From positions 1 through 64,000 of the IMG/VR virus record IMGVR_UViG_3300025652_000032: DNA of 64,000 bases; one strand, given 5' to 3'. Positions within the stretch are counted from its first letter, which is position 1. Every line of letters starts with the position of its first letter. The translations under genes and the position numbers were made by a program. The DNA comes from a virus. Shown here one piece after another: positions 1-64,000 of this stretch. Below the pieces are notes generated by a model. It worked only from the letters and a program-made list of their open reading frames with translations, was not told where the DNA came from and ran no database searches.

Positions 1-1260
1 ATGGCACTAGAATTCTCAGAGATTGCAATGTTAGGTTGCATGTTCTACAAGAAAAAAGATCTGGTAAAGGCAGGTTCCAGTACAGAGAACCTCGTTTCCT
101 TTGTCAACTCCGTCAAGAAGATGATCGAGTCTACGGAAAAGATCAAGTTTGGATCTAGTAAAAACGAGTTTGTCCGTGCAATGAATCCACAGAACAACAA
201 AGTTCTGGATGATTTTTGTCGTGCGATATCTGGAGCAATAGGGACCAAGGAGTGGTTGACTAAACACCACAACGAACCGGCAGATACGGTAATCAAGACA
301 GGATACATGACAGGTAATATCTGGCCGTCGCCGGTAAATGCTTTTAAGTTCGAAGCGTTTGGTATGAAAGATTACAACTCTTCGGACATTATCCTTTATA
401 CGGGTAAACAGGGTTCTAACGAATACTACTACGGAGTCTCACTGAAAAAGAAAGATACGGAATTGGCCCCTGATCCCACCATCATCAACAAAGCATTCGA
501 CTCTATCATGGACGGTCCACAGTTTGATGCGATAAAAGACAAACTAAGAGATGTCCGTGTGAAATGGTTTGCTTCCAAAGTTAGAGAGGCAGATAAAAAG
601 GGATTGATTGAAATAGAAGATAGGCACAAAAAGTTAAACGATGCTGAACTTCTGATGGCAAAACCCACTGATCAAGAGAAAAAGGGATCAAAGGGTAAGC
701 AATATGTAAACCTCAAAGGAACATTGGCAGAGGGATATGACAACGAAGCAGCAAGTTTCAAAAAGTGGATGAATAAAGAAGTTGGTACTGGTAATCTGTT
801 CACACAACTGGTAAAAATTATTGAACCACACATGGAGATGTTTGCAAACTCACTAATCAACCTTGTATTTAAGGCAAAGTTGAACGATAAACTAAATGCG
901 AACAGAGATCTCGATAAATATTACTTTGGATTCACACTAGCAACAGGTGTCGGTAGACACCACCCAAAGACTGGACCAAGCATAGGTAAGGGACAAATAT
1001 ACCCACAGGAAAGTGTATTGTGTGCATTGAGTCACCTTGCTGCCGCAAAGAAACCTTACAAAATGGTGCAGGTTCCAAACCCTGCCGCCAAACAGGATTC
1101 GGTTGCTGCGAAGGTGTTCTTCGAGATCAGAGTGGGCAAAGTTAAACTTCTGGATCTCCAACTTCGTTACAAGGGCGACTTTAAGAGTCAACCGCAGTTC
1201 TTTGCATTCATGACTGATGATTTCAAAAAACTACTCAAGGGTGAATGTTTGGATCCGTGA
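1..1260 (+). CDS. Hypothetical protein, nuclease-like pattern possible, may be 5' partial
   Basis: A 419-residue protein that I do not recognise as a named family. The frame is open from the first base of the window and the first codon is ATG, so the true start may lie further upstream. Around residues 124-150 there is an aspartate-containing strand (SSDIILY) followed by a strand ending in GVSLKKK. This loosely resembles a PD-(D/E)XK nuclease core, but the usual acidic residue before the lysine is a serine. The C-terminus has a strand-rich LDLQLRYKGDFKSQPQFF segment. The next gene follows after 35 bp in the same direction. A nuclease role is only a guess; the reading frame itself is secure. 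Confidence 0.75.
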   Translation: MALEFSEIAMLGCMFYKKKDLVKAGSSTENLVSFVNSVKKMIESTEKIKFGSSKNEFVRAMNPQNNKVLDDFCRAISGAIGTKEWLTKHHNEPADTVIKTGYMTGNIWPSPVNAFKFEAFGMKDYNSSDIILYTGKQGSNEYYYGVSLKKKDTELAPDPTIINKAFDSIMDGPQFDAIKDKLRDVRVKWFASKVREADKKGLIEIEDRHKKLNDAELLMAKPTDQEKKGSKGKQYVNLKGTLAEGYDNEAASFKKWMNKEVGTGNLFTQLVKIIEPHMEMFANSLINLVFKAKLNDKLNANRDLDKYYFGFTLATGVGRHHPKTGPSIGKGQIYPQESVLCALSHLAAAKKPYKMVQVPNPAAKQDSVAAKVFFEIRVGKVKLLDLQLRYKGDFKSQPQFFAFMTDDFKKLLKGECLDP

Positions 1261-1263
1261 AAA

Positions 1264-1271
1264 GATAAATA
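1264..1271 (+). promoter_or_regulatory. Possible late promoter (GATAAATA, one mismatch)
   Basis: GATAAATA differs from the T4 late consensus TATAAATA only at the first base and lies 25 bp upstream of the next start codon, with a good AGGAG ribosome site between. The position fits a late promoter, but a single near match in AT-rich DNA is weak evidence. Confidence 0.4.
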
Positions 1272-1295
1272 GATATAAACTATTAGGAGACTATA

Positions 1296-3290
1296 ATGTC
1301 AATACCACATCAAGCGTTTCTTGCCATGCTGGCAGAGAAACAACAAATTCTTAGAGACAACCACCTCATCGACATCACCGAAACCATGCGGACAGATATC
1401 CAAGAGGCCTCATGCGGAAACATGAAGATCGATGAACCTCTCAAGGGTAAGGGTTATCCATACAACGAGAAGACTTTCAAACCCCACATGATGTATGATC
1501 CCAAGACTGGTAAGGGTTACGAGGCGAAAACCTACCAAGATCACCTTGAAATGAAGAAGAAGGGTTATGACCATGAGAAACCTGAAGTCAAGGAAGATAC
1601 TGAGCAAGTTGATGAACTCAAGGTAAAAACCTTAAGATCATACATCAGCAAGGCACAGAAGGACAACACCCAGCGTGTCATTCGAATGACAGACAAACCA
1701 AGTCACATGAAAGCAGACAAGGGTGAGATGAAGAAGTTACGAAAGAGACAAAAGGGTGTGGCAAATGCGAAGACTGATATCGCCATGCGTAGGATTGCCG
1801 GTAAAGACTACAGGAAGCGTATGGGTGAAGACGTTGAACAGGTTGATGAAGCAACTCGACACACCGTGCATGTCGAAACAAACAGAGCAGGTTATAGAAA
1901 ACTCGAAAAATTGATTGCCTCTCTTGATGGTTATCAGGAATCAGAGTTTGAAAAAGAAGGAAAAGCAACTTTCAGATTCGACGCAAAGAAGCACGATGGC
2001 ACTGAACGTAAGAAGGTAGCAGAGTTTATCAAGAAAACAGCAGGTGTTGAGTTTAGTCATGCAATCAAAGAAGACAACGAACTCGCAGAGGGACCAGCAA
2101 CCCAGAACCCTCTCAAGACTGCATTCGGTGGTCTGAAGGCAGCAAAGGATACCCCTTCATATAAAGCATATATGAAGAGAGTGGAAAAAGAGCAGAAGGC
2201 CAGAGCAAAGAAAATTGCTGCGGAACGCAAGGCAGGAAAGCGTAGCAAGTACGAGAATGTTGATCCTACAGAGATCGCAGGTATCCACAAATTGCGTGAA
2301 GATGATTCAGTCAATCCTGAATACGAAGAGAACCTTTCCAAGATGAACATCGGTGAAATGTCTGCAAAGGCACACTACAAGAAGTATCAAGCAAAGTTTG
2401 TCGTACCACCTATCGACAGGAGTCGTCATCCCAACAGAGAGCGAGAAGGACTCGAAGGTCCATATCGTAGTAAAAAATCTGGTAAGGTTTTCTACTACGA
2501 CACAAAGGCAGGAAAATATTATGATGCTGACTCGGATATCTACTTACAGGTTTCTGATGTCATAGAACGATATGAGTCTGCCGATGTCGCAAGAGAAAGA
2601 GACGAAAAGGAACTCAAGGAGTCCTTTCAGTTTCAGTTCGCAGACAAAGAAACCGCACAGGAGTTCATGCGAGAAATCTCACAGAAAAGATTAGGATCTT
2701 CGACCGGAACCAAAGATGGTAAAGTCAGAACAGAGGGTCCAGCAGGAGCAGGTGTCGGTAGTCCAACACGGGCGCATCAACAGATGGCAAAGATCATGAA
2801 GAAGCATGGTGGTAAACTGATCTCGACAGACGAAGGTCCACGCATGAAGAAAGTGTTCAAGGAAGATGTCTCCTACGAGGGCAAGAAACCTTACTTCGAC
2901 ATGAGCAAGAAGAGAAAGTTCAATGTCCCAGATAAAAGGACGAGACTAAAGGACACAGGCAAAAACCCTGCCAAGAAACCATACCCCAAACAAGTCGGCG
3001 AGGAGATCGATATGATTAACGAAGATGATGTAGAACGCAGAGAGATTGAACTGTTCACATCCAACCACGCACAGATTTATCGTCAGCGTATCCAACCCAT
3101 CATCAAGAACCTTGCTAAGAAGAAGGCAAAGGGAAACTACGATGATAAACTTGCCATCAAGGCATGGACATACGCAGTCAACGATGGAATCAAGGCGTAC
3201 AACAAGGAGTTCGGCAGTTCCATCAAACTCTCAAAGGCGGAGAAGGATAAAGCAGCAGAGTACCTGTTGAAACACTTCGAAGACGAATGA
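1296..3290 (+). CDS. Modular lysine-rich phage protein of unknown function
   Basis: 664 residues, highly charged, and built from separate modules joined by acidic linkers. The linkers EDTEQVDEL (about residue 100), EDVEQVDEA (about 179), KEDNELAEG (about 255) and KEDVSYEG look alike and divide the chain into blocks. An early block contains repeated GKGY peptides (KGKGYPY, TGKGYEA). The last block (about 580-664) is a helical domain starting near REIELFTSNHAQIYRQ, a type I recall from other marine T4-like phages. The start is set by AGGAG eight bases upstream. A strong terminator follows the stop codon. It may be a virion or head-associated protein whose linkers are processed, because V-D-E and L-A-E resemble prohead-protease sites; that is inference. 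Confidence 0.75.
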   Translation: MSIPHQAFLAMLAEKQQILRDNHLIDITETMRTDIQEASCGNMKIDEPLKGKGYPYNEKTFKPHMMYDPKTGKGYEAKTYQDHLEMKKKGYDHEKPEVKEDTEQVDELKVKTLRSYISKAQKDNTQRVIRMTDKPSHMKADKGEMKKLRKRQKGVANAKTDIAMRRIAGKDYRKRMGEDVEQVDEATRHTVHVETNRAGYRKLEKLIASLDGYQESEFEKEGKATFRFDAKKHDGTERKKVAEFIKKTAGVEFSHAIKEDNELAEGPATQNPLKTAFGGLKAAKDTPSYKAYMKRVEKEQKARAKKIAAERKAGKRSKYENVDPTEIAGIHKLREDDSVNPEYEENLSKMNIGEMSAKAHYKKYQAKFVVPPIDRSRHPNREREGLEGPYRSKKSGKVFYYDTKAGKYYDADSDIYLQVSDVIERYESADVARERDEKELKESFQFQFADKETAQEFMREISQKRLGSSTGTKDGKVRTEGPAGAGVGSPTRAHQQMAKIMKKHGGKLISTDEGPRMKKVFKEDVSYEGKKPYFDMSKKRKFNVPDKRTRLKDTGKNPAKKPYPKQVGEEIDMINEDDVERREIELFTSNHAQIYRQRIQPIIKNLAKKKAKGNYDDKLAIKAWTYAVNDGIKAYNKEFGSSIKLSKAEKDKAAEYLLKHFEDE

Positions 3291-3297
3291 AAAAACG

Positions 3298-3327
3298 GGG
3301 GAGTGCTTGACACTCCCCTATTTTTTT
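3298..3327 (+). terminator. Intrinsic terminator after the modular protein gene
   Basis: A perfect 8-bp stem, GGGGAGTG (3298-3305) with CACTCCCC (3311-3318), and a 5-base loop, followed by TA and seven T residues. It begins 7 bp after the stop codon at 3290. The loop and the first bases of the 3' arm also form the -35 box of the next promoter. Confidence 0.9.
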
Positions 3328-3335
3328 GCTATGAT
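3307..3335 (+). promoter_or_regulatory. Sigma70-type early promoter of the HNH gene
   Basis: TTGACA (3307-3312), a 17-bp spacer and TATGAT (3330-3335). Eleven of twelve hexamer bases match the bacterial consensus. Transcription should start near 3342, and GGAGA at 3352-3356 is then a well-placed ribosome site for the ATG at 3363. The -35 box overlaps the upstream terminator hairpin. Confidence 0.85.
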
Positions 3336-3362
3336 ATAACCAACTCACACCGGAGACTGTAG

Positions 3363-3866
3363 ATGAGCAGAAATGTGTTGCTGCTGAATGCTTCCGAAGA
3401 AGTAATAAATGTGATTGATTGGAAAAGAGCGATTACACTATTATTCTCGGGTAAGGCACAGGCGCCCTATAATTATGAACATGCATACGAAGTAAAGACA
3501 AACAACGGTAAATTCAGACTACCTTGTGCAATCATGCTTCTCAAGTATGTGCGATTGCCGTTTAGCACGGCAAACCCAACACGAAACAACATTCTCAAAC
3601 GAGATAGTTATCTGTGTCAATATTGTAGTACCCGTCTCACTGCAAAGAATACTACGTTGGATCATGTTATCCCGAAGAGTCGTGGTGGCGGTGGTGGATG
3701 GGAGAACCTCGTCTCCTCATGTATGAAATGCAACAATGTCAAGGGCAACCGCACCCCGCGAGAAGCAAATATGCCCCTGAACAAGAAACCACGCAAAGAA
3801 ACCAACATATCACTCCTGTTTATGTCTATGGGTGACGTTGAAGCATGGAAACGCTGGAACCTATAA
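3363..3866 (+). CDS. HNH endonuclease
   Basis: 167 residues. The C-terminal half carries a zinc-type HNH core: CQYC near residue 80, then the catalytic [11 protein letters not shown] strand-turn, then [19 protein letters not shown], which supplies the second pair of cysteines and the N and H-equivalent positions. All key residues are present, so it should be an active DNA nicking or cutting enzyme. The N-terminus ([20 protein letters not shown]) is typical of stand-alone bacterial and phage HNH proteins. It is the only gene between a sigma70 promoter and the protease gene, so early expression is likely. It could be a free-standing homing nuclease or take part in host DNA breakdown. Confidence 0.88.
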
Positions 3867-3907
3867 CAAATTAGGCATTTTGTGTAAAACGTGCCTATAT
3901 ATTATAG

Positions 3908-4714
3908 ATGTATAGTTGTAAGCACATCTTTGTCAGTATAGCATTGTGTCTCGCGTTTATACTTACATCATCATGTTCTACCCCAGCAAAAGCAATCGAT
4001 GACTTACCCGGAACTTTCTTTAAGGATTCTGGGTTTATCTGGTTCCTCGATCCATCAGAAGGACCATTACAATGTGTGGGTTCGTTCCACAAAGAGAATG
4101 GTTCTTTGATCGGCGGAGGCACGCTCATTGATGAAGACACTATCATAACAGCAGCACATGTCGTAGAAGAGTCTACCGGCGCAACCAAGTTTCGTGTTGG
4201 TAAGACATTCTATGAGATAGAGAGCATCTGTCTCCATGAAGACTACGAAGGTAAAACTGCAATCAAGAACGACATTGCCATCGTAGAACTGAAAGGAAAG
4301 GTTATTGGGATAGAATTCCCGGATGTCAGTATTGATCCATCACACCTTTCGCCGTTCCGAAGACTTATCACCGTTGGGTATTCGTTAGGGATCAAAAAGA
4401 TCAGCAAACCAGGCGTAATGTTTTACTATGGCACACTAGAACGCGAACCCAACTTCTTCAAGATGTTACCGATGACAGAAACCATGAGGTTTGGTGACTC
4501 TGGTGGTGGTGTCTTTGTAATCGAGAACGGCAGATTTGTATTGGTCGGTGTGGTTTCTTACTTGCAGATATTACAGGAAGAAATAATAGACAACAGCGTA
4601 TTGAGAATTGATAGATATACAAACTGGTTAGATAATGCCGGAGTATTACCATCGAAGTGGAGTCCGCTCGATGAGATCGATTCTGAAATGCCTCATGAGG
4701 CAACACGATATTGA
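3908..4714 (+). CDS. Secreted trypsin-like serine protease (S1 family)
   Basis: 268 residues. The N-terminus is an export signal: a lysine at residue 5, a hydrophobic core (HIFVSIALCLAFIL), then TSSCSTPAKA. This could be a signal peptidase I site after AKA or a poor lipobox ending at the cysteine. The mature part has the chymotrypsin-fold triad: His in TAAHVV (about residue 80), Asp in NDIAIVEL (about 122) and Ser in GDSGGGVF (about 197). It should therefore be active outside the cytoplasm, in the periplasm or at the outer membrane. The start codon lacks a clear ribosome site. The gene lies between an HNH gene and a late-promoter-driven exonuclease. Its target is unknown; envelope remodelling, lysis or attack on a competitor are all possible. 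Confidence 0.85.
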   Translation: MYSCKHIFVSIALCLAFILTSSCSTPAKAIDDLPGTFFKDSGFIWFLDPSEGPLQCVGSFHKENGSLIGGGTLIDEDTIITAAHVVEESTGATKFRVGKTFYEIESICLHEDYEGKTAIKNDIAIVELKGKVIGIEFPDVSIDPSHLSPFRRLITVGYSLGIKKISKPGVMFYYGTLEREPNFFKMLPMTETMRFGDSGGGVFVIENGRFVLVGVVSYLQILQEEIIDNSVLRIDRYTNWLDNAGVLPSKWSPLDEIDSEMPHEATRY

Positions 4715-4820
4715 TCACCCGATTGCCTTTGTTGCGGACTATCTGGACCTCTTGTCCACGAAACGTCTAGAACTAAGGGAGCGGGGCGCCTGTAGTCTCC
4801 GAGAGACAGTACATACTTGG

Positions 4821-4828
4821 TATAAATA
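4821..4828 (+). promoter_or_regulatory. T4-type late promoter (TATAAATA)
   Basis: An exact match to the T4 late consensus, 40 bp upstream of the ATG at 4869 and within the 154-bp non-coding gap after the protease gene. A late sigma factor (gp55) that would use it is encoded at 53934-54455. Confidence 0.8.
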
Positions 4829-4868
4829 TAGGAAAAGACTTGCACTAAAACAAAAAGGATGTTATAAT

Positions 4869-5528
4869 ATGAGTATGACTTTGAAGTTTACACACGTTGA
4901 TGATGCCGAGGCATTTGATGATCTAGAAGCGACAACAGAAGATTCTGGTAAGAGAGTATACAAAACGCCTTCCGGCATTTCCTACCCTTCCGTGACTACG
5001 GTAGTGGGATTTAAGAAGAGGGCGTTTTTTGCTGAATGGAGACGCAAGAATCCAGAGGAATCAAGACGAGTCCTTTCCAGAGGCAACACACTGCACTCAG
5101 TGATCGAGGACTACCTAGACAACAAAGACATCAGCATGGAAGACTGCGGACCTAACAGTTGGCAGTTGTTCGAGCAGTTGCGTCCTGAACTAGACAAGAT
5201 CAACAACGTCCATGCACAGGAAGTGCCTCTCTATTCAGATCTACTTACGTTAGCAGGTCGCGTGGACTGTGTTGCCGAATACGATGGTAAACTTTCGATC
5301 ATCGACTTCAAAGGAAGCACTCGCAACAAGAGTGTAAACGATATCGAAGAATACTTCATGCAGGCAACCGCATACTCGATCATGTGGCAAGAGAGGACTG
5401 GTACTCCTATCGATCAGATAGTCATCCTCATGTCATGCGAAACAGGAGACACAAACGCATTTGTTTCGTCTCCTGTTCGACATGTGAAAAATCTGAAAAA
5501 GATTATCGAAGAGTATTACGCTCAATAG
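4869..5528 (+). CDS. PD-(D/E)XK exonuclease, Cas4/RecB-like
   Basis: 219 residues when started at the ATG preceded by AAAAGGAT. The frame stays open upstream, but that stretch contains the late promoter and is unlikely to be coding. The chain shows the RecB-type nuclease signature in order: a histidine in NTLHSVIEDYL, GRVD, then a strand with IIDFKGS giving the D and (D)xK positions, then QATAYSIMW matching the QxxxY motif. Such small exonucleases are common in marine T4-like phages and probably trim DNA ends during recombination or host DNA degradation. The gene converges with the leftward gene at 5522, and the two stop codons overlap. Confidence 0.82.
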   Translation: MSMTLKFTHVDDAEAFDDLEATTEDSGKRVYKTPSGISYPSVTTVVGFKKRAFFAEWRRKNPEESRRVLSRGNTLHSVIEDYLDNKDISMEDCGPNSWQLFEQLRPELDKINNVHAQEVPLYSDLLTLAGRVDCVAEYDGKLSIIDFKGSTRNKSVNDIEEYFMQATAYSIMWQERTGTPIDQIVILMSCETGDTNAFVSSPVRHVKNLKKIIEEYYAQ

Positions 5529-5839
5529 AGTCCAGTTGCTGACGAAGTGGCCGATGCAGCATTACCCAGTGTGTTGCGATCGAGAAGGGCCAGTACCTGC
5601 ACACAGTCACCGATTTCTACAATAGTACCCTTTTCGCCTCCGGTTTCGATCACTTGCAGTTTAACAAGATCCCCGGATGTGTTTCGATATTGAAATCCCA
5701 TCGCCCGAGTTGTTCCGCCTTGCCTAAAATAAAGTGCCTTTGGTGGGGGATTGAATGTAATCCCTGCACTCGTCCCGACACACTGAGAGTCTACGAATGT
5801 TCTATATGTTTGGAATGAATCACTTTTATTGACTGCCAT
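5522..5839 (-). CDS. Small hypothetical, probable virion component
   Basis: 105 residues, beta-rich by eye, with many small and polar residues and the stretch NPPPKALYFRQGG. There is no membrane segment or signal peptide. It forms a two-gene leftward pair with the 75-residue gene just upstream; both are short, strand-rich proteins of the kind found near tail and baseplate genes. Its stop codon overlaps that of the rightward exonuclease gene. The function is unknown. Confidence 0.65.
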   Translation of the reverse strand: MAVNKSDSFQTYRTFVDSQCVGTSAGITFNPPPKALYFRQGGTTRAMGFQYRNTSGDLVKLQVIETGGEKGTIVEIGDCVQVLALLDRNTLGNAASATSSATGLY

Positions 5840-5848
5840 TATTTTACC

Positions 5849-6076
5849 TCAATACAGAATGTAAAGTGTTCCAGCGACCGGAAGCGCCTTGATTTTATAC
5901 ACACCAAATGGGACGATTTCCAAATGTGGAATCTTCAGTGTGGTTGTGTTTCCGTTTGAATCTTCCCACGAAATCTCTTGTGCCGCAGATGCGTGATCTA
6001 GATAAAGTGCTTGTGCCTTCTGATAGACCTGTTCGTCCACCGCGGCCTCAATTCTTTTGAATGTCTTGTACGCCAT
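5849..6076 (-). CDS. Small hypothetical, first of a leftward pair
   Basis: 75 residues. The N-terminal half is helical (FKRIEAAVDEQVYQKAQALYLDH) and the C-terminal half looks like beta strands (TTTLKIPHLEIVPFGVYKIKAL). An AGGAG ribosome site precedes the ATG. A TATACATA element at 6109-6116 on the minus strand is one base away from the late consensus and could drive this pair, which is transcribed divergently from the gene at 6150. Virion-associated by context only. Confidence 0.65.
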   Translation of the reverse strand: MAYKTFKRIEAAVDEQVYQKAQALYLDHASAAQEISWEDSNGNTTTLKIPHLEIVPFGVYKIKALPVAGTLYILY

Positions 6077-6149
6077 TTGTTTCTCCTATACTTTAAAAAC
6101 CTACATAGTATGTATATCATAGATAATTTTTATGAAAACGAGGACCGAC

Positions 6150-7349
6150 ATGAATTCATTCAGAGAGTTCTTATCTGAATCAAAAAACCTCCATATGGAA
6201 CACATTGAGGATGCTATCTTCAATGAGGGAAGCAAAGGCACCGTGGAGGCCATACGGTTCTTGGAATCAGTAACCGATATGCTTTCTGGAAACAGTAAGT
6301 CGTCGGTTAACATTACAGTGAAGTGGGATGGCGCACCGGCAGTGTTTGCGGGAGTCAACCCAGAGAATGGAAAATTCTTTGTCGGATCGAAGTCTGTCTT
6401 CAACAAGACAACACCGAAGATCAACTACACGAATGCCGACATCGACAAGAATCATCCGGGGGGACTTGGTACTACTCTAAAGGTAGCACTCAAGGAACTC
6501 AAAAAACTGAATATCGAGGGAGTATTACAAGGCGATGTCATGTTTACTTCCGACGGCATCGAGGTACAGGATATTGACGGCGAAAGTCACATCACTTTCC
6601 AACCAAATACCATCACCTACGCAGTGCCATCTAACTCCGATCTCGCAAAAGTAATTAAGCGAGCAAAGATCGGAGTTATTTGGCATACTAAATACACAGG
6701 TAAAACAATGGCCACCATGAAGGCGGGATTTAATCCAAACATTAGTAAGTTAGGTAAATCATCAAGCGTCTGGTATGATAATGCATCGTTTAAAGATACT
6801 TCGGGCGCCAGCACCTTTACGAAGGCAGAAGTGAAAACGATGCGTGGTCTTATTGATGCTGCCAAGAAGAAGTTCAAGGCAGCAGGATCTTTCATAGATG
6901 AGTTGCAAAATAGCGACTTAGTATCTGAAGTGAAGATCTATGGCAATGCTCAGATCCGAAAGGGTACATCGAGTTTGTCTGCGGCGGATTTCCAAAAACG
7001 TATGGAAGACAAGATGCAGACTGCCATAGATAATTTGAAGACAGATAGAGCAAAGGAACGGAAGCAAAAAGTAATGGATACCTCCATGAAGTTTTTGTCT
7101 AAGAACCGAAAAAAACTCCAATCTGTCTTTGATCTACATGATTCTCTGACTCAAGCAAAGATTTATACCGTCAGGAAATTAGAGAGGGTAAAAAATCTAG
7201 GCACGTTTATCAAAACAGAGAACGGATTCAAAGTCACGGCACCAGAAGGATTCGTTGCCATAGATAAACCATCAGGCAATGCCCTGAAATTGGTTGATCG
7301 ATTAGAATTTTCTAAACTTAACTTCACAGTATCTAAAAACTGGACATAA
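6150..7349 (+). CDS. KWDG-type ligase/nucleotidyltransferase-like protein with capsid-targeting N-terminus
   Basis: 399 residues from the ATG at 6150, which has GAGG six bases upstream; an in-frame ATG at 6132 lacks a ribosome site. Residues about 48-60 read VKWDGAPAVFAG, resembling motif I (KxDG) of covalent nucleotidyltransferases such as DNA and RNA ligases. Later VGSKSVFNK and EGVLQGDVMF occupy places where other ligase motifs would be expected. The N-terminus MNSFREFLSE followed by S has the same spacing as the T4 internal-protein targeting peptide, which is cut after residue 10. I infer a packaged ligase-like enzyme; neither activity nor packaging is shown. Similar proteins accompany nucleotidyltransferase genes in marine T4-like phages. 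Confidence 0.75.
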   Translation: MNSFREFLSESKNLHMEHIEDAIFNEGSKGTVEAIRFLESVTDMLSGNSKSSVNITVKWDGAPAVFAGVNPENGKFFVGSKSVFNKTTPKINYTNADIDKNHPGGLGTTLKVALKELKKLNIEGVLQGDVMFTSDGIEVQDIDGESHITFQPNTITYAVPSNSDLAKVIKRAKIGVIWHTKYTGKTMATMKAGFNPNISKLGKSSSVWYDNASFKDTSGASTFTKAEVKTMRGLIDAAKKKFKAAGSFIDELQNSDLVSEVKIYGNAQIRKGTSSLSAADFQKRMEDKMQTAIDNLKTDRAKERKQKVMDTSMKFLSKNRKKLQSVFDLHDSLTQAKIYTVRKLERVKNLGTFIKTENGFKVTAPEGFVAIDKPSGNALKLVDRLEFSKLNFTVSKNWT

Positions 7350-7360
7350 GGAGAATACAT

Positions 7361-7522
7361 ATGAGAAGAGCAGACGTAAGAAAAATTGATGATTCACGAC
7401 TTGGTAGAGCAAAACTAACAGCAAAGGGTGCTAGACCCGAACCAGTCGCTGAAGTAGTTAAACCAGTAGTTGCAGCAAAACCTGCACCTAAGAAGAAGAA
7501 GAGTAAATTTGGAAAGGATTGA
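7361..7522 (+). CDS. Small basic protein
   Basis: A 53-residue frame with a strong AAGGAG ribosome site eight bases upstream of the ATG. The N-terminal third is basic (RRADVRKIDDSRLGRAKL), the middle is rich in Ala, Val and Pro, and the tail is PKKKKSKFGKD, like a histone-type or linker tail. It lies 11 bp after the ligase-like gene and 3 bp before the next small gene, so the three are probably co-transcribed. A nucleic-acid-binding or packaged role is possible but unsupported beyond composition. Confidence 0.65.
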   Translation: MRRADVRKIDDSRLGRAKLTAKGARPEPVAEVVKPVVAAKPAPKKKKSKFGKD

Positions 7523-7525
7523 TAA

Positions 7526-7651
7526 ATGGAAGTAATTCAAAACGCATTAGGAACAGCATTTTACACCGTAGTAGTGTTTGCCGCCGGCGCACTCGTAGGT
7601 GTACCATTATGGAACTGGGTACGCAAGTTCTTCCCGTGGAATAAGGACTGA
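7526..7651 (+). CDS. Small single-span membrane protein
   Basis: 41 residues, with the ATG overlapping the end of the preceding gene's TGATAA run. Residues 9-29 form one hydrophobic helix (GTAFYTVVVFAAGALVGVPLW), followed by a basic aromatic tail, NWVRKFFPWNK, suggesting an N-out, C-in inner-membrane protein. The size would suit a small holin-like or regulatory peptide, but there is no endolysin nearby and no other support. I have a recollection of comparable short membrane proteins in marine T4-like phages. Confidence 0.6.
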   Translation: MEVIQNALGTAFYTVVVFAAGALVGVPLWNWVRKFFPWNKD

Positions 7652-7707
7652 TATCAGGCACGTTGGTGTCTCGGTGTCAACACTGCGGGAGGTGATCGGA
7701 AATCTAC

Positions 7708-9264
7708 ATGAAAAGTTTAAACGACTTTAAAACTTCAATTATGGAAAGTGCCAAGGATACAATTGTGTATACCTTTGGTCGATTTCAACCACCGACATCG
7801 GGACATCAACTCCTGATTGACAAGGTTATCTCTGTAGCGAAAAAGCAAGGAGCAGAACACCGCATTTACCCAAGTGTATCAAATGACCCTAAGAAAAATC
7901 CTCTGTCCCACACGGACAAGGTAAAGTTCATGAAGCAGATGTTCAAGAAAGCGAACATCGTGAATGATAAAAAAATCATCACACCCTTTCATGCCGCCAA
8001 ACAACTCAGCGATCAGGGTTACAAGAACGTAATCCTGATCGTTGGGGGCGACAGGGTTGCTGATCTACGCAAACAAATCACACAGTATATCGATCATCCA
8101 GATCCCAAGAAGGCATTTTACTTCGACTCGTTCAAGGTAGTCAGTGCAGGAAAGCGTGATCCGGATTCGAGCGATATCAGTGGCATGTCAGCATCAAAGA
8201 TGCGAAAAGCAGTAGGAGATAAAGACTTCGATCTGTTCATGCAAGGGATGCCAGACTCGGTGTCCAAGACAACAGCAAAGAGACTATACAACGCGATCGC
8301 AAAGGGTATGAACCTCAAGGAAGATCGTGATTATGCAGACGAATACAAAAAGCATCATGCGAGTCCTGAGCAGCGTGCAAGACGCATCTCACGCACTGTA
8401 ACCCGGAAAAAAGCAGAACGAGAGGGTAGAGTCGCTAAAGGAGACGGAAAGGATATAGATCACAAGGATCACAATCCACACAACGATTCCCCATCCAATC
8501 TCCGCATCAAATCCAAGTCCTCGAACAGAAGTGACAACGGACACAAACCCGGCGAGAAACAGAAGCAACACGAAGAGACTGAGGTTGATGAACTCACAAT
8601 TCAACAGCGAAGGAATATCTCTAAAGCAGCAAAGAAAACTGCCAAACGAAGACTGAAGACTAGACTTCGCAAGAAGAAGCAGAAAAAAGGTTCTGTAGAA
8701 CTCAAGAAAAAGGCAGGCAAAGAAGCGATCAATGCTCTCAAGAAAAAGTTCTTGAAAGGTAAGCGTTACGCGGATCTCTCCCATTCCGAAAAGGAAAGAA
8801 TCGATGGTAAATTGAAAAAAGTTCCCAAGGCCCGACTAGATGCCATCAGAAAAAAGATGATGCAGGTTGCCAAAGATAAAGAGAGAGAAAGACTCAAGAC
8901 CGCCCGTGCTGGTACGAATGAAGAGAAACTTGAACCAAAGGATCGGGAGATGGGAACCAAATCATGCACCGATACCTATGCAGACGATACACCCGGACAG
9001 AAGAGGATCAAGTCCTTCAAGGAAGCATGTTGGGATACCCATGTGCAGAAGGGCATGAAGAAAAAGGGTAACAAGATGGTTCCCAACTGTGTACCCAAGA
9101 ACGAGGATCTTGATGAAGTGTCTCCTCCCGGATTCGAGGGAACCGTAAAGGCGATGAAGAAGCATAAAGAAGTAGACAACCCATATGCACTCGCGTGGTA
9201 TATGAAGAATAAGGGTTACAAGTCACACAAGAAGAAAGACGGATCAGACAAAGACAAAAAATAA
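7708..9264 (+). CDS. Nucleotidyltransferase (cytidylyltransferase fold) fused to an HNH-like segment and phage modules
   Basis: 518 residues. Residues about 17-200 form a Rossmann-like nucleotidyltransferase: GRFQPPTSGHQLLI contains the (H/T)xGH signature, VGGDRVADLR is the central strand, and ISGMSASKMR resembles the ISxTxxR motif. The fold fits nicotinamide- or cytidylyl-transfer. Residues about 210-275 add a segment with IDHKDHNPHNDSPSNLR, an HNH-nuclease-like signature. A lysine-rich coiled region (LTIQQRRNISKAAKK onward) and two short modules ending in VPNC and KNKGYKSHKKK follow. The N-terminus MKSLNDFKTSIME followed by S resembles a capsid-targeting peptide. Start from the GGAGGT site 14 bases upstream. 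Confidence 0.82.
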   Translation: MKSLNDFKTSIMESAKDTIVYTFGRFQPPTSGHQLLIDKVISVAKKQGAEHRIYPSVSNDPKKNPLSHTDKVKFMKQMFKKANIVNDKKIITPFHAAKQLSDQGYKNVILIVGGDRVADLRKQITQYIDHPDPKKAFYFDSFKVVSAGKRDPDSSDISGMSASKMRKAVGDKDFDLFMQGMPDSVSKTTAKRLYNAIAKGMNLKEDRDYADEYKKHHASPEQRARRISRTVTRKKAEREGRVAKGDGKDIDHKDHNPHNDSPSNLRIKSKSSNRSDNGHKPGEKQKQHEETEVDELTIQQRRNISKAAKKTAKRRLKTRLRKKKQKKGSVELKKKAGKEAINALKKKFLKGKRYADLSHSEKERIDGKLKKVPKARLDAIRKKMMQVAKDKERERLKTARAGTNEEKLEPKDREMGTKSCTDTYADDTPGQKRIKSFKEACWDTHVQKGMKKKGNKMVPNCVPKNEDLDEVSPPGFEGTVKAMKKHKEVDNPYALAWYMKNKGYKSHKKKDGSDKDKK

Positions 9265-9268
9265 ATGG

Positions 9269-9276
9269 CATAAATA
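9269..9276 (+). promoter_or_regulatory. Late promoter variant (CATAAATA)
   Basis: CATAAATA lies just after the stop codon at 9264 and 33 bp before the ATG at 9309. The same variant precedes gp23 and the tail-fibre module in this window, which supports its use. Confidence 0.6.
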
Positions 9277-9308
9277 TATGTGACATTTAACCCAGAAAAG
9301 GAACCAAC

Positions 9309-9752
9309 ATGAAAAAGTTCAAAGAATTAAGAGAAGACATCCACGAAAGCACAGGTGGCGAAACCAGAGCAGGATTTGGCGTAGGTAAATCTGCCAGAGA
9401 CTCAATCGCAAACCTTAACGACATTACCTCTGAGGAATCACGAAGTGCAGTCAATGCGTTCATCGAATCATTCCTTAGTGGTCCATGTCTCAACCCCGGA
9501 CATAGACTAGCAGAACTTCGTGCTAGACTCAACACTGTAGGACTTTCGTTCGATATGGATCATAGAAATGTAGGACTCGGTGAACAGTCATACGGACTCA
9601 ACGCATACGGTGGTAGGTATGGGTTTGTTGATATGGACGGCGTAGTCAAGGAAGACGATGGCATCGAACCCAAGTTGGGTCGAAGTCTCTCCCTCAATGT
9701 GAATGTTACCTCCGATGGCGGAGAGTATAGAATGGAAGCAAAGATCGTATAA
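9309..9752 (+). CDS. Hypothetical with capsid-targeting-like N-terminus
   Basis: 147 residues. The first 17 residues (MKKFKELREDIHESTGG) have the form of a T4 internal-head-protein leader, with a candidate prohead-protease cut in IHE followed by S. The rest contains a helical FIESFLSGPCLNPGHRLAELRARLNTVGLSFD segment, then strand-rich sequence with NAYGGRYGFVDMDG. I do not recognise a fold. It is preceded by a late-promoter variant and followed within 4 bp by the next gene, consistent with a virion protein made late. Confidence 0.7.
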   Translation: MKKFKELREDIHESTGGETRAGFGVGKSARDSIANLNDITSEESRSAVNAFIESFLSGPCLNPGHRLAELRARLNTVGLSFDMDHRNVGLGEQSYGLNAYGGRYGFVDMDGVVKEDDGIEPKLGRSLSLNVNVTSDGGEYRMEAKIV

Positions 9753-9755
9753 AAT

Positions 9756-10133
9756 ATGAATTTTGATGAGTTGAATGATGCAAATTTCGTGATGTATGCG
9801 ATGAAGCATTATGAAAACCCACAGTTCACTGGTATTGAAGAGTTTCACGAAGACCTGAATAGAATAAAATATATCAAACGTCTTCTGAGAAAATACCACA
9901 AAACGAATGAACTACGGGAACGATTAATACTGAATCACTTAATAATAATGAACAACGTGTTTGATTGTGAACCGATGTGTCGTTTGTTATTTCATAAGAT
10001 CGATGAAGAATTGCAACCTCAACTCAAGACGTTTTTAGTTTACCTTAATTACTTACCAAGAAAAATCCCAAACATAGATCTAGAAGAGATCCCGTTGGAT
10101 CCTAGAATAGTAGAAAAATTGAGAGGCCTCTAA
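9756..10133 (+). CDS. Conserved marine T4-like phage protein, unknown function
   Basis: 125 residues, all-helical by appearance (NFVMYAMKHYENPQFTGIEEFHEDLNRI, IKRLLRKYHKTNELRERLILNHLIIMNNVF). I recall close relatives as conserved proteins of unknown function in marine T4-like phages. Three bases separate it from the previous gene, and its TAA overlaps the next ATG (TAATG), so the genes are likely translationally coupled. Confidence 0.75.
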   Translation: MNFDELNDANFVMYAMKHYENPQFTGIEEFHEDLNRIKYIKRLLRKYHKTNELRERLILNHLIIMNNVFDCEPMCRLLFHKIDEELQPQLKTFLVYLNYLPRKIPNIDLEEIPLDPRIVEKLRGL

Positions 10134-10822
10134 TGGGCGCAGTAGACGCATTCATCGCATACAAGTTTATCAAGATCTTAAGCACACCTTTTGATCAGAC
10201 TGATGCATATAAACTTGGAATCATCAATGCCGATGGTAAAGTTCTCAAGAAGAGAAAAGATCTTCAGGGAACCAATGAGAAAAAGGCGTATACAATTTTC
10301 CACCAAATTGGTTGGAACCTCAAGAGAATCCTAAACAAGATTCCCGGAACCAAGAGTAGATTTGGTTCCTTTGCTGCTGCTTTGTTTTTGCTGAAAGAAG
10401 AGGCAGAAGGTAAGTATACCGATTGGAATCTTGTAGAACAATATATCCTAGAGTATGCACAAGAAGAAGGTCTGCTGTTAACTGAAGACGTACCAGCAAA
10501 CAACGCTGGTTCTGGACAGGTTGCAGGACTCGGTGACGAACCTCCTGTGAAGAAGGGTATGACTGGGGACGTTCAGAGAAGAAACCAAGTCAAGGAAGGT
10601 TATGAATCCTTCGCTGGTGCGAGAGTGTTTGATGTTACCGAAGACGAGTACATGAAATGCAACTATGGAAGAACTAAACACGAAAGATGGAATCGCAAAC
10701 TCAAGATGGAAGATGTGGGTCGAGAAGACATCAAAAAGTTCGCCCATCGAAACCCTTCCAAGTCAGTAATTGTTAGAAACGAGAAAACTGGGGAGATGCA
10801 GTATCTACTCCGCAGGAGGTGA
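10133..10822 (+). CDS. Conserved phage hypothetical, two-part architecture
   Basis: 229 residues. The N-terminal part (about 1-110) begins with DAFIAYKFIKILSTPFDQTDAYKLGIINADG and is helical. A low-complexity linker (about 118-145) rich in Gly, Asn and Pro follows. The C-terminal part holds VFDVTEDEYMKCNYGRTKHERWNRKL and VIVRNEKTGEMQYL, a pattern I recall from marine T4-like phages without a known role. The stop codon lies within the ribosome site of the next gene, so the two are coupled. Confidence 0.75.
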   Translation: MGAVDAFIAYKFIKILSTPFDQTDAYKLGIINADGKVLKKRKDLQGTNEKKAYTIFHQIGWNLKRILNKIPGTKSRFGSFAAALFLLKEEAEGKYTDWNLVEQYILEYAQEEGLLLTEDVPANNAGSGQVAGLGDEPPVKKGMTGDVQRRNQVKEGYESFAGARVFDVTEDEYMKCNYGRTKHERWNRKLKMEDVGREDIKKFAHRNPSKSVIVRNEKTGEMQYLLRRR

Positions 10823-10824
10823 AA

Positions 10825-11679
10825 ATGAAAAGGTTACTCTTATTGTCATGTCTTTTAATCGGATGTGAAACTACACCAGAACCATCAGCGTCGAGTACGA
10901 TCACTCACGCGATAGAAGTTCAGGAAGAAACAACAGAACAAATAAACGAATCCTCTACTATAATTGAGGAGAGTAGTGATACCATTCGTAGAGATGCGGA
11001 TGGTATCCTTGATATCACGGCGTTTGGAGAACGAACACCGGAGATCGAACGCATCGAAGACAGGGCGCACAACATAATCGATGAAACTAACGTCATCGAA
11101 AATGAAACAATAAAGACAAAAGAGGCATTAGAAGACCTAAATCGTGCAAATGAATTAATTCGACAAAGTGGCGCCAAAGTGGCACAACTGGAAAAAGAAG
11201 TTGCAGAGTTAAACAAAGAAGATGCCGCTTTACGACGCGAGGCGATCGAGAACTTTTATGGTACGATTACCCTGTTCTATGTGATAGGGTTCGCCGGACT
11301 CATTCTTGGTATCTTCATGGTTTCATACAGCAAGAAACTCGGCGGTACGCTTATCCTTGCAGGACTTCTGATTCTTGGTTTTGCTACTGCTTCCGTGTAT
11401 TACCTAGAAGAGATTGCAGCAGTAGGATTCTGGATCACCATAGCAGGAATCATAACTGCTGTTGGTACTCTGATCTATCTTATCCTTCGAGCAAAGACGG
11501 AAAGAAAGACAAACGATCAAGTGGTGGAGTTAGTCGAGGTAATCAAAGAAAAGATGCCACAGGACGTTCGAAACGAAATGTTCTCAAAAGGTGGTGTGGC
11601 ATACACAATCACCGATGCGTCCACCAAGAAAATAATAAACGAAGTTAAAGTTCGGAATGGATTTAAGCATACCCGTTGA
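10825..11679 (+). CDS. Lipoprotein with periplasmic coiled coil and three membrane segments
   Basis: 284 residues from ATG 10825, which sits five bases after AGGAGG; an in-frame GTG two codons earlier overlaps the ribosome site. MKRLLLLSCLLIGC is a lipoprotein signal with a lipobox (LIGC) and lipidated Cys14. Residues about 20-140 are acidic and predicted coiled coil, repeatedly carrying IE/ET heptads. Then come three hydrophobic spans at about 147-165, 172-191 and 198-218, and a charged C-terminal tail of about 60 residues. A lipidated N-terminus plus membrane-embedded C-terminal part recalls unimolecular spanins, although those have only one C-terminal span. Superinfection exclusion is an alternative. 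It converges with the next gene with a 17-bp overlap. Confidence 0.75.
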   Translation: MKRLLLLSCLLIGCETTPEPSASSTITHAIEVQEETTEQINESSTIIEESSDTIRRDADGILDITAFGERTPEIERIEDRAHNIIDETNVIENETIKTKEALEDLNRANELIRQSGAKVAQLEKEVAELNKEDAALRREAIENFYGTITLFYVIGFAGLILGIFMVSYSKKLGGTLILAGLLILGFATASVYYLEEIAAVGFWITIAGIITAVGTLIYLILRAKTERKTNDQVVELVEVIKEKMPQDVRNEMFSKGGVAYTITDASTKKIINEVKVRNGFKHTR

Positions 11680-12244
11680 TCTTTCCGTGTAGCATCTTAC
11701 AGATGTAATAGGCGTCCACGATATCCGATACCGGGTTCTGGACGCCTGTTTTCTTAGGTGTCATGATCTTACACAGATCCTTTCCCGTCTCTTTTACGAA
11801 CGCATCGAACATGAGATCCTTGGATGCATTACCTTTATCAGTTGCGAACTTCTTTACTTCAGTTGGTGCTACAACCTCAAGTGGCGTGGCAGACTGGAAT
11901 AACTTGTACTTCAGAACTCCCACGTTCTCTGCTAACTGGAATACTCTACCAGTTGCATTGAAGGCATATCCTTCGAGTGCTACTTGATCACATCCCACGA
12001 TACAGTCAATTGCCCAGTCTGATATGCTATCGTAACGTCCGGAGTCTGGACATAAGTTGACGGGTGATCCAATTGACTTGAATCGCTCACCCTTTATGTT
12101 CTTGAGAAATGATTTTGCATATTTCTCGGTGTCTGTGAGATAGAAGAACAAACAATGCTCAAACTTGAACTTAGCAGATGATGGTTTGGAAAAAACGCAT
12201 ACTGCTGGTGATGTTAAACTGTAATCGATTCCTGCAATGGCCAT
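11663..12244 (-). CDS. RuvC-like Holliday-junction endonuclease (RNase H fold)
   Basis: 193 residues. The RNase H-fold acidic residues are in place: Asp in AGIDYSLTSPAV (residue 6), Glu in QVALEGYAF (about 91) and the pair in VSDIVDAYYICK (about 175-178). Together these suggest a RuvC-type resolvase that cuts branched DNA before packaging, replacing T4 gp49, which I do not see in this window. The ATG follows GGGAGG with a seven-base spacer, and that ribosome site is part of a terminator stem. A late promoter lies inside the same hairpin, so late expression is expected. Confidence 0.82.
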   Translation of the reverse strand: MAIAGIDYSLTSPAVCVFSKPSSAKFKFEHCLFFYLTDTEKYAKSFLKNIKGERFKSIGSPVNLCPDSGRYDSISDWAIDCIVGCDQVALEGYAFNATGRVFQLAENVGVLKYKLFQSATPLEVVAPTEVKKFATDKGNASKDLMFDAFVKETGKDLCKIMTPKKTGVQNPVSDIVDAYYICKMLHGKINGYA

Positions 12245-12281
12245 AAAAAACCTCCCGTATAAAGAGTATTTATACGAGAGG
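12245..12281 (-). terminator. Intrinsic terminator of the nrdJ-porin unit, also holding the next gene's ribosome site
   Basis: On the minus strand a 13-bp stem (12281-12269 with 12263-12251, one G-U pair) and a 5-base loop, followed by six T residues at 12250-12245. It ends transcription coming from the porin gene. The 3' arm contains GGGAGG (12256-12251), the ribosome site of the RuvC-like gene whose ATG begins at 12244. Confidence 0.9.
12267..12274 (-). promoter_or_regulatory. T4-type late promoter inside the terminator hairpin
   Basis: An exact TATAAATA on the minus strand, spanning the end of the 5' arm and the loop. With T4 spacing the transcript would begin near 12261, so it would lack the 5' arm and leave the GGGAGG ribosome site unpaired. 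Confidence 0.82.
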
Positions 12282-12312
12282 TCTTAGGTTGTGTACAGGT
12301 TACTTCGTTAAA

Positions 12313-13338
12313 TCAGAAACTAATAGTGATACCACTACGGAGAACGAACTGTCCCGAATCGGAACCAGATCGCCATCCAGTGTTTTCTGTGTCGAAGTTA
12401 CTACCGATACCCTCAAGAGCATACCCGGCCGTGTTGGTCCAGACAAGTCCGTGAGCGAGATCGTAGTTACCACCTACGGTGAGAATGTTGAGACTACCAT
12501 CGTAGTCACCAATTTCCCACTGTGCAAATCCTTCGAACTTATCGAAGCACTTATATGCAGCAGTAGTGACTACTGACCAGTTGTCGAGACTACCAGCACC
12601 TGCATCATTAGCAATCCAGTCTGCATCGAGAGTAAGAAGACCCTCGGTGAGTGTACCACCAAAGGTGAAACTGTTCACACCTTCCGTGACAGAATCATAT
12701 GCCCAACCACCGTTGAGTGACACGGAGTCATTCACACGATAATTCGCTGCGACACCGATGGCATACTTGTTGTCTCCAACTCCTACACCAGCAGTATCGA
12801 AACCATTGTTGTAGAAGGCGCTGACTTCGAAGTCACCGAATGATCGGAAGGCCTCAACACCTGCTCCGCGTCCCTGTCCGAAGGTAAGTGCCGTGACACT
12901 ATAGTTCAGGGTTGTGAGTTGAGTTGGATCAGTGACGTATCCAGCATAGAACTGGGGAACGAACTGTCCGACTCGAATGTTTGCTTCTTCGAACATACGA
13001 AGAGTAACGACTGCATCAAGCAGATCGAAACTGTTGGTAGCGTCCGACCATTCACCACTGACGAGGTAAGAGAAACTCTCGTTGCTCGTATCTCCTGAGA
13101 AGGTTAGACGGGCGCGGTCAACCGAAAAACCATTTTGGGCGGGAAGTCCGCCACCGTTGGAATACTCCCAACCAGTTTGAATGAAACCACCGACGTTGAT
13201 GCCGAGATGATTGTCATTGAGTGATGCTCTTGTTGAGGCATCAGCGAGGACAAGACTGAATGCGTCGTTGTCCATATCCTGTCCTACAGCAACTCCGCTG
13301 AAAAGACATGATGTAATAATAGCATTGATCATTTTCAT
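12313..13338 (-). CDS. Outer-membrane porin, phosphate-selective porin O/P-like
   Basis: 341 residues. Residues 1-19 form a Sec signal peptide (MKMINAIITSCLFSGVAVG). The mature chain is built of alternating beta strands and ends in ITISF, the terminal phenylalanine needed for outer-membrane insertion. Segments such as FSVDRARLTFSGD, FDLLDAVVTLRMFEEANIRVGQFVPQFYAG and FGQGRGAGVEAF follow the order seen in porin O/P family proteins (RARL, DAY, VGQFKPPF, GRGxGVQ), a group that includes phosphate-selective porins. It lies 24 bp after nrdJ, with its own AAAGGAGA ribosome site, and a terminator follows. Expression with nrdJ from a sigma70 promoter should be early. Solute specificity is inferred from the family. 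Confidence 0.82.
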   Translation of the reverse strand: MKMINAIITSCLFSGVAVGQDMDNDAFSLVLADASTRASLNDNHLGINVGGFIQTGWEYSNGGGLPAQNGFSVDRARLTFSGDTSNESFSYLVSGEWSDATNSFDLLDAVVTLRMFEEANIRVGQFVPQFYAGYVTDPTQLTTLNYSVTALTFGQGRGAGVEAFRSFGDFEVSAFYNNGFDTAGVGVGDNKYAIGVAANYRVNDSVSLNGGWAYDSVTEGVNSFTFGGTLTEGLLTLDADWIANDAGAGSLDNWSVVTTAAYKCFDKFEGFAQWEIGDYDGSLNILTVGGNYDLAHGLVWTNTAGYALEGIGSNFDTENTGWRSGSDSGQFVLRSGITISF

Positions 13339-13362
13339 AATTTTTCTCCTTTATGTTTTAGA

Positions 13363-15297
13363 TCAGTTTGTTAAATCTACGATTTCACAAGAGTTGCCTG
13401 TACATGCAAATGTTTGTGTTCCAGCGGTCTGATCTTCCTTCTCGTACTCTCCGAGGCCAGACCAATCGATGTTTTCTGGAAGCGTCTTCAATAGTTCATT
13501 GTACTCTTCCTTGGTACAATCCTGATATGGTGCTTGTCTGTATGTGTGATCTGAGAATGGAAGGAATGAAACTCCTGACATCTCGTTGAAGTGATCGTAT
13601 ACCCATGCACCAACTTCCATCCATTCGTCTTCCTTAACGGAAACCGTGATAGAAGGTTTGTGTTCACACCAATGTCTCTGGTATGTCAACCAAAGTTCAA
13701 GTTGTTCGATGGCAGTCAGATCCGTTCTACAAATCGCCTTATCAGGTGACTTCTGTGGGAACGAGAAAACCATCGTGTGTTCTGGTTTCATTACATCTGG
13801 TTCACATGGGAAACCCTTTTCCTTCATGAACACACACAGAGGATCCTTGATATCCGCACGGACAGTGCGAACGTAATAAGGATTGTGTCGAGCATGAATA
13901 CCAGATGCAGCATCAACCAACTGTGAAACTGTTCCACTTGGTTTCACGCAAGTGATAGCAGCAGATTGGTTGATGTGTAGTTTCTTTGCCCATGTCTTGT
14001 TGACATCAACAGAATGGGACTTGAGATCTTCTAGGGTTCCTGCAAGTTTACCGTTGGTAGAACCATTGAGTAATGCGTTGTCCATGATACCCGTGAGAGA
14101 AACACCAAGAAGTCTTTCTTCTTCGCAGTTCTTCGTCCACTCACTAGACAGGTACTTAAAGTTCAGAAGGGTAGACTGCCATGTTCCGAGGATCGTTGCA
14201 AGACGAACCTTTTCCTTGAGAGTCTTTATTGTGTCATCAGCACGAACGACAACTTCTGTTAGATTACAGAACTCACGATCACGCAAGATGATTTCGCTGC
14301 ATGGGTTGGTTCCGAAGTTGTAGTTTGGATCTCGGCGTTCGTCAACAATCTTCTTTACCTGATCCTGACACGCAGCACGACTAAACATACCTCTCTCGCC
14401 ACTCTTTGACTTATAGAGAGACAACCACTCTTCCATGAACGTACCAATTTCGGGTGTACTCTTATATGCAACGGAGTTGTTTGCAAGGGCCCGTTGTGCG
14501 TTGTGTTCCCACCACTGTCCAGTCTTTGCATCTCTCATTCGTTCATCAGTAAGTGAAGACAATGAGATAAGAGCAGATCGACGGACACCACCGACTACAA
14601 CAATTTCAGCAATCTTGCAGATGATATCGTGGCACTCGACGGTAGTGAGTTTTCTGCCTGCGGCCTTACGGTAAGTCTCTACCGTGAATTGGAAAAGATC
14701 CTCAAGAGGTTGCGGTCCAGATGCTCTGCCGCCGAATGTCTTGAGTCTTGCTCCAGCAGGACGAACTTTACTTGTGTCCCATTGTGGTACTTGACCACCA
14801 ATGAGTAGCGAGGTGAGTTCTTTATAAGACTTTGCCCATCCCATCTTGGAATCACCGACGACAATGACTGTATCACTCGCATCAAATTCCTCTGCAATCG
14901 TTGGAAGTCTGTCTACGACATCACGTTCTACGCTAAAACCCATTCCTGTCCCGCACATGAGAACGTAGAGGATCTCATCGAAGGAACGAGGACGACTCGC
15001 TTCGCAGTATGCACAGTTGTACCCTGCAATATTGTCGCGTCTCAGTGCCTCACCGGCAGTCATCAACGCTCTCATGGAAGGCATGATCTTGAGTTCACGA
15101 ACTGCTTTTTCGAGTTCGTTCCTCTGATCTTTCGTTACCTTGAAATTACATTCTTCCTTGAGATGAGTCTCAAAGAAATCAAAATATCTGGCAACTGTTT
15201 CGGGCCAGGTCTCTCTGCGTCCTTCTTCTTCCAACCAACGGGAATACCGTGATAGGTGAATAAAAGACTGGTATAGCGTGGGTAATTCATCACACAT
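13363..15297 (-). CDS. nrdJ: Adenosylcobalamin-dependent ribonucleotide reductase, class II
   Basis: 644 residues from ATG 15297; the GTG at 15309 overlaps the GAGGAG ribosome site and is less likely. The chain carries the class II reductase set: YNCAYCEA (first active-site cysteine, about residue 97), GTGMGFSVER, VGGVRRSALISL, GTNPCSEIILRDREFCNLTEV (thiyl-radical and partner cysteines with catalytic Asn and Glu), CVKPSGTVSQL and a C-terminal CTGNSC redox pair spaced as in Lactobacillus triphosphate reductase. It is single-subunit and about 100 residues shorter than that enzyme. It needs B12 from the host, makes dNTPs for replication and works without oxygen. A consensus sigma70 promoter precedes it and the porin follows. 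Confidence 0.93.
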   Translation of the reverse strand: MCDELPTLYQSFIHLSRYSRWLEEEGRRETWPETVARYFDFFETHLKEECNFKVTKDQRNELEKAVRELKIMPSMRALMTAGEALRRDNIAGYNCAYCEASRPRSFDEILYVLMCGTGMGFSVERDVVDRLPTIAEEFDASDTVIVVGDSKMGWAKSYKELTSLLIGGQVPQWDTSKVRPAGARLKTFGGRASGPQPLEDLFQFTVETYRKAAGRKLTTVECHDIICKIAEIVVVGGVRRSALISLSSLTDERMRDAKTGQWWEHNAQRALANNSVAYKSTPEIGTFMEEWLSLYKSKSGERGMFSRAACQDQVKKIVDERRDPNYNFGTNPCSEIILRDREFCNLTEVVVRADDTIKTLKEKVRLATILGTWQSTLLNFKYLSSEWTKNCEEERLLGVSLTGIMDNALLNGSTNGKLAGTLEDLKSHSVDVNKTWAKKLHINQSAAITCVKPSGTVSQLVDAASGIHARHNPYYVRTVRADIKDPLCVFMKEKGFPCEPDVMKPEHTMVFSFPQKSPDKAICRTDLTAIEQLELWLTYQRHWCEHKPSITVSVKEDEWMEVGAWVYDHFNEMSGVSFLPFSDHTYRQAPYQDCTKEEYNELLKTLPENIDWSGLGEYEKEDQTAGTQTFACTGNSCEIVDLTN

Positions 15298-15341
15298 AAT
15301 AAGTGTCACTCCTCTGAATTTTGTATATCAATAAGTTATGT

Positions 15342-15369
15342 ATTATAGCAGAACGAATACTGGTGTCAA
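15342..15369 (-). promoter_or_regulatory. Consensus sigma70 promoter of nrdJ-porin
   Basis: On the minus strand TTGACA (15369-15364), a 16-bp spacer and TATAAT (15347-15342): both hexamers are perfect. The start site would be near 15335, giving a leader of about 38 bases with GAGGAG before the ATG at 15297. The -35 box overlaps the stop codon of the upstream gene. Confidence 0.9.
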
Positions 15370-15692
15370 GCAGTATTTACTTCAGGTGCGTACATTAATG
15401 GACGGACACATGGTTTCGCTATAACTCCTGCGGCCGCTAAATCAATATCTCCGAGGAGTGCCGCAAAGACGGTAGCGACAGCATTGATATCTGCTCCTGT
15501 AAGACGACTAATACCTTCGGCATCTCTGCCGTCTTCTACTGCTTCATTCGCATCATTTGGGAAGTCAGAAGAGATTTGTGCCCACTTCACTGCGAAGTCA
15601 TCGCCTCTTGCCTTCATGTATCTAATATTTTCACACATCGGACGGATGTATTGGTTCACGAACTTAATTGCTTCTGGATCTGTAATGGCCAT
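15366..15692 (-). CDS. Hypothetical protein at the end of the tail-fibre module
   Basis: 108 residues, largely helical (AIKFVNQYIRPMCENIRYMKARGDDFAVKWAQI), then an Ala-rich part (INAVATVFAALLGDIDLAAAGVIA). There is no export signal. It is the last gene in the fibre module and has AGGAG upstream. Its stop codon overlaps the -35 box of the nrdJ promoter. The helical first half resembles small virion accessory proteins, but I recognise no family. Confidence 0.65.
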   Translation of the reverse strand: MAITDPEAIKFVNQYIRPMCENIRYMKARGDDFAVKWAQISSDFPNDANEAVEDGRDAEGISRLTGADINAVATVFAALLGDIDLAAAGVIAKPCVRPLMYAPEVNTA

Positions 15693-15735
15693 TGTATTTG
15701 CTCCTAATTATTTTTTGGTTATCATCTATATATGA

Positions 15736-17124
15736 TCAGACGGATCGAGTGATTTCTCGGACGGGAGTATTCACTCGCTCGAAATGTCGTCGAGGGGATT
15801 TTACCACGGAACTAAATCCGTTTGCCGGGAAATCTCTGTTCTTTAATAACGCACCTCCGCCGGCCTTGTTATTCAATCTGAAGTCTCCGTTTGCCGCATC
15901 GACAAATGGATCCTCAGTACAAGTTGTTGGATTTAGAACAGTCATATCTCCCGATGTTTGTGCAGATGTCATGTTGTAGAACACAGGACTGTCAACTATG
16001 TTGTGACCACCCATATGAAAAGTTCCAGAGGACCAACTAGTTGGGTCTGAATAAGAACTCTGGAGAATTCCTGTTTGACAGGTGTGGAATATACAATCTT
16101 TCACCCAATACTTTCTCCCTTTATGGGCAGCCCACTTCAATTCGGTATTAATATTACCAGCAGACGATGGGGCATAAAATCTAAAACCTGTGTTCATATT
16201 GTAAAATATACACCGTTCGAAGAAATGTTGATATTGTCCAGGCATTGAGTTCGTTGTAAAGGCGCCTGTCGAGGAAGACCCACCACCATCCTGACCGGCG
16301 CGGGAATGAACTCCAACTTGATTACCATTTCCAATGAAAATGCAATCGTAAAATTCACCACCATCACCGTGAGCGACTCTTACTTTCAGGAATGCACTCC
16401 ATGCAGCATCGCCGGCGAAACGGAAAACGCAATTGTGGAATCTCCCTTCATTAGTGTTGAAAGGTCCCTCGCTGCCAGTATTTCTTGTGAATGTAGTAAA
16501 GTTTGTCTGGGACAACCGATCTTCAAATTCACAATTATAACATTGAGTCTTCGCCGAGATTGACATCACGAGGCCTGCGTTATGATTGGCAGTCGTTCCT
16601 ACGAAGTCATCTGTTGATATAATATGACAATTCGTCATGGTTCCACATTCTATAGCCAATGAAGAGGAAGTGTTGTTATTGGAGCCATATTTCCATCCTT
16701 CGACTACGAAGTTAGACAACATGGCGCCACTCGGGACTGTCATCTGTCCACCATTTGTAACCCTACCCAGAAGTTTCGGTCTATCGTTTCCATGCACCGT
16801 TTCGAGTGTGTTTCCGTTTGCATATCCAATAATATGAAACCCATATGTCTGACCTGCGTAGGTTCCGGTTTCATCGTGTCGGAGAGCATTCCGGGTGAAT
16901 GTCTTGTTACCACCGGAAACCTTATATGCTGCTTCAGTTGTTCCTTGGAAAGTTGCTCCCTGATGCACCCAAAGAACTTGACCAACAGTTGCTCCGTCTA
17001 GTCCGTCCTGAATGTCTTTAAATCCTGTAGCATGAGAGAGTCCATCTTCACTGCCACTGTCATTATCAACATTCACATAAAAATTTGTCGTGTCTGCTGC
17101 GGGTTCGTAAAATCCTCTAGTCAT
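15736..17124 (-). CDS. Beta-helix tail spike or adhesin
   Basis: 462 residues. After a short N-terminal section with NFYVNVDNDSGSEDGLSHATGF, the chain shows the repeating pattern of a right-handed parallel beta helix: short strands with N, C, F and G turns such as LSNFVVEGWKYG, MTNCHIIS, QCYNCEFED, FHNCVFRF, FYDCIFIGNG, FERCIFYNM and VKDCIFHTC. The N-terminal SGSDDG-like sequence plus repeating xCxF turns is common in phage and bacterial pectate-lyase-like proteins. I see no convincing catalytic residues, so it may bind rather than cleave surface glycans. It starts immediately after the long fibre gene and is probably its late-transcribed partner. Confidence 0.75.
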   Translation of the reverse strand: MTRGFYEPAADTTNFYVNVDNDSGSEDGLSHATGFKDIQDGLDGATVGQVLWVHQGATFQGTTEAAYKVSGGNKTFTRNALRHDETGTYAGQTYGFHIIGYANGNTLETVHGNDRPKLLGRVTNGGQMTVPSGAMLSNFVVEGWKYGSNNNTSSSLAIECGTMTNCHIISTDDFVGTTANHNAGLVMSISAKTQCYNCEFEDRLSQTNFTTFTRNTGSEGPFNTNEGRFHNCVFRFAGDAAWSAFLKVRVAHGDGGEFYDCIFIGNGNQVGVHSRAGQDGGGSSSTGAFTTNSMPGQYQHFFERCIFYNMNTGFRFYAPSSAGNINTELKWAAHKGRKYWVKDCIFHTCQTGILQSSYSDPTSWSSGTFHMGGHNIVDSPVFYNMTSAQTSGDMTVLNPTTCTEDPFVDAANGDFRLNNKAGGGALLKNRDFPANGFSSVVKSPRRHFERVNTPVREITRSV

Positions 17125-17125
17125 A

Positions 17126-20217
<3,092 letters not shown>

Positions 20218-20236
20218 AAAAAGACTCCTTTTTTAT

Positions 20237-20244
20237 TATTTATG
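20237..20244 (-). promoter_or_regulatory. Late promoter variant (CATAAATA) for the fibre module
   Basis: CATAAATA on the minus strand overlaps the thyX stop codon and lies 20 bp before the ATG at 20217. It would switch the fibre genes from the upstream early/middle operon to late transcription. Confidence 0.65.
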
Positions 20245-20956
20245 CCGTGAGATACTTCCACGATTCGCGGAAAAGGGGTTGAATTACCCTACCAATCGTC
20301 GCCGCGTATTCTCGAATCTCCCATTGTGCGTGTTCATCGATGCGTTGCTTATAGAATCTTGCATACGCAGCAAGAGAACCCGTCCAGAACCATTCCGTGT
20401 ACATTCCCTGCGGGAGAGCGAATCGTGCTTGCTCTGGAGCGACTCCATTACGAAGTAGTTCATTGTATGTATACATTGCAAGACGCATCACATTATCAAA
20501 GTTCTTCTCTGCCTCAGGATGAACCGAAATGAAGTCATCACTGCCTTGTTTTGCTCCATCTGTTGGTTTCCCTCGCCATGATGGGTAGTAAAACTCTGGT
20601 TCGAACGAGACATAACGACGAGAGATCTCATTTTCAACAAATCCTTGCTTGTGCTTGAAGAACTGAGTTCGGATCGACACGGGTGCCTTGATCCTCAGCG
20701 TGATTTGAGGATGTGCAAACGGCGTCCAATGATTATGAGTTGCAAGGTAACGGATCAACTTCTTATCACCATCACACAGATCCCTTACGTCTTCGAGATG
20801 GTATTGGGATCCACTTTCGGCAAGTCGGGTGACTGCTGCTTCGTCTGTACACCAATCACTTTCTTTATTGAATGAAACTCTCGCTGCATTGCAAACGGTC
20901 AAATCACTTCCCATGTGATCGACGAGTTGAACATGTCCTCTATCTAAAACTCTCAT
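20240..20956 (-). CDS. thyX: Flavin-dependent thymidylate synthase
   Basis: 238 residues from ATG 20956, which has AAGGA nine bases upstream. ThyX makes dTMP from dUMP using FAD and folate. The signature region reads FKHKQGFVENEISRRYVSFEP. The second half of the ThyX motif (NExSxRY) is intact, while the RHR and serine of the first half are replaced, as I recall for other phage ThyX proteins. THNHWTPFAHPQITLRIKAPVSIRTQ and LPQGMYTEWFWTGSLAAYARFYKQR supply the substrate-binding and C-terminal parts. It starts 4 bp after the phosphate-permease gene and ends at the late promoter of the fibre module. Together with nrdJ and dut it supports thymidine nucleotide supply. Confidence 0.9.
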   Translation of the reverse strand: MRVLDRGHVQLVDHMGSDLTVCNAARVSFNKESDWCTDEAAVTRLAESGSQYHLEDVRDLCDGDKKLIRYLATHNHWTPFAHPQITLRIKAPVSIRTQFFKHKQGFVENEISRRYVSFEPEFYYPSWRGKPTDGAKQGSDDFISVHPEAEKNFDNVMRLAMYTYNELLRNGVAPEQARFALPQGMYTEWFWTGSLAAYARFYKQRIDEHAQWEIREYAATIGRVIQPLFRESWKYLTA

Positions 20957-20960
20957 GATA

Positions 20961-21905
20961 TCAATCCTTAATATTTTGAACAATTAGTACGATAATAACA
21001 GATGCTGCCAATCCAACCATTAACTTCAAGAAATCTTTCCCTACAATCGGGAACACTTTCTTGATACCATCTTTCTGACGGAAAGAGGCAATGGCAAGTT
21101 CTCTACCAGTAAGAAGTCCGACGAACACCCAAGTTGTTGACATAGGAATGTCGTTTACTTCCTTGAAGATGTATAGTATAACAAAGTAAAAGAGATCAAT
21201 CAAGGTTGCAGATCGAACATATTTCGTATTTTTCTTCTGTACTACGATCTCCTGAATCCTACCACCTCGGTGCTGAAGCATCCATGCAAGTCCACCAACG
21301 AACACGGCGGAGATTATAAACATCACTTCAACTGGAATCTGTCGTGGAAGATATACGGCGATGTTTGCCATATCATGACTCAACCATGTCCACCAAAGGA
21401 ATCCTGTGGTTATCCACTGAGCAATCATCCACTTTCGTTTATTCGATTCTTTGATACTCTTACCTTCATCGATCAGGCGAGTGAGCATCAACCAGATGAA
21501 ATATGCGGCAACACCTGCAACAGCATACCCAAGCATCGACTTCATCAGAACCTTCTGTAGCACCAGTGTTGATGCAAAGGCAGAAAGCACTAGGAATGAA
21601 GTAGAAACGGGAACACCGAAACGGGTCAATACAAGAAGCACTGCTGGGGCCAGTGCTTGATACCATTCTACTCCCTCAAACGGAATCTTGTTGAGTCTTC
21701 CGTAAGATATATCTCCGTCGTATGCCCACCAACCATACCAGATGGCAATAAGAAGCACAGATGAGGCGTATGCCCACATGATCTTCCAATTTACCTTTTT
21801 GTTACTCGCAATCCAAGTTCCGAGAGTCTGGATCGAATCATTTGCAATCACACTGTATGCGGCGAGGAGAAACCCTACCCACATCCATACTGAAATTTCA
21901 GACAT
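20961..21905 (-). CDS. PiT-family phosphate transporter-like permease
   Basis: 314 residues with about eight hydrophobic spans and no signal peptide, so an inner-membrane protein. The two inverted PiT repeats are visible. The first signature is VIANDSIQTLGTWIASN near residue 20, with its partner VPVSTSFLVLSAFAS near 98. The second is SHDMANIAVYLPRQ near 175, with its partner IPMSTTWVFVGLLTG near 252. PiT proteins carry metal-phosphate by ion symport. It is shorter than typical bacterial PiT permeases but keeps both halves. It lies between the primase and thyX genes, 1 bp after the primase stop, so it is expressed with the replication genes. Substrate inferred from the family. Confidence 0.82.
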   Translation of the reverse strand: MSEISVWMWVGFLLAAYSVIANDSIQTLGTWIASNKKVNWKIMWAYASSVLLIAIWYGWWAYDGDISYGRLNKIPFEGVEWYQALAPAVLLVLTRFGVPVSTSFLVLSAFASTLVLQKVLMKSMLGYAVAGVAAYFIWLMLTRLIDEGKSIKESNKRKWMIAQWITTGFLWWTWLSHDMANIAVYLPRQIPVEVMFIISAVFVGGLAWMLQHRGGRIQEIVVQKKNTKYVRSATLIDLFYFVILYIFKEVNDIPMSTTWVFVGLLTGRELAIASFRQKDGIKKVFPIVGKDFLKLMVGLAASVIIVLIVQNIKD

Positions 21906-21906
21906 T

Positions 21907-22959
21907 CTATACTCGTCTCCATTGATTTAGTTTGAGGGTTGCTCTCATACCAGTGAACGTGTTGTCGTTGATAACCTTCTCGATTGTTCGAGTTGATTTA
22001 TTGTATGCCATGTCATTGATATCCTTCTCCTTGATAGCAGAAGGCCAAATACAAATTTTCTTGCCGAGTTCGATCAGTCTTTCGTTATATCGAACTATCT
22101 GAATGTTTCTTGGTTCATTGTCTAATACATAAACACCATCACTGTGCTTGAGATGTGCTGGGATTTGATCAAGTGCGCCGGCACCAACCATTGCAATTGA
22201 GTTACGCAAGAATAGACTATCGAGAGGGCCCTCTACGATGTAAATTGTTTTCTTTGGATTGACTCTCCATTGTCCATACCACAGTCGATCAGAAGACTTG
22301 TCGCTCTTTACTGTGAGATACTTGACAGTTCGTCTTCGATTGGCATCATCTTTGAAATTGATGGAACGTCCTTGTGCTGCTACAACTTCCCCATCCTTGT
22401 TGAAGAACGGTATGACAAGTCTGGGTTCTACTCCCACTATATCATAACGATCTGGATCAATTCTTTTCATGAATGATCCGAAGTTATCTGTGTAATATAA
22501 CTTGTCCCAGTGTTCCTTTGGAATACCTCGCATGTTGACAAATTCAACACACTGATGATCTTTGGGCAATTCCTTGATACAAGGCACACCCTTCAGAATT
22601 TCTGGTCTGGGTTTTGGATTTGGTTTCGAAAACTTAAACATCTCTTTTTCCTTCGGTTTTATATAGTTAGACTTACTCGTCTCTCCATTCTTCCACCGCT
22701 CTAGAGAATACTCTTTCATTAAGTTAGGGGCAATCTGTTCAAGTAATCGATACAAAGAAAAACTTGCATCACAATTGTGACACTTGTAAAAGAAGTCGGT
22801 TCCCTTCTGAAAGAAGAACCCACGGGCCTTGTTCTTGTTTTTCTTTGAATCACCACAGATGGGACATCTGCAATTCGCCAGATTATCTCGCTTCCAAGCG
22901 AATTTTTCTAGTTGAGGTGACAGAAAATTAATAAACTTCTTATCAATATACGTTGACAT
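21907..22959 (-). CDS. 61: DNA primase, T4 gp61-like
   Basis: 350 residues, starting at ATG 22959, which overlaps the helicase stop as TGATG; an in-frame ATG 12 bases upstream is less likely. The N-terminal zinc ribbon has CRCPICGD and CHNCDAS. The TOPRIM core carries IYIVEGPLDSLF followed by GVYVLDNEP, giving the acidic catalytic residues. It makes RNA primers for lagging-strand synthesis with the gp41 helicase. Length matches T4 gp61 (342). Confidence 0.93.
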   Translation of the reverse strand: MSTYIDKKFINFLSPQLEKFAWKRDNLANCRCPICGDSKKNKNKARGFFFQKGTDFFYKCHNCDASFSLYRLLEQIAPNLMKEYSLERWKNGETSKSNYIKPKEKEMFKFSKPNPKPRPEILKGVPCIKELPKDHQCVEFVNMRGIPKEHWDKLYYTDNFGSFMKRIDPDRYDIVGVEPRLVIPFFNKDGEVVAAQGRSINFKDDANRRRTVKYLTVKSDKSSDRLWYGQWRVNPKKTIYIVEGPLDSLFLRNSIAMVGAGALDQIPAHLKHSDGVYVLDNEPRNIQIVRYNERLIELGKKICIWPSAIKEKDINDMAYNKSTRTIEKVINDNTFTGMRATLKLNQWRRV

Positions 22960-24365
22960 CAAACATTCCATCCAGCAAATTTCTGCTTGAACGAGTCCTC
23001 ACCAAATCCATTACCATACTCTGTATCTTCTGTTAGATTAGTATCTACCAATCCAGTTTGCTCATTCGGATCCACATCAAACAGTTTCATCTTCGCACGG
23101 TTAATGCCGACCACAAATTTCTTGTTGGTAACAACATCATTATACCTGTTCTTCAACTGCTTGATCATCATCTGATTTGCTTCTTCTAGTTCTTCAGTGG
23201 AAATCAAAGCAAACATCAAATCTGCCGTTGCTGGCAATCCGAATGACTCGGACGTATCTTCAAGTCCAACATCACTGTTGTTGAATCCAGATCGGTTTGT
23301 TTGTGTTGCTGAGAAAACTGGAACATTCCTTTCAACTGCAAGACCGCGAAGTTCTTCTGCGATGGCCTTGATATATGTGTAGGAGTTTACATTTGCATTT
23401 TGCTTCATTCGTGACGAAGCACAGATATTTAGGTAATCGATGAAGATAATATCAGGAATAAACTTCTTTTTTAGTTTCAGTTCATCGAGCAATGCCCTGA
23501 AGTGATTTGCATGTGCTGTGGCAGTAGGGTATTCCTTGACGATCAGTTTACCCGTACAACCCTGAGTTGCAGTTTCCAACTTCTTGTCGTAGATTTGCTT
23601 TGGTAGTGACTTCATGTCATCCATAGTGATGTCCATGAGGTTGGCATCGATACGTTCTGCAATCCGTTCTTCTGCCATCTCGCATGTGATATACAGTACG
23701 TTGTTGTTTTGTGAAAGACACGCTGCTGCATGATGACACATAAACAAAGACTTACCCACACCAGTACCGGCAAGAATCATGTTCAGTGTCTTGTTTGGTG
23801 TTCCGCCTTGTGTGATAGTGTTGAACATCTCAAGATCAAATGGGATTTTAGATTCCGTCTTGTGGTAGAATTCATAGCGTTCGTCGGCATCTTCGATGTA
23901 ATCATGTCCGATGTGAGTATCAAAGGAAACCGAGAGGGCCTCTGATAGGATTTCTGGTATGGCGTTTTCTGTTTGTGTTTCGTTCTTACCATCGATGATG
24001 TGGATCGACTCCATAATGGCATTGTAAACTGCTTTGTCTTTACAGAACTTTTCACTCTTCTCGTACAACCATTCATCATCCTGTTCAGTGAACGAATCAC
24101 ACAGATCATTCAACACTTCAACACATGAATTGAATTGATCTTGTGTTAGGTTCTTTTGGTTATCCAAAGAGATGACAATCGCCTCTTTTGTGGGACGATT
24201 GCCATACTCTAGGATAAAATCTTGAACAGACTTGAACAGAGTCTTTTCTACGATGTCGTGAAAATACTCGCCGTGCAAAAACGGCACGGTCTTCCGTGAA
24301 TACTCCTCATTCAGAATTAGGTTCTGAAGGATTAGTTTCTCTACGGTATTGTTCTCTTGATTCAT
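22959..24365 (-). CDS. 41: Replicative DNA helicase, T4 gp41-like (DnaB family)
   Basis: 468 residues, close to T4 gp41 (475). The N-terminal about 150 residues form the helical primase-interaction domain. The C-terminal RecA-like motor has Walker A LAGTGVGKSLF (about residue 203), Walker B IIFIDYLNIC and the DnaB-type H3 region VPVFSATQTNR. It forms a hexamer that unwinds the fork and recruits gp61. The start overlaps the upstream small gene by 59 bp, which is long but the N-terminus aligns with the family. Confidence 0.94.
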   Translation of the reverse strand: MNQENNTVEKLILQNLILNEEYSRKTVPFLHGEYFHDIVEKTLFKSVQDFILEYGNRPTKEAIVISLDNQKNLTQDQFNSCVEVLNDLCDSFTEQDDEWLYEKSEKFCKDKAVYNAIMESIHIIDGKNETQTENAIPEILSEALSVSFDTHIGHDYIEDADERYEFYHKTESKIPFDLEMFNTITQGGTPNKTLNMILAGTGVGKSLFMCHHAAACLSQNNNVLYITCEMAEERIAERIDANLMDITMDDMKSLPKQIYDKKLETATQGCTGKLIVKEYPTATAHANHFRALLDELKLKKKFIPDIIFIDYLNICASSRMKQNANVNSYTYIKAIAEELRGLAVERNVPVFSATQTNRSGFNNSDVGLEDTSESFGLPATADLMFALISTEELEEANQMMIKQLKNRYNDVVTNKKFVVGINRAKMKLFDVDPNEQTGLVDTNLTEDTEYGNGFGEDSFKQKFAGWNV

Positions 24366-24747
24366 TGGAAGAGTCTCTCATTTCCTCAATTTCGGATTTC
24401 ATCTTGGCGACAGTTGACTGCATTTTCTCGTCGAACTGTTCTTCCTTATATTCTACCACATCTTTAGGGTTTTGCAACTCTTCTTCCATGATTTCGCACA
24501 AAACATCTCCCATATAATCAATGAGGTCGCCGTTGTCCTCGGTCTTTACTTCATGTGGATTCTCAAGAATCTCAAACTGAAAATTCATGATCATCTGTCC
24601 CTCGTTCTCTTTGAACTGTACCAGTCCGTATCGATATACAAGGTCCTTATAATCCCCATCAGTTACCTTGAGGGCGCCTTCGAGTAGTTCGTCTTCTGAC
24701 TTGTACTCGATAAATTCGTATGTATCACTGAATGCTATCTTCGACAT
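24307..24747 (-). CDS. Acidic hypothetical between uvsX and gp41 (position of T4 gene 40)
   Basis: 146 residues from ATG 24747 (MSKIAFSDTYEFIEYKS), overlapping the uvsX end by 23 bp. The chain is strongly acidic, with YRYGLVQFKENEGQMIMNFQFEILENP in the middle and a charged helical tail from about residue 95. T4 has gene 40 in this location, but I see no clear similarity to it. I recall marine T4-like phages with a small gene here. Its location inside the replication operon suggests an accessory role in replication or recombination. Confidence 0.7.
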   Translation of the reverse strand: MSKIAFSDTYEFIEYKSEDELLEGALKVTDGDYKDLVYRYGLVQFKENEGQMIMNFQFEILENPHEVKTEDNGDLIDYMGDVLCEIMEEELQNPKDVVEYKEEQFDEKMQSTVAKMKSEIEEMRDSSNESREQYRRETNPSEPNSE

Positions 24748-25789
24748 TTTCTTCTTCCTTTTCTTGAATTTCTTCTTCGATGCCGTATTTGAATTCCTTT
24801 GCAACGGCAACTTCCATTTGCTTCATTACCTCCGGTGTGAAATACTTCTCGGGGGTTTTGTATAGAACCTTCTCGAAAACCTTACTTCCGTCTGGCATTT
24901 CCAATCGAGTAGAAACCTTCTTGAAGATCTCGTACTTAATGGCAATCTCGACAAGTCCATAGTATGGATTCAATCCCTCATCATAGTTGAGCATGACATC
25001 AATCATCGAGTTCTCTTTGGTCATTCGTCCCTTGAAGAGTTTACAGTGAATGATATTTCCGATGATATCGGTTCCTTCTTTCACCTTCTTCTTTGTGAGA
25101 TATATGATAGTCGAAGCAGCATACTTTAGTCCAGAACCACCACCCATAGTCTTCATCGGGAACATAGAACCAACGACATCATAAGTATGATTTGTCATGA
25201 TCAGAGGAATTCCTGCCTTGCCCAACTTGAGTGTAAGGACTCGGAAGGTTGCTTTGATTACTTGGGCCCGAGTCATATCTTTCGTACCCTTTCCTTCTGC
25301 TGTGTCTTCCATCTCTTTGGCAGTCGAAAGCATACCAAGCGAGTCAAGACAGATAAGCATTGGTTTCTTATCCTTCTTTGCAAGTTCAAGGTAATTGTCT
25401 ACAACCGTAATTGCTTGGTGACGGAAGTCCTCTACAGTGGCAACAGGGAAAACTGCAACGCGATCCGGATCGCATCCACGATCCTTGAACATGTCAGAAG
25501 TTACTGCCTGCTCGCTGTCAAAATACAGAACAACACCATCAGGGTTATCACGGAGAAATTTATGTACAATGCCAATCGTAAAGTACGTCTTACCAGTTGC
25601 ACTTTCGCCAGCGATCGCAAGAATTTTATTATCAGGTATACCCCCGTACAAACTGCCAGAAAGCAGAGCATTAAAAGCATAAGACCCAGTATCAACGAAC
25701 CCATCTACATCTGCTCCTTCTAAACCATCTGCAACAACACTTGCATACTTGTTACCTGTCTTGCCAATCATTTCATTAAGAAAACTCAT
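24725..25789 (-). CDS. uvsX: UvsX RecA-like recombinase
   Basis: 354 residues from ATG 25789, with GGGAGA upstream; the frame is open for 15 more codons before that. The RecA core shows Walker A GESATGKTYF (about 58), the Walker B strand MLICLDSLGML, MTNHTYDV (L2-region equivalent) and GGGSGLKYAAS. It forms filaments on single-stranded DNA for recombination-dependent replication and works with UvsY (57192-57629). The acidic tail (EEEIQEKEEENVEDS) resembles that of T4 UvsX. Confidence 0.94.
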   Translation of the reverse strand: MSFLNEMIGKTGNKYASVVADGLEGADVDGFVDTGSYAFNALLSGSLYGGIPDNKILAIAGESATGKTYFTIGIVHKFLRDNPDGVVLYFDSEQAVTSDMFKDRGCDPDRVAVFPVATVEDFRHQAITVVDNYLELAKKDKKPMLICLDSLGMLSTAKEMEDTAEGKGTKDMTRAQVIKATFRVLTLKLGKAGIPLIMTNHTYDVVGSMFPMKTMGGGSGLKYAASTIIYLTKKKVKEGTDIIGNIIHCKLFKGRMTKENSMIDVMLNYDEGLNPYYGLVEIAIKYEIFKKVSTRLEMPDGSKVFEKVLYKTPEKYFTPEVMKQMEVAVAKEFKYGIEEEIQEKEEENVEDSIQ

Positions 25790-25985
25790 TGTGTAATCTC
25801 CCAATATCTTCTTGTGCTTCACGCAATTTTTCACGCCGTTTCATTTTATCTTCCAATACGTCCTTCGGACAACTCTTGTCTTTCATGAGGAATTTTATAC
25901 TCCTCCCAAGATCATCTATTCTATCAGAAATTAAATTATGTGCAACCTTCAATGTTGCATGTTCAAGTTCCACTTTCAACTTCAT
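25776..25985 (-). CDS. Small helical hypothetical between glnII and uvsX
   Basis: 69 residues from ATG 25985, with GAGG nine bases upstream. It overlaps the glutamine-synthetase end by 23 bp and the uvsX start by 14 bp. The chain is almost all charged helix (LKVAHNLISDRIDDLGRSIKFLMKDKSCPKDVLEDKMKRREKLREAQEDIGRL), likely a coiled coil. I do not recognise it. The tight overlaps on both sides argue that it is a real coupled gene. Confidence 0.65.
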   Translation of the reverse strand: MKLKVELEHATLKVAHNLISDRIDDLGRSIKFLMKDKSCPKDVLEDKMKRREKLREAQEDIGRLHNEFS

Positions 25986-27051
25986 GCTCAACCTCTGCCT
26001 CATCGCCGCCGCGGATCGCGGCCACTGGTACTTGTTGCAATACACCAATGATAGATGTAAACGCCTGATATGGATCCATGTTTGCCGCGGGTCTTCGATC
26101 TTCGAGATGTCCGCGTTCTTCGTTTGCAGTATCCACAGGAATTCGAATAGACTTGGTTCTATCCGAAACACCATACGAGAAGTCCTCGATATGTGCAGTC
26201 TCATGCTTTCCTGTCAGTCGAAGATTATTGTCTTCACCATACACACGAATCAGTTCAGGATGATTACCGAACTCATCACAAACACTTTCCAGATATTCTA
26301 TACTGGATGACCTTGCCATACGCATGGATGGAGTCGAGAAGTTGATGTGTGCGCCCGAACCGTTCCAGTTACCGGTCTTTGGTTTGGGGTGGAGACTAAT
26401 GGAATACTTATATCTTTCACTAATCAGTTCTGCCATATACCTTGCCATCCAAAGTTGATCAGCAACGGTTAGTGCGTCCATGTATCCAACCTGATACTCC
26501 CACTGTCCGAGCATGACTTCGGCGTTTGCACCTTCGATCGGAACTCCCATTGTCTTACAGACTGCATAGTGTTCGTTGACAAAGTTTCGGCCGACAGTCC
26601 GCATTCCACCGACACCACAGTAGTACGGACCTTGTGGTCCGGGTGTACCCTGTTCCCACCCAAGAATAGTACCGCTTTCGGTGTTGTAGATAACATACTC
26701 CTGTTCGACTCCGAACCAGTAATCTCTGGTTTCTGGATTATCTTTGAGAGTCATGCGAAGAGGCGCACGGTAGTTTGTTTCGTGTGGTGTCTTTCCGTCT
26801 GAGTTGAATACTTCACAGAACACAACAAAGGTTTCCCACGGTGTTTTCGAGAGACTATACGGTCGAAGGATCAAATCACTTTTGTGTGGATCTGCCTGAT
26901 TACAACTCGATCCATCAAACGACCATTCAGGAATCATTTGGAGATTCATACTCTCCTGATCATCTTCTACTTCAATCAACTTAGTCTTACTACGAAGTTG
27001 TGGTGTGATGTTTCCATCCAACCACACATAATTTACTTCAATCCATTTCAT
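25963..27051 (-). CDS. glnII: Glutamine synthetase, type II (eukaryote/GlnII-like)
   Basis: 362 residues from ATG 27051, eight bases after AGGAG. Signature segments in order: PEWSFDGSSCNQA, WFGVEQEYVIY (two metal-binding Glu), PGPQGPYYCGVG, GANAEVMLGQWEYQVG (metal-binding Glu), KTGNWNGSGAHINFST (ammonia/metal His), RLTGKHET, SIRIP and EDRRPAANMDPY. All active-site residues that I can place are kept and the length fits GlnII (about 350), not the about 470-residue bacterial GlnA. It joins ammonia to glutamate using ATP. It sits between DNA polymerase and uvsX in the replication operon. It lacks the adenylylation-site region of GlnA, so it would escape that host control. Confidence 0.93.
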   Translation of the reverse strand: MKWIEVNYVWLDGNITPQLRSKTKLIEVEDDQESMNLQMIPEWSFDGSSCNQADPHKSDLILRPYSLSKTPWETFVVFCEVFNSDGKTPHETNYRAPLRMTLKDNPETRDYWFGVEQEYVIYNTESGTILGWEQGTPGPQGPYYCGVGGMRTVGRNFVNEHYAVCKTMGVPIEGANAEVMLGQWEYQVGYMDALTVADQLWMARYMAELISERYKYSISLHPKPKTGNWNGSGAHINFSTPSMRMARSSSIEYLESVCDEFGNHPELIRVYGEDNNLRLTGKHETAHIEDFSYGVSDRTKSIRIPVDTANEERGHLEDRRPAANMDPYQAFTSIIGVLQQVPVAAIRGGDEAEVEHEVESGT

Positions 27052-27061
27052 TCTGTATCTC

Positions 27062-29572
27062 CTATGCAAAAAAGGATTCTAGTGTGTTAACTTTTTCTGT
27101 GTTCCATCCAACCACGTTGAGAATGTTTTTCAGTGGATCGAGGAAACTTTTATCAAACTGTAGATCATAGTTTACAAACCTGTGTATGTCAAGTTCTTTT
27201 GGTAGACTGTTCGGGAAGGCGATAACCTGATCGTTCGTTGGGTTTGGAACCTTGAGATAAGTGAACTTGATCTTATCTCCCTCGACGATTGATCTGTATT
27301 TTCTAGACAACCCGCTGTTCTTGATCATCCTATTATATATCAGAGATCCCTTGACTGCGATTGGTGTACCCTTTGCGTAAACAGTGTTACTGTCTTGATA
27401 CTTCTCCATGCCAGACACGGAACGCGGGAACGAGATCTCCTCGGGATCGAGTTGATTGAATTCATCCCGGAACTCCTCGATGAACTGAATGATAGTGTCC
27501 TCGTCCGTGGACATGATCAACCCGATCACCTCCTTGAGTTTTTTACGGACGATCGCAGGAGTTGAACTCCGACTCGTCTCGATACCCATGATCTTGAGTT
27601 TCGGTTCGGCGTACCGAACACCTTCGGAGTCGAACACATTGAGCATGTACCGTTTCTTGGCAGTCCAGATACCCTTGTTCGCAATGACTTCTCTACCCAT
27701 CACCATCTTGTTGGTGTATGCATTCATCAGACGAGAGAGTCGATTGTACTCCTTCTCGATGAATGGTTCGATGATCTTCTCACACGAATCATCAAGGAAA
27801 TCTACGATGGATGTATCGTCCTTCTTCTTGCAAACCTTGTCTACCAGATCACCAAGACCAATGTACACACTGTCTGTGTCACTTGCGATAATGTAGTCTT
27901 TGTCATCGGAGTCGAGAGCATTGTTCAGGAACTTGTTTAGTGAATCCTGAATCCAGCGAATACTCAACTGCCCGGACAAGGTGATTGCTTCTGCCATATC
28001 GACATCGAAGTAGCGGAAGTATTGATTACCAATCGCACCATAAGCAGAGTTCAATTGAATCTTACGAACCAACTGGAAGTTGTTGAACTTTGCAATCTGG
28101 TAGTCTAGTTCCCGATTGTCGGGATCTTTCTCCTTCTGCTTCTGACATTCAATCATCTTCTTCTTGTACATGCTACGTTCTTCGTACATCTTCTCCATCA
28201 ACGCAGGGAGGAACCCCTGAACGTCTCGACGGTAGCACGTTCCGTTGGCAGCGATCGAGTAGTCTTTGCTCTTGTGGTTGAGCAAGGCCTTCTTCGGACG
28301 ATCACTTCCCTCAAGGATACCATTAGGCGTAATCATGTAATCTTTGTCCTGTTCGATCTTCGTCTCAGGACTGATGTTGTATTGCATGATCAAGTGGGGA
28401 TACAGACTGTTCAAGTCGAAAGACACAACCCAGTCGTGTTGTCCTACGATTGGATCCTTAACATACGCACCAGCGAATTGTTCATCCTTCTTGGAACCAG
28501 ACTTCATTGGAATCACAATGTTCTGTTCCGACAGATAATGATAGATGATCTGATCCCACGTTCGAACTTGGGAGAACACATCCTCGAAGTTTACCTTGGC
28601 GGAATACGCAAGTGCCAATGAGAGTTCGATGAGTTTGAGTTTCTCCTCCAATCGAACGATCAGTTCCACATCTTTGACATTGTACTCGACAAACTTCTGG
28701 AAGTCCTTCTTGTAGAACTCCGCCATACTGTCGAACTCGTCGTAGGATAGTTTCGCATCACCCAGTTCGACGTTGGCAATGTGATCCAGTCGATACGACT
28801 CTTGGTTGATATAGGTGAAGTTTCTGTAGAGATCAAGATAGTCAAGAACAGAAACACCCATGATCTGGAAAGTCTCATGCTCTCGATTCATTCGTTGGAT
28901 CGTCTTTGATCGGATCTTCTTCCACGGGGAAAGAAGGTTCACTTCCCGCTCACCCAACACGCGAATCATTCGGTTGACAAGGTATGGGATATCAAAGAAC
29001 TTAATGTTCCATCCGGTCACGATGTCTGGATGATCCTCATTCCACAATTCCAAGAATGTGCGGAGTAAATCCTCTTCGTTGTCGAATGAGTATTGCTCGT
29101 ACTCTTCCGGCAGATCGAACTCACCAAGACCGAAAACGAAATACTTACCATCAAGGCAGTATGTGATCGTGATCACTTCTTCGTTGGGATCAGATATCTG
29201 CGGGAATCCACCTTCACATGTCGTCTCGATGTCGATGGTGGCAATCTTGATCTTGTCGATGTCATAATCGACTTCTTTGGGAAAGATGTCACCAATGAAC
29301 TGATACACATAGTCAGTGTTGCCGTAGACTTGGAACCCTTGGACTCCATCATACTTACGAACAAACTCCCGACAGTCTGAAACTTGTCCGGGTTTGATCG
29401 GTTCGACAAACTTACCGTCCAACGTGCGATACTTAGTTTTCTCGTTTGATGGAAGGAAGAGTGTCGGGTTGTATTTTTCTCGAATCTGGGTGGGTTGTCC
29501 GTCTTTGATTCCTCGGTAGAGGATGTAGTCGCCAATCATTGACACGTTAGTGTAGAAGAAATCACTCGGCAT
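27062..29572 (-). CDS. 43: DNA polymerase gp43, family B
   Basis: 836 residues (T4: 898). The exonuclease domain has IATIDIETTCEG (Exo I, about 110), VTGWNIKFFDIPYL (Exo II) and VEYNVKDVELI (Exo III). The polymerase domain has FDLNSLYPHLIMQYNI (motif A), KIQLNSAYGAIGNQYFRYFD (motif B) and IASDTDSVYIG (motif C). The C-terminus (NTLESFFA) resembles a clamp-binding peptide. It is a proofreading replicase working with the gp45 clamp. It overlaps the next upstream gene by 11 bp and glutamine synthetase follows. Confidence 0.97.
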   Translation of the reverse strand: MPSDFFYTNVSMIGDYILYRGIKDGQPTQIREKYNPTLFLPSNEKTKYRTLDGKFVEPIKPGQVSDCREFVRKYDGVQGFQVYGNTDYVYQFIGDIFPKEVDYDIDKIKIATIDIETTCEGGFPQISDPNEEVITITYCLDGKYFVFGLGEFDLPEEYEQYSFDNEEDLLRTFLELWNEDHPDIVTGWNIKFFDIPYLVNRMIRVLGEREVNLLSPWKKIRSKTIQRMNREHETFQIMGVSVLDYLDLYRNFTYINQESYRLDHIANVELGDAKLSYDEFDSMAEFYKKDFQKFVEYNVKDVELIVRLEEKLKLIELSLALAYSAKVNFEDVFSQVRTWDQIIYHYLSEQNIVIPMKSGSKKDEQFAGAYVKDPIVGQHDWVVSFDLNSLYPHLIMQYNISPETKIEQDKDYMITPNGILEGSDRPKKALLNHKSKDYSIAANGTCYRRDVQGFLPALMEKMYEERSMYKKKMIECQKQKEKDPDNRELDYQIAKFNNFQLVRKIQLNSAYGAIGNQYFRYFDVDMAEAITLSGQLSIRWIQDSLNKFLNNALDSDDKDYIIASDTDSVYIGLGDLVDKVCKKKDDTSIVDFLDDSCEKIIEPFIEKEYNRLSRLMNAYTNKMVMGREVIANKGIWTAKKRYMLNVFDSEGVRYAEPKLKIMGIETSRSSTPAIVRKKLKEVIGLIMSTDEDTIIQFIEEFRDEFNQLDPEEISFPRSVSGMEKYQDSNTVYAKGTPIAVKGSLIYNRMIKNSGLSRKYRSIVEGDKIKFTYLKVPNPTNDQVIAFPNSLPKELDIHRFVNYDLQFDKSFLDPLKNILNVVGWNTEKVNTLESFFA

Positions 29573-29882
29573 CTTTGTCCTTGATATACGCAGAAAGTAG
29601 AACCATATAGTTAATCACATCGAGGCATGTATCTTGGAAAGACTCGTCCTTAACGTGCATCTTACCAGATTGTACGAAGGAACTCAAGCGACTCATCTTG
29701 TCTGTTAGTCGAACCATAAATCCCTGTTCAGTATTGCAGATGCCCATCGCCTCACAACGAGTGAAGTTTGCAAATGGTTCTTCACCACCGCTACCGGCAT
29801 AGTCACGATTCTTGAGGTTCATCAGTTCTCTTGCCTGTGTAGATAGTTCGGCATGATGTTTCAGTAATTCATCTCTAGTCAT
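29562..29882 (-). CDS. DUF1599-type protein (nucleotide-modification-associated, MazG-like helical fold)
   Basis: 106 residues. LMNLKNRDYAGSGGEEPFANF, then VRLTDKMSRLSSFVQSGK, then ESFQDTCLDVINYMVLLSAYI form the pattern of DUF1599 proteins, which have an all-helical MazG-like arrangement with acidic metal-binding residues (E and D in the second and third segments). Relatives occur in phages and have been linked by context to nucleotide handling. It overlaps dut by 8 bp and gp43 by 11 bp, consistent with nucleotide-pool cleanup. Confidence 0.78.
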   Translation of the reverse strand: MTRDELLKHHAELSTQARELMNLKNRDYAGSGGEEPFANFTRCEAMGICNTEQGFMVRLTDKMSRLSSFVQSGKMHVKDESFQDTCLDVINYMVLLSAYIKDKDAE

Positions 29883-30393
29883 TCTTCACTCCAGTGCTGC
29901 CGAATCCACCGATACGTTCGAGGTTTTCATCCTGAACTGTATCCACTTCCTCGAAGGAAAAGTTTATACGTTCACAGACCTCGCCCTGACAGATTCTGTC
30001 TCCATGATTAATTTTGAAAGGTTGTTGTGTTGTATTATGAAGCAATACGAAAACTTCCTTCCGGTAGTCTGCATCTATTATACCCTGTGAATTTGCTAAT
30101 GCAACCCCATTCTTCAAAGAAATTCCAGAACGTGCATGAAGACGAACAGAATAATTATAAGGCATAGAGAAAGCGAATCCAGTAGGCACCAGTATTCTCT
30201 CTCCTGCTTCCAACGTAATGCCGTCTTCCGAACACGGGACATCAAAGGCAGAATTAAACCTATCGTAAATAGTCACCATCTGTTTGTCCGGGACATAGGC
30301 ATGGATATCAAAACATGCCGATCCAGAGGTGGCGTGACTAGGCATAATAACATCATCATGTAGTTTTTCGATTTTCACAATTGTCGCGTTCAC
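29875..30393 (-). CDS. dut: dUTP pyrophosphatase
   Basis: 172 residues. The five trimeric dUTPase motifs are present: SACFDIHAY, ARSGISLKNGV, GIIDADYRKEV, GDRICQGEV and the C-terminal RIGGFGSTGV. It hydrolyses dUTP to dUMP, protecting phage DNA from uracil and feeding ThyX. The start is a GTG at 30393, which overlaps the upstream stop (GTGA) and has AAGGG nearby; a second in-frame GTG at 30378 is an alternative. An extra loop at about residues 38-58 makes it longer than the usual 150 residues. Confidence 0.93.
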   Translation of the reverse strand: MNATIVKIEKLHDDVIMPSHATSGSACFDIHAYVPDKQMVTIYDRFNSAFDVPCSEDGITLEAGERILVPTGFAFSMPYNYSVRLHARSGISLKNGVALANSQGIIDADYRKEVFVLLHNTTQQPFKINHGDRICQGEVCERINFSFEEVDTVQDENLERIGGFGSTGVKND

Positions 30394-31646
30394 TTCTTAC
30401 CCTTTCTCTTTTTGTATGAATTCTTCTTGCGGACTTCTTTGTCCTTCTTTTGCTTTTGTACCTCTACTTCTGCTTGTCGCTGTTCTTCTCTCTGCTTGTG
30501 TAGTTCCTGAACCTTCAGTGAATACTGACGGTGGTTCTCAAGCATACGGGTGTGTTCCGACTCGGGATAGTGCCTTTCACTGACGAGTTTCTCCATCACA
30601 TGGAACCCAACCTCGAAGTCATGACAGTAGAATGCAGTCGCACCCAGTTCATCAAGTGCCTGCCACTTGTATACTTCATCCGCGAGGAATAAAATGTCAC
30701 CATGTGGATAAGGTAGAGATGCTGCTTGCTTTGCATAAAGATATGCTGCCCTTGGCATGTTGTTCATGCGATACATCCGAGAAATCTGATGTAGAGGTTC
30801 TGCACGGATCGGTCGATAGTCATACGCCGCCATATACTTGTGTGCTTGGACATCGATCGGTTCATTGAGTAGAGAAGAACAAATTGCTACACGGAATAAC
30901 GCATAGAATGCTTCCTCTTCCCAACCGCCGAGTTCAGCACGTTTTTGATATGCTTCTGAGGCCTTCGTCCACTGTTGTGAATCGAAATAACTCTGCCCGA
31001 GATAGAACCAATATCTATGATTATCTGGTTCGTCCTTGAGTGCTTCTTCCAGAACCTCTGCATCTCTACTGTACTTTTGGATCGGTTCAATATCGACGTT
31101 TCGGTTTCCTTCTGTTCTTGCCTCAATGTGGTAGTCACCATCGATACGCATTGAAGTGATTTGCTCTCCCTCTGGAGCATTACAGTGGGCATACTCATGC
31201 AAGATACCCGAATACTTCCAACCCATATGAAGTTTGAAGACTTGGTTTCTCCACCATGTAAAATCACCGCGATGGATTTTCAGTGAGTATGAATGAGAGT
31301 CCATGACTTCTGGCCAATGGAAATTACCAGCGATAGAATCATCTGCATCAATAACCCATGCATACTCAGCATCACTCTTCTCGGCATTGTGGAGTGACTC
31401 GGTGCGTGATCCCATCTTACCGGCGTGATCACCAAATCCCTTCCAGTCAGACTGATGAACTTCACCGGGGATTCCCTTTTCATCAAAGAACTTCTTGATG
31501 ATGTCCTGTGTGCCATCAGTCGATCCGGTGTCAGTGATATCATACCTATCGATGTGAGGATAGCAAGACTCCAAACACCTTTCAATGCAGTGGTGTTCGT
31601 CCTTTACAATCATACAAAGGGTAATTTTTGGGCGTGAGTTATCCAT
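30390..31646 (-). CDS. Family 2 glycosyltransferase with TPR-like C-terminal part
   Basis: 418 residues from ATG 31646 (TGATG overlap with the epimerase gene). The N-terminal GT-A domain starts ITLCMIVKDEHHCIERCLES, contains TDTGSTDGTQDI and the nucleotide-sugar/metal motif VIDADDS. After about residue 190 come helical repeat pairs (YWFYLGQSYFDSQQWTKASEAYQKRAE) like TPRs, and a highly charged coiled tail ending KKRKGKK. Such GT2-TPR proteins transfer sugars to surface or other acceptors. It is the downstream end of the sugar gene island, next to dut. Confidence 0.82.
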   Translation of the reverse strand: MDNSRPKITLCMIVKDEHHCIERCLESCYPHIDRYDITDTGSTDGTQDIIKKFFDEKGIPGEVHQSDWKGFGDHAGKMGSRTESLHNAEKSDAEYAWVIDADDSIAGNFHWPEVMDSHSYSLKIHRGDFTWWRNQVFKLHMGWKYSGILHEYAHCNAPEGEQITSMRIDGDYHIEARTEGNRNVDIEPIQKYSRDAEVLEEALKDEPDNHRYWFYLGQSYFDSQQWTKASEAYQKRAELGGWEEEAFYALFRVAICSSLLNEPIDVQAHKYMAAYDYRPIRAEPLHQISRMYRMNNMPRAAYLYAKQAASLPYPHGDILFLADEVYKWQALDELGATAFYCHDFEVGFHVMEKLVSERHYPESEHTRMLENHRQYSLKVQELHKQREEQRQAEVEVQKQKKDKEVRKKNSYKKRKGKK

Positions 31647-32527
31647 CAATTCATCTCCAGTTCATTTTTTATCCAATCCCCAAGAGAAGTTTCAGGGGAC
31701 CAGTTCAATTCAGTTTTAATTTTATGAATGTTCGCAAGAGTGGAAGTGACTTCACCTTTTCTCTGCTCTATATGTATTTGATTTTCTGAAATCATATCAG
31801 CAATTTCTTTCACTGAATGATTTACACCAGAACCAACATTGTAGATTCCGCCTTTGATATCAGAATCTGCCATCATTATATTGGCACGAACCACATCAGA
31901 GACATTAACGAAATCCCGTTTCTGGTTTCCCGTTCCAACAATCTCTAGAGGAAGATCGTTCTTATACCTCTCGATGAAAATTGCAATCACTGGAGGATAT
32001 GCTCCATCGACACGATGTCCGTTTCCATACACGTTGAAGTAACGAAAGGTGTTTACATTGAGATCGTTGCTGTAATACTCACACAATTGTTCAGCACAAT
32101 ATTTTGACAGTGCATAGGGATTCAGTGTTGGTTTTAGATGAGAAGACTCACATTGAATTAGGTGATCACACTCATACACGGCAGAGGTAGAGGAAAAAAC
32201 AACGCGATCCACTCCGCATTCTTTTGCCGTTTGTAAAACTCTATTTGTCCCTAGAATATTTTGTCTGGTTGTATGAACCGGATCTTTCAGTGAAACCTGA
32301 ATGCTTGCTTCTGCTGCCATGTGAAAGATCGTGTCTACATTGTAGCGATCAATAACTTCGGTGAGTAGAGGAACATTGTTGATAGAACCAACATAATTTT
32401 TAGCATCTGGGTGCCAAGTTCCGTGAGCGTTCTTGTCCAAACAAACAACTTCTCTTCCCTCAGAAAGAAGAGTCTGGACTAAGTTGCTACCAATAAATCC
32501 GGCACCACCTGTAACTAAGTAACTCAT
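31646..32527 (-). CDS. NAD-dependent sugar-nucleotide epimerase/dehydratase (GalE-like)
   Basis: 293 residues. Extended short-chain dehydrogenase: GGAGFIGSNL binds NAD, FSSTSAVYE and YALSKYCAEQL provide Ser and the YxxxK pair, and RYFNVYGNGHRVDGAYPPVI is the substrate side typical of UDP-glucose 4-epimerases. It probably interconverts UDP- or GDP-hexoses for the adjacent glycosyltransferases. ATGA overlap with the methyltransferase gene upstream. Confidence 0.85.
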   Translation of the reverse strand: MSYLVTGGAGFIGSNLVQTLLSEGREVVCLDKNAHGTWHPDAKNYVGSINNVPLLTEVIDRYNVDTIFHMAAEASIQVSLKDPVHTTRQNILGTNRVLQTAKECGVDRVVFSSTSAVYECDHLIQCESSHLKPTLNPYALSKYCAEQLCEYYSNDLNVNTFRYFNVYGNGHRVDGAYPPVIAIFIERYKNDLPLEIVGTGNQKRDFVNVSDVVRANIMMADSDIKGGIYNVGSGVNHSVKEIADMISENQIHIEQRKGEVTSTLANIHKIKTELNWSPETSLGDWIKNELEMN

Positions 32528-33207
32528 TTCGGGCCCTCACAAACGTATGTCACCTTGTAATCAGAAGAAGTTGCAATCTGATCACTGAAACTCTTGTATA
32601 CTTTATAATAGAATCCCACCGAGGAGAGAACTGTTTCCAGTTCTTCATTTGTCCATATCTTATGAGTCACTGTATACGGCGTCTCTCGGAAAATTCCATT
32701 CAACTTCATCGTGTTGTTGGTGTAGTCAGTTTCCGGGATTAAGGTTAACTCGGGAGTATATACCTCTCGGGGTTCATCCTCAACAAAAGCGTCATGATTA
32801 AAACAATCAAATACAAAAATACCGGAAGACTCTAGTTTGAGTGATACTGACTCCACAAAGGATTTGAGTTCTTTCATGTCACGAATGTGATTAATCACAT
32901 TGAATAAACTTACCACAAGAGGAACTCTGACACTAATATCAGACACAGTGCCAATGATCAAATGTGGATTGTATTTCTGTAATTTGTCTCTTGCTATTTC
33001 AATCATAGACGAGGAGGGATCTACTCCATGAACTTCATATCCTCTCTTACAAAATTCTTGCAAGTGACTACCAGTTCCACATCCAATATCCAGAACCTTG
33101 GTTTGAACGGGATCAAGATCGATAACATAATCTACCTCACCAGAGTAATCTTTCTGTGAGTGTAAACTATCGTAAATGGAAACTGATATGTTGTTGTACT
33201 CAGACAT
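32524..33207 (-). CDS. SAM-dependent methyltransferase, class I
   Basis: 227 residues from ATG 33207. VLDIGCGTGSHLQEF is the SAM-binding motif I, VHGVDPSSSMIEIAR motif II, and VVSLFNVINHI follows at the motif IV position. The rest (FVFDCFNHDAFVEDEPREVYTPE) resembles small-molecule or sugar methyltransferases. Flanked on both sides by sugar epimerases, it probably methylates a sugar. Overlaps the upstream gene by 8 bp. Confidence 0.82.
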   Translation of the reverse strand: MSEYNNISVSIYDSLHSQKDYSGEVDYVIDLDPVQTKVLDIGCGTGSHLQEFCKRGYEVHGVDPSSSMIEIARDKLQKYNPHLIIGTVSDISVRVPLVVSLFNVINHIRDMKELKSFVESVSLKLESSGIFVFDCFNHDAFVEDEPREVYTPELTLIPETDYTNNTMKLNGIFRETPYTVTHKIWTNEELETVLSSVGFYYKVYKSFSDQIATSSDYKVTYVCEGPK

Positions 33208-34126
33208 TAGAATATTGATTATCAAACTTAATTACAGAGATTCCTTGTGCCAGTTCGGAGATACCAGAATCCAGATCGATTGTAGTGTCAAACCCAAGAG
33301 AAGCGATCTTATCGTAAGACACAACATAGTCTCTCTTGTCGGCATCCTCGCCAATATCTGCAAGATGTAGGAAGTATGGAACCACCTCGTTAATCTTTTC
33401 GCATACCTCTTTCTTGCTAAAGTTCATCTTATCACTACCGACATTATACACATTACCAATCATCTTGTCAAGATTTTCAAGGGCAAACATGAAAGATCTT
33501 GCGATATCATAAACATGAATAAATGTCCGCATGAAGTGTGATTCATACACAACAATGTATCTGTCTTTCACTGCCTTCTTTGTAAAATCATTCACAAGAA
33601 GATCTAGTCTAAGTCTCGGTGAAAGACCAAAGGCAGTAGCAAACCTATAAGCAACAGCGTTTGAGTTGTTCATAATATACTGCTCTGCTTCTGTTTTTGT
33701 TGTGCCATAAATACTTAACGGATTGAGTGGACTTTCCTCGGTACAGATGCCGTCCACTCTACCATAATTACTTCCAGTAGATCCAAACAGTATGATCTGA
33801 TCGTCGTTCAGCATGTCAACCAAAGACTTAGTTGCCTCTAAATTCACAGCGGTAGTGATCGCATGATCTTTTTCGCAGGCGGGATACCCGACGATCGCAG
33901 CGAGGTGAATTACAACATCCTTACCCTCGACAACAGATCTCAACTTCTCAGTATCTCTAATGTCTCCCTCGACGAGACTGAAGTTTTTGTTCTTAAAGTG
34001 TGGGAACATACTATTCCCACCGAAAAGTAATGCGTCGTAAACACATACTTCATGTCCTGCGGCCAGTAATTCTGGAACTAAAGTGCTTCCAAGATAACCC
34101 GCACCACCCGTCACTAAAATTTTCAT
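33200..34126 (-). CDS. NAD-dependent sugar epimerase/dehydratase
   Basis: 308 residues of the extended SDR family: GGAGYLGSTLVPELL at the N-terminus, VVIHLAAIVGYPAC, FGSTGSNYGRVDG, then SIYGTTKTEAEQ with the YxxxK pair. Its closest general type is the bacterial surface-polysaccharide NAD-epimerase. It overlaps the DUF2061 gene by 4 bp (ATGA). Together with the other SDR genes it points to synthesis of an uncommon deoxysugar. Confidence 0.85.
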   Translation of the reverse strand: MKILVTGGAGYLGSTLVPELLAAGHEVCVYDALLFGGNSMFPHFKNKNFSLVEGDIRDTEKLRSVVEGKDVVIHLAAIVGYPACEKDHAITTAVNLEATKSLVDMLNDDQIILFGSTGSNYGRVDGICTEESPLNPLSIYGTTKTEAEQYIMNNSNAVAYRFATAFGLSPRLRLDLLVNDFTKKAVKDRYIVVYESHFMRTFIHVYDIARSFMFALENLDKMIGNVYNVGSDKMNFSKKEVCEKINEVVPYFLHLADIGEDADKRDYVVSYDKIASLGFDTTIDLDSGISELAQGISVIKFDNQYSNV

Positions 34127-34332
34127 ATTGTTTGCCTTCCCATTTTTATTTTGTTCCAGATTCTTTCGTAAAAATAGTAAACGAAAAATCCGGTAAGATT
34201 CATTAACAATGCGTTCATTAGTGCCTCACTAGAAACACCAGATAATAAAACCAAGTAACTATTCAGTATCGCAACAATCCTCCAAAGGATAGTTTTTGTT
34301 ATACTTCGAGTTTTGGTTTCCTTGAATGACAT
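34123..34332 (-). CDS. DUF2061 small membrane protein
   Basis: 69 residues from ATG 34332 (TGATG overlap). The N-terminus KETKTRSITKTILWRIVA is the hallmark of DUF2061 membrane proteins, followed by two hydrophobic spans (about 20-38 and 43-61). Bacterial relatives are sometimes found with sulfur or sugar activation genes. Here it lies between sugar-modifying genes. Function unknown; it could anchor the pathway at the inner membrane. Confidence 0.75.
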   Translation of the reverse strand: MSFKETKTRSITKTILWRIVAILNSYLVLLSGVSSEALMNALLMNLTGFFVYYFYERIWNKIKMGRQTI

Positions 34333-34829
34333 CAGCGTCCTATGACCGACCAATCAATAACATATGGATCAATTCTTAAATCGTCATTCATTGCTTCCTC
34401 GAACCGAAGATTGCTGAGTGATGTAAGAACAGTTCTATCTTCAAGACTAATCCAACCATTAGCATACAACGGAGGGACATACAAGACTGCATGATGTCGA
34501 TCACTCATGATAAAAGTCTGAACACTATCTGGATTGTCTTTGGCATACTGGGCAATCTCTTCTCTATCATTTCGATCAGCAACTTCCTCTGGAAGTTTGA
34601 GTGTCTGGAATTTTGCGGCACCACATGCGATAGTAAAAATCTTGGCCTCTAATTTGTGATAGTGCAGTCCCCGGATAACGCCTTTGCCGTAGTCTCCAAC
34701 AACATAACACCTACGAAAAAGTTCGTGATCAATGTCGTCAGTGATCGGTACTAGATAACCCCGATCATCTGATATCGATGGCACCTTTAGTAAAGTTGGT
34801 TCTGTAACACCAGAGTGAATTTTGTACAT
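34332..34829 (-). CDS. RmlC-like cupin, sugar-nucleotide 3,5-epimerase or ketoisomerase
   Basis: 165 residues. RGLHYHKLEAKIFTIACGAAKF is the RmlC core strand with the catalytic histidine region, and VLYVPPLYANGWISLED is the second conserved block (YiPxGfAHGF in RmlC). The N-terminal ISDDRGYLVPI also fits. These enzymes epimerise or isomerise dTDP-4-keto-6-deoxyhexoses. Directly upstream is a DegT aminotransferase, the usual next step for amino-deoxysugars. Start at ATG 34829, two bases after the aminotransferase stop. Confidence 0.82.
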   Translation of the reverse strand: MYKIHSGVTEPTLLKVPSISDDRGYLVPITDDIDHELFRRCYVVGDYGKGVIRGLHYHKLEAKIFTIACGAAKFQTLKLPEEVADRNDREEIAQYAKDNPDSVQTFIMSDRHHAVLYVPPLYANGWISLEDRTVLTSLSNLRFEEAMNDDLRIDPYVIDWSVIGR

Positions 34830-34831
34830 TA

Positions 34832-35947
34832 TCAATGTCTCCCATAATATTTTTTGATTGTATCACATACATGCTGAACTTGATCTGGTTCCAGTGCCGC
34901 ATATGATGGTAAACAAACTCCTTTGTTATATGCAGTCACTGTATTATCGAAGGAGTATTTTCTATACCTTCTATGCTTTATGTATCTCTTGAAACATGGT
35001 TGCATGTGTAGTGGGTAGAAAAATGTTCTAGGTTCGATTTCCTGTTCACTCATAAAAGACATGAGTTTTTCTGAGGACTCTTCTTTGACTTGTAACACTA
35101 CTCGGAATGGGATGAACGATGTTATGTTTTCGTTTGGTTGTACTACTTCGACTTCATCAACATCACACAGCATCTCGGTATACATCGCATGAACTTTACG
35201 TTTTAAATCAACAATGCGATCAAACTTATTTAACTGTGAAAGACCTAGTGAGGTTTGAAGATCTGTCATTCTAAAATTATATCCAATCTCCGGGTGAATG
35301 AAAGATCCCCTGTCGAGTCTTCCCTGATTTCTCAGGTACTTAAGACTCTCCGCAAACTTTTCATTGTTCGTTGTAACATAACCACCTTCTGCTGTTGTGA
35401 TTGTCTTGTCTGCGAAAAACGAAAAACAAGATATATCACCAAAACTACCACACGGTTGTCCCTTCCACTCGATGCCAAGTGCCTGTGCTGAATCTTCAAT
35501 GAAGATCAACTTATACTTTTCGGCAAAACTTCGAACCTTATCCATGTCACAACAAAACCCATACAAGTGTGCTGGCATAATCGCCTTGGTTCGTCGGGTG
35601 ATTAGTTTGACACATGAGTCTGGATCTAATTGAAAGGTATCTTTGTCTATGTCCGCAAAAACAGGAGTTGCTCCAGTCATCTCAACGGCGTTTGCTGTAG
35701 CGATGAAAGTAAAATCTGGAACAATGACCTCATCACCCTTACCAATACCTGCTGCACGAAGTGCCAAGTAAAGTGCAAGCGTACCATTAGGTGCGAAGGA
35801 ACCATATGAAGTGTTCGTCATTGATCGGAGTCGTTCATCAAACTCCTTAGACTTTGGACCTTCTGTTATCCAATTCATTTCAAAAGATTGTCTTAGTGCC
35901 TCGTAATCTTCCATGTCCACATAAGGCATAAACTGGGGTACTTTCAT
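34832..35947 (-). CDS. DegT/DnrJ/EryC1/StrS-family PLP aminotransferase
   Basis: 371 residues from ATG 35947, one base after the preceding stop. It is the sugar aminotransferase fold: WITEGPKSKEFDERL at the N-terminus, FAPNGTLALYLAL (phosphate binding), DFTFIATANAVE, IEDSAQALG (the aspartate binding pyridine) and FFADKTITTAEGGYV with the PLP-binding lysine. It aminates a keto-sugar nucleotide using glutamate. Coupled with the RmlC-like gene it suggests dTDP-aminodideoxyhexose synthesis. Confidence 0.9.
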   Translation of the reverse strand: MKVPQFMPYVDMEDYEALRQSFEMNWITEGPKSKEFDERLRSMTNTSYGSFAPNGTLALYLALRAAGIGKGDEVIVPDFTFIATANAVEMTGATPVFADIDKDTFQLDPDSCVKLITRRTKAIMPAHLYGFCCDMDKVRSFAEKYKLIFIEDSAQALGIEWKGQPCGSFGDISCFSFFADKTITTAEGGYVTTNNEKFAESLKYLRNQGRLDRGSFIHPEIGYNFRMTDLQTSLGLSQLNKFDRIVDLKRKVHAMYTEMLCDVDEVEVVQPNENITSFIPFRVVLQVKEESSEKLMSFMSEQEIEPRTFFYPLHMQPCFKRYIKHRRYRKYSFDNTVTAYNKGVCLPSYAALEPDQVQHVCDTIKKYYGRH

Positions 35948-35948
35948 T

Positions 35949-36731
35949 TTAAACTCGTCTCCTGTAGTACGAAGTAAATCCATTATCAATCGGTTTGTGT
36001 GTGTAGATTTTTTCCAACCCGGCGATCTCTGCTAGTTTGTCCATCGTATCAATGCTGAAAAAGTATAAGTGTTCGTTTGGGATTATATGTTTCCACAGCA
36101 CCTTTTCTTTTCTATGCGTGTCGCATTCGATATCGTGTGTTCCAATAACGATGATCCCATCATCTTTCAGTCTTTTAGTTTTTTCCTGTAAAAACTTTAT
36201 AGGATCGGATATGTGTTCTATCACATTAAAACTACAGATGATATCAAAGTCTTCGTTATCGTAATCATGCAAGAGTGATCGAGAAAGATTAACTTCATAT
36301 TTATCAACACCGTAGTCAATATCAAACTGGTTGAGATCTATACCATATGCATCGAACCCTGCCTTTTTTGCTGCGTTGACTAAGAATCCCTGACTACAAC
36401 CGACATCTAGAAATTTACCCGAGTGTCTATTTACATTTTTCTGTATGAAAGAAATTCTTTCGTCAGAAATAAACTCGAAGTCATCAACTCTATCCTGTAT
36501 GTCCAATTCACCTACGCTAGTTTGATAGTCTTGCCAGTAGTTGTTTTCATAAACATCAATCATGGACTCCCTAAGATTTCTTGGGTGACAATAAATCAAC
36601 GAACAACAATCACACTTAACGATATCCCGTCGTTCACCAATTTGCTTGTGTGTCGGTATATCATCAAACGAATAAACAGGAGAGAAGTTCTCCGATCCAC
36701 ATAGTAAACATGTATTACTCTCTTCTATCAT
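35949..36731 (-). CDS. Zinc-site class I methyltransferase
   Basis: 260 residues from ATG 36731 (ATGA overlap). The N-terminal part has two cysteine pairs, CLLCGS and CDCCSL, with LIYCHPRN after them, as in sugar C-methyltransferases with a zinc-binding head. The SAM domain begins FLDVGCSQGFLVNAAKKAG and continues with DIICSFNVIEHISDP. It is likely to methylate a nucleotide-sugar or small metabolite. It sits between a GT10-like and an aminotransferase gene. Confidence 0.8.
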   Translation of the reverse strand: MIEESNTCLLCGSENFSPVYSFDDIPTHKQIGERRDIVKCDCCSLIYCHPRNLRESMIDVYENNYWQDYQTSVGELDIQDRVDDFEFISDERISFIQKNVNRHSGKFLDVGCSQGFLVNAAKKAGFDAYGIDLNQFDIDYGVDKYEVNLSRSLLHDYDNEDFDIICSFNVIEHISDPIKFLQEKTKRLKDDGIIVIGTHDIECDTHRKEKVLWKHIIPNEHLYFFSIDTMDKLAEIAGLEKIYTHKPIDNGFTSYYRRRV

Positions 36732-37600
36732 AGACTGTCTATTGCTTTTTTTATAGTGGGCCACATATTGTATTCGTTTAAGATTAGTTGCCTTGCTTCG
36801 GAAACCGCATCAAGTCTGTCATCATAGTCACTTGGATCATTCACGATATCCAAAAGTCTGTCTATTTCATTGTAGTCATCAACATCAAATCTGTCAAATG
36901 ATTTCTCTGGAAAATATTCAGAATTACCTCCGCCCCAGAAAAAAGGAACAGACCAACACAACATGGCATCAGTGAATTGAGTACCGAAGAAATTTGTAAT
37001 CGTATTTTGATTATCGTATGTCAAACTGTATTTGTAATCCAACAGACCAGTTCTTTTATCATTGTTTTCTAATGCACCATTTGCAAAAGAAACGCCACCA
37101 TATAAGTCTAACTTGTCTGGGTGTCTTTCAATAAACTCACGGGTAAACTTTTTGCGTTTTACATGACCGTAGTTCATCTCTTTGTCGGATAGAATACAGG
37201 CGAAGTTCTTGGTCTTCGTTGGTGGTTCTTGGTTCATCAGTTCATCATAAGTATACCCAATGCCTCCACTGTGAACGCTAGGGTATCGCCACTTCACCCA
37301 TAAATGACCTGTGTCATTCCAGAAGGAGAAATGTCTACAGTCACTTTCGTGGTATCGATTTATTTCATTCGGAGTTAGGGCCTCCCTCGAAAAGTACAGT
37401 CTTTGTTCGGGTTCAAACTTAGACCATAGAGACATATCACACAAGTCTTGCACGATGAGATAATCGGCACTATTTGAATCAAATGTGTATTCAATGTCTT
37501 CCCACACACCCGACGACTCTGGTGTCTGGTGTCTGTAATCTTCTACCATCTTCTCACTGGAAAGTCCCCAGTTCGGGGCAAAATAAATTTTCTTAGTCAC
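36728..37600 (-). CDS. Family 10 glycosyltransferase (fucosyltransferase-like)
   Basis: 290 residues. The C-terminal half has the GT10 pattern: YKYSLTYDNQNTI (YKF-like start of the donor motif), then FFGTQFTDAMLCWSVPFFWGGGNSEYFPEKSFDRF, where a normal enzyme reads TEKLxDAxxxGTVPIYWG and FPxxSFI. The glutamate-lysine of TEKL is replaced by QF, so donor binding may be altered. The N-terminal half is divergent. It would add a fucose-like sugar from a GDP donor. ATGA overlaps on both sides. Confidence 0.72.
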   Translation of the reverse strand: MTKKIYFAPNWGLSSEKMVEDYRHQTPESSGVWEDIEYTFDSNSADYLIVQDLCDMSLWSKFEPEQRLYFSREALTPNEINRYHESDCRHFSFWNDTGHLWVKWRYPSVHSGGIGYTYDELMNQEPPTKTKNFACILSDKEMNYGHVKRKKFTREFIERHPDKLDLYGGVSFANGALENNDKRTGLLDYKYSLTYDNQNTITNFFGTQFTDAMLCWSVPFFWGGGNSEYFPEKSFDRFDVDDYNEIDRLLDIVNDPSDYDDRLDAVSEARQLILNEYNMWPTIKKAIDSL

Positions 37601-38463
37601 ACCATCTCCTCAATCTCAGGAACACTATACAATTCTACTTCGTTTGAATATGGTCCATCCTCTAGAATCTTTTCGTGTAGGTTCTCGCCCTTCTGAAGTC
37701 CTATCGTTTTGATCTTCAATTCCCCATCTGAAGGAAGATATTTGTTTGCCATTGCCTGTAAGAGATCTTCAATTTTCATCGCTTTCATATCCGGACAATA
37801 CGGAGTTGTGTCTGTTGAATTTTCGAGACAAGAGAAAATTAAATCAATGGCCTGTTCGCGGGTCCAGAAAAACCTAGTAGCAGACGGATCGGTTACAATA
37901 ACCTCTTTGTTTTGTGAAAGAAGATCTCTCCATTTACAAAGAACAGAACCAGTGGAGTACAGAACATTCCCATAACGGACAATTCTATAATTTGTGTTTG
38001 GGTTTATTCTGGCATATTCATGGAACAGTCCCTCCATGAGAAGTTTCGTTGCACCGTACATGCCCACGACTTGTGCTGCTTTGTCTGTGCTGATTCCCAG
38101 TACAAAGTCTAAGGATTTTCCTAGAGTTAAATCAAGTAGGTTCATGCTCCCTACCGTATTACTGGCAATACATTCTCGCGTATGGGTTTCCGCCATACCA
38201 ACATGCTTGAATGCTGCTAAATGAAACACACCAGAAACATCTGCAATCGTCTTGTGTAAACAATGGGGATGTGAAATATCACCGGGAACAATTTCTAACC
38301 ACGGGAACTTTTGCTTGGTTTGTACTAAGTTTCCCTCGTTTCGAGATACAGTTACCACATTAGTACAACCGAAATCTTCTAGTCTAGCAAGAAGTGCCTC
38401 ACCAAGAAATCCAGAAGCACCAGTTACCAAATACTTTTTATCAGGACTAATAACACTCATCAT
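37597..38463 (-). CDS. UDP-sugar 4,6-dehydratase-like SDR (PseB/CapD type)
   Basis: 288 residues from ATG 38463 (TGATG overlap; a second ATG follows directly). TGASGFLGEALLARL binds the cofactor. AAFKHVGMAETH, NTVGSMNLLDLTL, ISTDKAAQVVGMYGATKLLME and VRYGNVLYSTGSVL closely follow PseB/FlaA1-type UDP-GlcNAc dehydratases. These have MxxxK in place of YxxxK, as here (MYGATK). It would make a 4-keto-6-deoxy sugar that the aminotransferase could use. Confidence 0.87.
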   Translation of the reverse strand: MMSVISPDKKYLVTGASGFLGEALLARLEDFGCTNVVTVSRNEGNLVQTKQKFPWLEIVPGDISHPHCLHKTIADVSGVFHLAAFKHVGMAETHTRECIASNTVGSMNLLDLTLGKSLDFVLGISTDKAAQVVGMYGATKLLMEGLFHEYARINPNTNYRIVRYGNVLYSTGSVLCKWRDLLSQNKEVIVTDPSATRFFWTREQAIDLIFSCLENSTDTTPYCPDMKAMKIEDLLQAMANKYLPSDGELKIKTIGLQKGENLHEKILEDGPYSNEVELYSVPEIEEMV

Positions 38464-39257
38464 CAATCTCCATAAATCAAAGTCAACCAATCACGATCAG
38501 TCCACTCTTGTTTAAAATTACCAATTTCTTCAGGTCTATCACCATAAAGTTCTTTTACTTTATTTATATCTTCTTCTCGCATACCAAGAACATTCAATTT
38601 TCCGCGATATGCATTATCACTAATCAATTCAATCTTCTTAACACACCATCGATCGGCCGATCCTAGAATTTTATATCCATCACCCTCTGCTGATCGGCCT
38701 CCTATTATTTCCCAGTCATGTATTGACCAATCCCGTTGTAGATTTTTTAGAAAATATTTTCTGTTCCATATGGAGATTTGTCCTGTTATCCTATAGATAA
38801 ATGAAGTTACAGATCTTTGTCGAAGTTCTAAAATTTTAAAATCACCAAAGTCTTTGTAAACACTCACATCTTCTGGATTTCTGGCGTGTTGAATTGAAGG
38901 TTGCAAGTCTATTCTCCCAACCTTCTCATCATCAATTTCTTTCAATAGAGTTTCGTACACTTCTCGATCAAAAGGTCTTGCCATGTAGTAATCATCAATA
39001 CCAAAAATGAAATGCTCGTCATCGATCGACTCGAAAAAATCTATGATATAATTAGACCAACCCTTTGATCGACCCACTTGTTCTTCTGCCATAGAGATAA
39101 ATTCAAAATTGGAGGGCAGTTCAAAATCAGGTTCCGAAAATCCCAAAACCTTAACTTCGAAATCCTCGCCCCAATACTTGTTGAAAAAATATGCAAATCC
39201 TTCTATTGCAAATAAATGAGGATCACATGTTGCGATGTATACTTTAAGATTTTTCAT
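38463..39257 (-). CDS. Putative glycosyltransferase (GT-A-like)
   Basis: 264 residues. The N-terminal strand KVYIATCDPHLFAIEGFAYFF and the acidic HFIFGIDDYYMARPF motif suggest a GT-A fold with a DD metal site, and the rest is mixed helix and strand. No family name can be given with confidence. It belongs to the continuous run of sugar genes, with 1-4 bp overlaps at both ends. Confidence 0.65.
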   Translation of the reverse strand: MKNLKVYIATCDPHLFAIEGFAYFFNKYWGEDFEVKVLGFSEPDFELPSNFEFISMAEEQVGRSKGWSNYIIDFFESIDDEHFIFGIDDYYMARPFDREVYETLLKEIDDEKVGRIDLQPSIQHARNPEDVSVYKDFGDFKILELRQRSVTSFIYRITGQISIWNRKYFLKNLQRDWSIHDWEIIGGRSAEGDGYKILGSADRWCVKKIELISDNAYRGKLNVLGMREEDINKVKELYGDRPEEIGNFKQEWTDRDWLTLIYGD

Positions 39258-40498
39258 ATCACTTCCTCCATCAACTGAATGTCCCGAACATCTTTGGGTT
39301 CGTTTCTTTTTTCCTTTAGTTCTCGTATCACACCAAGAGATGCAACTTTAACACCATCATACCAGAAGTGATTCTTTGGGTTGAACAGTATCTCATCTTT
39401 GCCCATTGTATATTTACTCAACTCTTCGTTGTGACTGTGGATCATATGATGGCCTTGAATATCAAGATCACGGTGTAGATAGTCTAGATCTTCTCCCTCT
39501 CGTAAACCATACAAGGAAAGAACAGAACTGGCAGTAACACAATAGTTCTCTGGATCTAAGTTGTTATCTCGGATGTAGTTTCTGTAATAGTCAAACATAC
39601 ACTGAAAAGAATTGTAATGAACATGCTTTGCATTGTTCATGTGATGAATACTATTTTCGTTATAGTATAGTCTTGCAATTCGCATCGTCTCTTCGTGTGT
39701 GTCGTTGATATGACACGAATGCTTTCCTATACCGAAGATGTTTCGGATAGATTCTTTCAACTGAACCATGTCTACAGACTCATGTGGTACAATCAAGAAA
39801 GAGAGAATGGGTGCAGTTGTGGTAAAACAAAGTTCTGCCTTGCGGGCAAACCCAGCAAAGTTTTGAGTCCATCCCAATCCCCAATCTTCGCCCAGATATA
39901 TCTGTCGGATGAGATTAAGAGGCGCATTGTTTTTCCAACCGAAAGACTTCACATAGACAACATCAGAAGTCTTGTTTAGCAGTTCCCATGCTGATTGAAT
40001 CTTTTCATTGTCGTGTGTCACGGAGGGGAACAAAGTGACAACTAATGTATTCGGAACCAGTCTTACATACTCAGTTGCCATCGCATCAAGATTAAACGTA
40101 GACAAACCCCTAGATGCAAACATACTGCTACTGCAATCTAATTGTCCTTCGTTTTCCGTTGCTTCGTGTGTATCAACTTCTTTGTCGTATAGTATAGATG
40201 CTGCAACTCTATGTGAACCATTTATCAGATAGTTCTCATAAACTGGTAGAGTTCCTTTGGTCGAATCAAACCCATCACTGGAAATTGAATCGAGTATGCC
40301 ATCGAAAGTAGATTTGAAACTCTCGAAAGTATTCTTGTTGGAGTTGTCTAATTCATCGAAACTGTTCCATGCATTTAGGTGTGATGCATATACATCCTCA
40401 CCAAAGGACGTATCATAACCTGCATCTCTATACCTTGCGTATAAGTGCTTTGCTGGAATGTCGAATCGATTATTCTTTAGAAGAGTCAGTGGGTTCAT
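39254..40498 (-). CDS. ParB-like/nucleotidyltransferase-like protein in the sugar island
   Basis: 414 residues. Around residue 92 LINGSHRVAASILYDKEV looks like a ParB/Srx-type nucleotide-binding motif (GxHR). Near residue 320 CVTASSVLSLYGLREGEDLDYLH resembles the minimal nucleotidyltransferase pattern seen in proteins that handle surface sugars. Between them lies VYVKSFGWKNNAPLNLIRQIYLG. The pairing is unusual and I cannot name a function. ATGA overlaps with both neighbours place it in the glycosylation operon. Confidence 0.6.
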   Translation of the reverse strand: MNPLTLLKNNRFDIPAKHLYARYRDAGYDTSFGEDVYASHLNAWNSFDELDNSNKNTFESFKSTFDGILDSISSDGFDSTKGTLPVYENYLINGSHRVAASILYDKEVDTHEATENEGQLDCSSSMFASRGLSTFNLDAMATEYVRLVPNTLVVTLFPSVTHDNEKIQSAWELLNKTSDVVYVKSFGWKNNAPLNLIRQIYLGEDWGLGWTQNFAGFARKAELCFTTTAPILSFLIVPHESVDMVQLKESIRNIFGIGKHSCHINDTHEETMRIARLYYNENSIHHMNNAKHVHYNSFQCMFDYYRNYIRDNNLDPENYCVTASSVLSLYGLREGEDLDYLHRDLDIQGHHMIHSHNEELSKYTMGKDEILFNPKNHFWYDGVKVASLGVIRELKEKRNEPKDVRDIQLMEEVI

Positions 40499-41229
40499 AA
40501 CGAATTTAGTTTTTCATATGGTTGCCGTTCCTTCAGCAACTTTTCAATTCTCAATTGTTCATGTGGTACTTTACGGAAATCCGAATTTTCATTTTGTTCA
40601 TTGTAAACGTAAAGGGGTTCTGGGATGAAAACAAATCTGTCTCCAGACATCTCAAGCATTGGCCACATGAAGGTCAAATCACCAGCGGCCTTAAACCACT
40701 CTCCGTCTATGTCAATGAAGTCATCAGTATTTATGTTCAATACCAACTCCCGACGAAATGTTCTCAAGTGTGTTGCTCTCCAACGATCTTTACGGAATGC
40801 ATTATTGTTTACAATATCATCATGATAACGATCGTGACCCCAAACAGCAGTTCCAGAACTTGTCTTATACATCGAACCATATGACATCCACACATCTTCA
40901 GTGTAGTACCTATCAAGTGTTCCTAGAACATTGTCGTGAGGTAACCAGTCATCAAAGTCCAGAGTTACGATGATAGATCCTTCTCTGGCCATTTCAGATC
41001 CCTCGTATACATTTTGTGTTTGATACTTTCTAGTTTCGTTACGAACCACTTTCAGGTTTTCATATTTGTCTTGCTGCTCAAGAAGATATTCGTGAGTTCC
41101 ATCATCAGTCTGTGCATCGATTGCAATAACATCAAAGTTATCGTGCTTCTGTAGCAAGGCAGATTTTAGGGATTCTTCAATCCACGAACGGGAGTTGTGT
41201 CCCATCATCAAAATAGTGTAGTGATTCAT
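40495..41229 (-). CDS. Family 2 glycosyltransferase
   Basis: 244 residues. The GT-A start YTILMMGHNSRSWIEESLKSAL, VIAIDAQTDDGTHEYL and the metal motif IIVTLDFDDWLP are standard GT2 features. GEWFKAAGDLTFMWPMLE gives the later acceptor-side acidic residues. No membrane spans are seen, so it is a soluble or peripheral enzyme. It is one of several glycosyltransferases coupled by four-base overlaps. Confidence 0.83.
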   Translation of the reverse strand: MNHYTILMMGHNSRSWIEESLKSALLQKHDNFDVIAIDAQTDDGTHEYLLEQQDKYENLKVVRNETRKYQTQNVYEGSEMAREGSIIVTLDFDDWLPHDNVLGTLDRYYTEDVWMSYGSMYKTSSGTAVWGHDRYHDDIVNNNAFRKDRWRATHLRTFRRELVLNINTDDFIDIDGEWFKAAGDLTFMWPMLEMSGDRFVFIPEPLYVYNEQNENSDFRKVPHEQLRIEKLLKERQPYEKLNSL

Positions 41230-41963
41230 AGTAACTCCAACAGTTCTTTTATTGCCATGCTGTATACGCTATAGGGGCGGATAGAGTGACAATCAATATA
41301 CTCCCCCGATTGTACCATACTTTTGTCGTATGTCCAGTTAGTTCTATCAATTCTTTTATTTAACGCCATCATAGGCACTGGTTGACAAACGCCTCCTCCG
41401 TTATCACGAAACTCACAGATCTTTCGGGAAGAATGAACTTCATCAATATTCCACTTTGACAGTGGTGCTTCATCAGGCCAATCGTTAGGTCGGTGTTCGA
41501 AGTTCTCGTCAACAGAATCAGAAACCTTACGACAGTAATCGGGAAACGAGTTCTCAATCTCTAGAACATCTGCAAACACTTTACCCTTTGCCATATTGTA
41601 ACAGATGGGGAAGTAGTCGGCGTTGCTGTTTAAATTTGTCCAAACACACTGCGAATATTCTACGATGGCGGCCTGCCAATACTTCTTCGACATGGGGAAC
41701 ATATCAATGTCACTTGTTATCCATGTTGTATTTGGTTCTTTATGTGTGTACCACATTCGAGAGAGTTGTGCCTGAGTATGAATAGGAACTGTTTCGTCTA
41801 CGGGCATGGAATGAACCTGTCCATGTTCGGCGGACGGTTCTTTCTCCCCGACATGAACAAGGACAGGTTCGATTCCCATTTTCTCTTTCCACACCCACGA
41901 CACCAACGGCCAGAAGTCTAGGTAGTATGGGTTATCGTCACACGACATGATCACTTTTGGCAT
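41226..41963 (-). CDS. Putative glycosyltransferase with DID motif
   Basis: 245 residues. It starts KVIMSCDDNPYYLDFWPLVSWVW, followed by TWITSDIDMFPMSKKYW, a D-x-D motif after a hydrophobic strand. The later EFRDNGGGVCQPVPMMAL may shape the acceptor site. This resembles hexosyltransferase-like proteins of large viruses and bacteria, but I cannot assign a CAZy family. It overlaps its upstream neighbour by 13 bp. Confidence 0.65.
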   Translation of the reverse strand: MPKVIMSCDDNPYYLDFWPLVSWVWKEKMGIEPVLVHVGEKEPSAEHGQVHSMPVDETVPIHTQAQLSRMWYTHKEPNTTWITSDIDMFPMSKKYWQAAIVEYSQCVWTNLNSNADYFPICYNMAKGKVFADVLEIENSFPDYCRKVSDSVDENFEHRPNDWPDEAPLSKWNIDEVHSSRKICEFRDNGGGVCQPVPMMALNKRIDRTNWTYDKSMVQSGEYIDCHSIRPYSVYSMAIKELLELL

Positions 41964-42631
41964 AGTGCTTCCTCCAACACTTCTAGATCATGCTTCCAGT
42001 TGCCTCCCGGTTTGTCATTCTCGTCGAAACATTGTCCAACGAAATCAACACCGTCACTGGGTCGTTCTGTGATAGGGAAGTCTGTGTCTGTAAAGAACGG
42101 ATCGTGTACCATGCAGTTCTTCAGAGATAGAGGATGCACATGCTTCCAAAGGAACCACTGATCCTGACTCTTCTCATCTGTTGCATTGAACTCTTCCATC
42201 ATTCGAATGATGTTTGGAACTGCTCCGCCGCGGCAACCCCACATACCACCGAGCATCGGAACGCCGTGGTATGGGTGATCTCGCATGATATGAAACTGTT
42301 CACCGGAGTCAACCCACTCGTTGATGGCGGCAACTTCTCTCTCACAGAACCGACAGTCAGTATCACGCGAAATCATATGTGTGATACTGGTGTCTTCTGC
42401 CGGTTCGAATCGCCAGAACATACCCAGAGATCCGGGTTCTTCTGTTCTCATTTCAGTTTGTACGTTGGGAAATAACTCAAGACTTCGAACGATGGCAGAG
42501 TCTACAGTATCGGCAATATAGAACCTACATGTCCATTCGGGTAGCATCTCCATCGCCTGTTTTGCATTTTTAATCGCGCCAATCGTGTATACTGGATTGT
42601 CGCCCCATAATGAATAAGTAATCAATTTCAC
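41951..42631 (-). CDS. Putative glycosyltransferase with DTD motif
   Basis: 226 residues from a GTG at 42631 (GTGA overlap, GGAG upstream). An in-frame ATG 33 bases further upstream is possible but would make a long overlap. The start KLITYSLWGDNPVYTIGAIKNAKQA is typical of a bacterial and phage glycosyltransferase-like group, and THMISRDTDCRFCEREVAAI carries the DxD site. RDHPYHGVPMLGGMWGCRGG follows. The substrate is unknown. Confidence 0.68.
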   Translation of the reverse strand: MKLITYSLWGDNPVYTIGAIKNAKQAMEMLPEWTCRFYIADTVDSAIVRSLELFPNVQTEMRTEEPGSLGMFWRFEPAEDTSITHMISRDTDCRFCEREVAAINEWVDSGEQFHIMRDHPYHGVPMLGGMWGCRGGAVPNIIRMMEEFNATDEKSQDQWFLWKHVHPLSLKNCMVHDPFFTDTDFPITERPSDGVDFVGQCFDENDKPGGNWKHDLEVLEEALCQK

Positions 42632-43260
42632 GTTACGATAGACTCCGTTTCCTCTGAGGACCACTGATATACATGAAGGAAGTCATCTAGAGCAACGCTC
42701 TCTTCCACCTTCGGGTACAATCGAGACAACCAATCAATGTCTTCACAGGACTGACCAGTCTGTGGATGATATACACTCCTGAATGGTTCTGATTGTGCAA
42801 GTGTTCTCTTCCACACACAGAAATGATAAGGAGGTCGTAGTGTATCTTTGAATCCCTGTGAATAACCATCAGCAACAGGCACAACTGGTTCGTGTGGATT
42901 GCCCATTTTCAAGAACACCCTAGCATGAACACCGTTGAGGTAGCAGTCTTGATTGAATGAAATGACATCAGCGTTGGGATTTTTCTCTATAGTTTCCGTC
43001 AACCGTTCGATGTAATTGTCTGCTACATCATCGTCGTCATCCAACCATGCGATGTGAGTTCCTCTTGCCATCCGGAGAAGTTCATTCCTCTTCTCCCAGA
43101 TGTGCAGGGACTTATTATCGATAACACAAATGACCTCTACATCTTCTCGATCACCAATCTGACCGAGGAGTTTGTCTTGGAGGACTCTGTACTTGTCAAG
43201 TCTCGACGGGATCGAGAGCATCAGTATACTAAATTTTATATCTTCTTTGTTCTTAGGCAT
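42628..43260 (-). CDS. Family 2 glycosyltransferase
   Basis: 210 residues. FSILMLSIPSRLDKYRVLQDKL, then EVICVIDNKSLHIWEKRNELLRMARGTHIAWLDDDDDVADNYI is the GT2 core with a run of aspartates at the metal site. It lacks the large C-terminal part of longer GT2 enzymes. It overlaps the upstream gene by 8 bp. Confidence 0.8.
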   Translation of the reverse strand: MPKNKEDIKFSILMLSIPSRLDKYRVLQDKLLGQIGDREDVEVICVIDNKSLHIWEKRNELLRMARGTHIAWLDDDDDVADNYIERLTETIEKNPNADVISFNQDCYLNGVHARVFLKMGNPHEPVVPVADGYSQGFKDTLRPPYHFCVWKRTLAQSEPFRSVYHPQTGQSCEDIDWLSRLYPKVEESVALDDFLHVYQWSSEETESIVT

Positions 43261-43966
43261 GATTAAGTCTCTTCGCTACTTCCTGAACATCAAACTGAAG
43301 TTCACTTTTTCTTTTGTTGAAAACGCCGCCGTCCTTCTCGTACATCTCAGGACTTTCTTGCATCGTGTGTAGTTCGTCGGATTCTTCATGACCACCGGGA
43401 ACCCACTCATGTTTGATGATACACGTTTCACACACGGCGAATCGACCAAGCATCATACAGAGTTCTGTCATCTCAGTGTCACAATAAATGCTGGTGTAGT
43501 CTGGATGATACCAATGTCCAATTGCATCGTATAGTTTCTTTCCCATGACAGGCAGTGTGCAAAGAGCATCATTCCGAAGTCCGTCATTGAACTTCACTGC
43601 ACCATCAAATTCAGGGAAGGTTCCCTCGAACACCTGAGCAATGATATCATCATATTCTTTCAGTTGAGGGATCATATCATCCGATGCCAAAAGTCCCACA
43701 TCGAAAGTTTCGCCTTCCATGTTTGCATTACATGCTTCAATTTTGGTTTTAGAGTGACCATAGTATGCAGTTAAGTTTACGCCACTTTCCTGTAGGGACG
43801 CAAACCAGTTTCGGACTTCGGGGTTGTTCATTGTCTCGTCATCTTCGTCGCATGTAATAACAAAACGTACATCGTGCTTACCAGATAGGTAATCGATGTA
43901 CATTTCTAAAACTTGTTTGAATTTGTCAGGACGGGAACGGGTGGGAAACTTAATCAGTAGTCGCAT
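43253..43966 (-). CDS. Family 2-like glycosyltransferase, first gene of the sugar island
   Basis: 237 residues. LLIKFPTRSRPDKFKQVLEMYIDY is a GT2-like first strand-helix, ITCDEDDETM and VGLLASDDMIPQ provide acidic motifs, and later HWYHPDYTSIYCDTEMTELCMMLG is a typical late GT2 region. The gap to regA is 18 bp and contains AAAGGA upstream of the start. It marks the border between the replication genes and the sugar island. Confidence 0.75.
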   Translation of the reverse strand: MRLLIKFPTRSRPDKFKQVLEMYIDYLSGKHDVRFVITCDEDDETMNNPEVRNWFASLQESGVNLTAYYGHSKTKIEACNANMEGETFDVGLLASDDMIPQLKEYDDIIAQVFEGTFPEFDGAVKFNDGLRNDALCTLPVMGKKLYDAIGHWYHPDYTSIYCDTEMTELCMMLGRFAVCETCIIKHEWVPGGHEESDELHTMQESPEMYEKDGGVFNKRKSELQFDVQEVAKRLNHA

Positions 43967-43984
43967 AATATAAATCCTTTTATT

Positions 43985-44392
43985 CTATTTAGTCCGACCT
44001 ATATGGTACTTGGGACAAAGTTCCCAATCACCTTTTTCTTTGTAAGGAAGAATCTTTATCTGGCTGATTGGAACTGCTGGTTCCTCTGCTTTGGCAGGTA
44101 AGACTATCTCTAATAGTTCCCATTCTTCCAGCAATTTAGCAATCGTATTTCTTCTTCCGATATCGTTTTCTGCTATGTCAGTTGGCAGGCCGTCCAGTGC
44201 AAAGAGTTCTTTGAAGTGGACGATGTAATACTTACCTCGTTTATGTAAGATATGGCATGACTGATATAACTTCTTTTCTTTTCTGGACGATACACCAATT
44301 CGCGTGAGCGTCTCTTTAATCTTCAAAAAATCATCTGGTTCATATAAGGTGATTTCGAGTAAATCACTTACTTCAATATTCGATTGTCCCAT
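43985..44392 (-). CDS. regA: RegA translational repressor
   Basis: 135 residues (T4: 122) from ATG 44392, ten bases after GGAG; an ATG five codons upstream lacks this site. The core closely follows T4 RegA: LYEPDDFLKIKETLTRIGV, KKLYQSCHILHKRGKYYIVHFKELFALDG and RRNTIAKLLEEWELLEIV. RegA binds start regions of early phage mRNAs and blocks translation. As in T4 it lies next to gene 62, but the polymerase gene is moved away by the sugar island. Confidence 0.93.
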   Translation of the reverse strand: MGQSNIEVSDLLEITLYEPDDFLKIKETLTRIGVSSRKEKKLYQSCHILHKRGKYYIVHFKELFALDGLPTDIAENDIGRRNTIAKLLEEWELLEIVLPAKAEEPAVPISQIKILPYKEKGDWELCPKYHIGRTK

Positions 44393-44447
44393 TTGTATAA
44401 ACTCCATAAAAAGGCACTCTATCCTTCTTATGTATGTTTTATGGGAT

Positions 44448-44831
44448 CTAACCCTCTCTTTTGGACATCATGTCCACAATTTCAGACACAGTTTCCTTTG
44501 GTAACACGTTCAGTGCTTCTCGGGCCTTCGCTTCAGAATACTCAAAGTAATCCATGACTGCTTGTAGATCATCCGGATTCTCTCTCTTCAACCACTTACT
44601 GAACCGCTTTCTCTTCCTCAACGAATGTAGATAGAAATCAAACTGCATCTTCTTTGATGTATCTGGTCTGATATTCATCTCATTCACATAAAAGATTGTG
44701 TCTGGGAAGTACGATAGACATCGATTCATAACGAAAGGGACGTACCCCTTCTCGATGGATTCATCATCCGTGTCGAGAAGAGGCACCTTGGTGTGGTTTA
44801 CTGCATTTAGATAGTCACCCAACTTCGTCAT
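44448..44831 (-). CDS. 62: Clamp-loader small subunit gp62
   Basis: 127 residues, shorter than T4 gp62 (187). KLGDYLNAVNHTKVPLLD at the N-terminus and RCLSYFPDTIFYVNEMNI in the middle match gp62 of marine T4-like phages. It forms the clamp loader with gp44 and opens the gp45 ring. ATGA overlap with the GroES-like gene. Confidence 0.88.
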   Translation of the reverse strand: MTKLGDYLNAVNHTKVPLLDTDDESIEKGYVPFVMNRCLSYFPDTIFYVNEMNIRPDTSKKMQFDFYLHSLRKRKRFSKWLKRENPDDLQAVMDYFEYSEAKAREALNVLPKETVSEIVDMMSKREG

Positions 44832-45130
44832 GAAATCTCCGTGTCCTTATCAACAACAGCGATAACTCGATCATGAAGGACTATATCAAATCCACCGAAA
44901 CCTTCCATACCCTGCGAGTAATCATACATCACATAATCACCCACCTTGTATCCGAGTTTCATTTCTTTTCCATTAGACAAAACAGTCGGATTGCCAATAG
45001 AAGAAACTATACCAATCAGATACTTGGGATGTTCCCTTGGAGTGTAAACAACTCCAGCATCCGTGGTTCCCTTTTTTACATTCCTCTTGATCACAACTTT
45101 CCCTCTGACGGGATAAAACTTTTCACTCAT
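44828..45130 (-). CDS. GroES-like co-chaperonin
   Basis: 100 residues. The GroES pattern is visible throughout: FYPVRGKVVIKRNVKKGTTDAGVVYTP (first barrel strands and mobile-loop region), GIVSSIGNPTV, YKVGDYVMYDYSQG and a final HDRVIAVVD. It probably caps the host GroEL ring to fold the capsid protein, the role of T4 gp31, which is unrelated in obvious sequence. Its place between genes 62 and 44, with four-base overlaps on both sides, is not the T4 order. Confidence 0.85.
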   Translation of the reverse strand: MSEKFYPVRGKVVIKRNVKKGTTDAGVVYTPREHPKYLIGIVSSIGNPTVLSNGKEMKLGYKVGDYVMYDYSQGMEGFGGFDIVLHDRVIAVVDKDTEIS

Positions 45131-46068
45131 TTGAATTCACACTCCAACATCAGTTCTGTTAGGCAAGCAGTCAGGTTGATCTCCTGATCCGCGACAAAGG
45201 CAGACTTGTACTGGTAGTCTGCGAGTACCATGACTGCTTGAGGAATACTTTGCGGGGCGAAATGCTCGTACAGTCCATCATAGATTTTCCTGAAGATCAC
45301 GGCAGGATCATTGTCGATACTGTCGATCACCCACTTACGGACATTGGTGAACTCCTTCTTCTTCATGAAGGAGATCAGATCCTTGATCTGCACATCACCA
45401 ATGTTCGCAAGAATACCGACATCAATTGTACCAGAAACCGAGTAGCGTTGCAACTCATTAATGATACGCCGGAAGTCAGGGAAATACTTGGAGATCAGTT
45501 CAGCAAGAACCTTCTCGTCGTATGTTACATCTTCTGCATCAAGAATTTTCTTGATGTTGCCCATCAACTGCATTGCCAAATGAGGACGATCTGCCTTGGC
45601 AATCTTGAAGTCCACGTTTGTGCATCTGGAGTGTAGCGGTTGGATGATTCGATTCTTGAAGTTACAAGTCAGAATGAACCGACAGTTCTTCGAGAACTCT
45701 TCAATAAAACCGCGTAGCGCCGGTTGTGTAGACTGTGCATTAGAATAGTCGAATTCGTCTAGAATAACAACCTTCTTCGCATCACTCAACGAGATCGTAC
45801 TTGCAAAGTTTCGAATCTTGGTACGAAGAGTATCGATGTTTCCATCTTCTGAACAGTTGATCAGAATATACTCAGCACCAAGTTCATTACAAAGGGCCCT
45901 TGCAATACTAGTCTTTCCACAACCGGCGCCACCCGACAGCAACAGGTTCTGTGCTTCTCCTACACGAACCATGTCTTCGAATGTCTCCTTGACATTCTCT
46001 GGCAAAATGCAATCCTTGATTGTCTGGGGGCGATACTTTTCGACCCACAAGAAATCTTTATTGTCCAT
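45127..46068 (-). CDS. 44: Clamp-loader ATPase gp44
   Basis: 313 residues (T4: 319). AAA+ features: VEKYRPQTIKDCILPE at the N-terminus, Walker A LSGGAGCGKTSIAR, Walker B KVVILDEFDYSNAQ, ILTCNFKNRIIQPLHSRC with the sensor 1 Asn and the arginine finger. It loads the gp45 clamp with gp62. Its start and the clamp stop overlap by one base. Confidence 0.95.
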   Translation of the reverse strand: MDNKDFLWVEKYRPQTIKDCILPENVKETFEDMVRVGEAQNLLLSGGAGCGKTSIARALCNELGAEYILINCSEDGNIDTLRTKIRNFASTISLSDAKKVVILDEFDYSNAQSTQPALRGFIEEFSKNCRFILTCNFKNRIIQPLHSRCTNVDFKIAKADRPHLAMQLMGNIKKILDAEDVTYDEKVLAELISKYFPDFRRIINELQRYSVSGTIDVGILANIGDVQIKDLISFMKKKEFTNVRKWVIDSIDNDPAVIFRKIYDGLYEHFAPQSIPQAVMVLADYQYKSAFVADQEINLTACLTELMLECEFK

Positions 46069-46769
46069 CAGTTACCCTTATAGGAAGAATCTGCTTCCAG
46101 TGCGATCCAATAACGAAGATCGTGTGTAGTAGAAACGAATTCACTCACACCACGATCAGTAATGTTTGCGGTGTACTCACCGGGGAGCATCTTGAGGTTC
46201 TCCATCTTGAAGAAGAAACAGAACTCTGCATCTGCTTCGAACGTACCTTCGACTTCAACACTGAAGTCATTAGTGGACTTGTCCTGCTTGTCAAGGACAG
46301 TGAGAAGAACTTCGCCGCCCGCACCCTTGATGGCAAGATCACTGACACCGAGAACAGAAGATGCTCGCTGAAGTTCGTTGAGAATATCAGTGGACATTGT
46401 GATAGACAGAACGCTGTCTGGCATATCAACCTTCTTGTTTACGGTAGAGAGCAACTTGGGTTCGCTGTAGTGGTACGTCACAGATGCACTCGAACTGTCG
46501 TCCGAGATCACCACGGAAGTATCACCGAAGTGAAACCGAGGACTCTTGAAAAGGGAGACAGTGCCAAGGAACTTGTTCAGATCCCAGATACCAATCTCTG
46601 TGTCGAACTCTTCTTCGATCGTACACTCAGACATAATGTTCTTGATCGGTGAAATGGTAGTGAGTACACTGCCAGGTTTGATCAGGATGTTTGAGTTGAT
46701 GGTGGAAAAGTTTTTGAGGATAGTGAGTGTATCAGCACTTACTTTCATTCCCTCAGTTGCCGTGGTCAT
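46068..46769 (-). CDS. 45: Sliding clamp gp45
   Basis: 233 residues from ATG 46769, which has GGAG nine bases upstream. An ATG at 46748 would give a start aligning exactly with T4 gp45 (MKVSADTLTILKNFSTINS versus MKLSKDT...), so either is possible. The rest follows the PCNA-like fold, with GIWDLNKFLGTVSLF and SEPKLLSTVNKKVDMPDS. The trimeric ring tethers gp43 and, in T4, also activates late transcription with gp55. Confidence 0.94.
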   Translation of the reverse strand: MTTATEGMKVSADTLTILKNFSTINSNILIKPGSVLTTISPIKNIMSECTIEEEFDTEIGIWDLNKFLGTVSLFKSPRFHFGDTSVVISDDSSSASVTYHYSEPKLLSTVNKKVDMPDSVLSITMSTDILNELQRASSVLGVSDLAIKGAGGEVLLTVLDKQDKSTNDFSVEVEGTFEADAEFCFFFKMENLKMLPGEYTANITDRGVSEFVSTTHDLRYWIALEADSSYKGN

Positions 46770-46950
46770 ATCGTTCGTCTCCTTCAAAGTCATAGTCGTC
46801 ATATTCTAAATCACCATGTTGTATGTTACGCATAAGATTCTTTACCTCATGCCGTTTTGCTTTTGCTTTCACAGTCTTGTGAAACTTCTTCTCTGCATTC
46901 TTCATCATGCGTTCGTCGTCACGATGGTTGTCCTTGTTTCCGCGTGGCAT
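46753..46950 (-). CDS. Small charged hypothetical between rnh and gp45
   Basis: 65 residues with AGGAA upstream. It is very charged: a basic first part (NAEKKFHKTVKAKAKRHEVKNLMRN) and an acidic tail (GDLEYDDYDFEGDERYDHGN). T4 has rpbA near gene 45, but I see no similarity. A short nucleic-acid- or RNA-polymerase-binding protein is possible; this rests on composition and place only. Confidence 0.65.
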   Translation of the reverse strand: MPRGNKDNHRDDERMMKNAEKKFHKTVKAKAKRHEVKNLMRNIQHGDLEYDDYDFEGDERYDHGN

Positions 46951-46960
46951 AGTTAGTTCC

Positions 46961-47797
46961 TCAGAAATCCTGAATGTTTTCCATCAGCATACGCAGTTTA
47001 TTGCTGACAAAATAGTTAAATATATTGCTTCTTGCACCAATAGGAGATTCTTCGAACGCCTCAAGAATTTCCGTGACATATTTTTCCGGGATCCTGTCTA
47101 GATCTACGAGTTGGGAGTTTCTGTCCCAGTTCCTCTCAAATTCTACACCAAGATCTTCCTCTTGTCTATACAATTTTTCCAACTTCTTCTTGGAGATTGG
47201 ACGTTGCCTGATGCTATCAACAAACACATTGTCGGCAGACAATACATTGGGGATTCCGTCTGAGGAATCTCCGTACATAATATGATCAAACAAGAACCTT
47301 TGCGGATCTTCCTCAACAAGAAACTGTTTCTTCCGTAGACAATATTGCTTGATGTTATCATATCGTTGCAATTGCTTGAAGTCCTTGTCCGAAGAGACGA
47401 TCACTACCTTCTCTGTTGGACTGTACTTCTTGGCAAGGACGGCAATGATATCGTCTGCCTCACATCGTTGGATAGAGATGTTCTTGTATGGGAATGTCTC
47501 CCTAATCTCTCGTCGAATTTTTCCAAGGACATCAAAGATCTTGTTCCAATCTTCGGCATCCTTTTGTTGTGTCTTCTTTCTTCCTGCCTTATATTGTGGG
47601 AAGATGTCCTTCCTCCAGCAGTTGGAAGAATCCTGACAGATAATAAGTTCGCCGTACTCGGAATAAAACTTATTTCGAATACTACGGTAGATGTTTAAAG
47701 TAATGTGTCGTACTTGATCCTCGTCCAGATCCTTTTTGCCTCTTGTTTGAGCAAAGATACTCGACAGGATCACTTGGTTGTTGTCGATCAAAATCAT
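46961..47797 (-). CDS. rnh: RNase H / 5'-3' exonuclease (T4 Rnh, FEN-like)
   Basis: 278 residues (T4: 305). The PIN/FEN-type acidic residues occur in order: LIDNNQVI, ELIICQDSSNCWRKDIFPQYKAGR, RCEADDIIAVLAKKY, VIVSSDKDFKQLQ and YGDSSDGIPNVL. It removes Okazaki-fragment primers. It lies beside gene 45, unlike in T4. ATGA overlap with the upstream lysine-rich gene. Confidence 0.94.
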   Translation of the reverse strand: MILIDNNQVILSSIFAQTRGKKDLDEDQVRHITLNIYRSIRNKFYSEYGELIICQDSSNCWRKDIFPQYKAGRKKTQQKDAEDWNKIFDVLGKIRREIRETFPYKNISIQRCEADDIIAVLAKKYSPTEKVVIVSSDKDFKQLQRYDNIKQYCLRKKQFLVEEDPQRFLFDHIMYGDSSDGIPNVLSADNVFVDSIRQRPISKKKLEKLYRQEEDLGVEFERNWDRNSQLVDLDRIPEKYVTEILEAFEESPIGARSNIFNYFVSNKLRMLMENIQDF

Positions 47798-48333
47798 TTT
47801 CTTTTTGCTGCTTTCTTCCGGCGACTAGATGTCTTCTTTGCGATATTCTTATCGAAGGCATCTTGAGTCGTGATACCGGTCTTCTTTGTTGTTTTCTTAC
47901 GAGTCTTTTTCTTGGGCGTAGATGTCTCGTTCTTCTTGAACTTTGCCTTCGCTTTCTCAACCTGTTGATGGATATACTTCAGGTGGACATTTGCCGCCAT
48001 TCGCATGAAGTTACGGTCTTCCTTGTTGCGGTTTGTCTGTACCCAGAAAGGAATCTCGATCAAGAATTCATATCCAAGATACTTCTTATCAAACCAAATC
48101 TGAACGCGGAGATCTTTGCCCCTAATGAACTGGGGGTAATCTTCTGCCGGTGCAAGTTTGTAGGTCCGAATCTGAAATCTCTTAGAGAAGGTCTCTAGTG
48201 CCGTTTTCATGTAAGATTCATATGACATAGGAGACACCAGATTCAATCCGATTGGATTATCACCGTTGTCCCATGTCTTCTTGGTTGCCTTTTTCACGAT
48301 CTTCTTCTTGGTTTTCTTTTTTCGCTTTGACAT
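47794..48333 (-). CDS. Lysine-rich hypothetical, first gene after a consensus promoter
   Basis: 179 residues from ATG 48333. Both ends are basic: MSKRKKKTKKKIVKKATKK and a tail of about 50 residues with KKKTRKKTTKK and SSRRKKAAKRK. The central part (about 25-130) looks folded, with LRVQIWFDKKYLGYEFLIEIPFWVQTN. Frame is open upstream, but a perfect sigma70 promoter whose start site falls at the ATG makes a longer protein unlikely and predicts a leaderless message. A nucleic-acid-binding early protein is a fair guess. Confidence 0.75.
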   Translation of the reverse strand: MSKRKKKTKKKIVKKATKKTWDNGDNPIGLNLVSPMSYESYMKTALETFSKRFQIRTYKLAPAEDYPQFIRGKDLRVQIWFDKKYLGYEFLIEIPFWVQTNRNKEDRNFMRMAANVHLKYIHQQVEKAKAKFKKNETSTPKKKTRKKTTKKTGITTQDAFDKNIAKKTSSRRKKAAKRK

Positions 48334-48339
48334 GCTATT

Positions 48340-48368
48340 ATTATAACCCATGATCGGTGTGTTGTCAA
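48340..48368 (-). promoter_or_regulatory. Perfect sigma70 promoter of the rnh-gp45-gp44 operon
   Basis: On the minus strand TTGACA (48368-48363), 17 bp and TATAAT (48345-48340). It starts 5 bp past the methyltransferase stop. The expected start site is near 48333, at the ATG of the 179-residue gene. Confidence 0.92.
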
Positions 48369-48373
48369 GTAGT

Positions 48374-49957
48374 TTATTCTGGTTTGTAAAAAACCATAAT
48401 CGGTTCATACTTGAGGAACTTACCGTCTACCTTACAATAGTTCTTACACTTAGGCAATCCGTCCTCGCCTATCCGGTTCTGTCCCGGCATAGATTCCAAT
48501 GCCATCTTCAACCTGTATTTATAGACCAAACCAAACGATTCTAGAATATCTTTTGAGTCTTGTTCGAGTGGTAGGTAATTGCCTTTGATCAACACATCGG
48601 CAATATTCCACAAGAGGTATCTGCCCGGTCGCAGGTATTCGGCACAAGTCTCAAGTGTCGGTGCAAGGAAACCATGCCTCCATGAGTCATACGAACTACC
48701 GTACTTTTTGTATGACTGGTTCTCATCCTCACTATATGCTTCACGATTAAAGTATGGCGGCGAAGTGAAGATCATATCCAACTTGCCTTTATACTTTCTA
48801 AAGTCGGGATGAATATGAACTACTTCAGATCCTTCCGAGAAGATCTCGTAAGTATTCGTCTGAGAAAAGAATGGATTACCTCGGTAAGTTTTGGCATTGT
48901 AAAAATCAGCAATATGTTGATACTTACTAAGACCACTATCGGAAAAAATGTTATCAGGGTTGGGGTCGGTTCCAACATAATGAATATTCCGATCATCACG
49001 CACGGACATAGCGCCAAGGATACGACCACCCCATCCAGAAGAAGGATCGTAAACATTGATCGTCTCTTGATCTTTGATGTGTTCGGTGTATCTTTCATAC
49101 AAATACTTCGCTGTCATCGGCGGGAAGTTGACGGCAGGTTGGATGTACCCAATCCTGAAAGACTTCAGTCCTGCTGGGAAGACACGATTACCCTTCTTGT
49201 AAATACGAATTGCGTACAACTTATCGTCAGGAAGATTCTCGATATCAAACGTCGAGTGGTGACGATACGAAAGTTTGGGGATCCACTTCTCCAACTGCTC
49301 TTTTGTTAATTGGAGGATGTCTGTCTGTTGGATTTGAAAGTAACCACTGTTAAGTCCCTCACGGATCTTCACCTGCTCCAGAAGGAAGTCATATCCCTCG
49401 AACACTTCCGGACTAGTAAAGAACGCTTTCATCCAAGACATGGCATCAGGAACATCAACCACGGAATACTTCGTACTAAACTTGATAGCAGAGAGTGCAT
49501 GATTGTAGAAAGAGTCACGGCGAAGGTGTCGCAACGCACCTTTGTAAATCCTCTCGAACTTTGTGTCGTCGGCAAACAGATCATAAATCGAGTACCCATT
49601 ATCACTATCACTGTAGTTGATTCTGGTCTTCATCATATTAGAGAAGAACTGATCTACCTCGACACCCATGCGTGACTTGTTTACAATCACGTCGTCTTCA
49701 ACATCAGACAGTTCATCTGTCTTTGTAAATGTGTGTACAGGATACTCAGCAAGTTTGTTCCAGTTGTCGATGATGACATCTTCGGTCTTACCCATACGAG
49801 GCGGACTGCCGGTTTCATCCCATGATTTGAGAATAGTTTTCCTCATCTCACCTACCCACACACGGAACTCGTCGGGTGTCATCGACAAAAGATCTTCAAA
49901 CAGAACATTCATTTCTGATTCAACGACTGCTGTATTTTTTTCGTAAAAGGGTTTCAT
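48374..49957 (-). CDS. DNA methyltransferase (SPPY motif) with large N-terminal domain
   Basis: 527 residues from ATG 49957 (ATGA overlap). The C-terminal half is a class I DNA methyltransferase: YDPSSGWGGRILGAM (SAM binding), VGTDPNPDN and DMIFTSPPYFNREAYSE, the catalytic SPPY motif of amino-methyltransferases acting on cytosine N4 or adenine N6. The N-terminal about 270 residues are helical, with no recognised domain, and may recognise the target. It may protect phage DNA from host nucleases or mark it. It is directly coupled to a PLP enzyme gene. Confidence 0.85.
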   Translation of the reverse strand: MKPFYEKNTAVVESEMNVLFEDLLSMTPDEFRVWVGEMRKTILKSWDETGSPPRMGKTEDVIIDNWNKLAEYPVHTFTKTDELSDVEDDVIVNKSRMGVEVDQFFSNMMKTRINYSDSDNGYSIYDLFADDTKFERIYKGALRHLRRDSFYNHALSAIKFSTKYSVVDVPDAMSWMKAFFTSPEVFEGYDFLLEQVKIREGLNSGYFQIQQTDILQLTKEQLEKWIPKLSYRHHSTFDIENLPDDKLYAIRIYKKGNRVFPAGLKSFRIGYIQPAVNFPPMTAKYLYERYTEHIKDQETINVYDPSSGWGGRILGAMSVRDDRNIHYVGTDPNPDNIFSDSGLSKYQHIADFYNAKTYRGNPFFSQTNTYEIFSEGSEVVHIHPDFRKYKGKLDMIFTSPPYFNREAYSEDENQSYKKYGSSYDSWRHGFLAPTLETCAEYLRPGRYLLWNIADVLIKGNYLPLEQDSKDILESFGLVYKYRLKMALESMPGQNRIGEDGLPKCKNYCKVDGKFLKYEPIMVFYKPE

Positions 49958-50718
49958 GCTCCAACATTCCAAAAAAGTGCGCCGGGACTAGCATGTTCTT
50001 TGATGAACTGCCATGCCTTAGCGTCATAGGTAATCGCTGATGGAAAAGGTGGTATCACCTTTGCGGGTTTATTAAAAGCAATCTCGCACTTGTACGTCTT
50101 TGCTCTTCCGTAATTTCCTTTGTGTCCAACGGTAACACAATGAAAGTCTGCATCTGGCCAAGCGAGTTGGAGTCCTCGCGTAAGGGTTCCTGATGAACCG
50201 ACTGTCCATACTTCGTTTGGTCGAACATCGCACCGTAAAGCAACCCTAATGATGGAAGCGACAACAGTAGGATGGTCAAAACCAATAGGGAGTAATGCAC
50301 GGCGGTTTCTATCTTCTGCAACATAATCTCTTGCTCTCTTTTCTGTGACACTCAACATCCCGTTGGGTATCCATTTCATTATAGCACCTTCATGTATTGC
50401 TTGCAACTGATAATCATGAAGTTTATCCCATGCCCTTTCGGCCATGAAAACTACTGCCTTTTTACCATATCTGCGGCATAAGGAAGCAAGAGAAATCTGT
50501 GCGTACCCAGTTGCCGGAGAACTCCCATATACCCATTCTTCGATCTCCTCGTTAGATTTAATTAAGTAATCGGCGAATCGCATCTTCGATCCACCACCAA
50601 GTAGGTCATCACGAACAACTTGTATACCTTCGTGTTCCTCAATCACGGGATCGGGCAACGTGTCTTGCCAATCACCAATCAGAGGAAGGTAGTCATCAAT
50701 TGTTTCTTGGAATAACAT
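49954..50718 (-). CDS. Fold-type II PLP-dependent enzyme (ACC deaminase/cysteine desulfhydrase-like)
   Basis: 254 residues. VVRDDLLGGGSKMRFADYLI matches the PLP-lysine segment of this group (REDxxGGNKxRKLEYLL), SSPATGYAQISLASLCRRYGKKAVVFMAER the next block, and EVWTVGSSGTLTRGLQLAWP the phosphate-binding region. It is shorter than ACC deaminase (about 340). The substrate is unknown. It lies between gp46 and the DNA methyltransferase, with a 4-bp overlap on the latter, so a role in base modification is conceivable. Amino-acid metabolism is the alternative. Confidence 0.75.
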   Translation of the reverse strand: MLFQETIDDYLPLIGDWQDTLPDPVIEEHEGIQVVRDDLLGGGSKMRFADYLIKSNEEIEEWVYGSSPATGYAQISLASLCRRYGKKAVVFMAERAWDKLHDYQLQAIHEGAIMKWIPNGMLSVTEKRARDYVAEDRNRRALLPIGFDHPTVVASIIRVALRCDVRPNEVWTVGSSGTLTRGLQLAWPDADFHCVTVGHKGNYGRAKTYKCEIAFNKPAKVIPPFPSAITYDAKAWQFIKEHASPGALFWNVGA

Positions 50719-50719
50719 A

Positions 50720-52435
50720 TCACACCATCTTACTAAAGTTGTTCTTCTTTACAAAGGTCATGGCATCCGGGAACTTGTCCACCAACTGATCAGACTTGTG
50801 ACTGATCACAAAGATGTTGCAGTTCTTGCCTAGTTCATGCAGTAACTTAATGAACTCTTCGGTTCCGCCGGCGTCCAGAGATGAATCAAACACTTCGTCT
50901 AGAATTAGAAGGTTTGTGTTTGCACTGTTCTTCATTCTGGCAACTTCTCTCCACGCCAGAAGAAGTGCAAGATCAATCCGCATCTTTTCGCCCTCACTGA
51001 AACTCATGTAACTGAACTCATCTCTGTGCCGACTCTTGATTGTCTCATTGAAGTTTTCATCTAATGTAAACTTAACAAAGAAGTCCATGGCAGTAAGATA
51101 CTTGTTGATCAGTTTGTTCATGATCGGAAGGTAATACTTAATGATCTTTGCTTTGATTCCCTTGTCCTTCAGGAGATCAAGAACAACAGATAAATTATAC
51201 AACTCTTTAGTTGCCTCATCAATTTGTGTTTTGAAATCTGAAGTCTTTTGTCGCAGTTCTTCTAGACGTTCCCTTTCTTCTACAAGATTACCACGCTCCG
51301 TCATGATCTCGGTAATGTCTTTCTGTAGTTTGCTGGCATACTTCATCAGAGAGTTTTGTGAATGGGTTTCCTGTGACACATCATTCTGTAGTTTACCCAC
51401 TGTCTTCATGATCTGTTGTGTTTCTGAAAGAACTGACTCTTTAGTTTTCAATTGATCAGCAAGTGTAACGATACCCTCAGCAATCTCATCGATCTTTTCT
51501 TTCTTACCAGAGACACATGTTGTCTTGTGTTCTTCGTTTATCTCTTGACCACACGTTGGACAGTTATCGTTATCTGTATAGAAGGTGATTTCCTTTTCAA
51601 GTCTCTTAATATTCTTTTCCATCTGACTAGAAAGATTATCTAGTTTTCGGATTTCTCCTGTCAACGTATCACTGGAATCACAATTCTCTAGGAGTTCATC
51701 TACAGTATCCTGAATACCTTTGACTGCCTCTTGTGACAGTGCTATCTGTGACTGAGTTTCTTTCAGTTCATCTTCGCACTTTTTGATAGATGAGTCTGAT
51801 TTATCCTCGATTGTTTGAATGAACTTTTCTTGTTGAGATATACGATCGGATGTCAAAGTCATTTGATATTTAAGATCTTTTGTCTCGTCTTTATTTGTGG
51901 AGATCTTACCCTTGATCAATGTATTCATTATGGAGAAAATATTAATGTCAAGGATATCCTCAATCACATCACGACGATCGGCCGCAGACAACTGCATAAA
52001 GGGAATGAAAGATGAAGAACCAAGAATCACAACCTGAGTAAATGACTTGTAGTTCATTTTCAAGATCTGTTCTTCAAGCATTCGTTGGTAGTCCTTTGCT
52101 TTTGAGTCTTGATCAAGTAGTTTACCGTCGTGATATATTTCGAATAACTTCGGAGCAATACCGCGACACACTTTATACTCAGACTTACCAATTGTAAATT
52201 GAACCTCGACGTAACAATCCTTCTGGTTAATACTATTGACTAACTGAGGAAGGTTGATCTTTCGAAAAGGTTTTCCAAACAATGCAAAGGTAATAGAATC
52301 AAGCAACGCGAACGATTTACCGTTTCCGTTGTTGCCTGAAACTAATGTAGTTTTCTTATTTTTTAAATCGATGGTGGTAAGATAGTTACCAAACGATCCA
52401 AAGTTTTTGAACCGAACATAATCAAATAAAATCAT
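50720..52435 (-). CDS. 46: Recombination endonuclease subunit gp46 (SbcC/Rad50-like)
   Basis: 571 residues (T4: 560). Walker A SGNNGNGKSFALLD near residue 35, two long coiled coils flanking the zinc-hook CPTCGQE near 293, the ABC signature SFSEGEKMRIDLALLLAW and Walker B LLILDEVFDSSLD. With gp47 it resects DNA ends for recombination and degrades host DNA. It ends 1 bp before the PLP gene. Confidence 0.95.
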   Translation of the reverse strand: MILFDYVRFKNFGSFGNYLTTIDLKNKKTTLVSGNNGNGKSFALLDSITFALFGKPFRKINLPQLVNSINQKDCYVEVQFTIGKSEYKVCRGIAPKLFEIYHDGKLLDQDSKAKDYQRMLEEQILKMNYKSFTQVVILGSSSFIPFMQLSAADRRDVIEDILDINIFSIMNTLIKGKISTNKDETKDLKYQMTLTSDRISQQEKFIQTIEDKSDSSIKKCEDELKETQSQIALSQEAVKGIQDTVDELLENCDSSDTLTGEIRKLDNLSSQMEKNIKRLEKEITFYTDNDNCPTCGQEINEEHKTTCVSGKKEKIDEIAEGIVTLADQLKTKESVLSETQQIMKTVGKLQNDVSQETHSQNSLMKYASKLQKDITEIMTERGNLVEERERLEELRQKTSDFKTQIDEATKELYNLSVVLDLLKDKGIKAKIIKYYLPIMNKLINKYLTAMDFFVKFTLDENFNETIKSRHRDEFSYMSFSEGEKMRIDLALLLAWREVARMKNSANTNLLILDEVFDSSLDAGGTEEFIKLLHELGKNCNIFVISHKSDQLVDKFPDAMTFVKKNNFSKMV

Positions 52436-52441
52436 TCCTGA

Positions 52442-52885
52442 TCAACTCTCCGTGGTATCTGGTTGATTCTTTTCTATTGCAGCGAGACGCTCTCGCTCTA
52501 GTCTGGCCGCCTCACACGGCGCACACTTCTTCTCTGGTTCAGATCCATTTCGTGCAGGGGTTCCTTTTGATGCACGGTGTAATCTCTGTTTCATTAATTC
52601 TTCTCGTAGTTTCTTTTGTTCTGGTGTCAAAAGTTCCTCCGTTGCTGCTGCAAAATGTGCCTTGATGGTTTCGTTTTCTCCGGCCTGTTGCTTTGCTTTT
52701 GCCTCTTGCGAGACTTTCATTGCTTCTCGGAACCACTTATATGGAAACTTCTTGTTTAACCATGCCTGTCGTCCTTGGCAACCACATCCCGGTTTCTGCT
52801 TAACTAATCCAAAGGTAGTCACTTCAATTGCCTTTTTTACGGTATCACCCAAACCACGACTTCGCTTTTTTTTATTATCACTCAT
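52442..52885 (-). CDS. Cysteine-containing hypothetical between gp46 and gp47
   Basis: 147 residues. PGCGCQGRQAWLNKKFPYKW near residue 33 and KKCAPCEAARLERERL near 117 give two cysteine pairs, which could share a zinc ion. Between them is a helical charged segment. T4 carries small genes such as 46.1 and 46.2 here, but no similarity is evident. Overlaps gp47 by 4 bp (ATGA). Confidence 0.68.
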   Translation of the reverse strand: MSDNKKKRSRGLGDTVKKAIEVTTFGLVKQKPGCGCQGRQAWLNKKFPYKWFREAMKVSQEAKAKQQAGENETIKAHFAAATEELLTPEQKKLREELMKQRLHRASKGTPARNGSEPEKKCAPCEAARLERERLAAIEKNQPDTTES

Positions 52886-53937
52886 TGTGAAAGTGCCTCC
52901 ATATACACTGAACGAATTAATTCTTTAATCTTACCTGTGTTGACATTTTCAAGTGTGTCAACTTCATTATATATAAGAGTTATTGTGTCTTTCGTCATGT
53001 CAACAACTTCTTCTTCTTCAATTTCTTCCCCATAGTCTTCGACTATGGTCAAGTTCTGTACTTGTGTATCATAGAACTTATCACACAGTTTGTCAAACGT
53101 ATAAGGTTTAGTTTTATTGATAACAAAAATCTTGACATAGGTATTCTTGAAATCATTAAAGTCCATCTTGTTTATGATCTCGTCATAATCGGTCTTTGAA
53201 TCATCATAGTACAAGAAGTGAAATAGTTTGTTTGGGTTCTCAACAAACTCAATTGCTCTTGTTTCTGTATCGAGAACATGAAACCCCTTCTTCTCTTTGA
53301 GATCCGAGAAGGTAATTTGATACTGTGTACCAAGGTAATGAACATTGTTCTGGCTGTGCTTTCCGTGGAAGTGACCAGAGAGAACCATCTCAAATCTTTT
53401 GAGTGGATCATCATCCATTCCCCCATCAAACTTTACACCACGCATCACTTCATAACCATTCAATTCAAAATGACCACCTACGATAGATGCCTTCGTATTC
53501 TTAAGAAACGACAACACATCTTCTCGATTCCTTTTGTTTATCCAAGGAACAAGGGCAATTAATGTGCCGTCGTAATCCACCTCAACAGGCGATTCGTGAA
53601 GGTGGAAATTGTCATACCTGTCACCAAACAATTCTTTCGGTGAATTTAGATCGTTCGTATTCTTAAAGTAAGTATCATGGTTGCCAATAATACAATTGAC
53701 ATTCAATCCATTCTCTCTCATAGGTTCCATGAAGTTTTTGCGAACCTGAGACAGCGTACTGAAGTTAACAAACTTGCGACGATCCATAAGATCACCCAAG
53801 TGAATTACCTCTGTAATATTGTGTTCTTTGCAATACGGAAAAAATATCTCGTCAAAGAACTTGTTTATGTACTCTGCGAAAGTAGTGGAGTCATTGCGAA
53901 CTCCAAAGTGAGTATCATTAATCAACGCAATTTTCAT
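52882..53937 (-). CDS. 47: Recombination endonuclease subunit gp47 (SbcD/Mre11-like)
   Basis: 351 residues (T4: 339). The metallophosphatase motifs are in order: INDTHFGVRND, VIHLGDLMDRRK, CIIGNHDTYF, GGHFELNG and SGHFHGK. It is the nuclease partner of gp46. The C-terminus is acidic and helical. ATGA overlaps at both ends. Confidence 0.95.
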   Translation of the reverse strand: MKIALINDTHFGVRNDSTTFAEYINKFFDEIFFPYCKEHNITEVIHLGDLMDRRKFVNFSTLSQVRKNFMEPMRENGLNVNCIIGNHDTYFKNTNDLNSPKELFGDRYDNFHLHESPVEVDYDGTLIALVPWINKRNREDVLSFLKNTKASIVGGHFELNGYEVMRGVKFDGGMDDDPLKRFEMVLSGHFHGKHSQNNVHYLGTQYQITFSDLKEKKGFHVLDTETRAIEFVENPNKLFHFLYYDDSKTDYDEIINKMDFNDFKNTYVKIFVINKTKPYTFDKLCDKFYDTQVQNLTIVEDYGEEIEEEEVVDMTKDTITLIYNEVDTLENVNTGKIKELIRSVYMEALSQ

Positions 53938-54455
53938 TCAGACTTTTTCCTTTTAGTCTTCTTCTTTGGTTCGAACTTCACCAAATCATTTTCAGTGATA
54001 TCAAAAATATCCGTATACTTCTTATCTTCATCGAAGTAATTATTCTTGAACCACTTCCTAAACTCGCCGAAGTCATCTGCCTCAATTGTTGCCTTATACT
54101 TGATATAATTCTGCTTCTTCTCTTTCTGAATTCTTCGGAGAAATGCAAAATAGATTATCTGAGTGAAGTATGAGAACGGGTTTGTTGACTTCTCTGGATC
54201 GAAGTTGCTTGCATACATTACACAGTTTTCGATGCCGTCACCAATCATATCATCCTTAAAAGGATAATTGATAAAGTTTGGTTTGTATGAAAGGTGTTCT
54301 GCGATCTTCAAAAAACACTCACCCACATAGTCGGGGATGACTGGTTTCGGTTCGCCAGCATCTTCTGCTGCCTTGATCTCTTCTTTCCATTCACACATCA
54401 CACCGAAAAATTCTTTGTTGTCGATGTAATGGTTTGCTTTTTTCTTCTTTGCCAT
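53934..54455 (-). CDS. 55: Late sigma factor gp55
   Basis: 173 residues (T4: 185). YPFKDDMIGDGIENCVMYASNFD and FSYFTQIIYFAFLRRIQKEKKQNYIKYK match the sigma region 2-like part of gp55, which recognises TATAAATA. The C-terminal LVKFEPKKKTKRKK resembles the region around the clamp-binding end. It directs the late promoters annotated here. A near-consensus sigma70 promoter and AAGGAA ribosome site lie upstream. Confidence 0.93.
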   Translation of the reverse strand: MAKKKKANHYIDNKEFFGVMCEWKEEIKAAEDAGEPKPVIPDYVGECFLKIAEHLSYKPNFINYPFKDDMIGDGIENCVMYASNFDPEKSTNPFSYFTQIIYFAFLRRIQKEKKQNYIKYKATIEADDFGEFRKWFKNNYFDEDKKYTDIFDITENDLVKFEPKKKTKRKKSE

Positions 54456-54480
54456 GATGTACTTCCTTGTCCTTGTTAAT

Positions 54481-54509
54481 ACTATAGTCTATGTTTCTCG
54501 CTTTGTCAA
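54481..54509 (-). promoter_or_regulatory. Sigma70 promoter of the gp55-gp47-gp46 operon
   Basis: On the minus strand TTGACA (54509-54504), 17 bp and TATAGT (54486-54481), eleven of twelve bases matching. The start site would be near 54474, 19 bases before the gp55 ATG. It is back-to-back with another promoter on the other strand. Confidence 0.85.
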
Positions 54510-54529
54510 AGAAATAATTAATTTTTTTC

Positions 54530-54558
54530 TTGACAGGTTTTCAATACCTAGTTACAAT
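54530..54558 (+). promoter_or_regulatory. Divergent sigma70-type promoter facing antisense genes
   Basis: TTGACA (54530-54535), 17 bp and TACAAT (54553-54558), eleven of twelve matching. It points rightward, where the only genes (54587 onward) are on the opposite strand. Its transcript, starting near 54565, would be antisense to the Sm-like gene. No plus-strand gene is visible downstream. Confidence 0.6.
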
Positions 54559-54586
54559 CATCTGTGCCAGGTTTCAGAAAGGTATA

Positions 54587-55174
54587 TTAAAACTTATCTT
54601 CATCTGGCCAATCCTTAAACCTATCGTTGTTGTTGAACCAGTCGTCGTCATCTTCGACCTCTTCGTCGATGTCCTCGGGTTCACCGAGTAGGCCTTGGTT
54701 TAGCATTTGCATGAAAACTTGCGGCGGGATGGCCATATTCATTTGAATGAAATCCTGAAACCGTTGCTGCTCCATCATTTTTTGAGTGAGAGCATCGCGT
54801 ATCATATTTTCTTCGGCAATATTCTTTGGTGGAGTTGCTTGTGGTTTTGATACCTCCGGCAGACCTGCTAGGTTATCGTATGGTGGATCCAAATCGTCTG
54901 CCTCTTTTTGTTTGAGGTATAGATCGACCGTTGGTGTATCTGGGGTTAAAAAGGTTGCAACCCAATCCTCTGGGATTTTGGTGTTGGATTCATTTGTATG
55001 ATCCAACCAATCTCTCAGAATAAGAACATCTCGCCGCATTCCTTCCTGAGTTATTTGTGTTGTCACTTTCATTTGCATAGGGCGTTCGATGAGCAGTTTT
55101 CCTCCTGCTTTGCCTTTGATGCGGGTGATGATATCATCGCCGCTTCTTAATTTTAAAATTCGGTAGGGTGTCAT
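54587..55174 (-). CDS. Sm/Hfq-like phage protein with acidic tail
   Basis: 195 residues. The N-terminus PYRILKLRSGDDIITRIKGKAGGKLLIERPMQM has the layout of an Sm-fold (LSm/Hfq-like) protein as I recall for marine T4-like phages. A middle part with VATFLTPDTPTVDLYLKQ follows. The C-terminal 60 residues are helical (MMEQQRFQDFIQMNMAIPPQVFMQMLNQ) and then very acidic. RNA binding is possible. It ends the uvsY-uvsW unit. Confidence 0.72.
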   Translation of the reverse strand: MTPYRILKLRSGDDIITRIKGKAGGKLLIERPMQMKVTTQITQEGMRRDVLILRDWLDHTNESNTKIPEDWVATFLTPDTPTVDLYLKQKEADDLDPPYDNLAGLPEVSKPQATPPKNIAEENMIRDALTQKMMEQQRFQDFIQMNMAIPPQVFMQMLNQGLLGEPEDIDEEVEDDDDWFNNNDRFKDWPDEDKF

Positions 55175-55187
55175 TCTATCTCTCCTC

Positions 55188-56681
55188 CTAAATTTTAATA
55201 TTTACTTGTCGAACTTTAAATTGCTCAGACTTGTAAATCTTAATTCGTTCTATAAAGTGCCTTAGAGTATGATTTTTATATGACTTCCAACTTAGATCAT
55301 CTCCAATGTCATATAGGTGTGCCGTTTTCTTATCGTCTGACTTCCTTAACTGCCTTCCTATACTTTGTAAAACTCGAATTCTGCTTTTCGATGGGGATGC
55401 GAAAATGATATTATGTAGTTTGCGAATAGAAATTCCCGTACTAAACGTACCATAAGACGCCACAATTATAGCGTCGTTTTCTTTCTCTGTAATTTTCCGA
55501 ATCTGTTCTCTGGTTTCAACATCTGTGCCTCCATGAACAAAGAAGATTTTACGGTCTGGATTCTTCTTCTCTAATATACTATGTAGGTATTTCCCGTGGT
55601 TATCTACGAATTGAAACAGAACAAGAGTATTTCCCTTGAGTGAAAGTGCCATATCACGAATGAAATTGTTTCGTTTTTCGTTAAACACCAACCATTTCAT
55701 CTCGTCCTGATACTTTAATTTTTTTGCTTCTTTTTTCTCTTCATCTGAGTAAGACAGAAGAATAGAATCAATCTCCAATGATGAAACCAGATCCTTATCC
55801 ATCAATGACTTTGTGGAGATAACATTGTATGTCGGTCCAAACAAACCTTCGATTACTAGTTTGTGTGTTGTCGTACCATCAAGAGTTCCTGTTGTCCCGA
55901 TTCGATATGGACAGTCGGTTAACTTTGTCATAAGAGTAGTGAGTGACTTCGCCTTGAACAAGTGACACTCATCTCCGAACACAGCACCGAACTGATCGAA
56001 GTATTCTTTCGGTTGCTTGTATATGCTTTGCCATGTAGACACAACAACACGCTTGTCTGTGTTCTTGTCTCTGCCAGCAAAGATGGCATGGCAGTTCTTT
56101 TTAGCATTCCATTTATTAATTTTAGAATAATCTGAAAAATCTGACAACATTTGAGAAACCAATGATGTCGTAGGGACAATGATCAGAAGTTTCTTATCTT
56201 CTGGGATGATGTCCATGTAGTAACGAATCAAAGAATAGATAATCAAACTCTTACCAGAGGCAGTAGGAGACAGAAGAAGACACCTATCAGAATTCATTGC
56301 GTGTGTTACCGCATCAACCTGATGATCATGTGCTTCGATTGCCTCGCCATTTGCATGTGGTTTCAGAAAGTCGTTTATATACTTTTTCGTTTCGTCGGAT
56401 GTTTTTCGTTTGCCTTTTTTCTTGGGTATATCCAACGAGTATGAATACTGACGATCTTCTGCGAACTTGACAACATAAGACAACAAACCCTTGTATAGAG
56501 TTTGATCGAAGACGTTATATAATTTGATAGTGCCGTCCCACATCCGGTTACGGTATTGGGGCATGAATTTATAACCCGGAACTTTGAACGTGAAAAAGTC
56601 CGAAAGTTCCTTGGATATACTTCGTTCACATCGAATCTTGATATGAACGGAGTCAACATGTTCAATAAACAAATCACTCAT
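55188..56681 (-). CDS. uvsW: UvsW helicase
   Basis: 497 residues from ATG 56681; the open frame extends 28 codons further, overlapping the previous gene. Similar to T4 UvsW over its full length: FFTFKVPGYKFMPQYRNRMWDG, Walker A LLSPTASGKSLIIYSLIRYY, VVVSTWQSIYKQP, VFGDECHLF (DExH box), RIGTTGTLDG, IIVASYGTFSTGISIRKL and LQSIGRQLRKS. It unwinds branched DNA and R-loops. The T4 gene is late. Confidence 0.94.
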   Translation of the reverse strand: MSDLFIEHVDSVHIKIRCERSISKELSDFFTFKVPGYKFMPQYRNRMWDGTIKLYNVFDQTLYKGLLSYVVKFAEDRQYSYSLDIPKKKGKRKTSDETKKYINDFLKPHANGEAIEAHDHQVDAVTHAMNSDRCLLLSPTASGKSLIIYSLIRYYMDIIPEDKKLLIIVPTTSLVSQMLSDFSDYSKINKWNAKKNCHAIFAGRDKNTDKRVVVSTWQSIYKQPKEYFDQFGAVFGDECHLFKAKSLTTLMTKLTDCPYRIGTTGTLDGTTTHKLVIEGLFGPTYNVISTKSLMDKDLVSSLEIDSILLSYSDEEKKEAKKLKYQDEMKWLVFNEKRNNFIRDMALSLKGNTLVLFQFVDNHGKYLHSILEKKNPDRKIFFVHGGTDVETREQIRKITEKENDAIIVASYGTFSTGISIRKLHNIIFASPSKSRIRVLQSIGRQLRKSDDKKTAHLYDIGDDLSWKSYKNHTLRHFIERIKIYKSEQFKVRQVNIKI

Positions 56682-56697
56682 ACCTACTATGTATGAG

Positions 56698-57192
56698 TTA
56701 AGGGAAGAACGATCTTCCTCTGATTTTGATTTCAATTTCATCATGGGTAAAAACTTTACCTTCATAGTATTCTACATCGACACCAAATCTGTTCAGGAGG
56801 TTAAGACCAACCTGACATGACTTTCTTGATTGTGTTGGTACTTTGTCGAGAGCATTTTTATGATATACGACTTTAACAATACCGGCATCTTTGATGTACT
56901 TGCAAGATCTAGGAGACGATCCCCAAGGAACAAATAGTATCGTACCTTCTGTTGGTAGATTCGCCATTTTAAATTTATTGATTACGTTTACTTCTGCGTG
57001 TTCTGATAAGTAACGAAGATACTGTGGTGCAGACATCCACTCTTGGTAGTTTTGTATTGTATTAGAAGCACCACCAAGAATTTCTCCTTGGTGTTCAAAA
57101 CCGATACCAGCGGCATTTTTATCTATTGGGTTTGTACTATTACAGGCAATTCTATATACTTGCCTAAAGTACAGTCGGTGTGCTTCGTTCAC
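56698..57192 (-). CDS. Deoxycytidylate-deaminase-like protein with altered zinc site
   Basis: 164 residues, GTG start overlapping the uvsY stop. The cytidine-deaminase fold is indicated by SEHAEVNVINKFKMAN (His and catalytic Glu) and FVPWGSSPRSCKYIKDAGIVKVVYHK. A normal dCMP deaminase has PCxxC here; the first cysteine is missing (a proline or serine stands there), leaving one cysteine. It may be a degenerate or regulatory paralogue, or use another ligand. It sits between uvsY and uvsW. Confidence 0.72.
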   Translation of the reverse strand: MNEAHRLYFRQVYRIACNSTNPIDKNAAGIGFEHQGEILGGASNTIQNYQEWMSAPQYLRYLSEHAEVNVINKFKMANLPTEGTILFVPWGSSPRSCKYIKDAGIVKVVYHKNALDKVPTQSRKSCQVGLNLLNRFGVDVEYYEGKVFTHDEIEIKIRGRSFFP

Positions 57193-57629
57193 TATGAAAC
57201 TCCGTTAGTAAACTTCTTCCATTCGATGGCATTACGGATCTTCCAGTGCCTATTGTTCAGTTCTTTGATGAACGACTCGACGTAGTTTAGTTTCTCTTTT
57301 GCAAGAACCATTTTGTCTTGCATAAGACACAGATCATCGTCGGAGTCTAGGTATAGATCAAGATCTTGCTTTAGAATTTTAAGGTCAAAGGGTTCCCACT
57401 CAAGGCGTTCCAGATCTTCTTCTGACATTTTGCCTGTGTAGTATTCCCACTTGATTCTCTTTAGAGATCTATAGTCTCGTTCGACCTTAGATAAATCGAA
57501 CTTACACTCCATGAGAATATTCATGTACTTATTATGCAGTTGTGGAATCTTGAGAGATTCAATATCCAGTGCCGTATCGTCAAGAACAGAATCTCTCTCT
57601 GCCATACGCCGTAGTTCATCAAGTTTCAT
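57192..57629 (-). CDS. uvsY: UvsY recombination mediator
   Basis: 145 residues (T4: 137) from ATG 57629, with AGGAGG upstream; the open frame continues 12 codons but includes the ribosome site. The helical chain with FDLSKVERDYRSLKRIKWEYYTGKM and YLDSDDDLCLMQDKMVLAKEKLNYVE follows UvsY. It loads UvsX onto gp32-covered DNA. Its sigma70 promoter lies directly upstream. Confidence 0.9.
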   Translation of the reverse strand: MKLDELRRMAERDSVLDDTALDIESLKIPQLHNKYMNILMECKFDLSKVERDYRSLKRIKWEYYTGKMSEEDLERLEWEPFDLKILKQDLDLYLDSDDDLCLMQDKMVLAKEKLNYVESFIKELNNRHWKIRNAIEWKKFTNGVS

Positions 57630-57653
57630 AGTATACCTCCTGTGTGATACTAA

Positions 57654-57681
57654 AGTATACCACACTCACATCAAAAGTCAA
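57654..57681 (-). promoter_or_regulatory. Sigma70-type promoter of uvsY
   Basis: On the minus strand TTGACT (57681-57676), 16 bp and TATACT (57659-57654), ten of twelve matching. Start near 57647, leader about 18 bases containing AGGAGG. The -35 box overlaps the stop codon of the upstream structural gene. Confidence 0.75.
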
Positions 57682-58223
57682 GGCAGTATTTCACTCACTT
57701 CATAGTAAGTGTATGCAAATGTTGCCGTTGCTAAGATAGGTCCGGGATCAGTATTGGCACTATCGAATTGAATCTCTGTGAGACTGGTAGGGAACATCCG
57801 AGAAAATTCTATACGACGAATGGCCTGCATCTTATTGTTCATCACTAGAATACTGGCATCAGAAAATTGATCTGCTGGTGCTGCTACTCGATCGAACCTG
57901 TCTGTTGCCTTTGTGCTAATCAACCAGTTATATACTTCCAACCAGTTGTTCATGTTTTCGTCTATGATAAACGAAACGGCCAGTGGTTGGTATGTGAAGT
58001 CTTGTCCGGGTAGAGGTGAGTTGATAAGTGCTGTTGGTTGAAATGCTGCTGCACTATCGACGCCTGGTATCTGAACCGACTGAACGAAGTAGTTTAGTGT
58101 GGGTGTTTTTGGACACGAAAACTGAAACGAGATAGGTTGTAGATAACTCTCGTTCGTAATAGTACGATTGTTTACGTCCAGACTCACACCTGCTGGTGGA
58201 ATATTTGGTAGTGGTTTTGCCAT
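57678..58223 (-). CDS. Tail tube-like / tail completion structural protein (gp19/gp3-like)
   Basis: 181 residues. LNYFVQSVQIPGVDSAAAFQPTAL, LAVSFIIDENMNNWLEVYNWLIST and MFPTSLTEIQFDSANTDPGPILATATFAYTYYEV follow the layout of T4-type tube proteins (gp19 family). In the marine T4-like order I recall, the gene between gp23 and uvsY is the tail completion protein gp3, so either name may apply. It has its own TATAAATA late promoter after the gp23 terminator. Confidence 0.75.
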   Translation of the reverse strand: MAKPLPNIPPAGVSLDVNNRTITNESYLQPISFQFSCPKTPTLNYFVQSVQIPGVDSAAAFQPTALINSPLPGQDFTYQPLAVSFIIDENMNNWLEVYNWLISTKATDRFDRVAAPADQFSDASILVMNNKMQAIRRIEFSRMFPTSLTEIQFDSANTDPGPILATATFAYTYYEVSEILP

Positions 58224-58241
58224 AAGAAATCTCCTCTACAC

Positions 58242-58249
58242 TATTTATA
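58242..58249 (-). promoter_or_regulatory. T4-type late promoter of the tail gene after gp23
   Basis: An exact TATAAATA on the minus strand, just beyond the gp23 terminator, giving a leader of about 13 bases with AGGAG before the ATG at 58223. Confidence 0.88.
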
Positions 58250-58253
58250 CAAT

Positions 58254-58284
58254 AAAAAAGGGGAGAGTCACTAGGACTCTCCCC
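58254..58284 (-). terminator. Intrinsic terminator of gp23
   Basis: A perfect 10-bp stem (GGGGAGAGTC at 58260-58269 with GACTCTCCCC at 58275-58284), 5-base loop, and six T residues at 58259-58254 on the minus strand. It isolates the abundant capsid message. Confidence 0.93.
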
Positions 58285-58306
58285 TGATTTACGTTTTACT
58301 TACCGA

Positions 58307-59788
58307 TCAGTCAGCAGCGTATACTGAACCGTCACCAAGGCCATGCAGGTTATCTACACGGAAGATTCGGTAATACTGGTTGATACGAACCGAACTGCTC
58401 GGATCTGCGTTCGAGACGAACGGGTTGTTTACCAGTCCGTAACGAGTCTTAAATCCGATCTTCGGCTGGAAGGAGTTCTCACCAACCGCACGAACCATCT
58501 GGAGTGGAACGTATGGGCAGTAGAACATACCAGCATCGTAAGGTGAAGTACCTCTGTAACCGACTGCAACGAAGTTCTTCGAAACAGAGTCAGTACCTGC
58601 ACCTGCGTATGGATCGACGTAAACCTTCATCTTACCGTTGAGGACACCAGCGAAAGTGCTGGCAGTGTCATCGACGTTAAGGTTGACGTTGAGAGCAGGT
58701 GAGATGTTGAGGAATCCACCCATTGCGAGGGCAGAAGCAACGTCTGCGGAACAGACGATGAAGTTACCCTTACCGCGTCGAGTTTCCTTAGCGATTACGT
58801 TTGCTTCACGTTCGATCTGGAACATGAGTCCACGGAATCTTTCAGCACTCCAACGACCGTCGGAGTCAGCATCTAAGTCGTAGATACCACCGAATGCAGC
58901 GGTCGCACCTGCGTGTCCAACGAGGTTAGCAGCAGTAATACCTACGGTCTTACTACGAAGATCGAGGTGCTGGGCACCAAGTTTCGCCTGACGATAGATG
59001 GTTCGAACGACTTCGCGGTTGATTTCAGCAAGGATTTCCGTGCTGAGAATGTTTGCGAGTTCAGTCTCTGCATCTAAACCGTGAACCGCCTTGAGATCCT
59101 GAGCGAGTTCAGTGGTGTACTCTGCCTTGAGGGCGCGAGTCTTAGCAACAACCGATGTTCTCTCGATAGAGAATGCCATCTCGTTGAATGCTTGTCCACT
59201 TGTACCGAGGTTTTCTGCTTCGGTAGTTGTCATTCCAGTACCAGCGTCAAGACCAGTTGCTGGAACGGTAGTTGCACTGTCACCAACACCATAACCCAGA
59301 AGTGGGTCAGCAGTGATACCACTGGTAACAATACCTGCGTGGCCAGCAGTGAGTCCTGCGAACTTGGTTGCTGGTTCGTTGAAGAGTGCCTCTTCACCGC
59401 TCTGATTGATGTACTTGCTCTTCATTGCAAAGATAAGTCCGGTAGGACCTGTCATTGGTTGCACACCACAGATGTCGTATGCCATCAGGTTGGGCATAGC
59501 ACGACGAACGAGAGAGATAAGAATTGGATCGTATCCCTGCATGTTCGAGTTACTGTTGTTTGCAGCAAGACCAAGACCACCTTGGCTAGCGTTAGCAGGT
59601 GCTTCCGAGATGAACTCTCGTCCCTCGGCATGTGCCTGTTCACGAAGAGCATTCTCTTCGTTCTCAAGAAGAATCGCAGTTACGTTCCTCTTATAGTTGT
59701 CGTCGATCGACGGAAGATCTGAATGTTCAAGAAGTGGTTTCCACTTCGAGGTTAATTCGTCTACATTGAATGTGTTATTCGGGTCCAT
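58307..59788 (-). CDS. 23: Major capsid protein gp23
   Basis: 493 residues (T4: 521). NASQGGLGLAANNSNSNMQGYDPILISLVRRAMPNLMAYDICGVQPMTGPTG-type sequence, FIVCSADVASALAMGG and RIFRVDNLHGLGDGSVYAAD are strong gp23 signatures (long segments abbreviated). The prohead protease should cut near residue 66 (FISE followed by A). It is bracketed by its own late promoter and terminator, suiting very high late expression. Confidence 0.97.
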   Translation of the reverse strand: MDPNNTFNVDELTSKWKPLLEHSDLPSIDDNYKRNVTAILLENEENALREQAHAEGREFISEAPANASQGGLGLAANNSNSNMQGYDPILISLVRRAMPNLMAYDICGVQPMTGPTGLIFAMKSKYINQSGEEALFNEPATKFAGLTAGHAGIVTSGITADPLLGYGVGDSATTVPATGLDAGTGMTTTEAENLGTSGQAFNEMAFSIERTSVVAKTRALKAEYTTELAQDLKAVHGLDAETELANILSTEILAEINREVVRTIYRQAKLGAQHLDLRSKTVGITAANLVGHAGATAAFGGIYDLDADSDGRWSAERFRGLMFQIEREANVIAKETRRGKGNFIVCSADVASALAMGGFLNISPALNVNLNVDDTASTFAGVLNGKMKVYVDPYAGAGTDSVSKNFVAVGYRGTSPYDAGMFYCPYVPLQMVRAVGENSFQPKIGFKTRYGLVNNPFVSNADPSSSVRINQYYRIFRVDNLHGLGDGSVYAAD

Positions 59789-59824
59789 TGTTGTGTTCTC
59801 CTTGTTTCCTTTTAAACACTTTTT

Positions 59825-59832
59825 TATTTATG
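59825..59832 (-). promoter_or_regulatory. Late promoter variant (CATAAATA) of gp23
   Basis: CATAAATA on the minus strand, 37 bp before the gp23 start. That the capsid gene carries this variant shows that C at the first base is probably well tolerated by this phage's gp55. Confidence 0.78.
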
Positions 59833-59843
59833 TTTGAGTAAAT

Positions 59844-61100
59844 TTACGAAACTTTGTTTGGTGATGAAGTTCTACTGATTGCTTGTGAATACAATGACAT
59901 TACAGGATCTGTGATTGGATCTTGCACAGTTTCCTCTGAATCTGTCTGGGGTGCTTCATTGAAGAGTTCGGTCTTCTTTGAAAATGCATGAGTACCAAAG
60001 TAACTTTCTTTAATTACGTTGATCTTCTCCCGGTACTGATCTTCTGTCTCGTACTCAATTCCTTCGACTAACGAACGAAGTTTCTCAACCTCGGTGTCCG
60101 CTAAGTCTCTTGATACCTCAGAGAACACACCATCACAGGTGGACTCTAAGATGTCCTTACGGAGTTCTACATTGTTTGTGATCTGCTCATTGAGCGAATC
60201 TTCGAGATCGCTAACCTTGGTTGCGAGTTCTTCAATCAGATCAGTCTTCTCATCGGGGACATCAATGTATGATTCCTCGAAGAGATTCTTGAGTCCGACC
60301 ATGAAGTCTTCGGCGATTTCGGTTCTAAGACCGTTGGTGATTGCGAGTTCATTATCCTTCATCCACTGTTCTACAACATAACCCAGATAATCATCTACTT
60401 TAGTTGTCAACTCATCAGTGATTGACTCAACTTGCTCTGCGAGTTGAGTGTTGTGGTTCTCAGTTAACTCCTCTTCGATTGCAGTGACTCTTTCGTTTAC
60501 TGCTGCTTCGAAGATGGTAGTTGCCTTTGTACGGAAGTCTTCGGTAAGTTCTTCACCAGTGAAGAGAGCGTCAATATGCTCCTTCATGTTTGGTTTCTCA
60601 ACCTTACCCTTACCCTTTTTACCGGCAGGAACATCAGTTGCTTTCTTACCATCAGTTGCCTGGTTGTCGTCAACGTCAAGAATAGTCTTTGCGACGTTCT
60701 TTGCTTGATCCATGTCGGCAGTTTCTTCGACTTCTTCCTTGTCGTCGTCATCGTCTTCACCCTTTTTCTTCTTCAAGTTCTTTACGAACTGGGGTGGGAC
60801 TTTGCCTTCTTCGACTTCCTTATCTTCATCCTCGTCCTCGTCCTCGTCTTCCTCTTTCTTCATCTTAGAAGCGTTCATTTTACCGTAACCTTCTTCGACC
60901 TTAGCGAGTTCTTCTTGAAGACGTTCTGTGATCTCTTCGGATGAAAGAGTCTTCCAATCAGAAAGTGCTTCTGCGATATCATCGTCAGATGCACCATTGT
61001 TTTTCATAAGGGTATGCATCTTGGCCATCTGAAGACCAAGATCTGAGTCAGACATCGATTCGTCTAACTGAACTTCTTTTTCTGTGTTATTAGTAGCCAT
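59844..61100 (-). CDS. 22: Prohead scaffold gp22
   Basis: 418 residues, longer than T4 gp22 (269). It is acidic with a run of Glu/Asp-Asp repeats (about 85-125), then PNMKEHIDALFTGEELTEDFR and long coiled-coil helices, ending in a short PVMSLYSQAISRTS peptide typical of gp22. It forms the prohead core and is destroyed by gp21. The extra length lies mainly in the acidic N-terminal part. Confidence 0.92.
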   Translation of the reverse strand: MATNNTEKEVQLDESMSDSDLGLQMAKMHTLMKNNGASDDDIAEALSDWKTLSSEEITERLQEELAKVEEGYGKMNASKMKKEEDEDEDEDEDKEVEEGKVPPQFVKNLKKKKGEDDDDDKEEVEETADMDQAKNVAKTILDVDDNQATDGKKATDVPAGKKGKGKVEKPNMKEHIDALFTGEELTEDFRTKATTIFEAAVNERVTAIEEELTENHNTQLAEQVESITDELTTKVDDYLGYVVEQWMKDNELAITNGLRTEIAEDFMVGLKNLFEESYIDVPDEKTDLIEELATKVSDLEDSLNEQITNNVELRKDILESTCDGVFSEVSRDLADTEVEKLRSLVEGIEYETEDQYREKINVIKESYFGTHAFSKKTELFNEAPQTDSEETVQDPITDPVMSLYSQAISRTSSPNKVS

Positions 61101-61131
61101 TTAAAATGCTCCTTTATTTGTTACTACGACC

Positions 61132-61139
61132 TATTTATA
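61132..61139 (-). promoter_or_regulatory. T4-type late promoter of gp22
   Basis: An exact TATAAATA on the minus strand between gp21 and gp22, 31 bp before the gp22 ATG. Confidence 0.88.
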
Positions 61140-61150
61140 TATTTGGGGTT

Positions 61151-61792
61151 TTAGAGTCTACTTAAAAAGTCCTTGAATGCGTTTAGTTTTGTTTCATTGA
61201 GTTCGGCAGAAGATGCTGAACTAATCATCTTCTGATAACTGTCGATAACCTGTTCTCTCATGAGTCCGTTATCCCAAACCCATTGCTTACCTTCCATGAT
61301 TCCGTTAACGAAAGCATCTGGTGCAGATGGGTCTGCCACAATGTCTACAGCAGATAACATGAAGTCCTTCTGAACTTCATTAACTCCGCCTCTTTCTTTC
61401 AAGGTTCCCATACCACGAGACGATACACCTAACTTTGCTCCCTCATCCATCAGATTTTTTACGATCTTTCCGTATGGGGTTTCTAGGATTTTCGCCTTAC
61501 CAATGATATTGTCATTTTCTTCACGAAGGTCGTTGATGATGTGGGACACACGTTCCAGATTGACCGTCGGTCCTTCTGGATGCCCTAATTCACCCATTGC
61601 TCGATTCTTCTGTACATACTCTTTATTATATCGCCTTACTTCATCAAGAAGAGTCTTCTTGGGATATACTCTTCCGTTGCGATTTTTCTTTTCTGCCTGC
61701 ATGAAGATGCCTTCAATGAAGTATTGCTTCTCTCCATTTTTCTCTTCAGTCAGAAATCTAACGTCTTCAGTTGTCTCGGTGATAAGAAACAT
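61151..61792 (-). CDS. 21: Prohead protease gp21
   Basis: 213 residues (T4: 212). GIFMQAEKKNRNGRVYP, GELGHPEGPTVNLERVSHII with the catalytic His, and KLGVSSRGMGTL with the catalytic Ser are conserved. It cleaves head proteins after hydrophobic-X-Glu during maturation, relevant for the targeting peptides found at 6150, 7708 and 9309. ATG overlaps the upstream stop by one base. Confidence 0.95.
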   Translation of the reverse strand: MFLITETTEDVRFLTEEKNGEKQYFIEGIFMQAEKKNRNGRVYPKKTLLDEVRRYNKEYVQKNRAMGELGHPEGPTVNLERVSHIINDLREENDNIIGKAKILETPYGKIVKNLMDEGAKLGVSSRGMGTLKERGGVNEVQKDFMLSAVDIVADPSAPDAFVNGIMEGKQWVWDNGLMREQVIDSYQKMISSASSAELNETKLNAFKDFLSRL

Positions 61793-62361
61793 TATTTGTT
61801 ATCTCCTATTGCCTTTTTACGGTCCTCTTTGTCCTGAAGACCCTTGATCTTTTCGTTGCTTCTTGCGATGGATTCTTTCTCTCTGGCAATTTCAGTTTCA
61901 ACACCTTCTTCAACCTTCGATGAATGCTTATCCATGAACTTCATCATTTCAGTATCATTCTTGAAAGTGAATTTATACTTTCCCTTACCGACCTTTTTAC
62001 CGCCAGCAGAAACACCATCGGCATCCTTCTTAAACTTTAAGGTTGTGGTGACTGCTTCGTCTACCTCAACCTCTTCGCTCTTGACTGCCTTCTTAACGGT
62101 CTTTCTTCTGTTGTGTAGATACTCATCGCTGCTATCTACATCACCATCGTTATCGATGTCTTTATCTTCACGATCATCGTGATCACCATCGAGTTCGTCG
62201 TGATCAACTGGATCTAACTTTTTCTTTTCGTCGATCGCTTGTGCCAACTCGAACTTCTTTGCTTCGATAGCATCAGTAATCTTTTCTTGCATGATCTGCT
62301 CAAATGCATCGGATGCTGCTTTGAGGTTGTCGATCATGATTGCTGGTACTAGTTTCTTCAT
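61792..62361 (-). CDS. Prohead core-type acidic protein with EF-hand-like loop
   Basis: 189 residues. The start is helical (LKAASDAFEQIMQEKITDAIEAKKFELAQAI), like prohead core proteins. Then comes DIDNDGDVDSSDEYLHNRR, which fits an EF-hand calcium loop (DxDxDG...DE), then EEVEVDEA, a linker also seen in the proteins at 1296 and 7708, and a folded KFKKDADGVSAGGKKVGKGKYKF block. Located between gp21 and gp20, where T4 has genes 67 and 68. AAAGGA precedes the start. Confidence 0.78.
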   Translation of the reverse strand: MKKLVPAIMIDNLKAASDAFEQIMQEKITDAIEAKKFELAQAIDEKKKLDPVDHDELDGDHDDREDKDIDNDGDVDSSDEYLHNRRKTVKKAVKSEEVEVDEAVTTTLKFKKDADGVSAGGKKVGKGKYKFTFKNDTEMMKFMDKHSSKVEEGVETEIAREKESIARSNEKIKGLQDKEDRKKAIGDNK

Positions 62362-62402
62362 TTGGTGGTCCTTTTCGTGTATTTAATCTACCTAGTATAT
62401 AG

Positions 62403-62591
62403 TTATTCTGATGCCTCAACCTCGGGTTGTGCTTCAACTTCGGGTTGAACATGCATAGAATCCACCGAGATTTCTAGTCGTTTTTGGTGCAGTGCGTTTG
62501 ATGCCCTGTCATTCAGTCCATTTTCTATATGCTGCTTGAATGCATTTGCATTGTTTATCAGTGCAGCATCGATTGCTTTTCTAGAATCCAT
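62403..62591 (-). CDS. Small prohead core-like protein (gp67 position)
   Basis: 62 residues from ATG 62591, third of three consecutive ATG codons and the one best spaced from GAAGGAG; it overlaps the gp20 end by 11 bp. SRKAIDAALINNANAFKQHIENGLNDRAS is helical, and the acidic tail repeats PEVEAQPEVEASE. In T4 gene 67, a prohead core protein, follows gene 20. The role is inferred from position and composition. Confidence 0.75.
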   Translation of the reverse strand: MDSRKAIDAALINNANAFKQHIENGLNDRASNALHQKRLEISVDSMHVQPEVEAQPEVEASE

Positions 62592-64000
62592 CATCATCTC
62601 CTTCATCAGAATCAGAATCGATATCACCAGATGCCGTTTCTGATTTGATCTGTGTATCAATAAGTTTAATATCTTCTTCGCTTTGCTTGAGGATGTTCTT
62701 GCGGACATATTCGATCGAGTAATACTTGCCAATGTAATCGTCTACTGTCTGTAAGAGATCAATACGCTCTTTAAGAAGTTCGTTTTCCTTAAGTTCAGTG
62801 AAGTACGAGTCTTTGGTAAAGTCAAAGAAAATCACATCTTCATACTTTGCCCAATCATCCTCGGTAATAATACCTTTACTCATCAACTGAACTTTGAGAA
62901 GTACAGAGAATAATTCACTAAACTTCTTACGAAGTCTCTCGATGAACTTGAAGAACTTAACTTCGTCTCTTGTAATCTCAGAAGAACGACCCATGTTGAA
63001 TCCGTTCTCTGCTTCTAGTCTAGAGATCGGAACATTCAAGGACTTGTATAGTTTCTTCTGGAAGTACATTACGTCTTCCATCTCGCCTAGATTCTGTCCA
63101 CCATCCAGAGTTGTGATTTCGGTTCCCCGACCACCTTCTCTTCGCGGCATCCAGTAATCTTCAAGCATGGACTGGTGCCTATGTTCATCTCGCATTGCAC
63201 CAGTTGATGCATCATAAACCATTTTATTCTTATAGCGGTTCATGACATCACGCAGATATTGTTCTGCTTTGTTCTTTGGTAAGTTACCTACGTCAACGTA
63301 AAAGATTCTACGTTCAGGGGCCCTAGAGATCCTGTAAATAACAACCGCGTCTTCGATCATGCGAAGTTGATTGAGTGGTTTTATTGCCTTCTGTAGATAT
63401 CCAAGAACACGTTTCTTTGATGAATCAAACAATCCAGAATGACAATATGCAATAGAGTCAGGGGATACTTTGATTCCTTGCTCAGACAAAAGTTTATCTG
63501 ATGTGGTCGCCGTGTTAGATGTTACATCGTCGTTGTCGAGGTAGACATAAAATTCTTCTACAGAATCAATCAGGGAGATTCCAGATTTAGGATCAACCTT
63601 CTTGTTTACCTTGCGAATCTTCTTGATCTTAATCGGATCAACAGGACGCAATTCATGAATACCCTTTTTAGTATTAGACGGATCAAGGATAATGTGGAAG
63701 AATAATTTACCATCCACATACCATCTACGAAATATTTCATATCCCTTATTATAGAAATCAGTTGTCTTGAGAATGAAATCAAACTCTTCTCTAATTTTAT
63801 TCTTGATAGTCTCTGGTGCATCCAGATCATCAAGGTAAATTTCTACTGGTTTCTTGAACCCATCAAAGACAATAGACTCGTTGACGATATCGTCAACGGC
63901 CATTTCGACTTCAGCATGTAATGCCATGTCTCTATATTTTTTAATGAGATCTACATCATTCCTAGATGCACCCTCAAAGTCAACATAGTGATTTCCGAAA
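62581..64000 (-). CDS. 20: Portal protein gp20, 5' end outside the window
   Basis: The frame is open to the window edge; an ATG at 63927 is internal, since the preceding codons (…IKKYRDMALHAEVEMAVDDI) continue the usual gp20 sequence. Signatures: MALHAEVEMAVDDIVNESIV, ELRPVDPIKIKKIRKV, RAPERRIFYVDVGNLPKNKAE, DYWMPRREGGRGTEITTL and RLEAENGFNMGRSSEITRDE. It forms the dodecameric DNA gate and starts head assembly. About the first 60-100 residues are missing compared with T4 gp20 (524). Confidence 0.96.
   Translation of the reverse strand, partial: FGNHYVDFEGASRNDVDLIKKYRDMALHAEVEMAVDDIVNESIVFDGFKKPVEIYLDDLDAPETIKNKIREEFDFILKTTDFYNKGYEIFRRWYVDGKLFFHIILDPSNTKKGIHELRPVDPIKIKKIRKVNKKVDPKSGISLIDSVEEFYVYLDNDDVTSNTATTSDKLLSEQGIKVSPDSIAYCHSGLFDSSKKRVLGYLQKAIKPLNQLRMIEDAVVIYRISRAPERRIFYVDVGNLPKNKAEQYLRDVMNRYKNKMVYDASTGAMRDEHRHQSMLEDYWMPRREGGRGTEITTLDGGQNLGEMEDVMYFQKKLYKSLNVPISRLEAENGFNMGRSSEITRDEVKFFKFIERLRKKFSELFSVLLKVQLMSKGIITEDDWAKYEDVIFFDFTKDSYFTELKENELLKERIDLLQTVDDYIGKYYSIEYVRKNILKQSEEDIKLIDTQIKSETASGDIDSDSDEGDDDGF

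Follow-up and report, generated by a model that had tools for sequence, protein, structure and literature searches.

Three adjacent genes of a marine T4-like phage begin with putative capsid-targeting leaders

Why should three neighboring genes whose products have little in common begin with such similar peptides? The question arises in a window of 64,000 nucleotides (positions 1 to 64,000 of the IMG/VR record IMGVR_UViG_3300025652_000032), in which a preliminary description had likened three N-termini to the capsid-targeting sequence of the T4 internal proteins. All three N-termini read as described there: MNSFREFLSE↓S at 6150, MKSLNDFKTSIME↓S at 7708, and MKKFKELREDIHE↓S at 9309 (the arrow marks a cut or predicted cut; Table 1). 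The first has F4, F7, L8, and E10 followed by Ser, and the other two share a 13-residue form, with L4, F7, I11, and E13 before Ser at 7708 and F4, L7, I11, and E13 before Ser at 9309. Each thus has hydrophobic residues at positions 4 and 7 and ends in hydrophobic-x-Glu. The capsid-targeting sequence of T4 IPII and IPIII (MKTYQEFIAE↓A, cut by gp21) is likewise N-terminal and ten residues long, with the same two hydrophobic positions and the same type of end. For the first gene we chose the start at 6150 because a GAGG lies upstream and homologues start there; a longer in-frame ATG at 6132 is disfavored on the same grounds.

Table 1. Features of the window that bear on the three leaders; the cuts are predictions.
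Feature	Position	Strand	Remarks
DUF6267 (PF19782) protein, RNA-ligase-like nucleotidyltransferase (predicted)	6150..7349	+	K58-x-D-G, Q-G-D127-129, E366-G367, and K380 invariant
10-residue leader MNSFREFLSE	6150..6179	+	predicted cut before Ser11; spacing same in DUF6267 homologues
Multi-module protein	7708..9264	+	cytidylyltransferase/NMNAT-like domain (14-205), HNH_3 region, basic segment, Cys-containing module, PPGFEG module
13-residue leader MKSLNDFKTSIME	7708..7746	+	predicted cut before Ser14
HNH-like segment	8323..8592	+	flanked by the predicted sites NLKE↓D and EVDE↓L
CW..PNCVP module	9025..9117	+	flanked by the predicted sites SFKE↓A and DLDE↓V
VSPPGFEG module	9118..9261	+	elsewhere a stand-alone mini-protein of leader plus module
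147-residue protein	9309..9752	+	leader conserved; linker variable and modeled with low confidence; residues 41-147 folded in the model
13-residue leader MKKFKELREDIHE	9309..9347	+	predicted cut before Ser14
229-residue neighbor	10133..10822	+	gp23-like junction LLTED↓VPANNAGSGQVAG
gp23 major capsid protein	58307..59788	-	itself predicted to be cut after residue 62 (HAEGREFISE↓APAN)
gp22-like scaffold	59844..61100	-	
gp21-like prohead protease	61151..61792	-	

The four positions of our leader rule were taken from published T4 mutagenesis (PMC9026906). Applied to T4 as a control, the 10-residue rule recovers ipII and ipIII and misses ipI and Alt, and is therefore incomplete; looser rules were dropped, since UvsY-like and other ordinary N-termini pass them. 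Across the whole genome (128,029 bases, 115 ORFs), the three leaders are the only matches. Shuffled N-termini gave a chance expectation of 0.056 for the 10-residue rule and 0.11 for the 13-residue rule, and the probability of at least three matches in total was 0.001. The 13-residue rule is weak by itself (24 matches vs. 8 for the Lys/Gln control), and we consider this form of the leader convincing because it is conserved across homologues of the 9309 protein. Among 16 such homologues, M1, K2, F4, K5, and E13 belong to only 11 (nearly) invariant columns, and the 30 residues past the leader vary freely. The 9309 protein matched no family in Pfam or PHROGs, and a fold search of its model returned only uncharacterized phage proteins from BFVD and an uninformative best PDB match (Z 4.0). 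The 229-residue neighbor, which lies downstream of the cluster in conserved synteny, has no N-terminal leader.

In related phages, we found the 10-residue leader on 108 distinct proteins from 35 otherwise unrelated families. Glu occupies position 10 in 104 ORFs, compared with 5 for Lys/Gln and 7 for Asp. Positions that played no part in the selection also match T4 MKTYQEFIAE↓A, namely K2 (21/35, background 0.155), S/T3 (18/35), E/Q6 (19/35), and A11 (11/35). Melnitz phage (MZ577097) has leader-like N-termini on its DUF6267 protein and on proteins of 130 and 361 residues, and the predicted cut before A11 would give mature ends AERSFASK for syn9 gp184 and ADEKQQQ for S-CREM2 gp154. Orthologues have gained or lost the leader, and on contig L078 nine genes in a row carry it, with a tenth copy at an in-frame fusion junction, so that proteins with unrelated mature parts have it in common. 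One point against the T4 reading is that the residue after the Glu is frequently D, E, Q, or K; at known gp21 cleavage sites the following residue is more restricted.

The genome also encodes the head proteins on which such a leader would depend: a gp21-type protease, a gp22-type core protein, and a gp23 with the site REFISE↓A. The present leaders therefore share with the T4 capsid-targeting sequence both their spread over unrelated proteins and the company of gp21, gp22, and gp23 homologues. They differ from it in that a 13-residue form exists, that the predicted sites recur as module junctions, and that the cargo would consist of enzymes, whereas that of T4 consists of small restriction inhibitors. 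Family searches in Pfam and PHROGs gave no homology of the mature parts to T4 IPI, IPII, or IPIII; the first two proteins match DUF6267 and cytidylyltransferase/HNH_3 instead, and the 9309 protein no family. In phiKZ and SPN3US, many head proteins are matured after Glu by a gp21-like protease and some are delivered to the host (PMC9026906), although the phiKZ motif is S/A-x-E and this phage group differs from the present T4-like phage. Our search of the open literature for capsid targeting in cyanophages found nothing apart from a T4 review.

Published virion mass spectrometry of relatives covers cytidylyltransferases and other leader proteins. In S-CREM2, five of six proteins that satisfy the strict rule were found in virions (P = 0.0033; PMC10665884, Table 3), with the reservation that the residue classes of the rule were fixed after the S-CREM2 N-termini had been seen. 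One of two was detected in S-SCSM1 and none of three in the S-SZBM1 virion proteome, which did not reproduce the association between leader and detection; for three phages pooled, 6 of 11 were detected against 2.2 expected (P = 0.01). Cytidylyltransferases with a domain homologous to that of the 7708 protein have been detected in virions of S-CREM2, S-SM1, S-SCSM1, and S-SZBM1 (PMC10665884, PMC3037559, PMC9602691, PMC9146016), where, according to the source papers, detection after CsCl purification may reflect carry-over. All four begin with a leader: MKNFSSFLTE↓A in S-CREM2, MKKFSAFLNE↓A in S-SM1, MKSFLQFLKE↓A in S-SCSM1, and, in a 9-residue form, MRFRQFIIE↓A in S-SZBM1. The S-PM2 cytidylyltransferase has no leader and was undetected in virions (PMC3037559), as were the leaderless DUF6267 homologues S-CREM2 gp87 and S-SZBM1 _141. 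In the passages of these sources that we consulted, no targeting leader is named. DUF6267 adjoins the cytidylyltransferase in S-SM1; a leader on at least one member of this pair is common but not universal, since under our rule both are leaderless in HTVC008M, S-PM2, and P-HM2.

The first of the three proteins had been called ligase-like, and its conserved residues and, more tentatively, its predicted fold support this. K58, D60, G61, Q127-G128-D129, E366-G367, and K380 are invariant in 37 homologues, which corresponds to K-x-D-G and motifs III to V. Alignment of the DUF6267 model with VIA-align gave Z 9.0 over 186 residues at 3.9 Å, and each of the top 22 matches was an RNA or tRNA ligase. 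Naegleria Rnl, TbREL1, T4 Rnl1, and T4 Rnl2 have K-x-D-G and the matching motifs with fold scores of Z 9.0 to 7.2, at about 10 percent identity and with a different helical part. Foldseek alone found no significant match for the model, and the DUF6267 profile none among the sequences of solved structures. Conserved motifs and modeled fold together support DUF6267 as a putative RNA-ligase-like enzyme.

The 7708 protein differs from the cyanophage virion cytidylyltransferases by its 13-residue leader and its long modular tail, in which residues 296-409 carry a net charge of +30. Hydrophobic-x-Glu precedes the PPGFEG module in 36 of 40 distinct contexts, or 38 if a register shift of one residue is allowed, and in some contexts the module directly follows a leader. 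Neither this module nor the Cys-containing one matched a Pfam family. Judging from these sequence patterns, the 7708 protein is probably a polyprotein that would be processed into basic modules at hydrophobic-x-Glu junctions within the chain.

Leaders on unrelated proteins, the published mass spectrometry of relatives, and the presence of gp21, gp22, and gp23 in the genome all favor the T4-like reading of the preliminary description. We consider it likely that the three leaders act as T4-type capsid-targeting sequences, by which the proteins would be docked, cut by the gp21-like protease, packaged, and delivered with the DNA. With the leader, proteins might instead be docked to the prohead core to act in head assembly, as core or scaffold accessories, and then be degraded or lost without being injected. 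In T4, the internal proteins purify together with gp22, and IPIII influences how the head is formed (PMC9026906); many small leader proteins are undetected in virions. We nevertheless regard a pure assembly role as improbable: some of the cargo proteins are enzymes whose catalytic motifs are conserved, and mass spectrometry has detected several leader proteins in completed particles.

It is far less probable that the likeness stems from 5′ gene ends (the ribosome-binding and start region) that have moved or been duplicated and play no role in targeting. Since the L078 leaders at 3504 and 4031 are codon-identical, 5′ ends do recombine, but synonymous codons vary at positions 2, 4, 7, and 10 across proteins, the three leaders in the window differ from one another in their codons, the Glu is retained while other leader residues vary, and the leader is associated with detection in virions. 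That the leaders are simply the normal N-terminal helices of the individual folds and resemble one another by coincidence is scarcely credible. The sizeable false positives of the 13-residue rule and the UvsY homologues that satisfy loose versions of the rule speak for chance; against it, some orthologues of the same fold lack the leader, and the leaders, common to all 35 families, lie outside the predicted folds, are modeled with low confidence and, in DUF6267, fall outside the PF19782 match.

With capsid targeting as the preferred reading, the leader, with its hydrophobic residues at positions 4 and 7 and its hydrophobic-x-Glu end, would dock its protein onto the gp22-type prohead core late in infection. 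Cleavage behind the Glu by the gp21-like protease would follow, and the mature protein would stay with the packaged DNA and enter the next host together with it. The putative cargo comprises the DUF6267 RNA-ligase-like enzyme, the cytidylyltransferase/HNH polyprotein, and the 147-residue protein.

Because the same tag stands on dozens of unrelated proteins, several of them detected in virions, marine T4-like phages of this kind probably introduce enzymes that modify RNA and nucleotides into the host along with their genome. A more specific and rather doubtful proposal is that these phages deliver from the capsid an RNA- or nucleotide-repair kit acting at entry. Its enzymes, which share one capsid tag, would be DUF6267 and the cytidylyltransferase/NMNAT, joined in relatives by a P-loop kinase and an enzyme resembling CCA/poly(A) polymerase, and short basic peptides released from polyproteins would accompany them. 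If true, such a kit might, for example, repair tRNAs or replenish NAD+ after an attack by host defenses. The ten-residue tag would explain the presence of cytidylyltransferases and other enzymes in cyanophage virions, which according to the source papers could also be carry-over, and DUF6267, a large uncharacterized family, gains a hypothesis for its role and fold. A readable tag would also make injected cargo predictable from sequence in ocean phages, and the apparent RNA- and nucleotide-modifying nature of this cargo points to functions in the first minutes of infection.

The marine T4-like virus record comprises 128,029 bases, with the window as its first 64 kb; a gp20-like portal, gp21-like prohead protease, gp22-like scaffold and gp23 are encoded on the minus strand of the window. 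The preliminary description claimed capsid-targeting-like N-termini for three genes, and this was borne out: their products begin with MNSFREFLSE|S (6150), MKSLNDFKTSIME|S (7708) and MKKFKELREDIHE|S (9309), the bar marking the predicted cut. These leaders are the sole matches in the whole genome to either a 10-residue rule (a hydrophobic residue at 4, an aromatic one at 7, an aliphatic one at 8 and Glu at 10) or its 13-residue variant, and the chance of at least three matches was P = 0.001 with shuffled N-termini, under a rule whose allowed residues were set after the N-termini of some relatives were already known. The four positions are those from mutagenesis of T4 IPIII, where 4 and 7 are important for targeting and 8 and 10 for processing (PMC9026906).

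Features of the window with leaders or candidate internal cleavage sites
Feature	Position	Strand	Basis
DUF6267 (PF19782) gene	6150-7349	+	Pfam match
Cytidylyltransferase-like domain + HNH_3 gene	7708-9264	+	domain matches
147-residue protein gene	9309-9752	+	no Pfam or PHROGs family
229-residue protein	10133-10822		internal gp23-like junction LLTED|VPANNAGSGQVAG
664-residue protein	1296-3290		repeated hydrophobic-x-Glu sites, no leader

The DUF6267 and cytidylyltransferase families form a single fused family in PHROGs (phrog_455), and their genes closely adjoin in S-PM2, P-HM2, HTVC008M and S-SM1. Most DUF6267 homologues in viral contigs keep the M-to-Glu leader, typically of ten residues, although the PF19782 match of the window protein starts no earlier than residue 13; orthologues of S-SZBM1 (S-SZBM1_141, MAKNTHLEH) and P-HM2 (MSKNTHLEH) lack it. 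In the 9309 family, 5 of the 11 most conserved columns fall in the leader, followed by a variable linker, and some members carry a shorter substitute such as MKNFKNHIAE|E. Both AlphaFold2 models place the leader at low confidence outside the folded domain.

The leader is shared between unrelated families. In the phage DNA that was collected, with 3,534 distinct ORFs, Glu at position 10 gave 104 rule matches vs 5 for Lys/Gln and 7 for Asp, a raw count inflated because this DNA was collected partly via DUF6267 homology. The 108 distinct leader proteins group into 35 families whose mature parts are unrelated. With one representative per family, and on positions outside the selection, K2 (21/35 vs background 0.155), S/T3 (18/35 vs 0.164), E/Q6 (19/35 vs 0.123) and A11 (11/35 vs 0.070) were enriched, the matching residues of T4 MKTYQEFIAE|A. 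Applied to T4, the 10-residue rule recovered ipII, ipIII and the 54-residue gp61.1. This hypothetical protein (AF158101 18966-19130; L192 267-431) starts MKTFKEFIKE|D; T4 may have in it an internal protein that has gone unrecognised. In another phage locus (L078 737-7026), nine consecutive genes for unrelated proteins, including a PolyA_pol/CCA-type enzyme, an AAA_33/zeta-type kinase and DUF6267, bear an MKSFKQY-type leader or a close form, and a tenth copy lies inside an in-frame fusion, at the fusion point (2780). Leader codons differ synonymously between copies, except for two identical L078 copies.

Published proteomes link the leader to virions of relatives. Five of the six strict-rule proteins of S-CREM2 (SAM hydrolase gp6, gp13, kinase gp14, gp136 and cytidylyltransferase gp154) are in its virion proteome (PMC10665884 Table 3; Fisher P = 0.0033), and the absent sixth is 55 residues long. 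S-SCSM1 gave one of two, with detection taken from GenBank 'virion protein' labels (48/282; the paper itself gives 45), and S-SZBM1 none of three among the 30 proteins of its virion table; pooled, 6 of 11 were detected where 2.2 were expected (P = 0.01). The authors of the S-CREM2 (PMC10665884) and S-SCSM1 papers allow that carry-over is possible in such proteomes. Every virion-reported cytidylyltransferase has the leader: MKNFSSFLTE|A in S-CREM2, MKKFSAFLNE|A in S-SM1, MKSFLQFLKE|A in S-SCSM1 and MRFRQFIIE|A, the sole nine-residue form, in S-SZBM1 (PMC10665884, PMC3037559, PMC9602691, PMC9146016). The S-PM2 homologue lacks a leader and was undetected in virions by a proteome that also missed structural proteins (PMC3037559). 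The leader-less DUF6267 homologues S-CREM2 gp87 and S-SZBM1_141 are absent from the respective virion proteomes. S-SZBM1_191 (L099 22311-22640) and SSCSM1_30 (MK867354 44215-44535; L277), similar proteins of 105-106 residues, have strict leaders (MKSFKSFLSE|SVNISGDFNGN), yet were undetected in either phage's virion proteome. Close to the N-terminus of the virion-detected, phage-encoded Cas9 of S-CREM2 (gp12; L094 7704-10313) lies an internal LRFASFMAE|A that resembles the leader.

The predicted site recurs between modules. The final 48 residues of the 7708 protein (VSPPGFEGTVKAMKKHK...) reappear in many phage proteins, directly preceded by hydrophobic-x-Glu in 36 of 40 distinct contexts (38 with a one-residue register shift), and at four loci they follow a leader and make up, with it, a whole mini-protein (for instance MKSFIQYLNE|VSPPGFEG and MRSFKQYLNE|VSPPGFKG). 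The leader therefore ends in the motif that also marks the module junctions, as a shared protease would require. The phage's own gp23 has HAEGREFISE|APAN, resembling REFLSE|S of the 6150 leader. Predicted cuts would divide the 7708 protein into a cytidylyltransferase domain of 192 residues, an HNH-like segment, a strongly basic segment (114 residues, net charge +30) and smaller pieces. A 45-residue module (PPGFEGTVKAMKK..NPYALAWYMKNKGY), with no match in Pfam or PHROGs, is shuffled between many phage proteins (loci L194-L273). The 664-residue window protein (EQVDE, MGEDVEQVDE, HAIKE, KVFKE) is perhaps another polyprotein cleaved by the prohead protease, and S-SM1_197, syntenic to the 229-residue protein, is annotated 'major head protein'.

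T4 internal proteins carry the leader and are injected; they act as inhibitors of type IV restriction enzymes, and in T-even phages such proteins were identified through the leader (PMC12373910, PMC9026906). Comparison strongly supports reading the window leaders as T4-type capsid targeting, with predicted cleavage and delivery. The proposed mechanism is identical to that known from T4, the differences being another group of phages, cargo made up of enzymes, a leader form of 13 residues and a site used again between modules; a literature search confined to open-access papers retrieved, for capsid targeting together with cyanophages, only the T4 review.

As to cargo, structure comparison of the 147-residue protein model found no informative match. 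DUF6267 retains a K58-x-D-G lysine motif and further covalent nucleotidyltransferase motifs, and the best structural alignments of its model (mean pLDDT 84.9) are RNA ligases: Naegleria Rnl (Z 9.0, 186 residues, 3.9 A), TbREL1 (7.6), T4 Rnl1 (7.4) and T4 Rnl2 (7.2), where Z below about 8 may be background. For this reason, and because a Foldseek search alone gave no significant match, the description of DUF6267 as RNA-ligase-like rests on motifs and model fold together. In L078 the RNA-ligase-like protein lies amid the CCA/poly(A)-type enzyme and the kinase, all with leader, and S-CREM2 virions also contain the nucleotidyltransferase-domain protein gp156; a capsid-delivered RNA-repair or NAD-repair set is possible.

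Follow-up and report, generated by a model that had tools for sequence, protein, structure and literature searches.

The window analysed here, a stretch of 64,000 nucleotides, covers one half of a virus record 128,029 bases long. It comes from a marine phage that, with its T4-type major head protein, portal and scaffold (phrog_138, phrog_213 and phrog_237), belongs with the T4-like phages. A chimeric assembly was ruled out by the identical gene order on contigs from other samples. Two genes of the window, both intact and on the minus strand where the original prediction had placed them, are the subject of this analysis: one encodes an outer-membrane porin of 341 aa (12313..13338) with a signal peptide, a predicted 16-strand barrel and a C-terminal phenylalanine, and the other a PiT-like protein of 314 aa (20961..21905), whose profile and fold matches lead us to predict an inner-membrane anion (phosphate) carrier.

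The two genes lie in separate clusters, as had been proposed, and all of the neighbors described here are also on the minus strand. Directly upstream of the porin gene, in the same transcription direction, is nrdJ, encoding a B12-dependent ribonucleotide reductase (13363..15309), and a gene for a RuvC-like resolvase (11663..12244) closes this nrdJ-porin-ruvC slot. Above nrdJ and the porin gene, the perfect sigma70-type promoter of the original prediction is present as a consensus match (12/12; TTGACA-16-TATAAT at 15369-15342, with TG before the -10 element). The PiT-like gene is situated in the replication cluster, between the DNA primase gene directly upstream (21907..22971) and thyX (20240..20983), which overlaps its 3′ end; the same cluster contains genes for a DnaB-like helicase (22959..24365) and DNA polymerase (27062..29572). 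There was no excess of Pho boxes in the window (8 matches versus 9.8 expected). Other minus-strand genes of the window encode a long protein with collagen-like GNTG repeats, probably a tail fibre, between thyX and nrdJ (17126-19756), a glutamine synthetase between uvsX and the DNA polymerase (25963-27069), and, within 30390-35989, one glycosyltransferase and one aminotransferase that suggest a surface-sugar cluster.

An acidic porin in the nrdJ-ruvC slot

The description of the 341-aa protein as porin O/P-like was borne out, as in addition to its signal-like N-terminus and terminal aromatic residue it matches Porin_O_P (PF07396) at 26.9 bits (E 3.7e-6) against a curated cut-off of 20.9, the match spanning only positions 20-146 of the 370 in the profile, or one third. 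It shares with OprO and OprP of that family the motifs RARL..SG and VGQF.P and a 16-strand outer-membrane barrel, here predicted by an AlphaFold2 model (pLDDT 73), but differs from them in being strongly acidic and in having general porins as its nearest folds. The top PDB matches were OmpU, OmpF, PorB and Omp32 (probability 1.00), and all of the top 50 were general porins, with OprP and OprO absent from among them. OprP is a phosphate-selective pore lined with an excess of Arg and Lys residues, whereas the mature phage porin has 13 Lys+Arg versus 39 Asp+Glu (net charge -26, pI 4.05). Because of these general-porin fold matches and the deficit of Lys and Arg, phosphate selectivity of the porin is unsupported, although its conserved arginines (R75, R77, R122 and R334) could form a local anion site.

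The porin family comprises at least 130 viral loci in an alignment-based scan (a first scan had found 30), and 78 of 89 porin loci also contain nrdJ, usually as the gene immediately upstream of the porin. Porin_O_P was matched by 13 of 21 relatives at E≤0.1, and several family members match either no Pfam porin or other Pfam porins. The contents of the nrdJ-ruvC slot vary between loci, which may have a porin, a short barrel protein, a short barrel protein together with PiT, or unrelated genes such as one for a serine protease. The short barrel proteins form a second family of ~250 aa that is without a Pfam family (L047:9091-9861; also L045, L046, L048-L050, L055-L057 and L077) and is distantly related to the porin (profile match, prob 95).

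Where might a phage have obtained such a gene? A search by sequence of 50,697 deposited phage records found no porin relatives, while the control, nrdJ, was found 964 times. Nor was a close cellular source found, as 385 Alphaproteobacteria gave distant matches only; the cellular matches that were checked, one of these included, are Porin_O_P proteins. The original prediction considered a phage porin very unusual, and it is indeed rare but has precedents, as BFVD contains predicted porins of uncultured phages (A0A8S5S2G8, A0A6J5L4P1 and A0A6J5LP82) that, as here, are phage-encoded porin-like barrels, albeit with only 12-14% identity to the window's porin. If the assignment is correct, the protein would be one of the rare instances in which a phage remodels the outer membrane.

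A PiT-like protein and its likely substrate

The 314-aa protein scores 18.4 bits against PHO4 (PF01384), below the curated cut-off of 33.7, and 27 of its 33 relatives match PHO4 at E values up to 1. Since the cut-off is missed, we term the protein PiT-like rather than a member of PHO4. The sole PDB entry found by the profile of the PiT-like family was TmPiT (6L85, E 9.3e-5), and a canonical SAR11 PiT aligned with the family over its full length with the motifs in register, at moderate significance (prob 51, E 1.6e-4). Foldseek comparison of a moderately reliable model (pLDDT 61, pTM 0.58) returned 6l85 with a probability of 1.00 (TM 0.58, E 1.8e-3), the next matches having probabilities of 0.18 to 0.25. 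Consequently, the HMM search that had been suggested as a check of the PiT assignment missed the Pfam cut-off but, taken to the level of family profiles, revealed a moderate homology to a proven PiT transporter over the length of the protein.

In common with PiT transporters (PF01384, TmPiT 6L85 and human SLC20), the protein has an internal repeat, the signature Asp pair, the Ser loops and, in its moderate model, the fold match to 6L85, but at ~314 aa it lacks their large cytosolic loop and, besides its low PHO4 score, its GANDVANA signatures are degenerate. Both signatures and both STT motifs had been reported for this protein; the signatures are present with the divergent cores IANDSIQT and SHDMANIA, and only the second half has STT, the first half having STS. 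All 33 phage copies compared have both signature aspartates and both Ser loops unchanged (Asp23, Asp178, Ser101 and Ser256), which agrees with the residues known to be critical in human PiT2, among them D28 and D506 (PMC3126765), under the residue correspondence we assigned between the two proteins. In that correspondence His502, also critical in PiT2, aligns with Trp174 of the PiT-like protein.

The PiT-like family has at least 568 viral loci, although no relatives were found in the 50,697 deposited phage records, even at an E value of 10. Cellular homologs (53-60%) occur without phage neighbors on contigs from many marine bacteria, among them SAR11 and Flavobacteriales (L257 and other loci) and Cytophagales, and these too score below the PHO4 cut-off (15-18 bits). 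Phylogenetically, the phage copies group in a single clade (support 99/97) beside the chromosomal homologs of marine bacteria. That clade also includes three MAG sequences, which are sited on probable phage contigs. Of the MAG contigs with a phage-type PiT (L211-L215; Rhodobacteraceae Water_Bin34 and an uncultured bacterium), L212 and L214 resemble phage contigs that were binned with bacteria, and the same probably holds for L211, L213 and L215.

A question that follows from the divergence of the family is “Which anion does it carry?” The PiT family also includes sulfate carriers (CysP), and this fact, together with the PHO4 scores below cut-off and the tryptophan at the position of His502, would be in keeping with another oxyanion such as sulfate, a reading we consider highly improbable in light of the gene neighborhoods. 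In seven other phage loci pstS adjoins the PiT-like gene, and does so in two gene orders, with PiT first (L148, L153, L154, L156 and L157) or pstS first (L194 and L203); the record to which the window belongs has no pstS. Among the cellular copies, canonical PiT is directly upstream of the PiT-like gene in the chromosomal Cytophagales loci L264, L242 and L251, and in two of these three, L264 (6551-10168) and L242, canonical PHO4, PiT-like and Porin_O_P genes follow in a row. In SAR11, DUF47 and canonical PiT genes are located ~3 kb from the PiT-like copies (19 loci, which are one related group). In addition, only 2 of 12 bacterial genomes with a PiT-like gene had a canonical PHO4 protein scoring above the cut-off, all counts being from incomplete genomes, so that the PiT-like protein may serve as the phosphate carrier of those bacteria. 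Gene context, therefore, lends independent support to phosphate as substrate, and phosphate appears the likeliest candidate. We also observed that in phage locus L148 (10001-13137) PiT-like, pstS and a gene for a Bmp/PnrA-type substrate-binding protein occur in a row, and that 10 loci have the Bmp gene in the vicinity of PiT.

Shared and separate occurrence of the two genes

Do the porin and the PiT-like protein belong together? Contrary to the possibility that relatives never carry both, eight records do so, the window's and seven others, on contigs of other metagenomes. This joint recurrence and the low dN/dS values of both genes versus relatives (0.10-0.15 for the porin and 0.035-0.086 for the PiT-like protein) indicate conservation beyond chance. 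We found no support for a fixed unit, however, as most of the related uncultured viruses carry only one of the two genes, including long records of 136-142 kb with a porin but no PiT and of 173 and 237 kb with PiT but no porin, any of which may be fragments. Similarly, 33 of the 44 porin loci that span primase to thyX are without PiT (a count not de-duplicated by contig). The primase-thyX junction is better regarded as a cargo slot that can hold PiT, an epimerase, a methylase, a glutamine synthetase in place of PiT (L112, L116 and L097), or nothing. That the junction is empty (a 2-bp gap) in L008, L009 and L014 despite porins there 82-99% identical to that of the window, and holds other cargo elsewhere, argues that the two genes have been shuffled separately.

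On balance we lean toward the explanation that these are two separately acquired and shuffled cargo genes for envelope transport, one for a phosphate carrier and one for a general pore. The PiT-like protein would sit in the host inner membrane and, judging from its motifs and gene neighbors, import inorganic phosphate through the ion symport typical of PiT proteins. The porin, on the basis of its predicted fold, would be a general 16-strand diffusion channel, presumably inserted into the outer membrane of the host at an early stage of infection, that widens the passage of small solutes, phosphate included, without being dedicated to phosphate. Both would thereby make more precursors available for DNA synthesis, which matches their location among nrdJ, thyX and the replication genes. 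Several observations run counter to this explanation. On the PiT side these are the moderate model, the low PHO4 scores, Trp174 and the sulfate carriers within the family; on the side of shuffling, nearly all PiT carriers in the clade have an outer-membrane barrel gene, which purely independent shuffling does not predict. Specifically, where the nrdJ-ruvC slot is spanned, a barrel gene is present in 17 of 18 PiT carriers of the clade compared with 16 of 61 loci without PiT from a ruvC-anchored background sample (p 2e-7, rising to 0.0014 when the loci are roughly collapsed to lineages; neither is the p-value of an independent test). Given the kinship among the loci and the different ways in which the two samples were obtained, we regard this association as a lead and not as proof, and a functional coupling of PiT with an outer-membrane barrel as possible.

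The barrel association is also an argument for a dedicated phosphate path, in which an outer-membrane channel feeds the periplasm, the PiT-like carrier imports the phosphate and selection keeps the genes together. The eight records with both genes, nine loci in which the second, shorter barrel protein adjoins or occurs together with PiT, and the adjoining PiT-like and Porin_O_P genes of Cytophagales are consistent with such a path, yet the porin family occurs mostly without PiT, also on long records, the porin is acidic and lacks the excess of basic residues of OprP, and kinship and unlike sampling weaken the p-values, so that we consider it unlikely. A phosphate path through both membranes, as originally predicted, is possible, but of its parts the PiT side has found support and the phosphate-selective porin and the fixed pair have not. 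If most porins occur without PiT, could the porin instead have no nutrient role and act at the cell surface, replacing or masking a receptor and excluding other phages? There is a precedent in the lambdoid phage PA-2, whose porin gene (lc) is thought to keep other phages out in this manner. Over 81 members of the family, however, the strands and the presumptive constriction loop (127-157) are well conserved and the longer loops are not conspicuously hypervariable, the porin is in a clean cluster with nrdJ, and the cellular matches that were checked are Porin_O_P proteins, all of which make surface alteration improbable.

Two separately acquired cargo genes thus being our preferred explanation, a broader proposal is that uncultured marine T4-like phages have a two-membrane phosphate route (a barrel and a PiT-like protein, with pstS in some relatives) and that the PiT-like clade represents a phosphate carrier that is widely shared by marine phages and marine bacteria but has gone unrecognised, a proposal that is tentative and, as a whole, rather doubtful. 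Phage production is phosphate-limited in parts of the ocean. If the proposal were true, a widespread phage inner-membrane carrier, adjacent to pstS in some phages, would have been missed by standard thresholds, and phages would bring their own phosphate permease. Phages are known to carry the phosphorus-acquisition genes pstS and phoA, and pit has been described in soil phages (PMC10987575, PMC6359870); the window's phage resembles these in carrying a likely phosphate uptake gene, but its marine clade is divergent and falls below the Pfam cut-off. In aquatic phages, pstS is stated to be the one phosphorus gene with experimental validation (PMC10987575). As far as we searched, no porin is among the phage phosphorus genes listed in these studies (PMC10987575, PMC6359870), and a literature search for phage porins linked to phosphate found nothing relevant. 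With regard to the host of the window's phage, its nrdJ is most similar (64%) to that of HMO-2011, a phage of SAR116, and to those of roseophages, which hints weakly at an alphaproteobacterial host.

Follow-up and report, generated by a model that had tools for sequence, protein, structure and literature searches.

Viral type II glutamine synthetases (GS) have been known since 2007, when the GOS survey described them in ocean metagenomes (PMC1821046). Later reports add that moraphages encode GS (PMC12619734) and that viruses putatively infecting SAR86 carry GS as an auxiliary metabolic gene (PMC10721903). The latter gene is an auxiliary metabolic gene of marine Caudoviricetes, as the present one is proposed to be; the passage on it gives no type, clade or gene context. 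The huge or jumbo phage records LR756501-LR756503 and LR745206 hold a type II GS, like the phage studied here, and the huge-phage sequences tested fall in clades other than that of the present enzyme. Unlike the present case, the accessible portions of the GOS and huge- or jumbo-phage descriptions include no T4-like group, operon context or relocation of the gene. A search of openly available literature other than preprints found no T4-like GlnII clade, relocation or thioredoxin-GS fusion.

Two further systems serve for comparison. Bacterial GlnII and eukaryotic GS (PDB 4bax, 3fky and 2d3a) share fold, length, both domains and all active-site residues with the phage enzyme, which differs from them in being only 44-51% identical and in belonging to a phage-only clade. 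The nucleotide-supply genes of T4-like phages (ribonucleotide reductase, thymidylate synthase, dUTPase) occupy the same replication and dNTP block as the GS gene; unlike their products, GS does not act on nucleotides and makes the nitrogen donor for their precursors.

Genomic context of the GS gene

The DNA analysed here (the window, 64,000 nucleotides) comes from a linear IMG/VR virus record of 128,029 bases, of which it makes up the first half. The genome carries T4-like markers, namely the gp23 major capsid protein, UvsW, clamp loader, polymerase, UvsX, replicative helicase, primase and sliding clamp. The closest named polymerases are those of cyanophages (about 55%), and for the capsid protein there are matches of 56-57% in cyanophages, pelagiphages and methylophages. 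The B12-dependent ribonucleotide reductase NrdJ is similar to those of Puniceispirillum and Roseobacter phages (64%), which weakly hints at an alphaproteobacterial host. Assigning a host from the GS tree failed, since the window GS sits on a long branch and has a mixture of cellular groups as its nearest neighbours.

A first-pass annotation, made from the letters of the window, had placed a type II GS at positions 25963-27051; the coordinates hold and the strand is corrected to minus, with the GlnII-like reading frame running from an ATG at 27051 to a stop at 25963 (362 aa) and the plus-strand reading interrupted by stops. All genes of the surrounding block lie on the same minus strand. Directly upstream is a T4-like family B DNA polymerase (27062..29572; PHROG 262, 1091 bits), the TAG stop of which overlaps the first two bases of the AGGAG ribosome-binding site of GS (27059..27063; TAGGAGATACAGAATG), a junction that is the same in L255 and L257. 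The polymerase gene has a GC3 of 0.58 versus about 0.42 in its neighbours. Further upstream in the block lies a dUTPase (29875..30393; PHROG 135, 174 bits). Downstream follow the UvsX recombinase (24725..25789; PHROG 97, 289 bits), a gp41-like replicative helicase (22959..24365; PHROG 19, 412 bits), a gp61-like DNA primase (21907..22956; PHROG 47, 240 bits), a PiT-like phosphate transporter (20961..21905; named from a PHO4 match that is weak, with E 0.0012, and does not reach the curated cut-off), the flavin-dependent thymidylate synthase ThyX (20240..20956; PHROG 85, 208 bits) and, at a greater distance, NrdJ (13363..15309; PHROG 367, 634 bits, with Pfam RNR matches).

The GS gene is packed gap-free into this block of polymerase, uvsX, helicase, primase and thyX, and the earlier description of a GS inside the replication operon is borne out. 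Its position between DNA polymerase and uvsX is likewise correct as to both neighbours; left unmentioned was a small ORF of 69 codons (25776..25985, minus), which overlaps the 3' end of GS and the start of uvsX and so separates the two. This ORF has no PHROG match, and the polymerase-uvsX interval of relatives contains an ORF of similar size.

A divergent type II enzyme with an intact active site

The protein matches the NCBIfam GlnII model with 331 bits (E 5.8e-99) over residues 5-335, in agreement with the full-length enzyme that had been proposed, and scores 67 and 65 bits against the type III and type I models, respectively, which places it with the eukaryote/GlnII type and not with GlnA, as the first-pass annotation had it. 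The top PDB match is yeast GS (291 bits), followed by animal, plant and Streptomyces type II enzymes. The NCBIfam equivalog NF041605, the naming rule for bacterial GlnII, has a curated cut-off of 500 bits, above the 331 bits obtained, and the Pfam N-domain score is slightly below its own cut-off; the protein is therefore regarded as a divergent type II GS outside NF041605. Type II GS is not subject to adenylylation. Consistent with the claim that the adenylylation control region is lacking, the C-terminus is short (362 aa versus about 468 for GlnA) and the alignment to GlnA ends near residue 375.

Nineteen site positions, which we take to be the catalytic, metal, ammonium and nucleotide positions from the known structures of the yeast, maize and Streptomyces enzymes, were compared by alignment. 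All 19 are the same in the window GS as in these three enzymes, and all are also kept in the 31 other T4-like phage GS; the active-site segments are thus intact, as previously suggested, and the alignment revealed no loss of catalytic residues. Residues D46, S49, Y144, E178, E185, R278, E284 and R319, which in solved GS line the ammonium and substrate sites, are invariant across the whole T4-like clade. More broadly, 91 of 102 columns that are at least 97% conserved among 83 cellular GlnII are kept. The eleven altered near-invariant positions include D228N, R209L and G299T, which lie near the 19-residue set and not within it. At residue 315, next to the conserved EDRRP motif, solved enzymes have Tyr, where the window GS and 13 of 31 relatives have His, and the GSGAHINFS motif of the window GS carries A234 and I236, which are rare or absent in cellular enzymes. 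Because of the eleven changes and the long branch, the kinetics of the enzyme may differ from the usual.

An AlphaFold model built on an alignment of the window and locus sequences has a mean pLDDT of 89.9, with residues 345-362 disordered. The structures that it resembles most in fold are type II GS throughout (TM 0.88 to 4bax of Streptomyces); on this model, a GS fold is predicted with confidence. Between variants of the same species cluster, dN/dS is 0.06–0.09 for GS and 0.03-0.05 for the polymerase, a close value; the GS protein is thus under strong purifying selection. Codon use and GC of the gene resemble the rest of the phage.

Phylogeny and gene slots of the phage GS

In trees that include cellular GlnII and other viral GlnII, the window GS groups with about 30 GS of related T4-like phage contigs in a single clade made up of phage sequences only (support 97 SH-aLRT in one tree, 100/98 bootstrap/SH-aLRT in another and 100/99 with rhizobial GlnII added); the relatives were gathered by similarity to the window GS, whose long branch (0.9) makes its placement within the clade loose. 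The phylogeny proposed at first pass, spanning cellular and viral GlnII, hence groups the window GS with T4-like phage GS and apart from cellular GlnII. A recent single transfer from a host is ruled out by the phage-like codon use and by the place of the gene in this deep phage-only clade. Other viral GlnII, including huge-phage sequences, fall into several separate clades, from which it appears that phages probably acquired GlnII more than once.

The same gene order was found on six other contigs, 96-100% identical, with GS at the polymerase-uvsX junction (the GS-uvsX side only in L006), and this identical arrangement excludes an assembly chimera. Beyond this near-identical group, the search for homologues at the same locus gave a different picture: GS was present at 4 of 80 related polymerase loci, all of the window cluster (at least 97% polymerase identity), and absent there from the other 76 T4-like loci (58–67% polymerase identity). 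In most GS-less relatives in which uvsX was located, the interval contains a small ORF or an HNH-like gene or is empty.

Scans based on the GS alignment revealed GS in many related T4-like phages at other slots, refuting both a fixed polymerase-uvsX slot and the window phage as sole carrier. In a second arrangement GS directly follows the primase (primase-GS-thyX-nrdJ, followed in some phages by a porin-O/P-like gene), in the slot where the window phage has its PiT-like gene, and the GS of this arrangement form a single sub-clade (support 98). A third slot lies between the gp46/gp47 block and gp45/gp44, and a fourth, seen once (L284), downstream of the clamp-loader region. The T4-like clade therefore occupies at least four slots, each of them in the company of genes for replication, recombination or dNTP supply. 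Because related viruses carry the gene elsewhere among their DNA-copying genes, GS is an old virus gene in the T4-like group and no lone recent acquisition.

When 45 T4-like records were searched in full, 12 of them, including nine picked for having GS, proved to hold a single copy; records of 142 and 157 kb contained none. GS is thus an accessory gene. Among 2,611 phage records with this polymerase family, only five have any type II GS match and none of the five is a named T4-like phage, in line with the earlier statement that GS is not part of the T4 core. As a homologue of a cellular enzyme that is non-core, absent from most relatives and flanked by T4-like genes on a 128-kb record that also encodes gp23 and UvsW, the gene is a candidate auxiliary metabolic gene.

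A second phage lineage, the replication proteins of which are very different (helicase 24-32% identical), also carries GS beside a ribonucleotide reductase gene; here GS mostly follows the reductase gene directly (L298, L299, L309, L320, L324 and L325; farther away in L286) and often precedes the DNA polymerase. Since this lineage is unrelated, GS seems to have become associated with DNA-precursor genes on two or more occasions.

Thioredoxin-GS fusions in sister phages

Some members of the T4-like clade have a longer GS ORF, of about 470-510 aa, in which a thioredoxin-like domain (with CGWC and, further on, TPLF) precedes GS and a proline/glutamine-rich linker connects the two. Such fusions lie, among others, in L281 (743-2173), L289 (6691-8127), L294 (790-2232), L302 (4738-6168), L312 (5508-6944) and L277 (8623-10065). 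The fused domain has weak Pfam Thioredoxin and Glrx-like matches (E 0.0006-0.009) and weak PDB thioredoxin matches, and its predicted order, at moderate confidence, is beta-alpha-beta-alpha-beta-beta-alpha. Neither 80 bacterial GlnII loci nor 83 loci taken from the first viral scan and from huge phages contain such a fusion. A scan with the domain itself returned 39 viral loci (L340-L378), of which 28 are fused to GS and 11 have another C-terminus.

In those eleven loci (L349, L352-L354, L357, L359, L360, L370, L371, L375 and L378) the domain sits in an ORF of 172-230 residues with a different C-terminal part, on contigs without T4-like matches. The window GS is unfused, and neither tblastn with the fused domain nor the Pfam Thioredoxin model recognised a thioredoxin in the window phage genome. 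Such fused proteins offer a natural, and unusual, connection of nitrogen assimilation with redox state.

Proposed role and alternative explanations

The explanation we favour, and judge to be fairly likely, is that a catalytically competent type II GS has become a phage gene that supplies glutamine for nucleotide synthesis in marine T4-like phages. From the observed gene, fold, intact active site, selection, clade and location we infer its activity, the timing of its expression and the destination of the glutamine. The phage GS would be produced together with the replication proteins and would convert glutamate, ammonium and ATP to glutamine; because the GlnA adenylylation region is absent, it could stay active once the host enzyme is shut down. 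Glutamine is the nitrogen donor for purines, CTP and GMP, and the glutamine made would enter their synthesis; with the phage NrdJ, ThyX and dUTPase, the resulting nucleotides would feed the dNTP supply for phage DNA. GS would thus probably supply nitrogen for building viral DNA. No recognised PII protein and no class-II (GATase_6) glutamine amidotransferase is present in the window phage genome, so use of the glutamine would depend on host enzymes. A more far-reaching form of this explanation, in which GS is a phage-specific working part of the DNA-precursor machinery, free of host control, expressed with the replisome and, in the fused sisters, physically tied to redox chemistry, either for reducing ribonucleotide reductase or for controlling GS by redox state, is regarded as doubtful. 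The replication-gene neighbourhood may also reflect early expression only, and not use in nucleotide synthesis.

An active GS could instead be mainly regulatory, raising glutamine and lowering glutamate and 2-oxoglutarate so that host PII/NtrC sensing is reset and the host appears nitrogen-replete. GS activity is expected to shift the signals read by bacterial PII systems. PII genes have also been reported in marine viruses (PMC8115048). The window phage, however, lacks a PII gene, and the repeated linkage of GS to ribonucleotide reductase, ThyX and polymerase favours nucleotide supply over signalling, leaving a mainly regulatory role unlikely. It is less likely still that the glutamine or glutamate serves mainly the sugar-modification cluster at 30-44 kb, even with a DegT/DnrJ/EryC1 aminotransferase (34832-35989, 368 bits), epimerases and a glycosyltransferase-like protein nearby: DegT-type aminotransferases mostly use glutamate, which GS consumes, the GS gene remains with the replication genes, and most sister GS loci have no DegT homologue in the flanks covered.

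The long branch and the eleven altered conserved positions could also fit a GS-fold ligase that joins another acceptor (e.g., a polyamine or another amine) in place of ammonia, and GS-like gamma-glutamyl ligases do exist. The invariance of the ammonium- and substrate-site residues across the T4-like clade, together with 331 bits for type II GS versus 26 bits for gamma-glutamylputrescine synthetase, renders this quite improbable. Many relatives manage without GS, as would be expected of a passenger gene with no role in infection, yet the intact active site, a dN/dS of 0.06-0.09 and the persistence of one clade through several relocations already disfavour this reading, which is given very little credence. 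Returning to glutamine supply for nucleotides, the surface ocean is largely nitrogen-poor and phage DNA is nitrogen-rich. Phages have retained one GS lineage through several rearrangements, always near genes for replication and dNTP supply. This suggests that phage DNA synthesis can be limited by nitrogen assimilation, and that phages bring along an enzyme for it that is beyond host control.

Other genes of the phage

The PiT-like membrane protein (20961-21905, minus) has no match in 50,697 phage records. Its gene is 95% identical in L012, the polymerase of which is only 67% identical, and absent from the close relatives L002-L004, so that it moves between phages. A gene of the phosphate-selective porin family (porin O/P-like, 12313-13338, minus) adjoins nrdJ and is kept beside it in several GS-bearing relatives; with the PiT-like gene, it hints at phosphate uptake. 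The replication half of the genome also contains a long minus-strand run of epimerase, methyltransferase, DegT aminotransferase and glycosyltransferase-like genes (30390-43966). Finally, a threonine-dehydratase-like protein (49954-50718, minus; PHROG 7093) is 74-82% conserved in L259 and L262-L266, where it is encoded directly upstream of GS.
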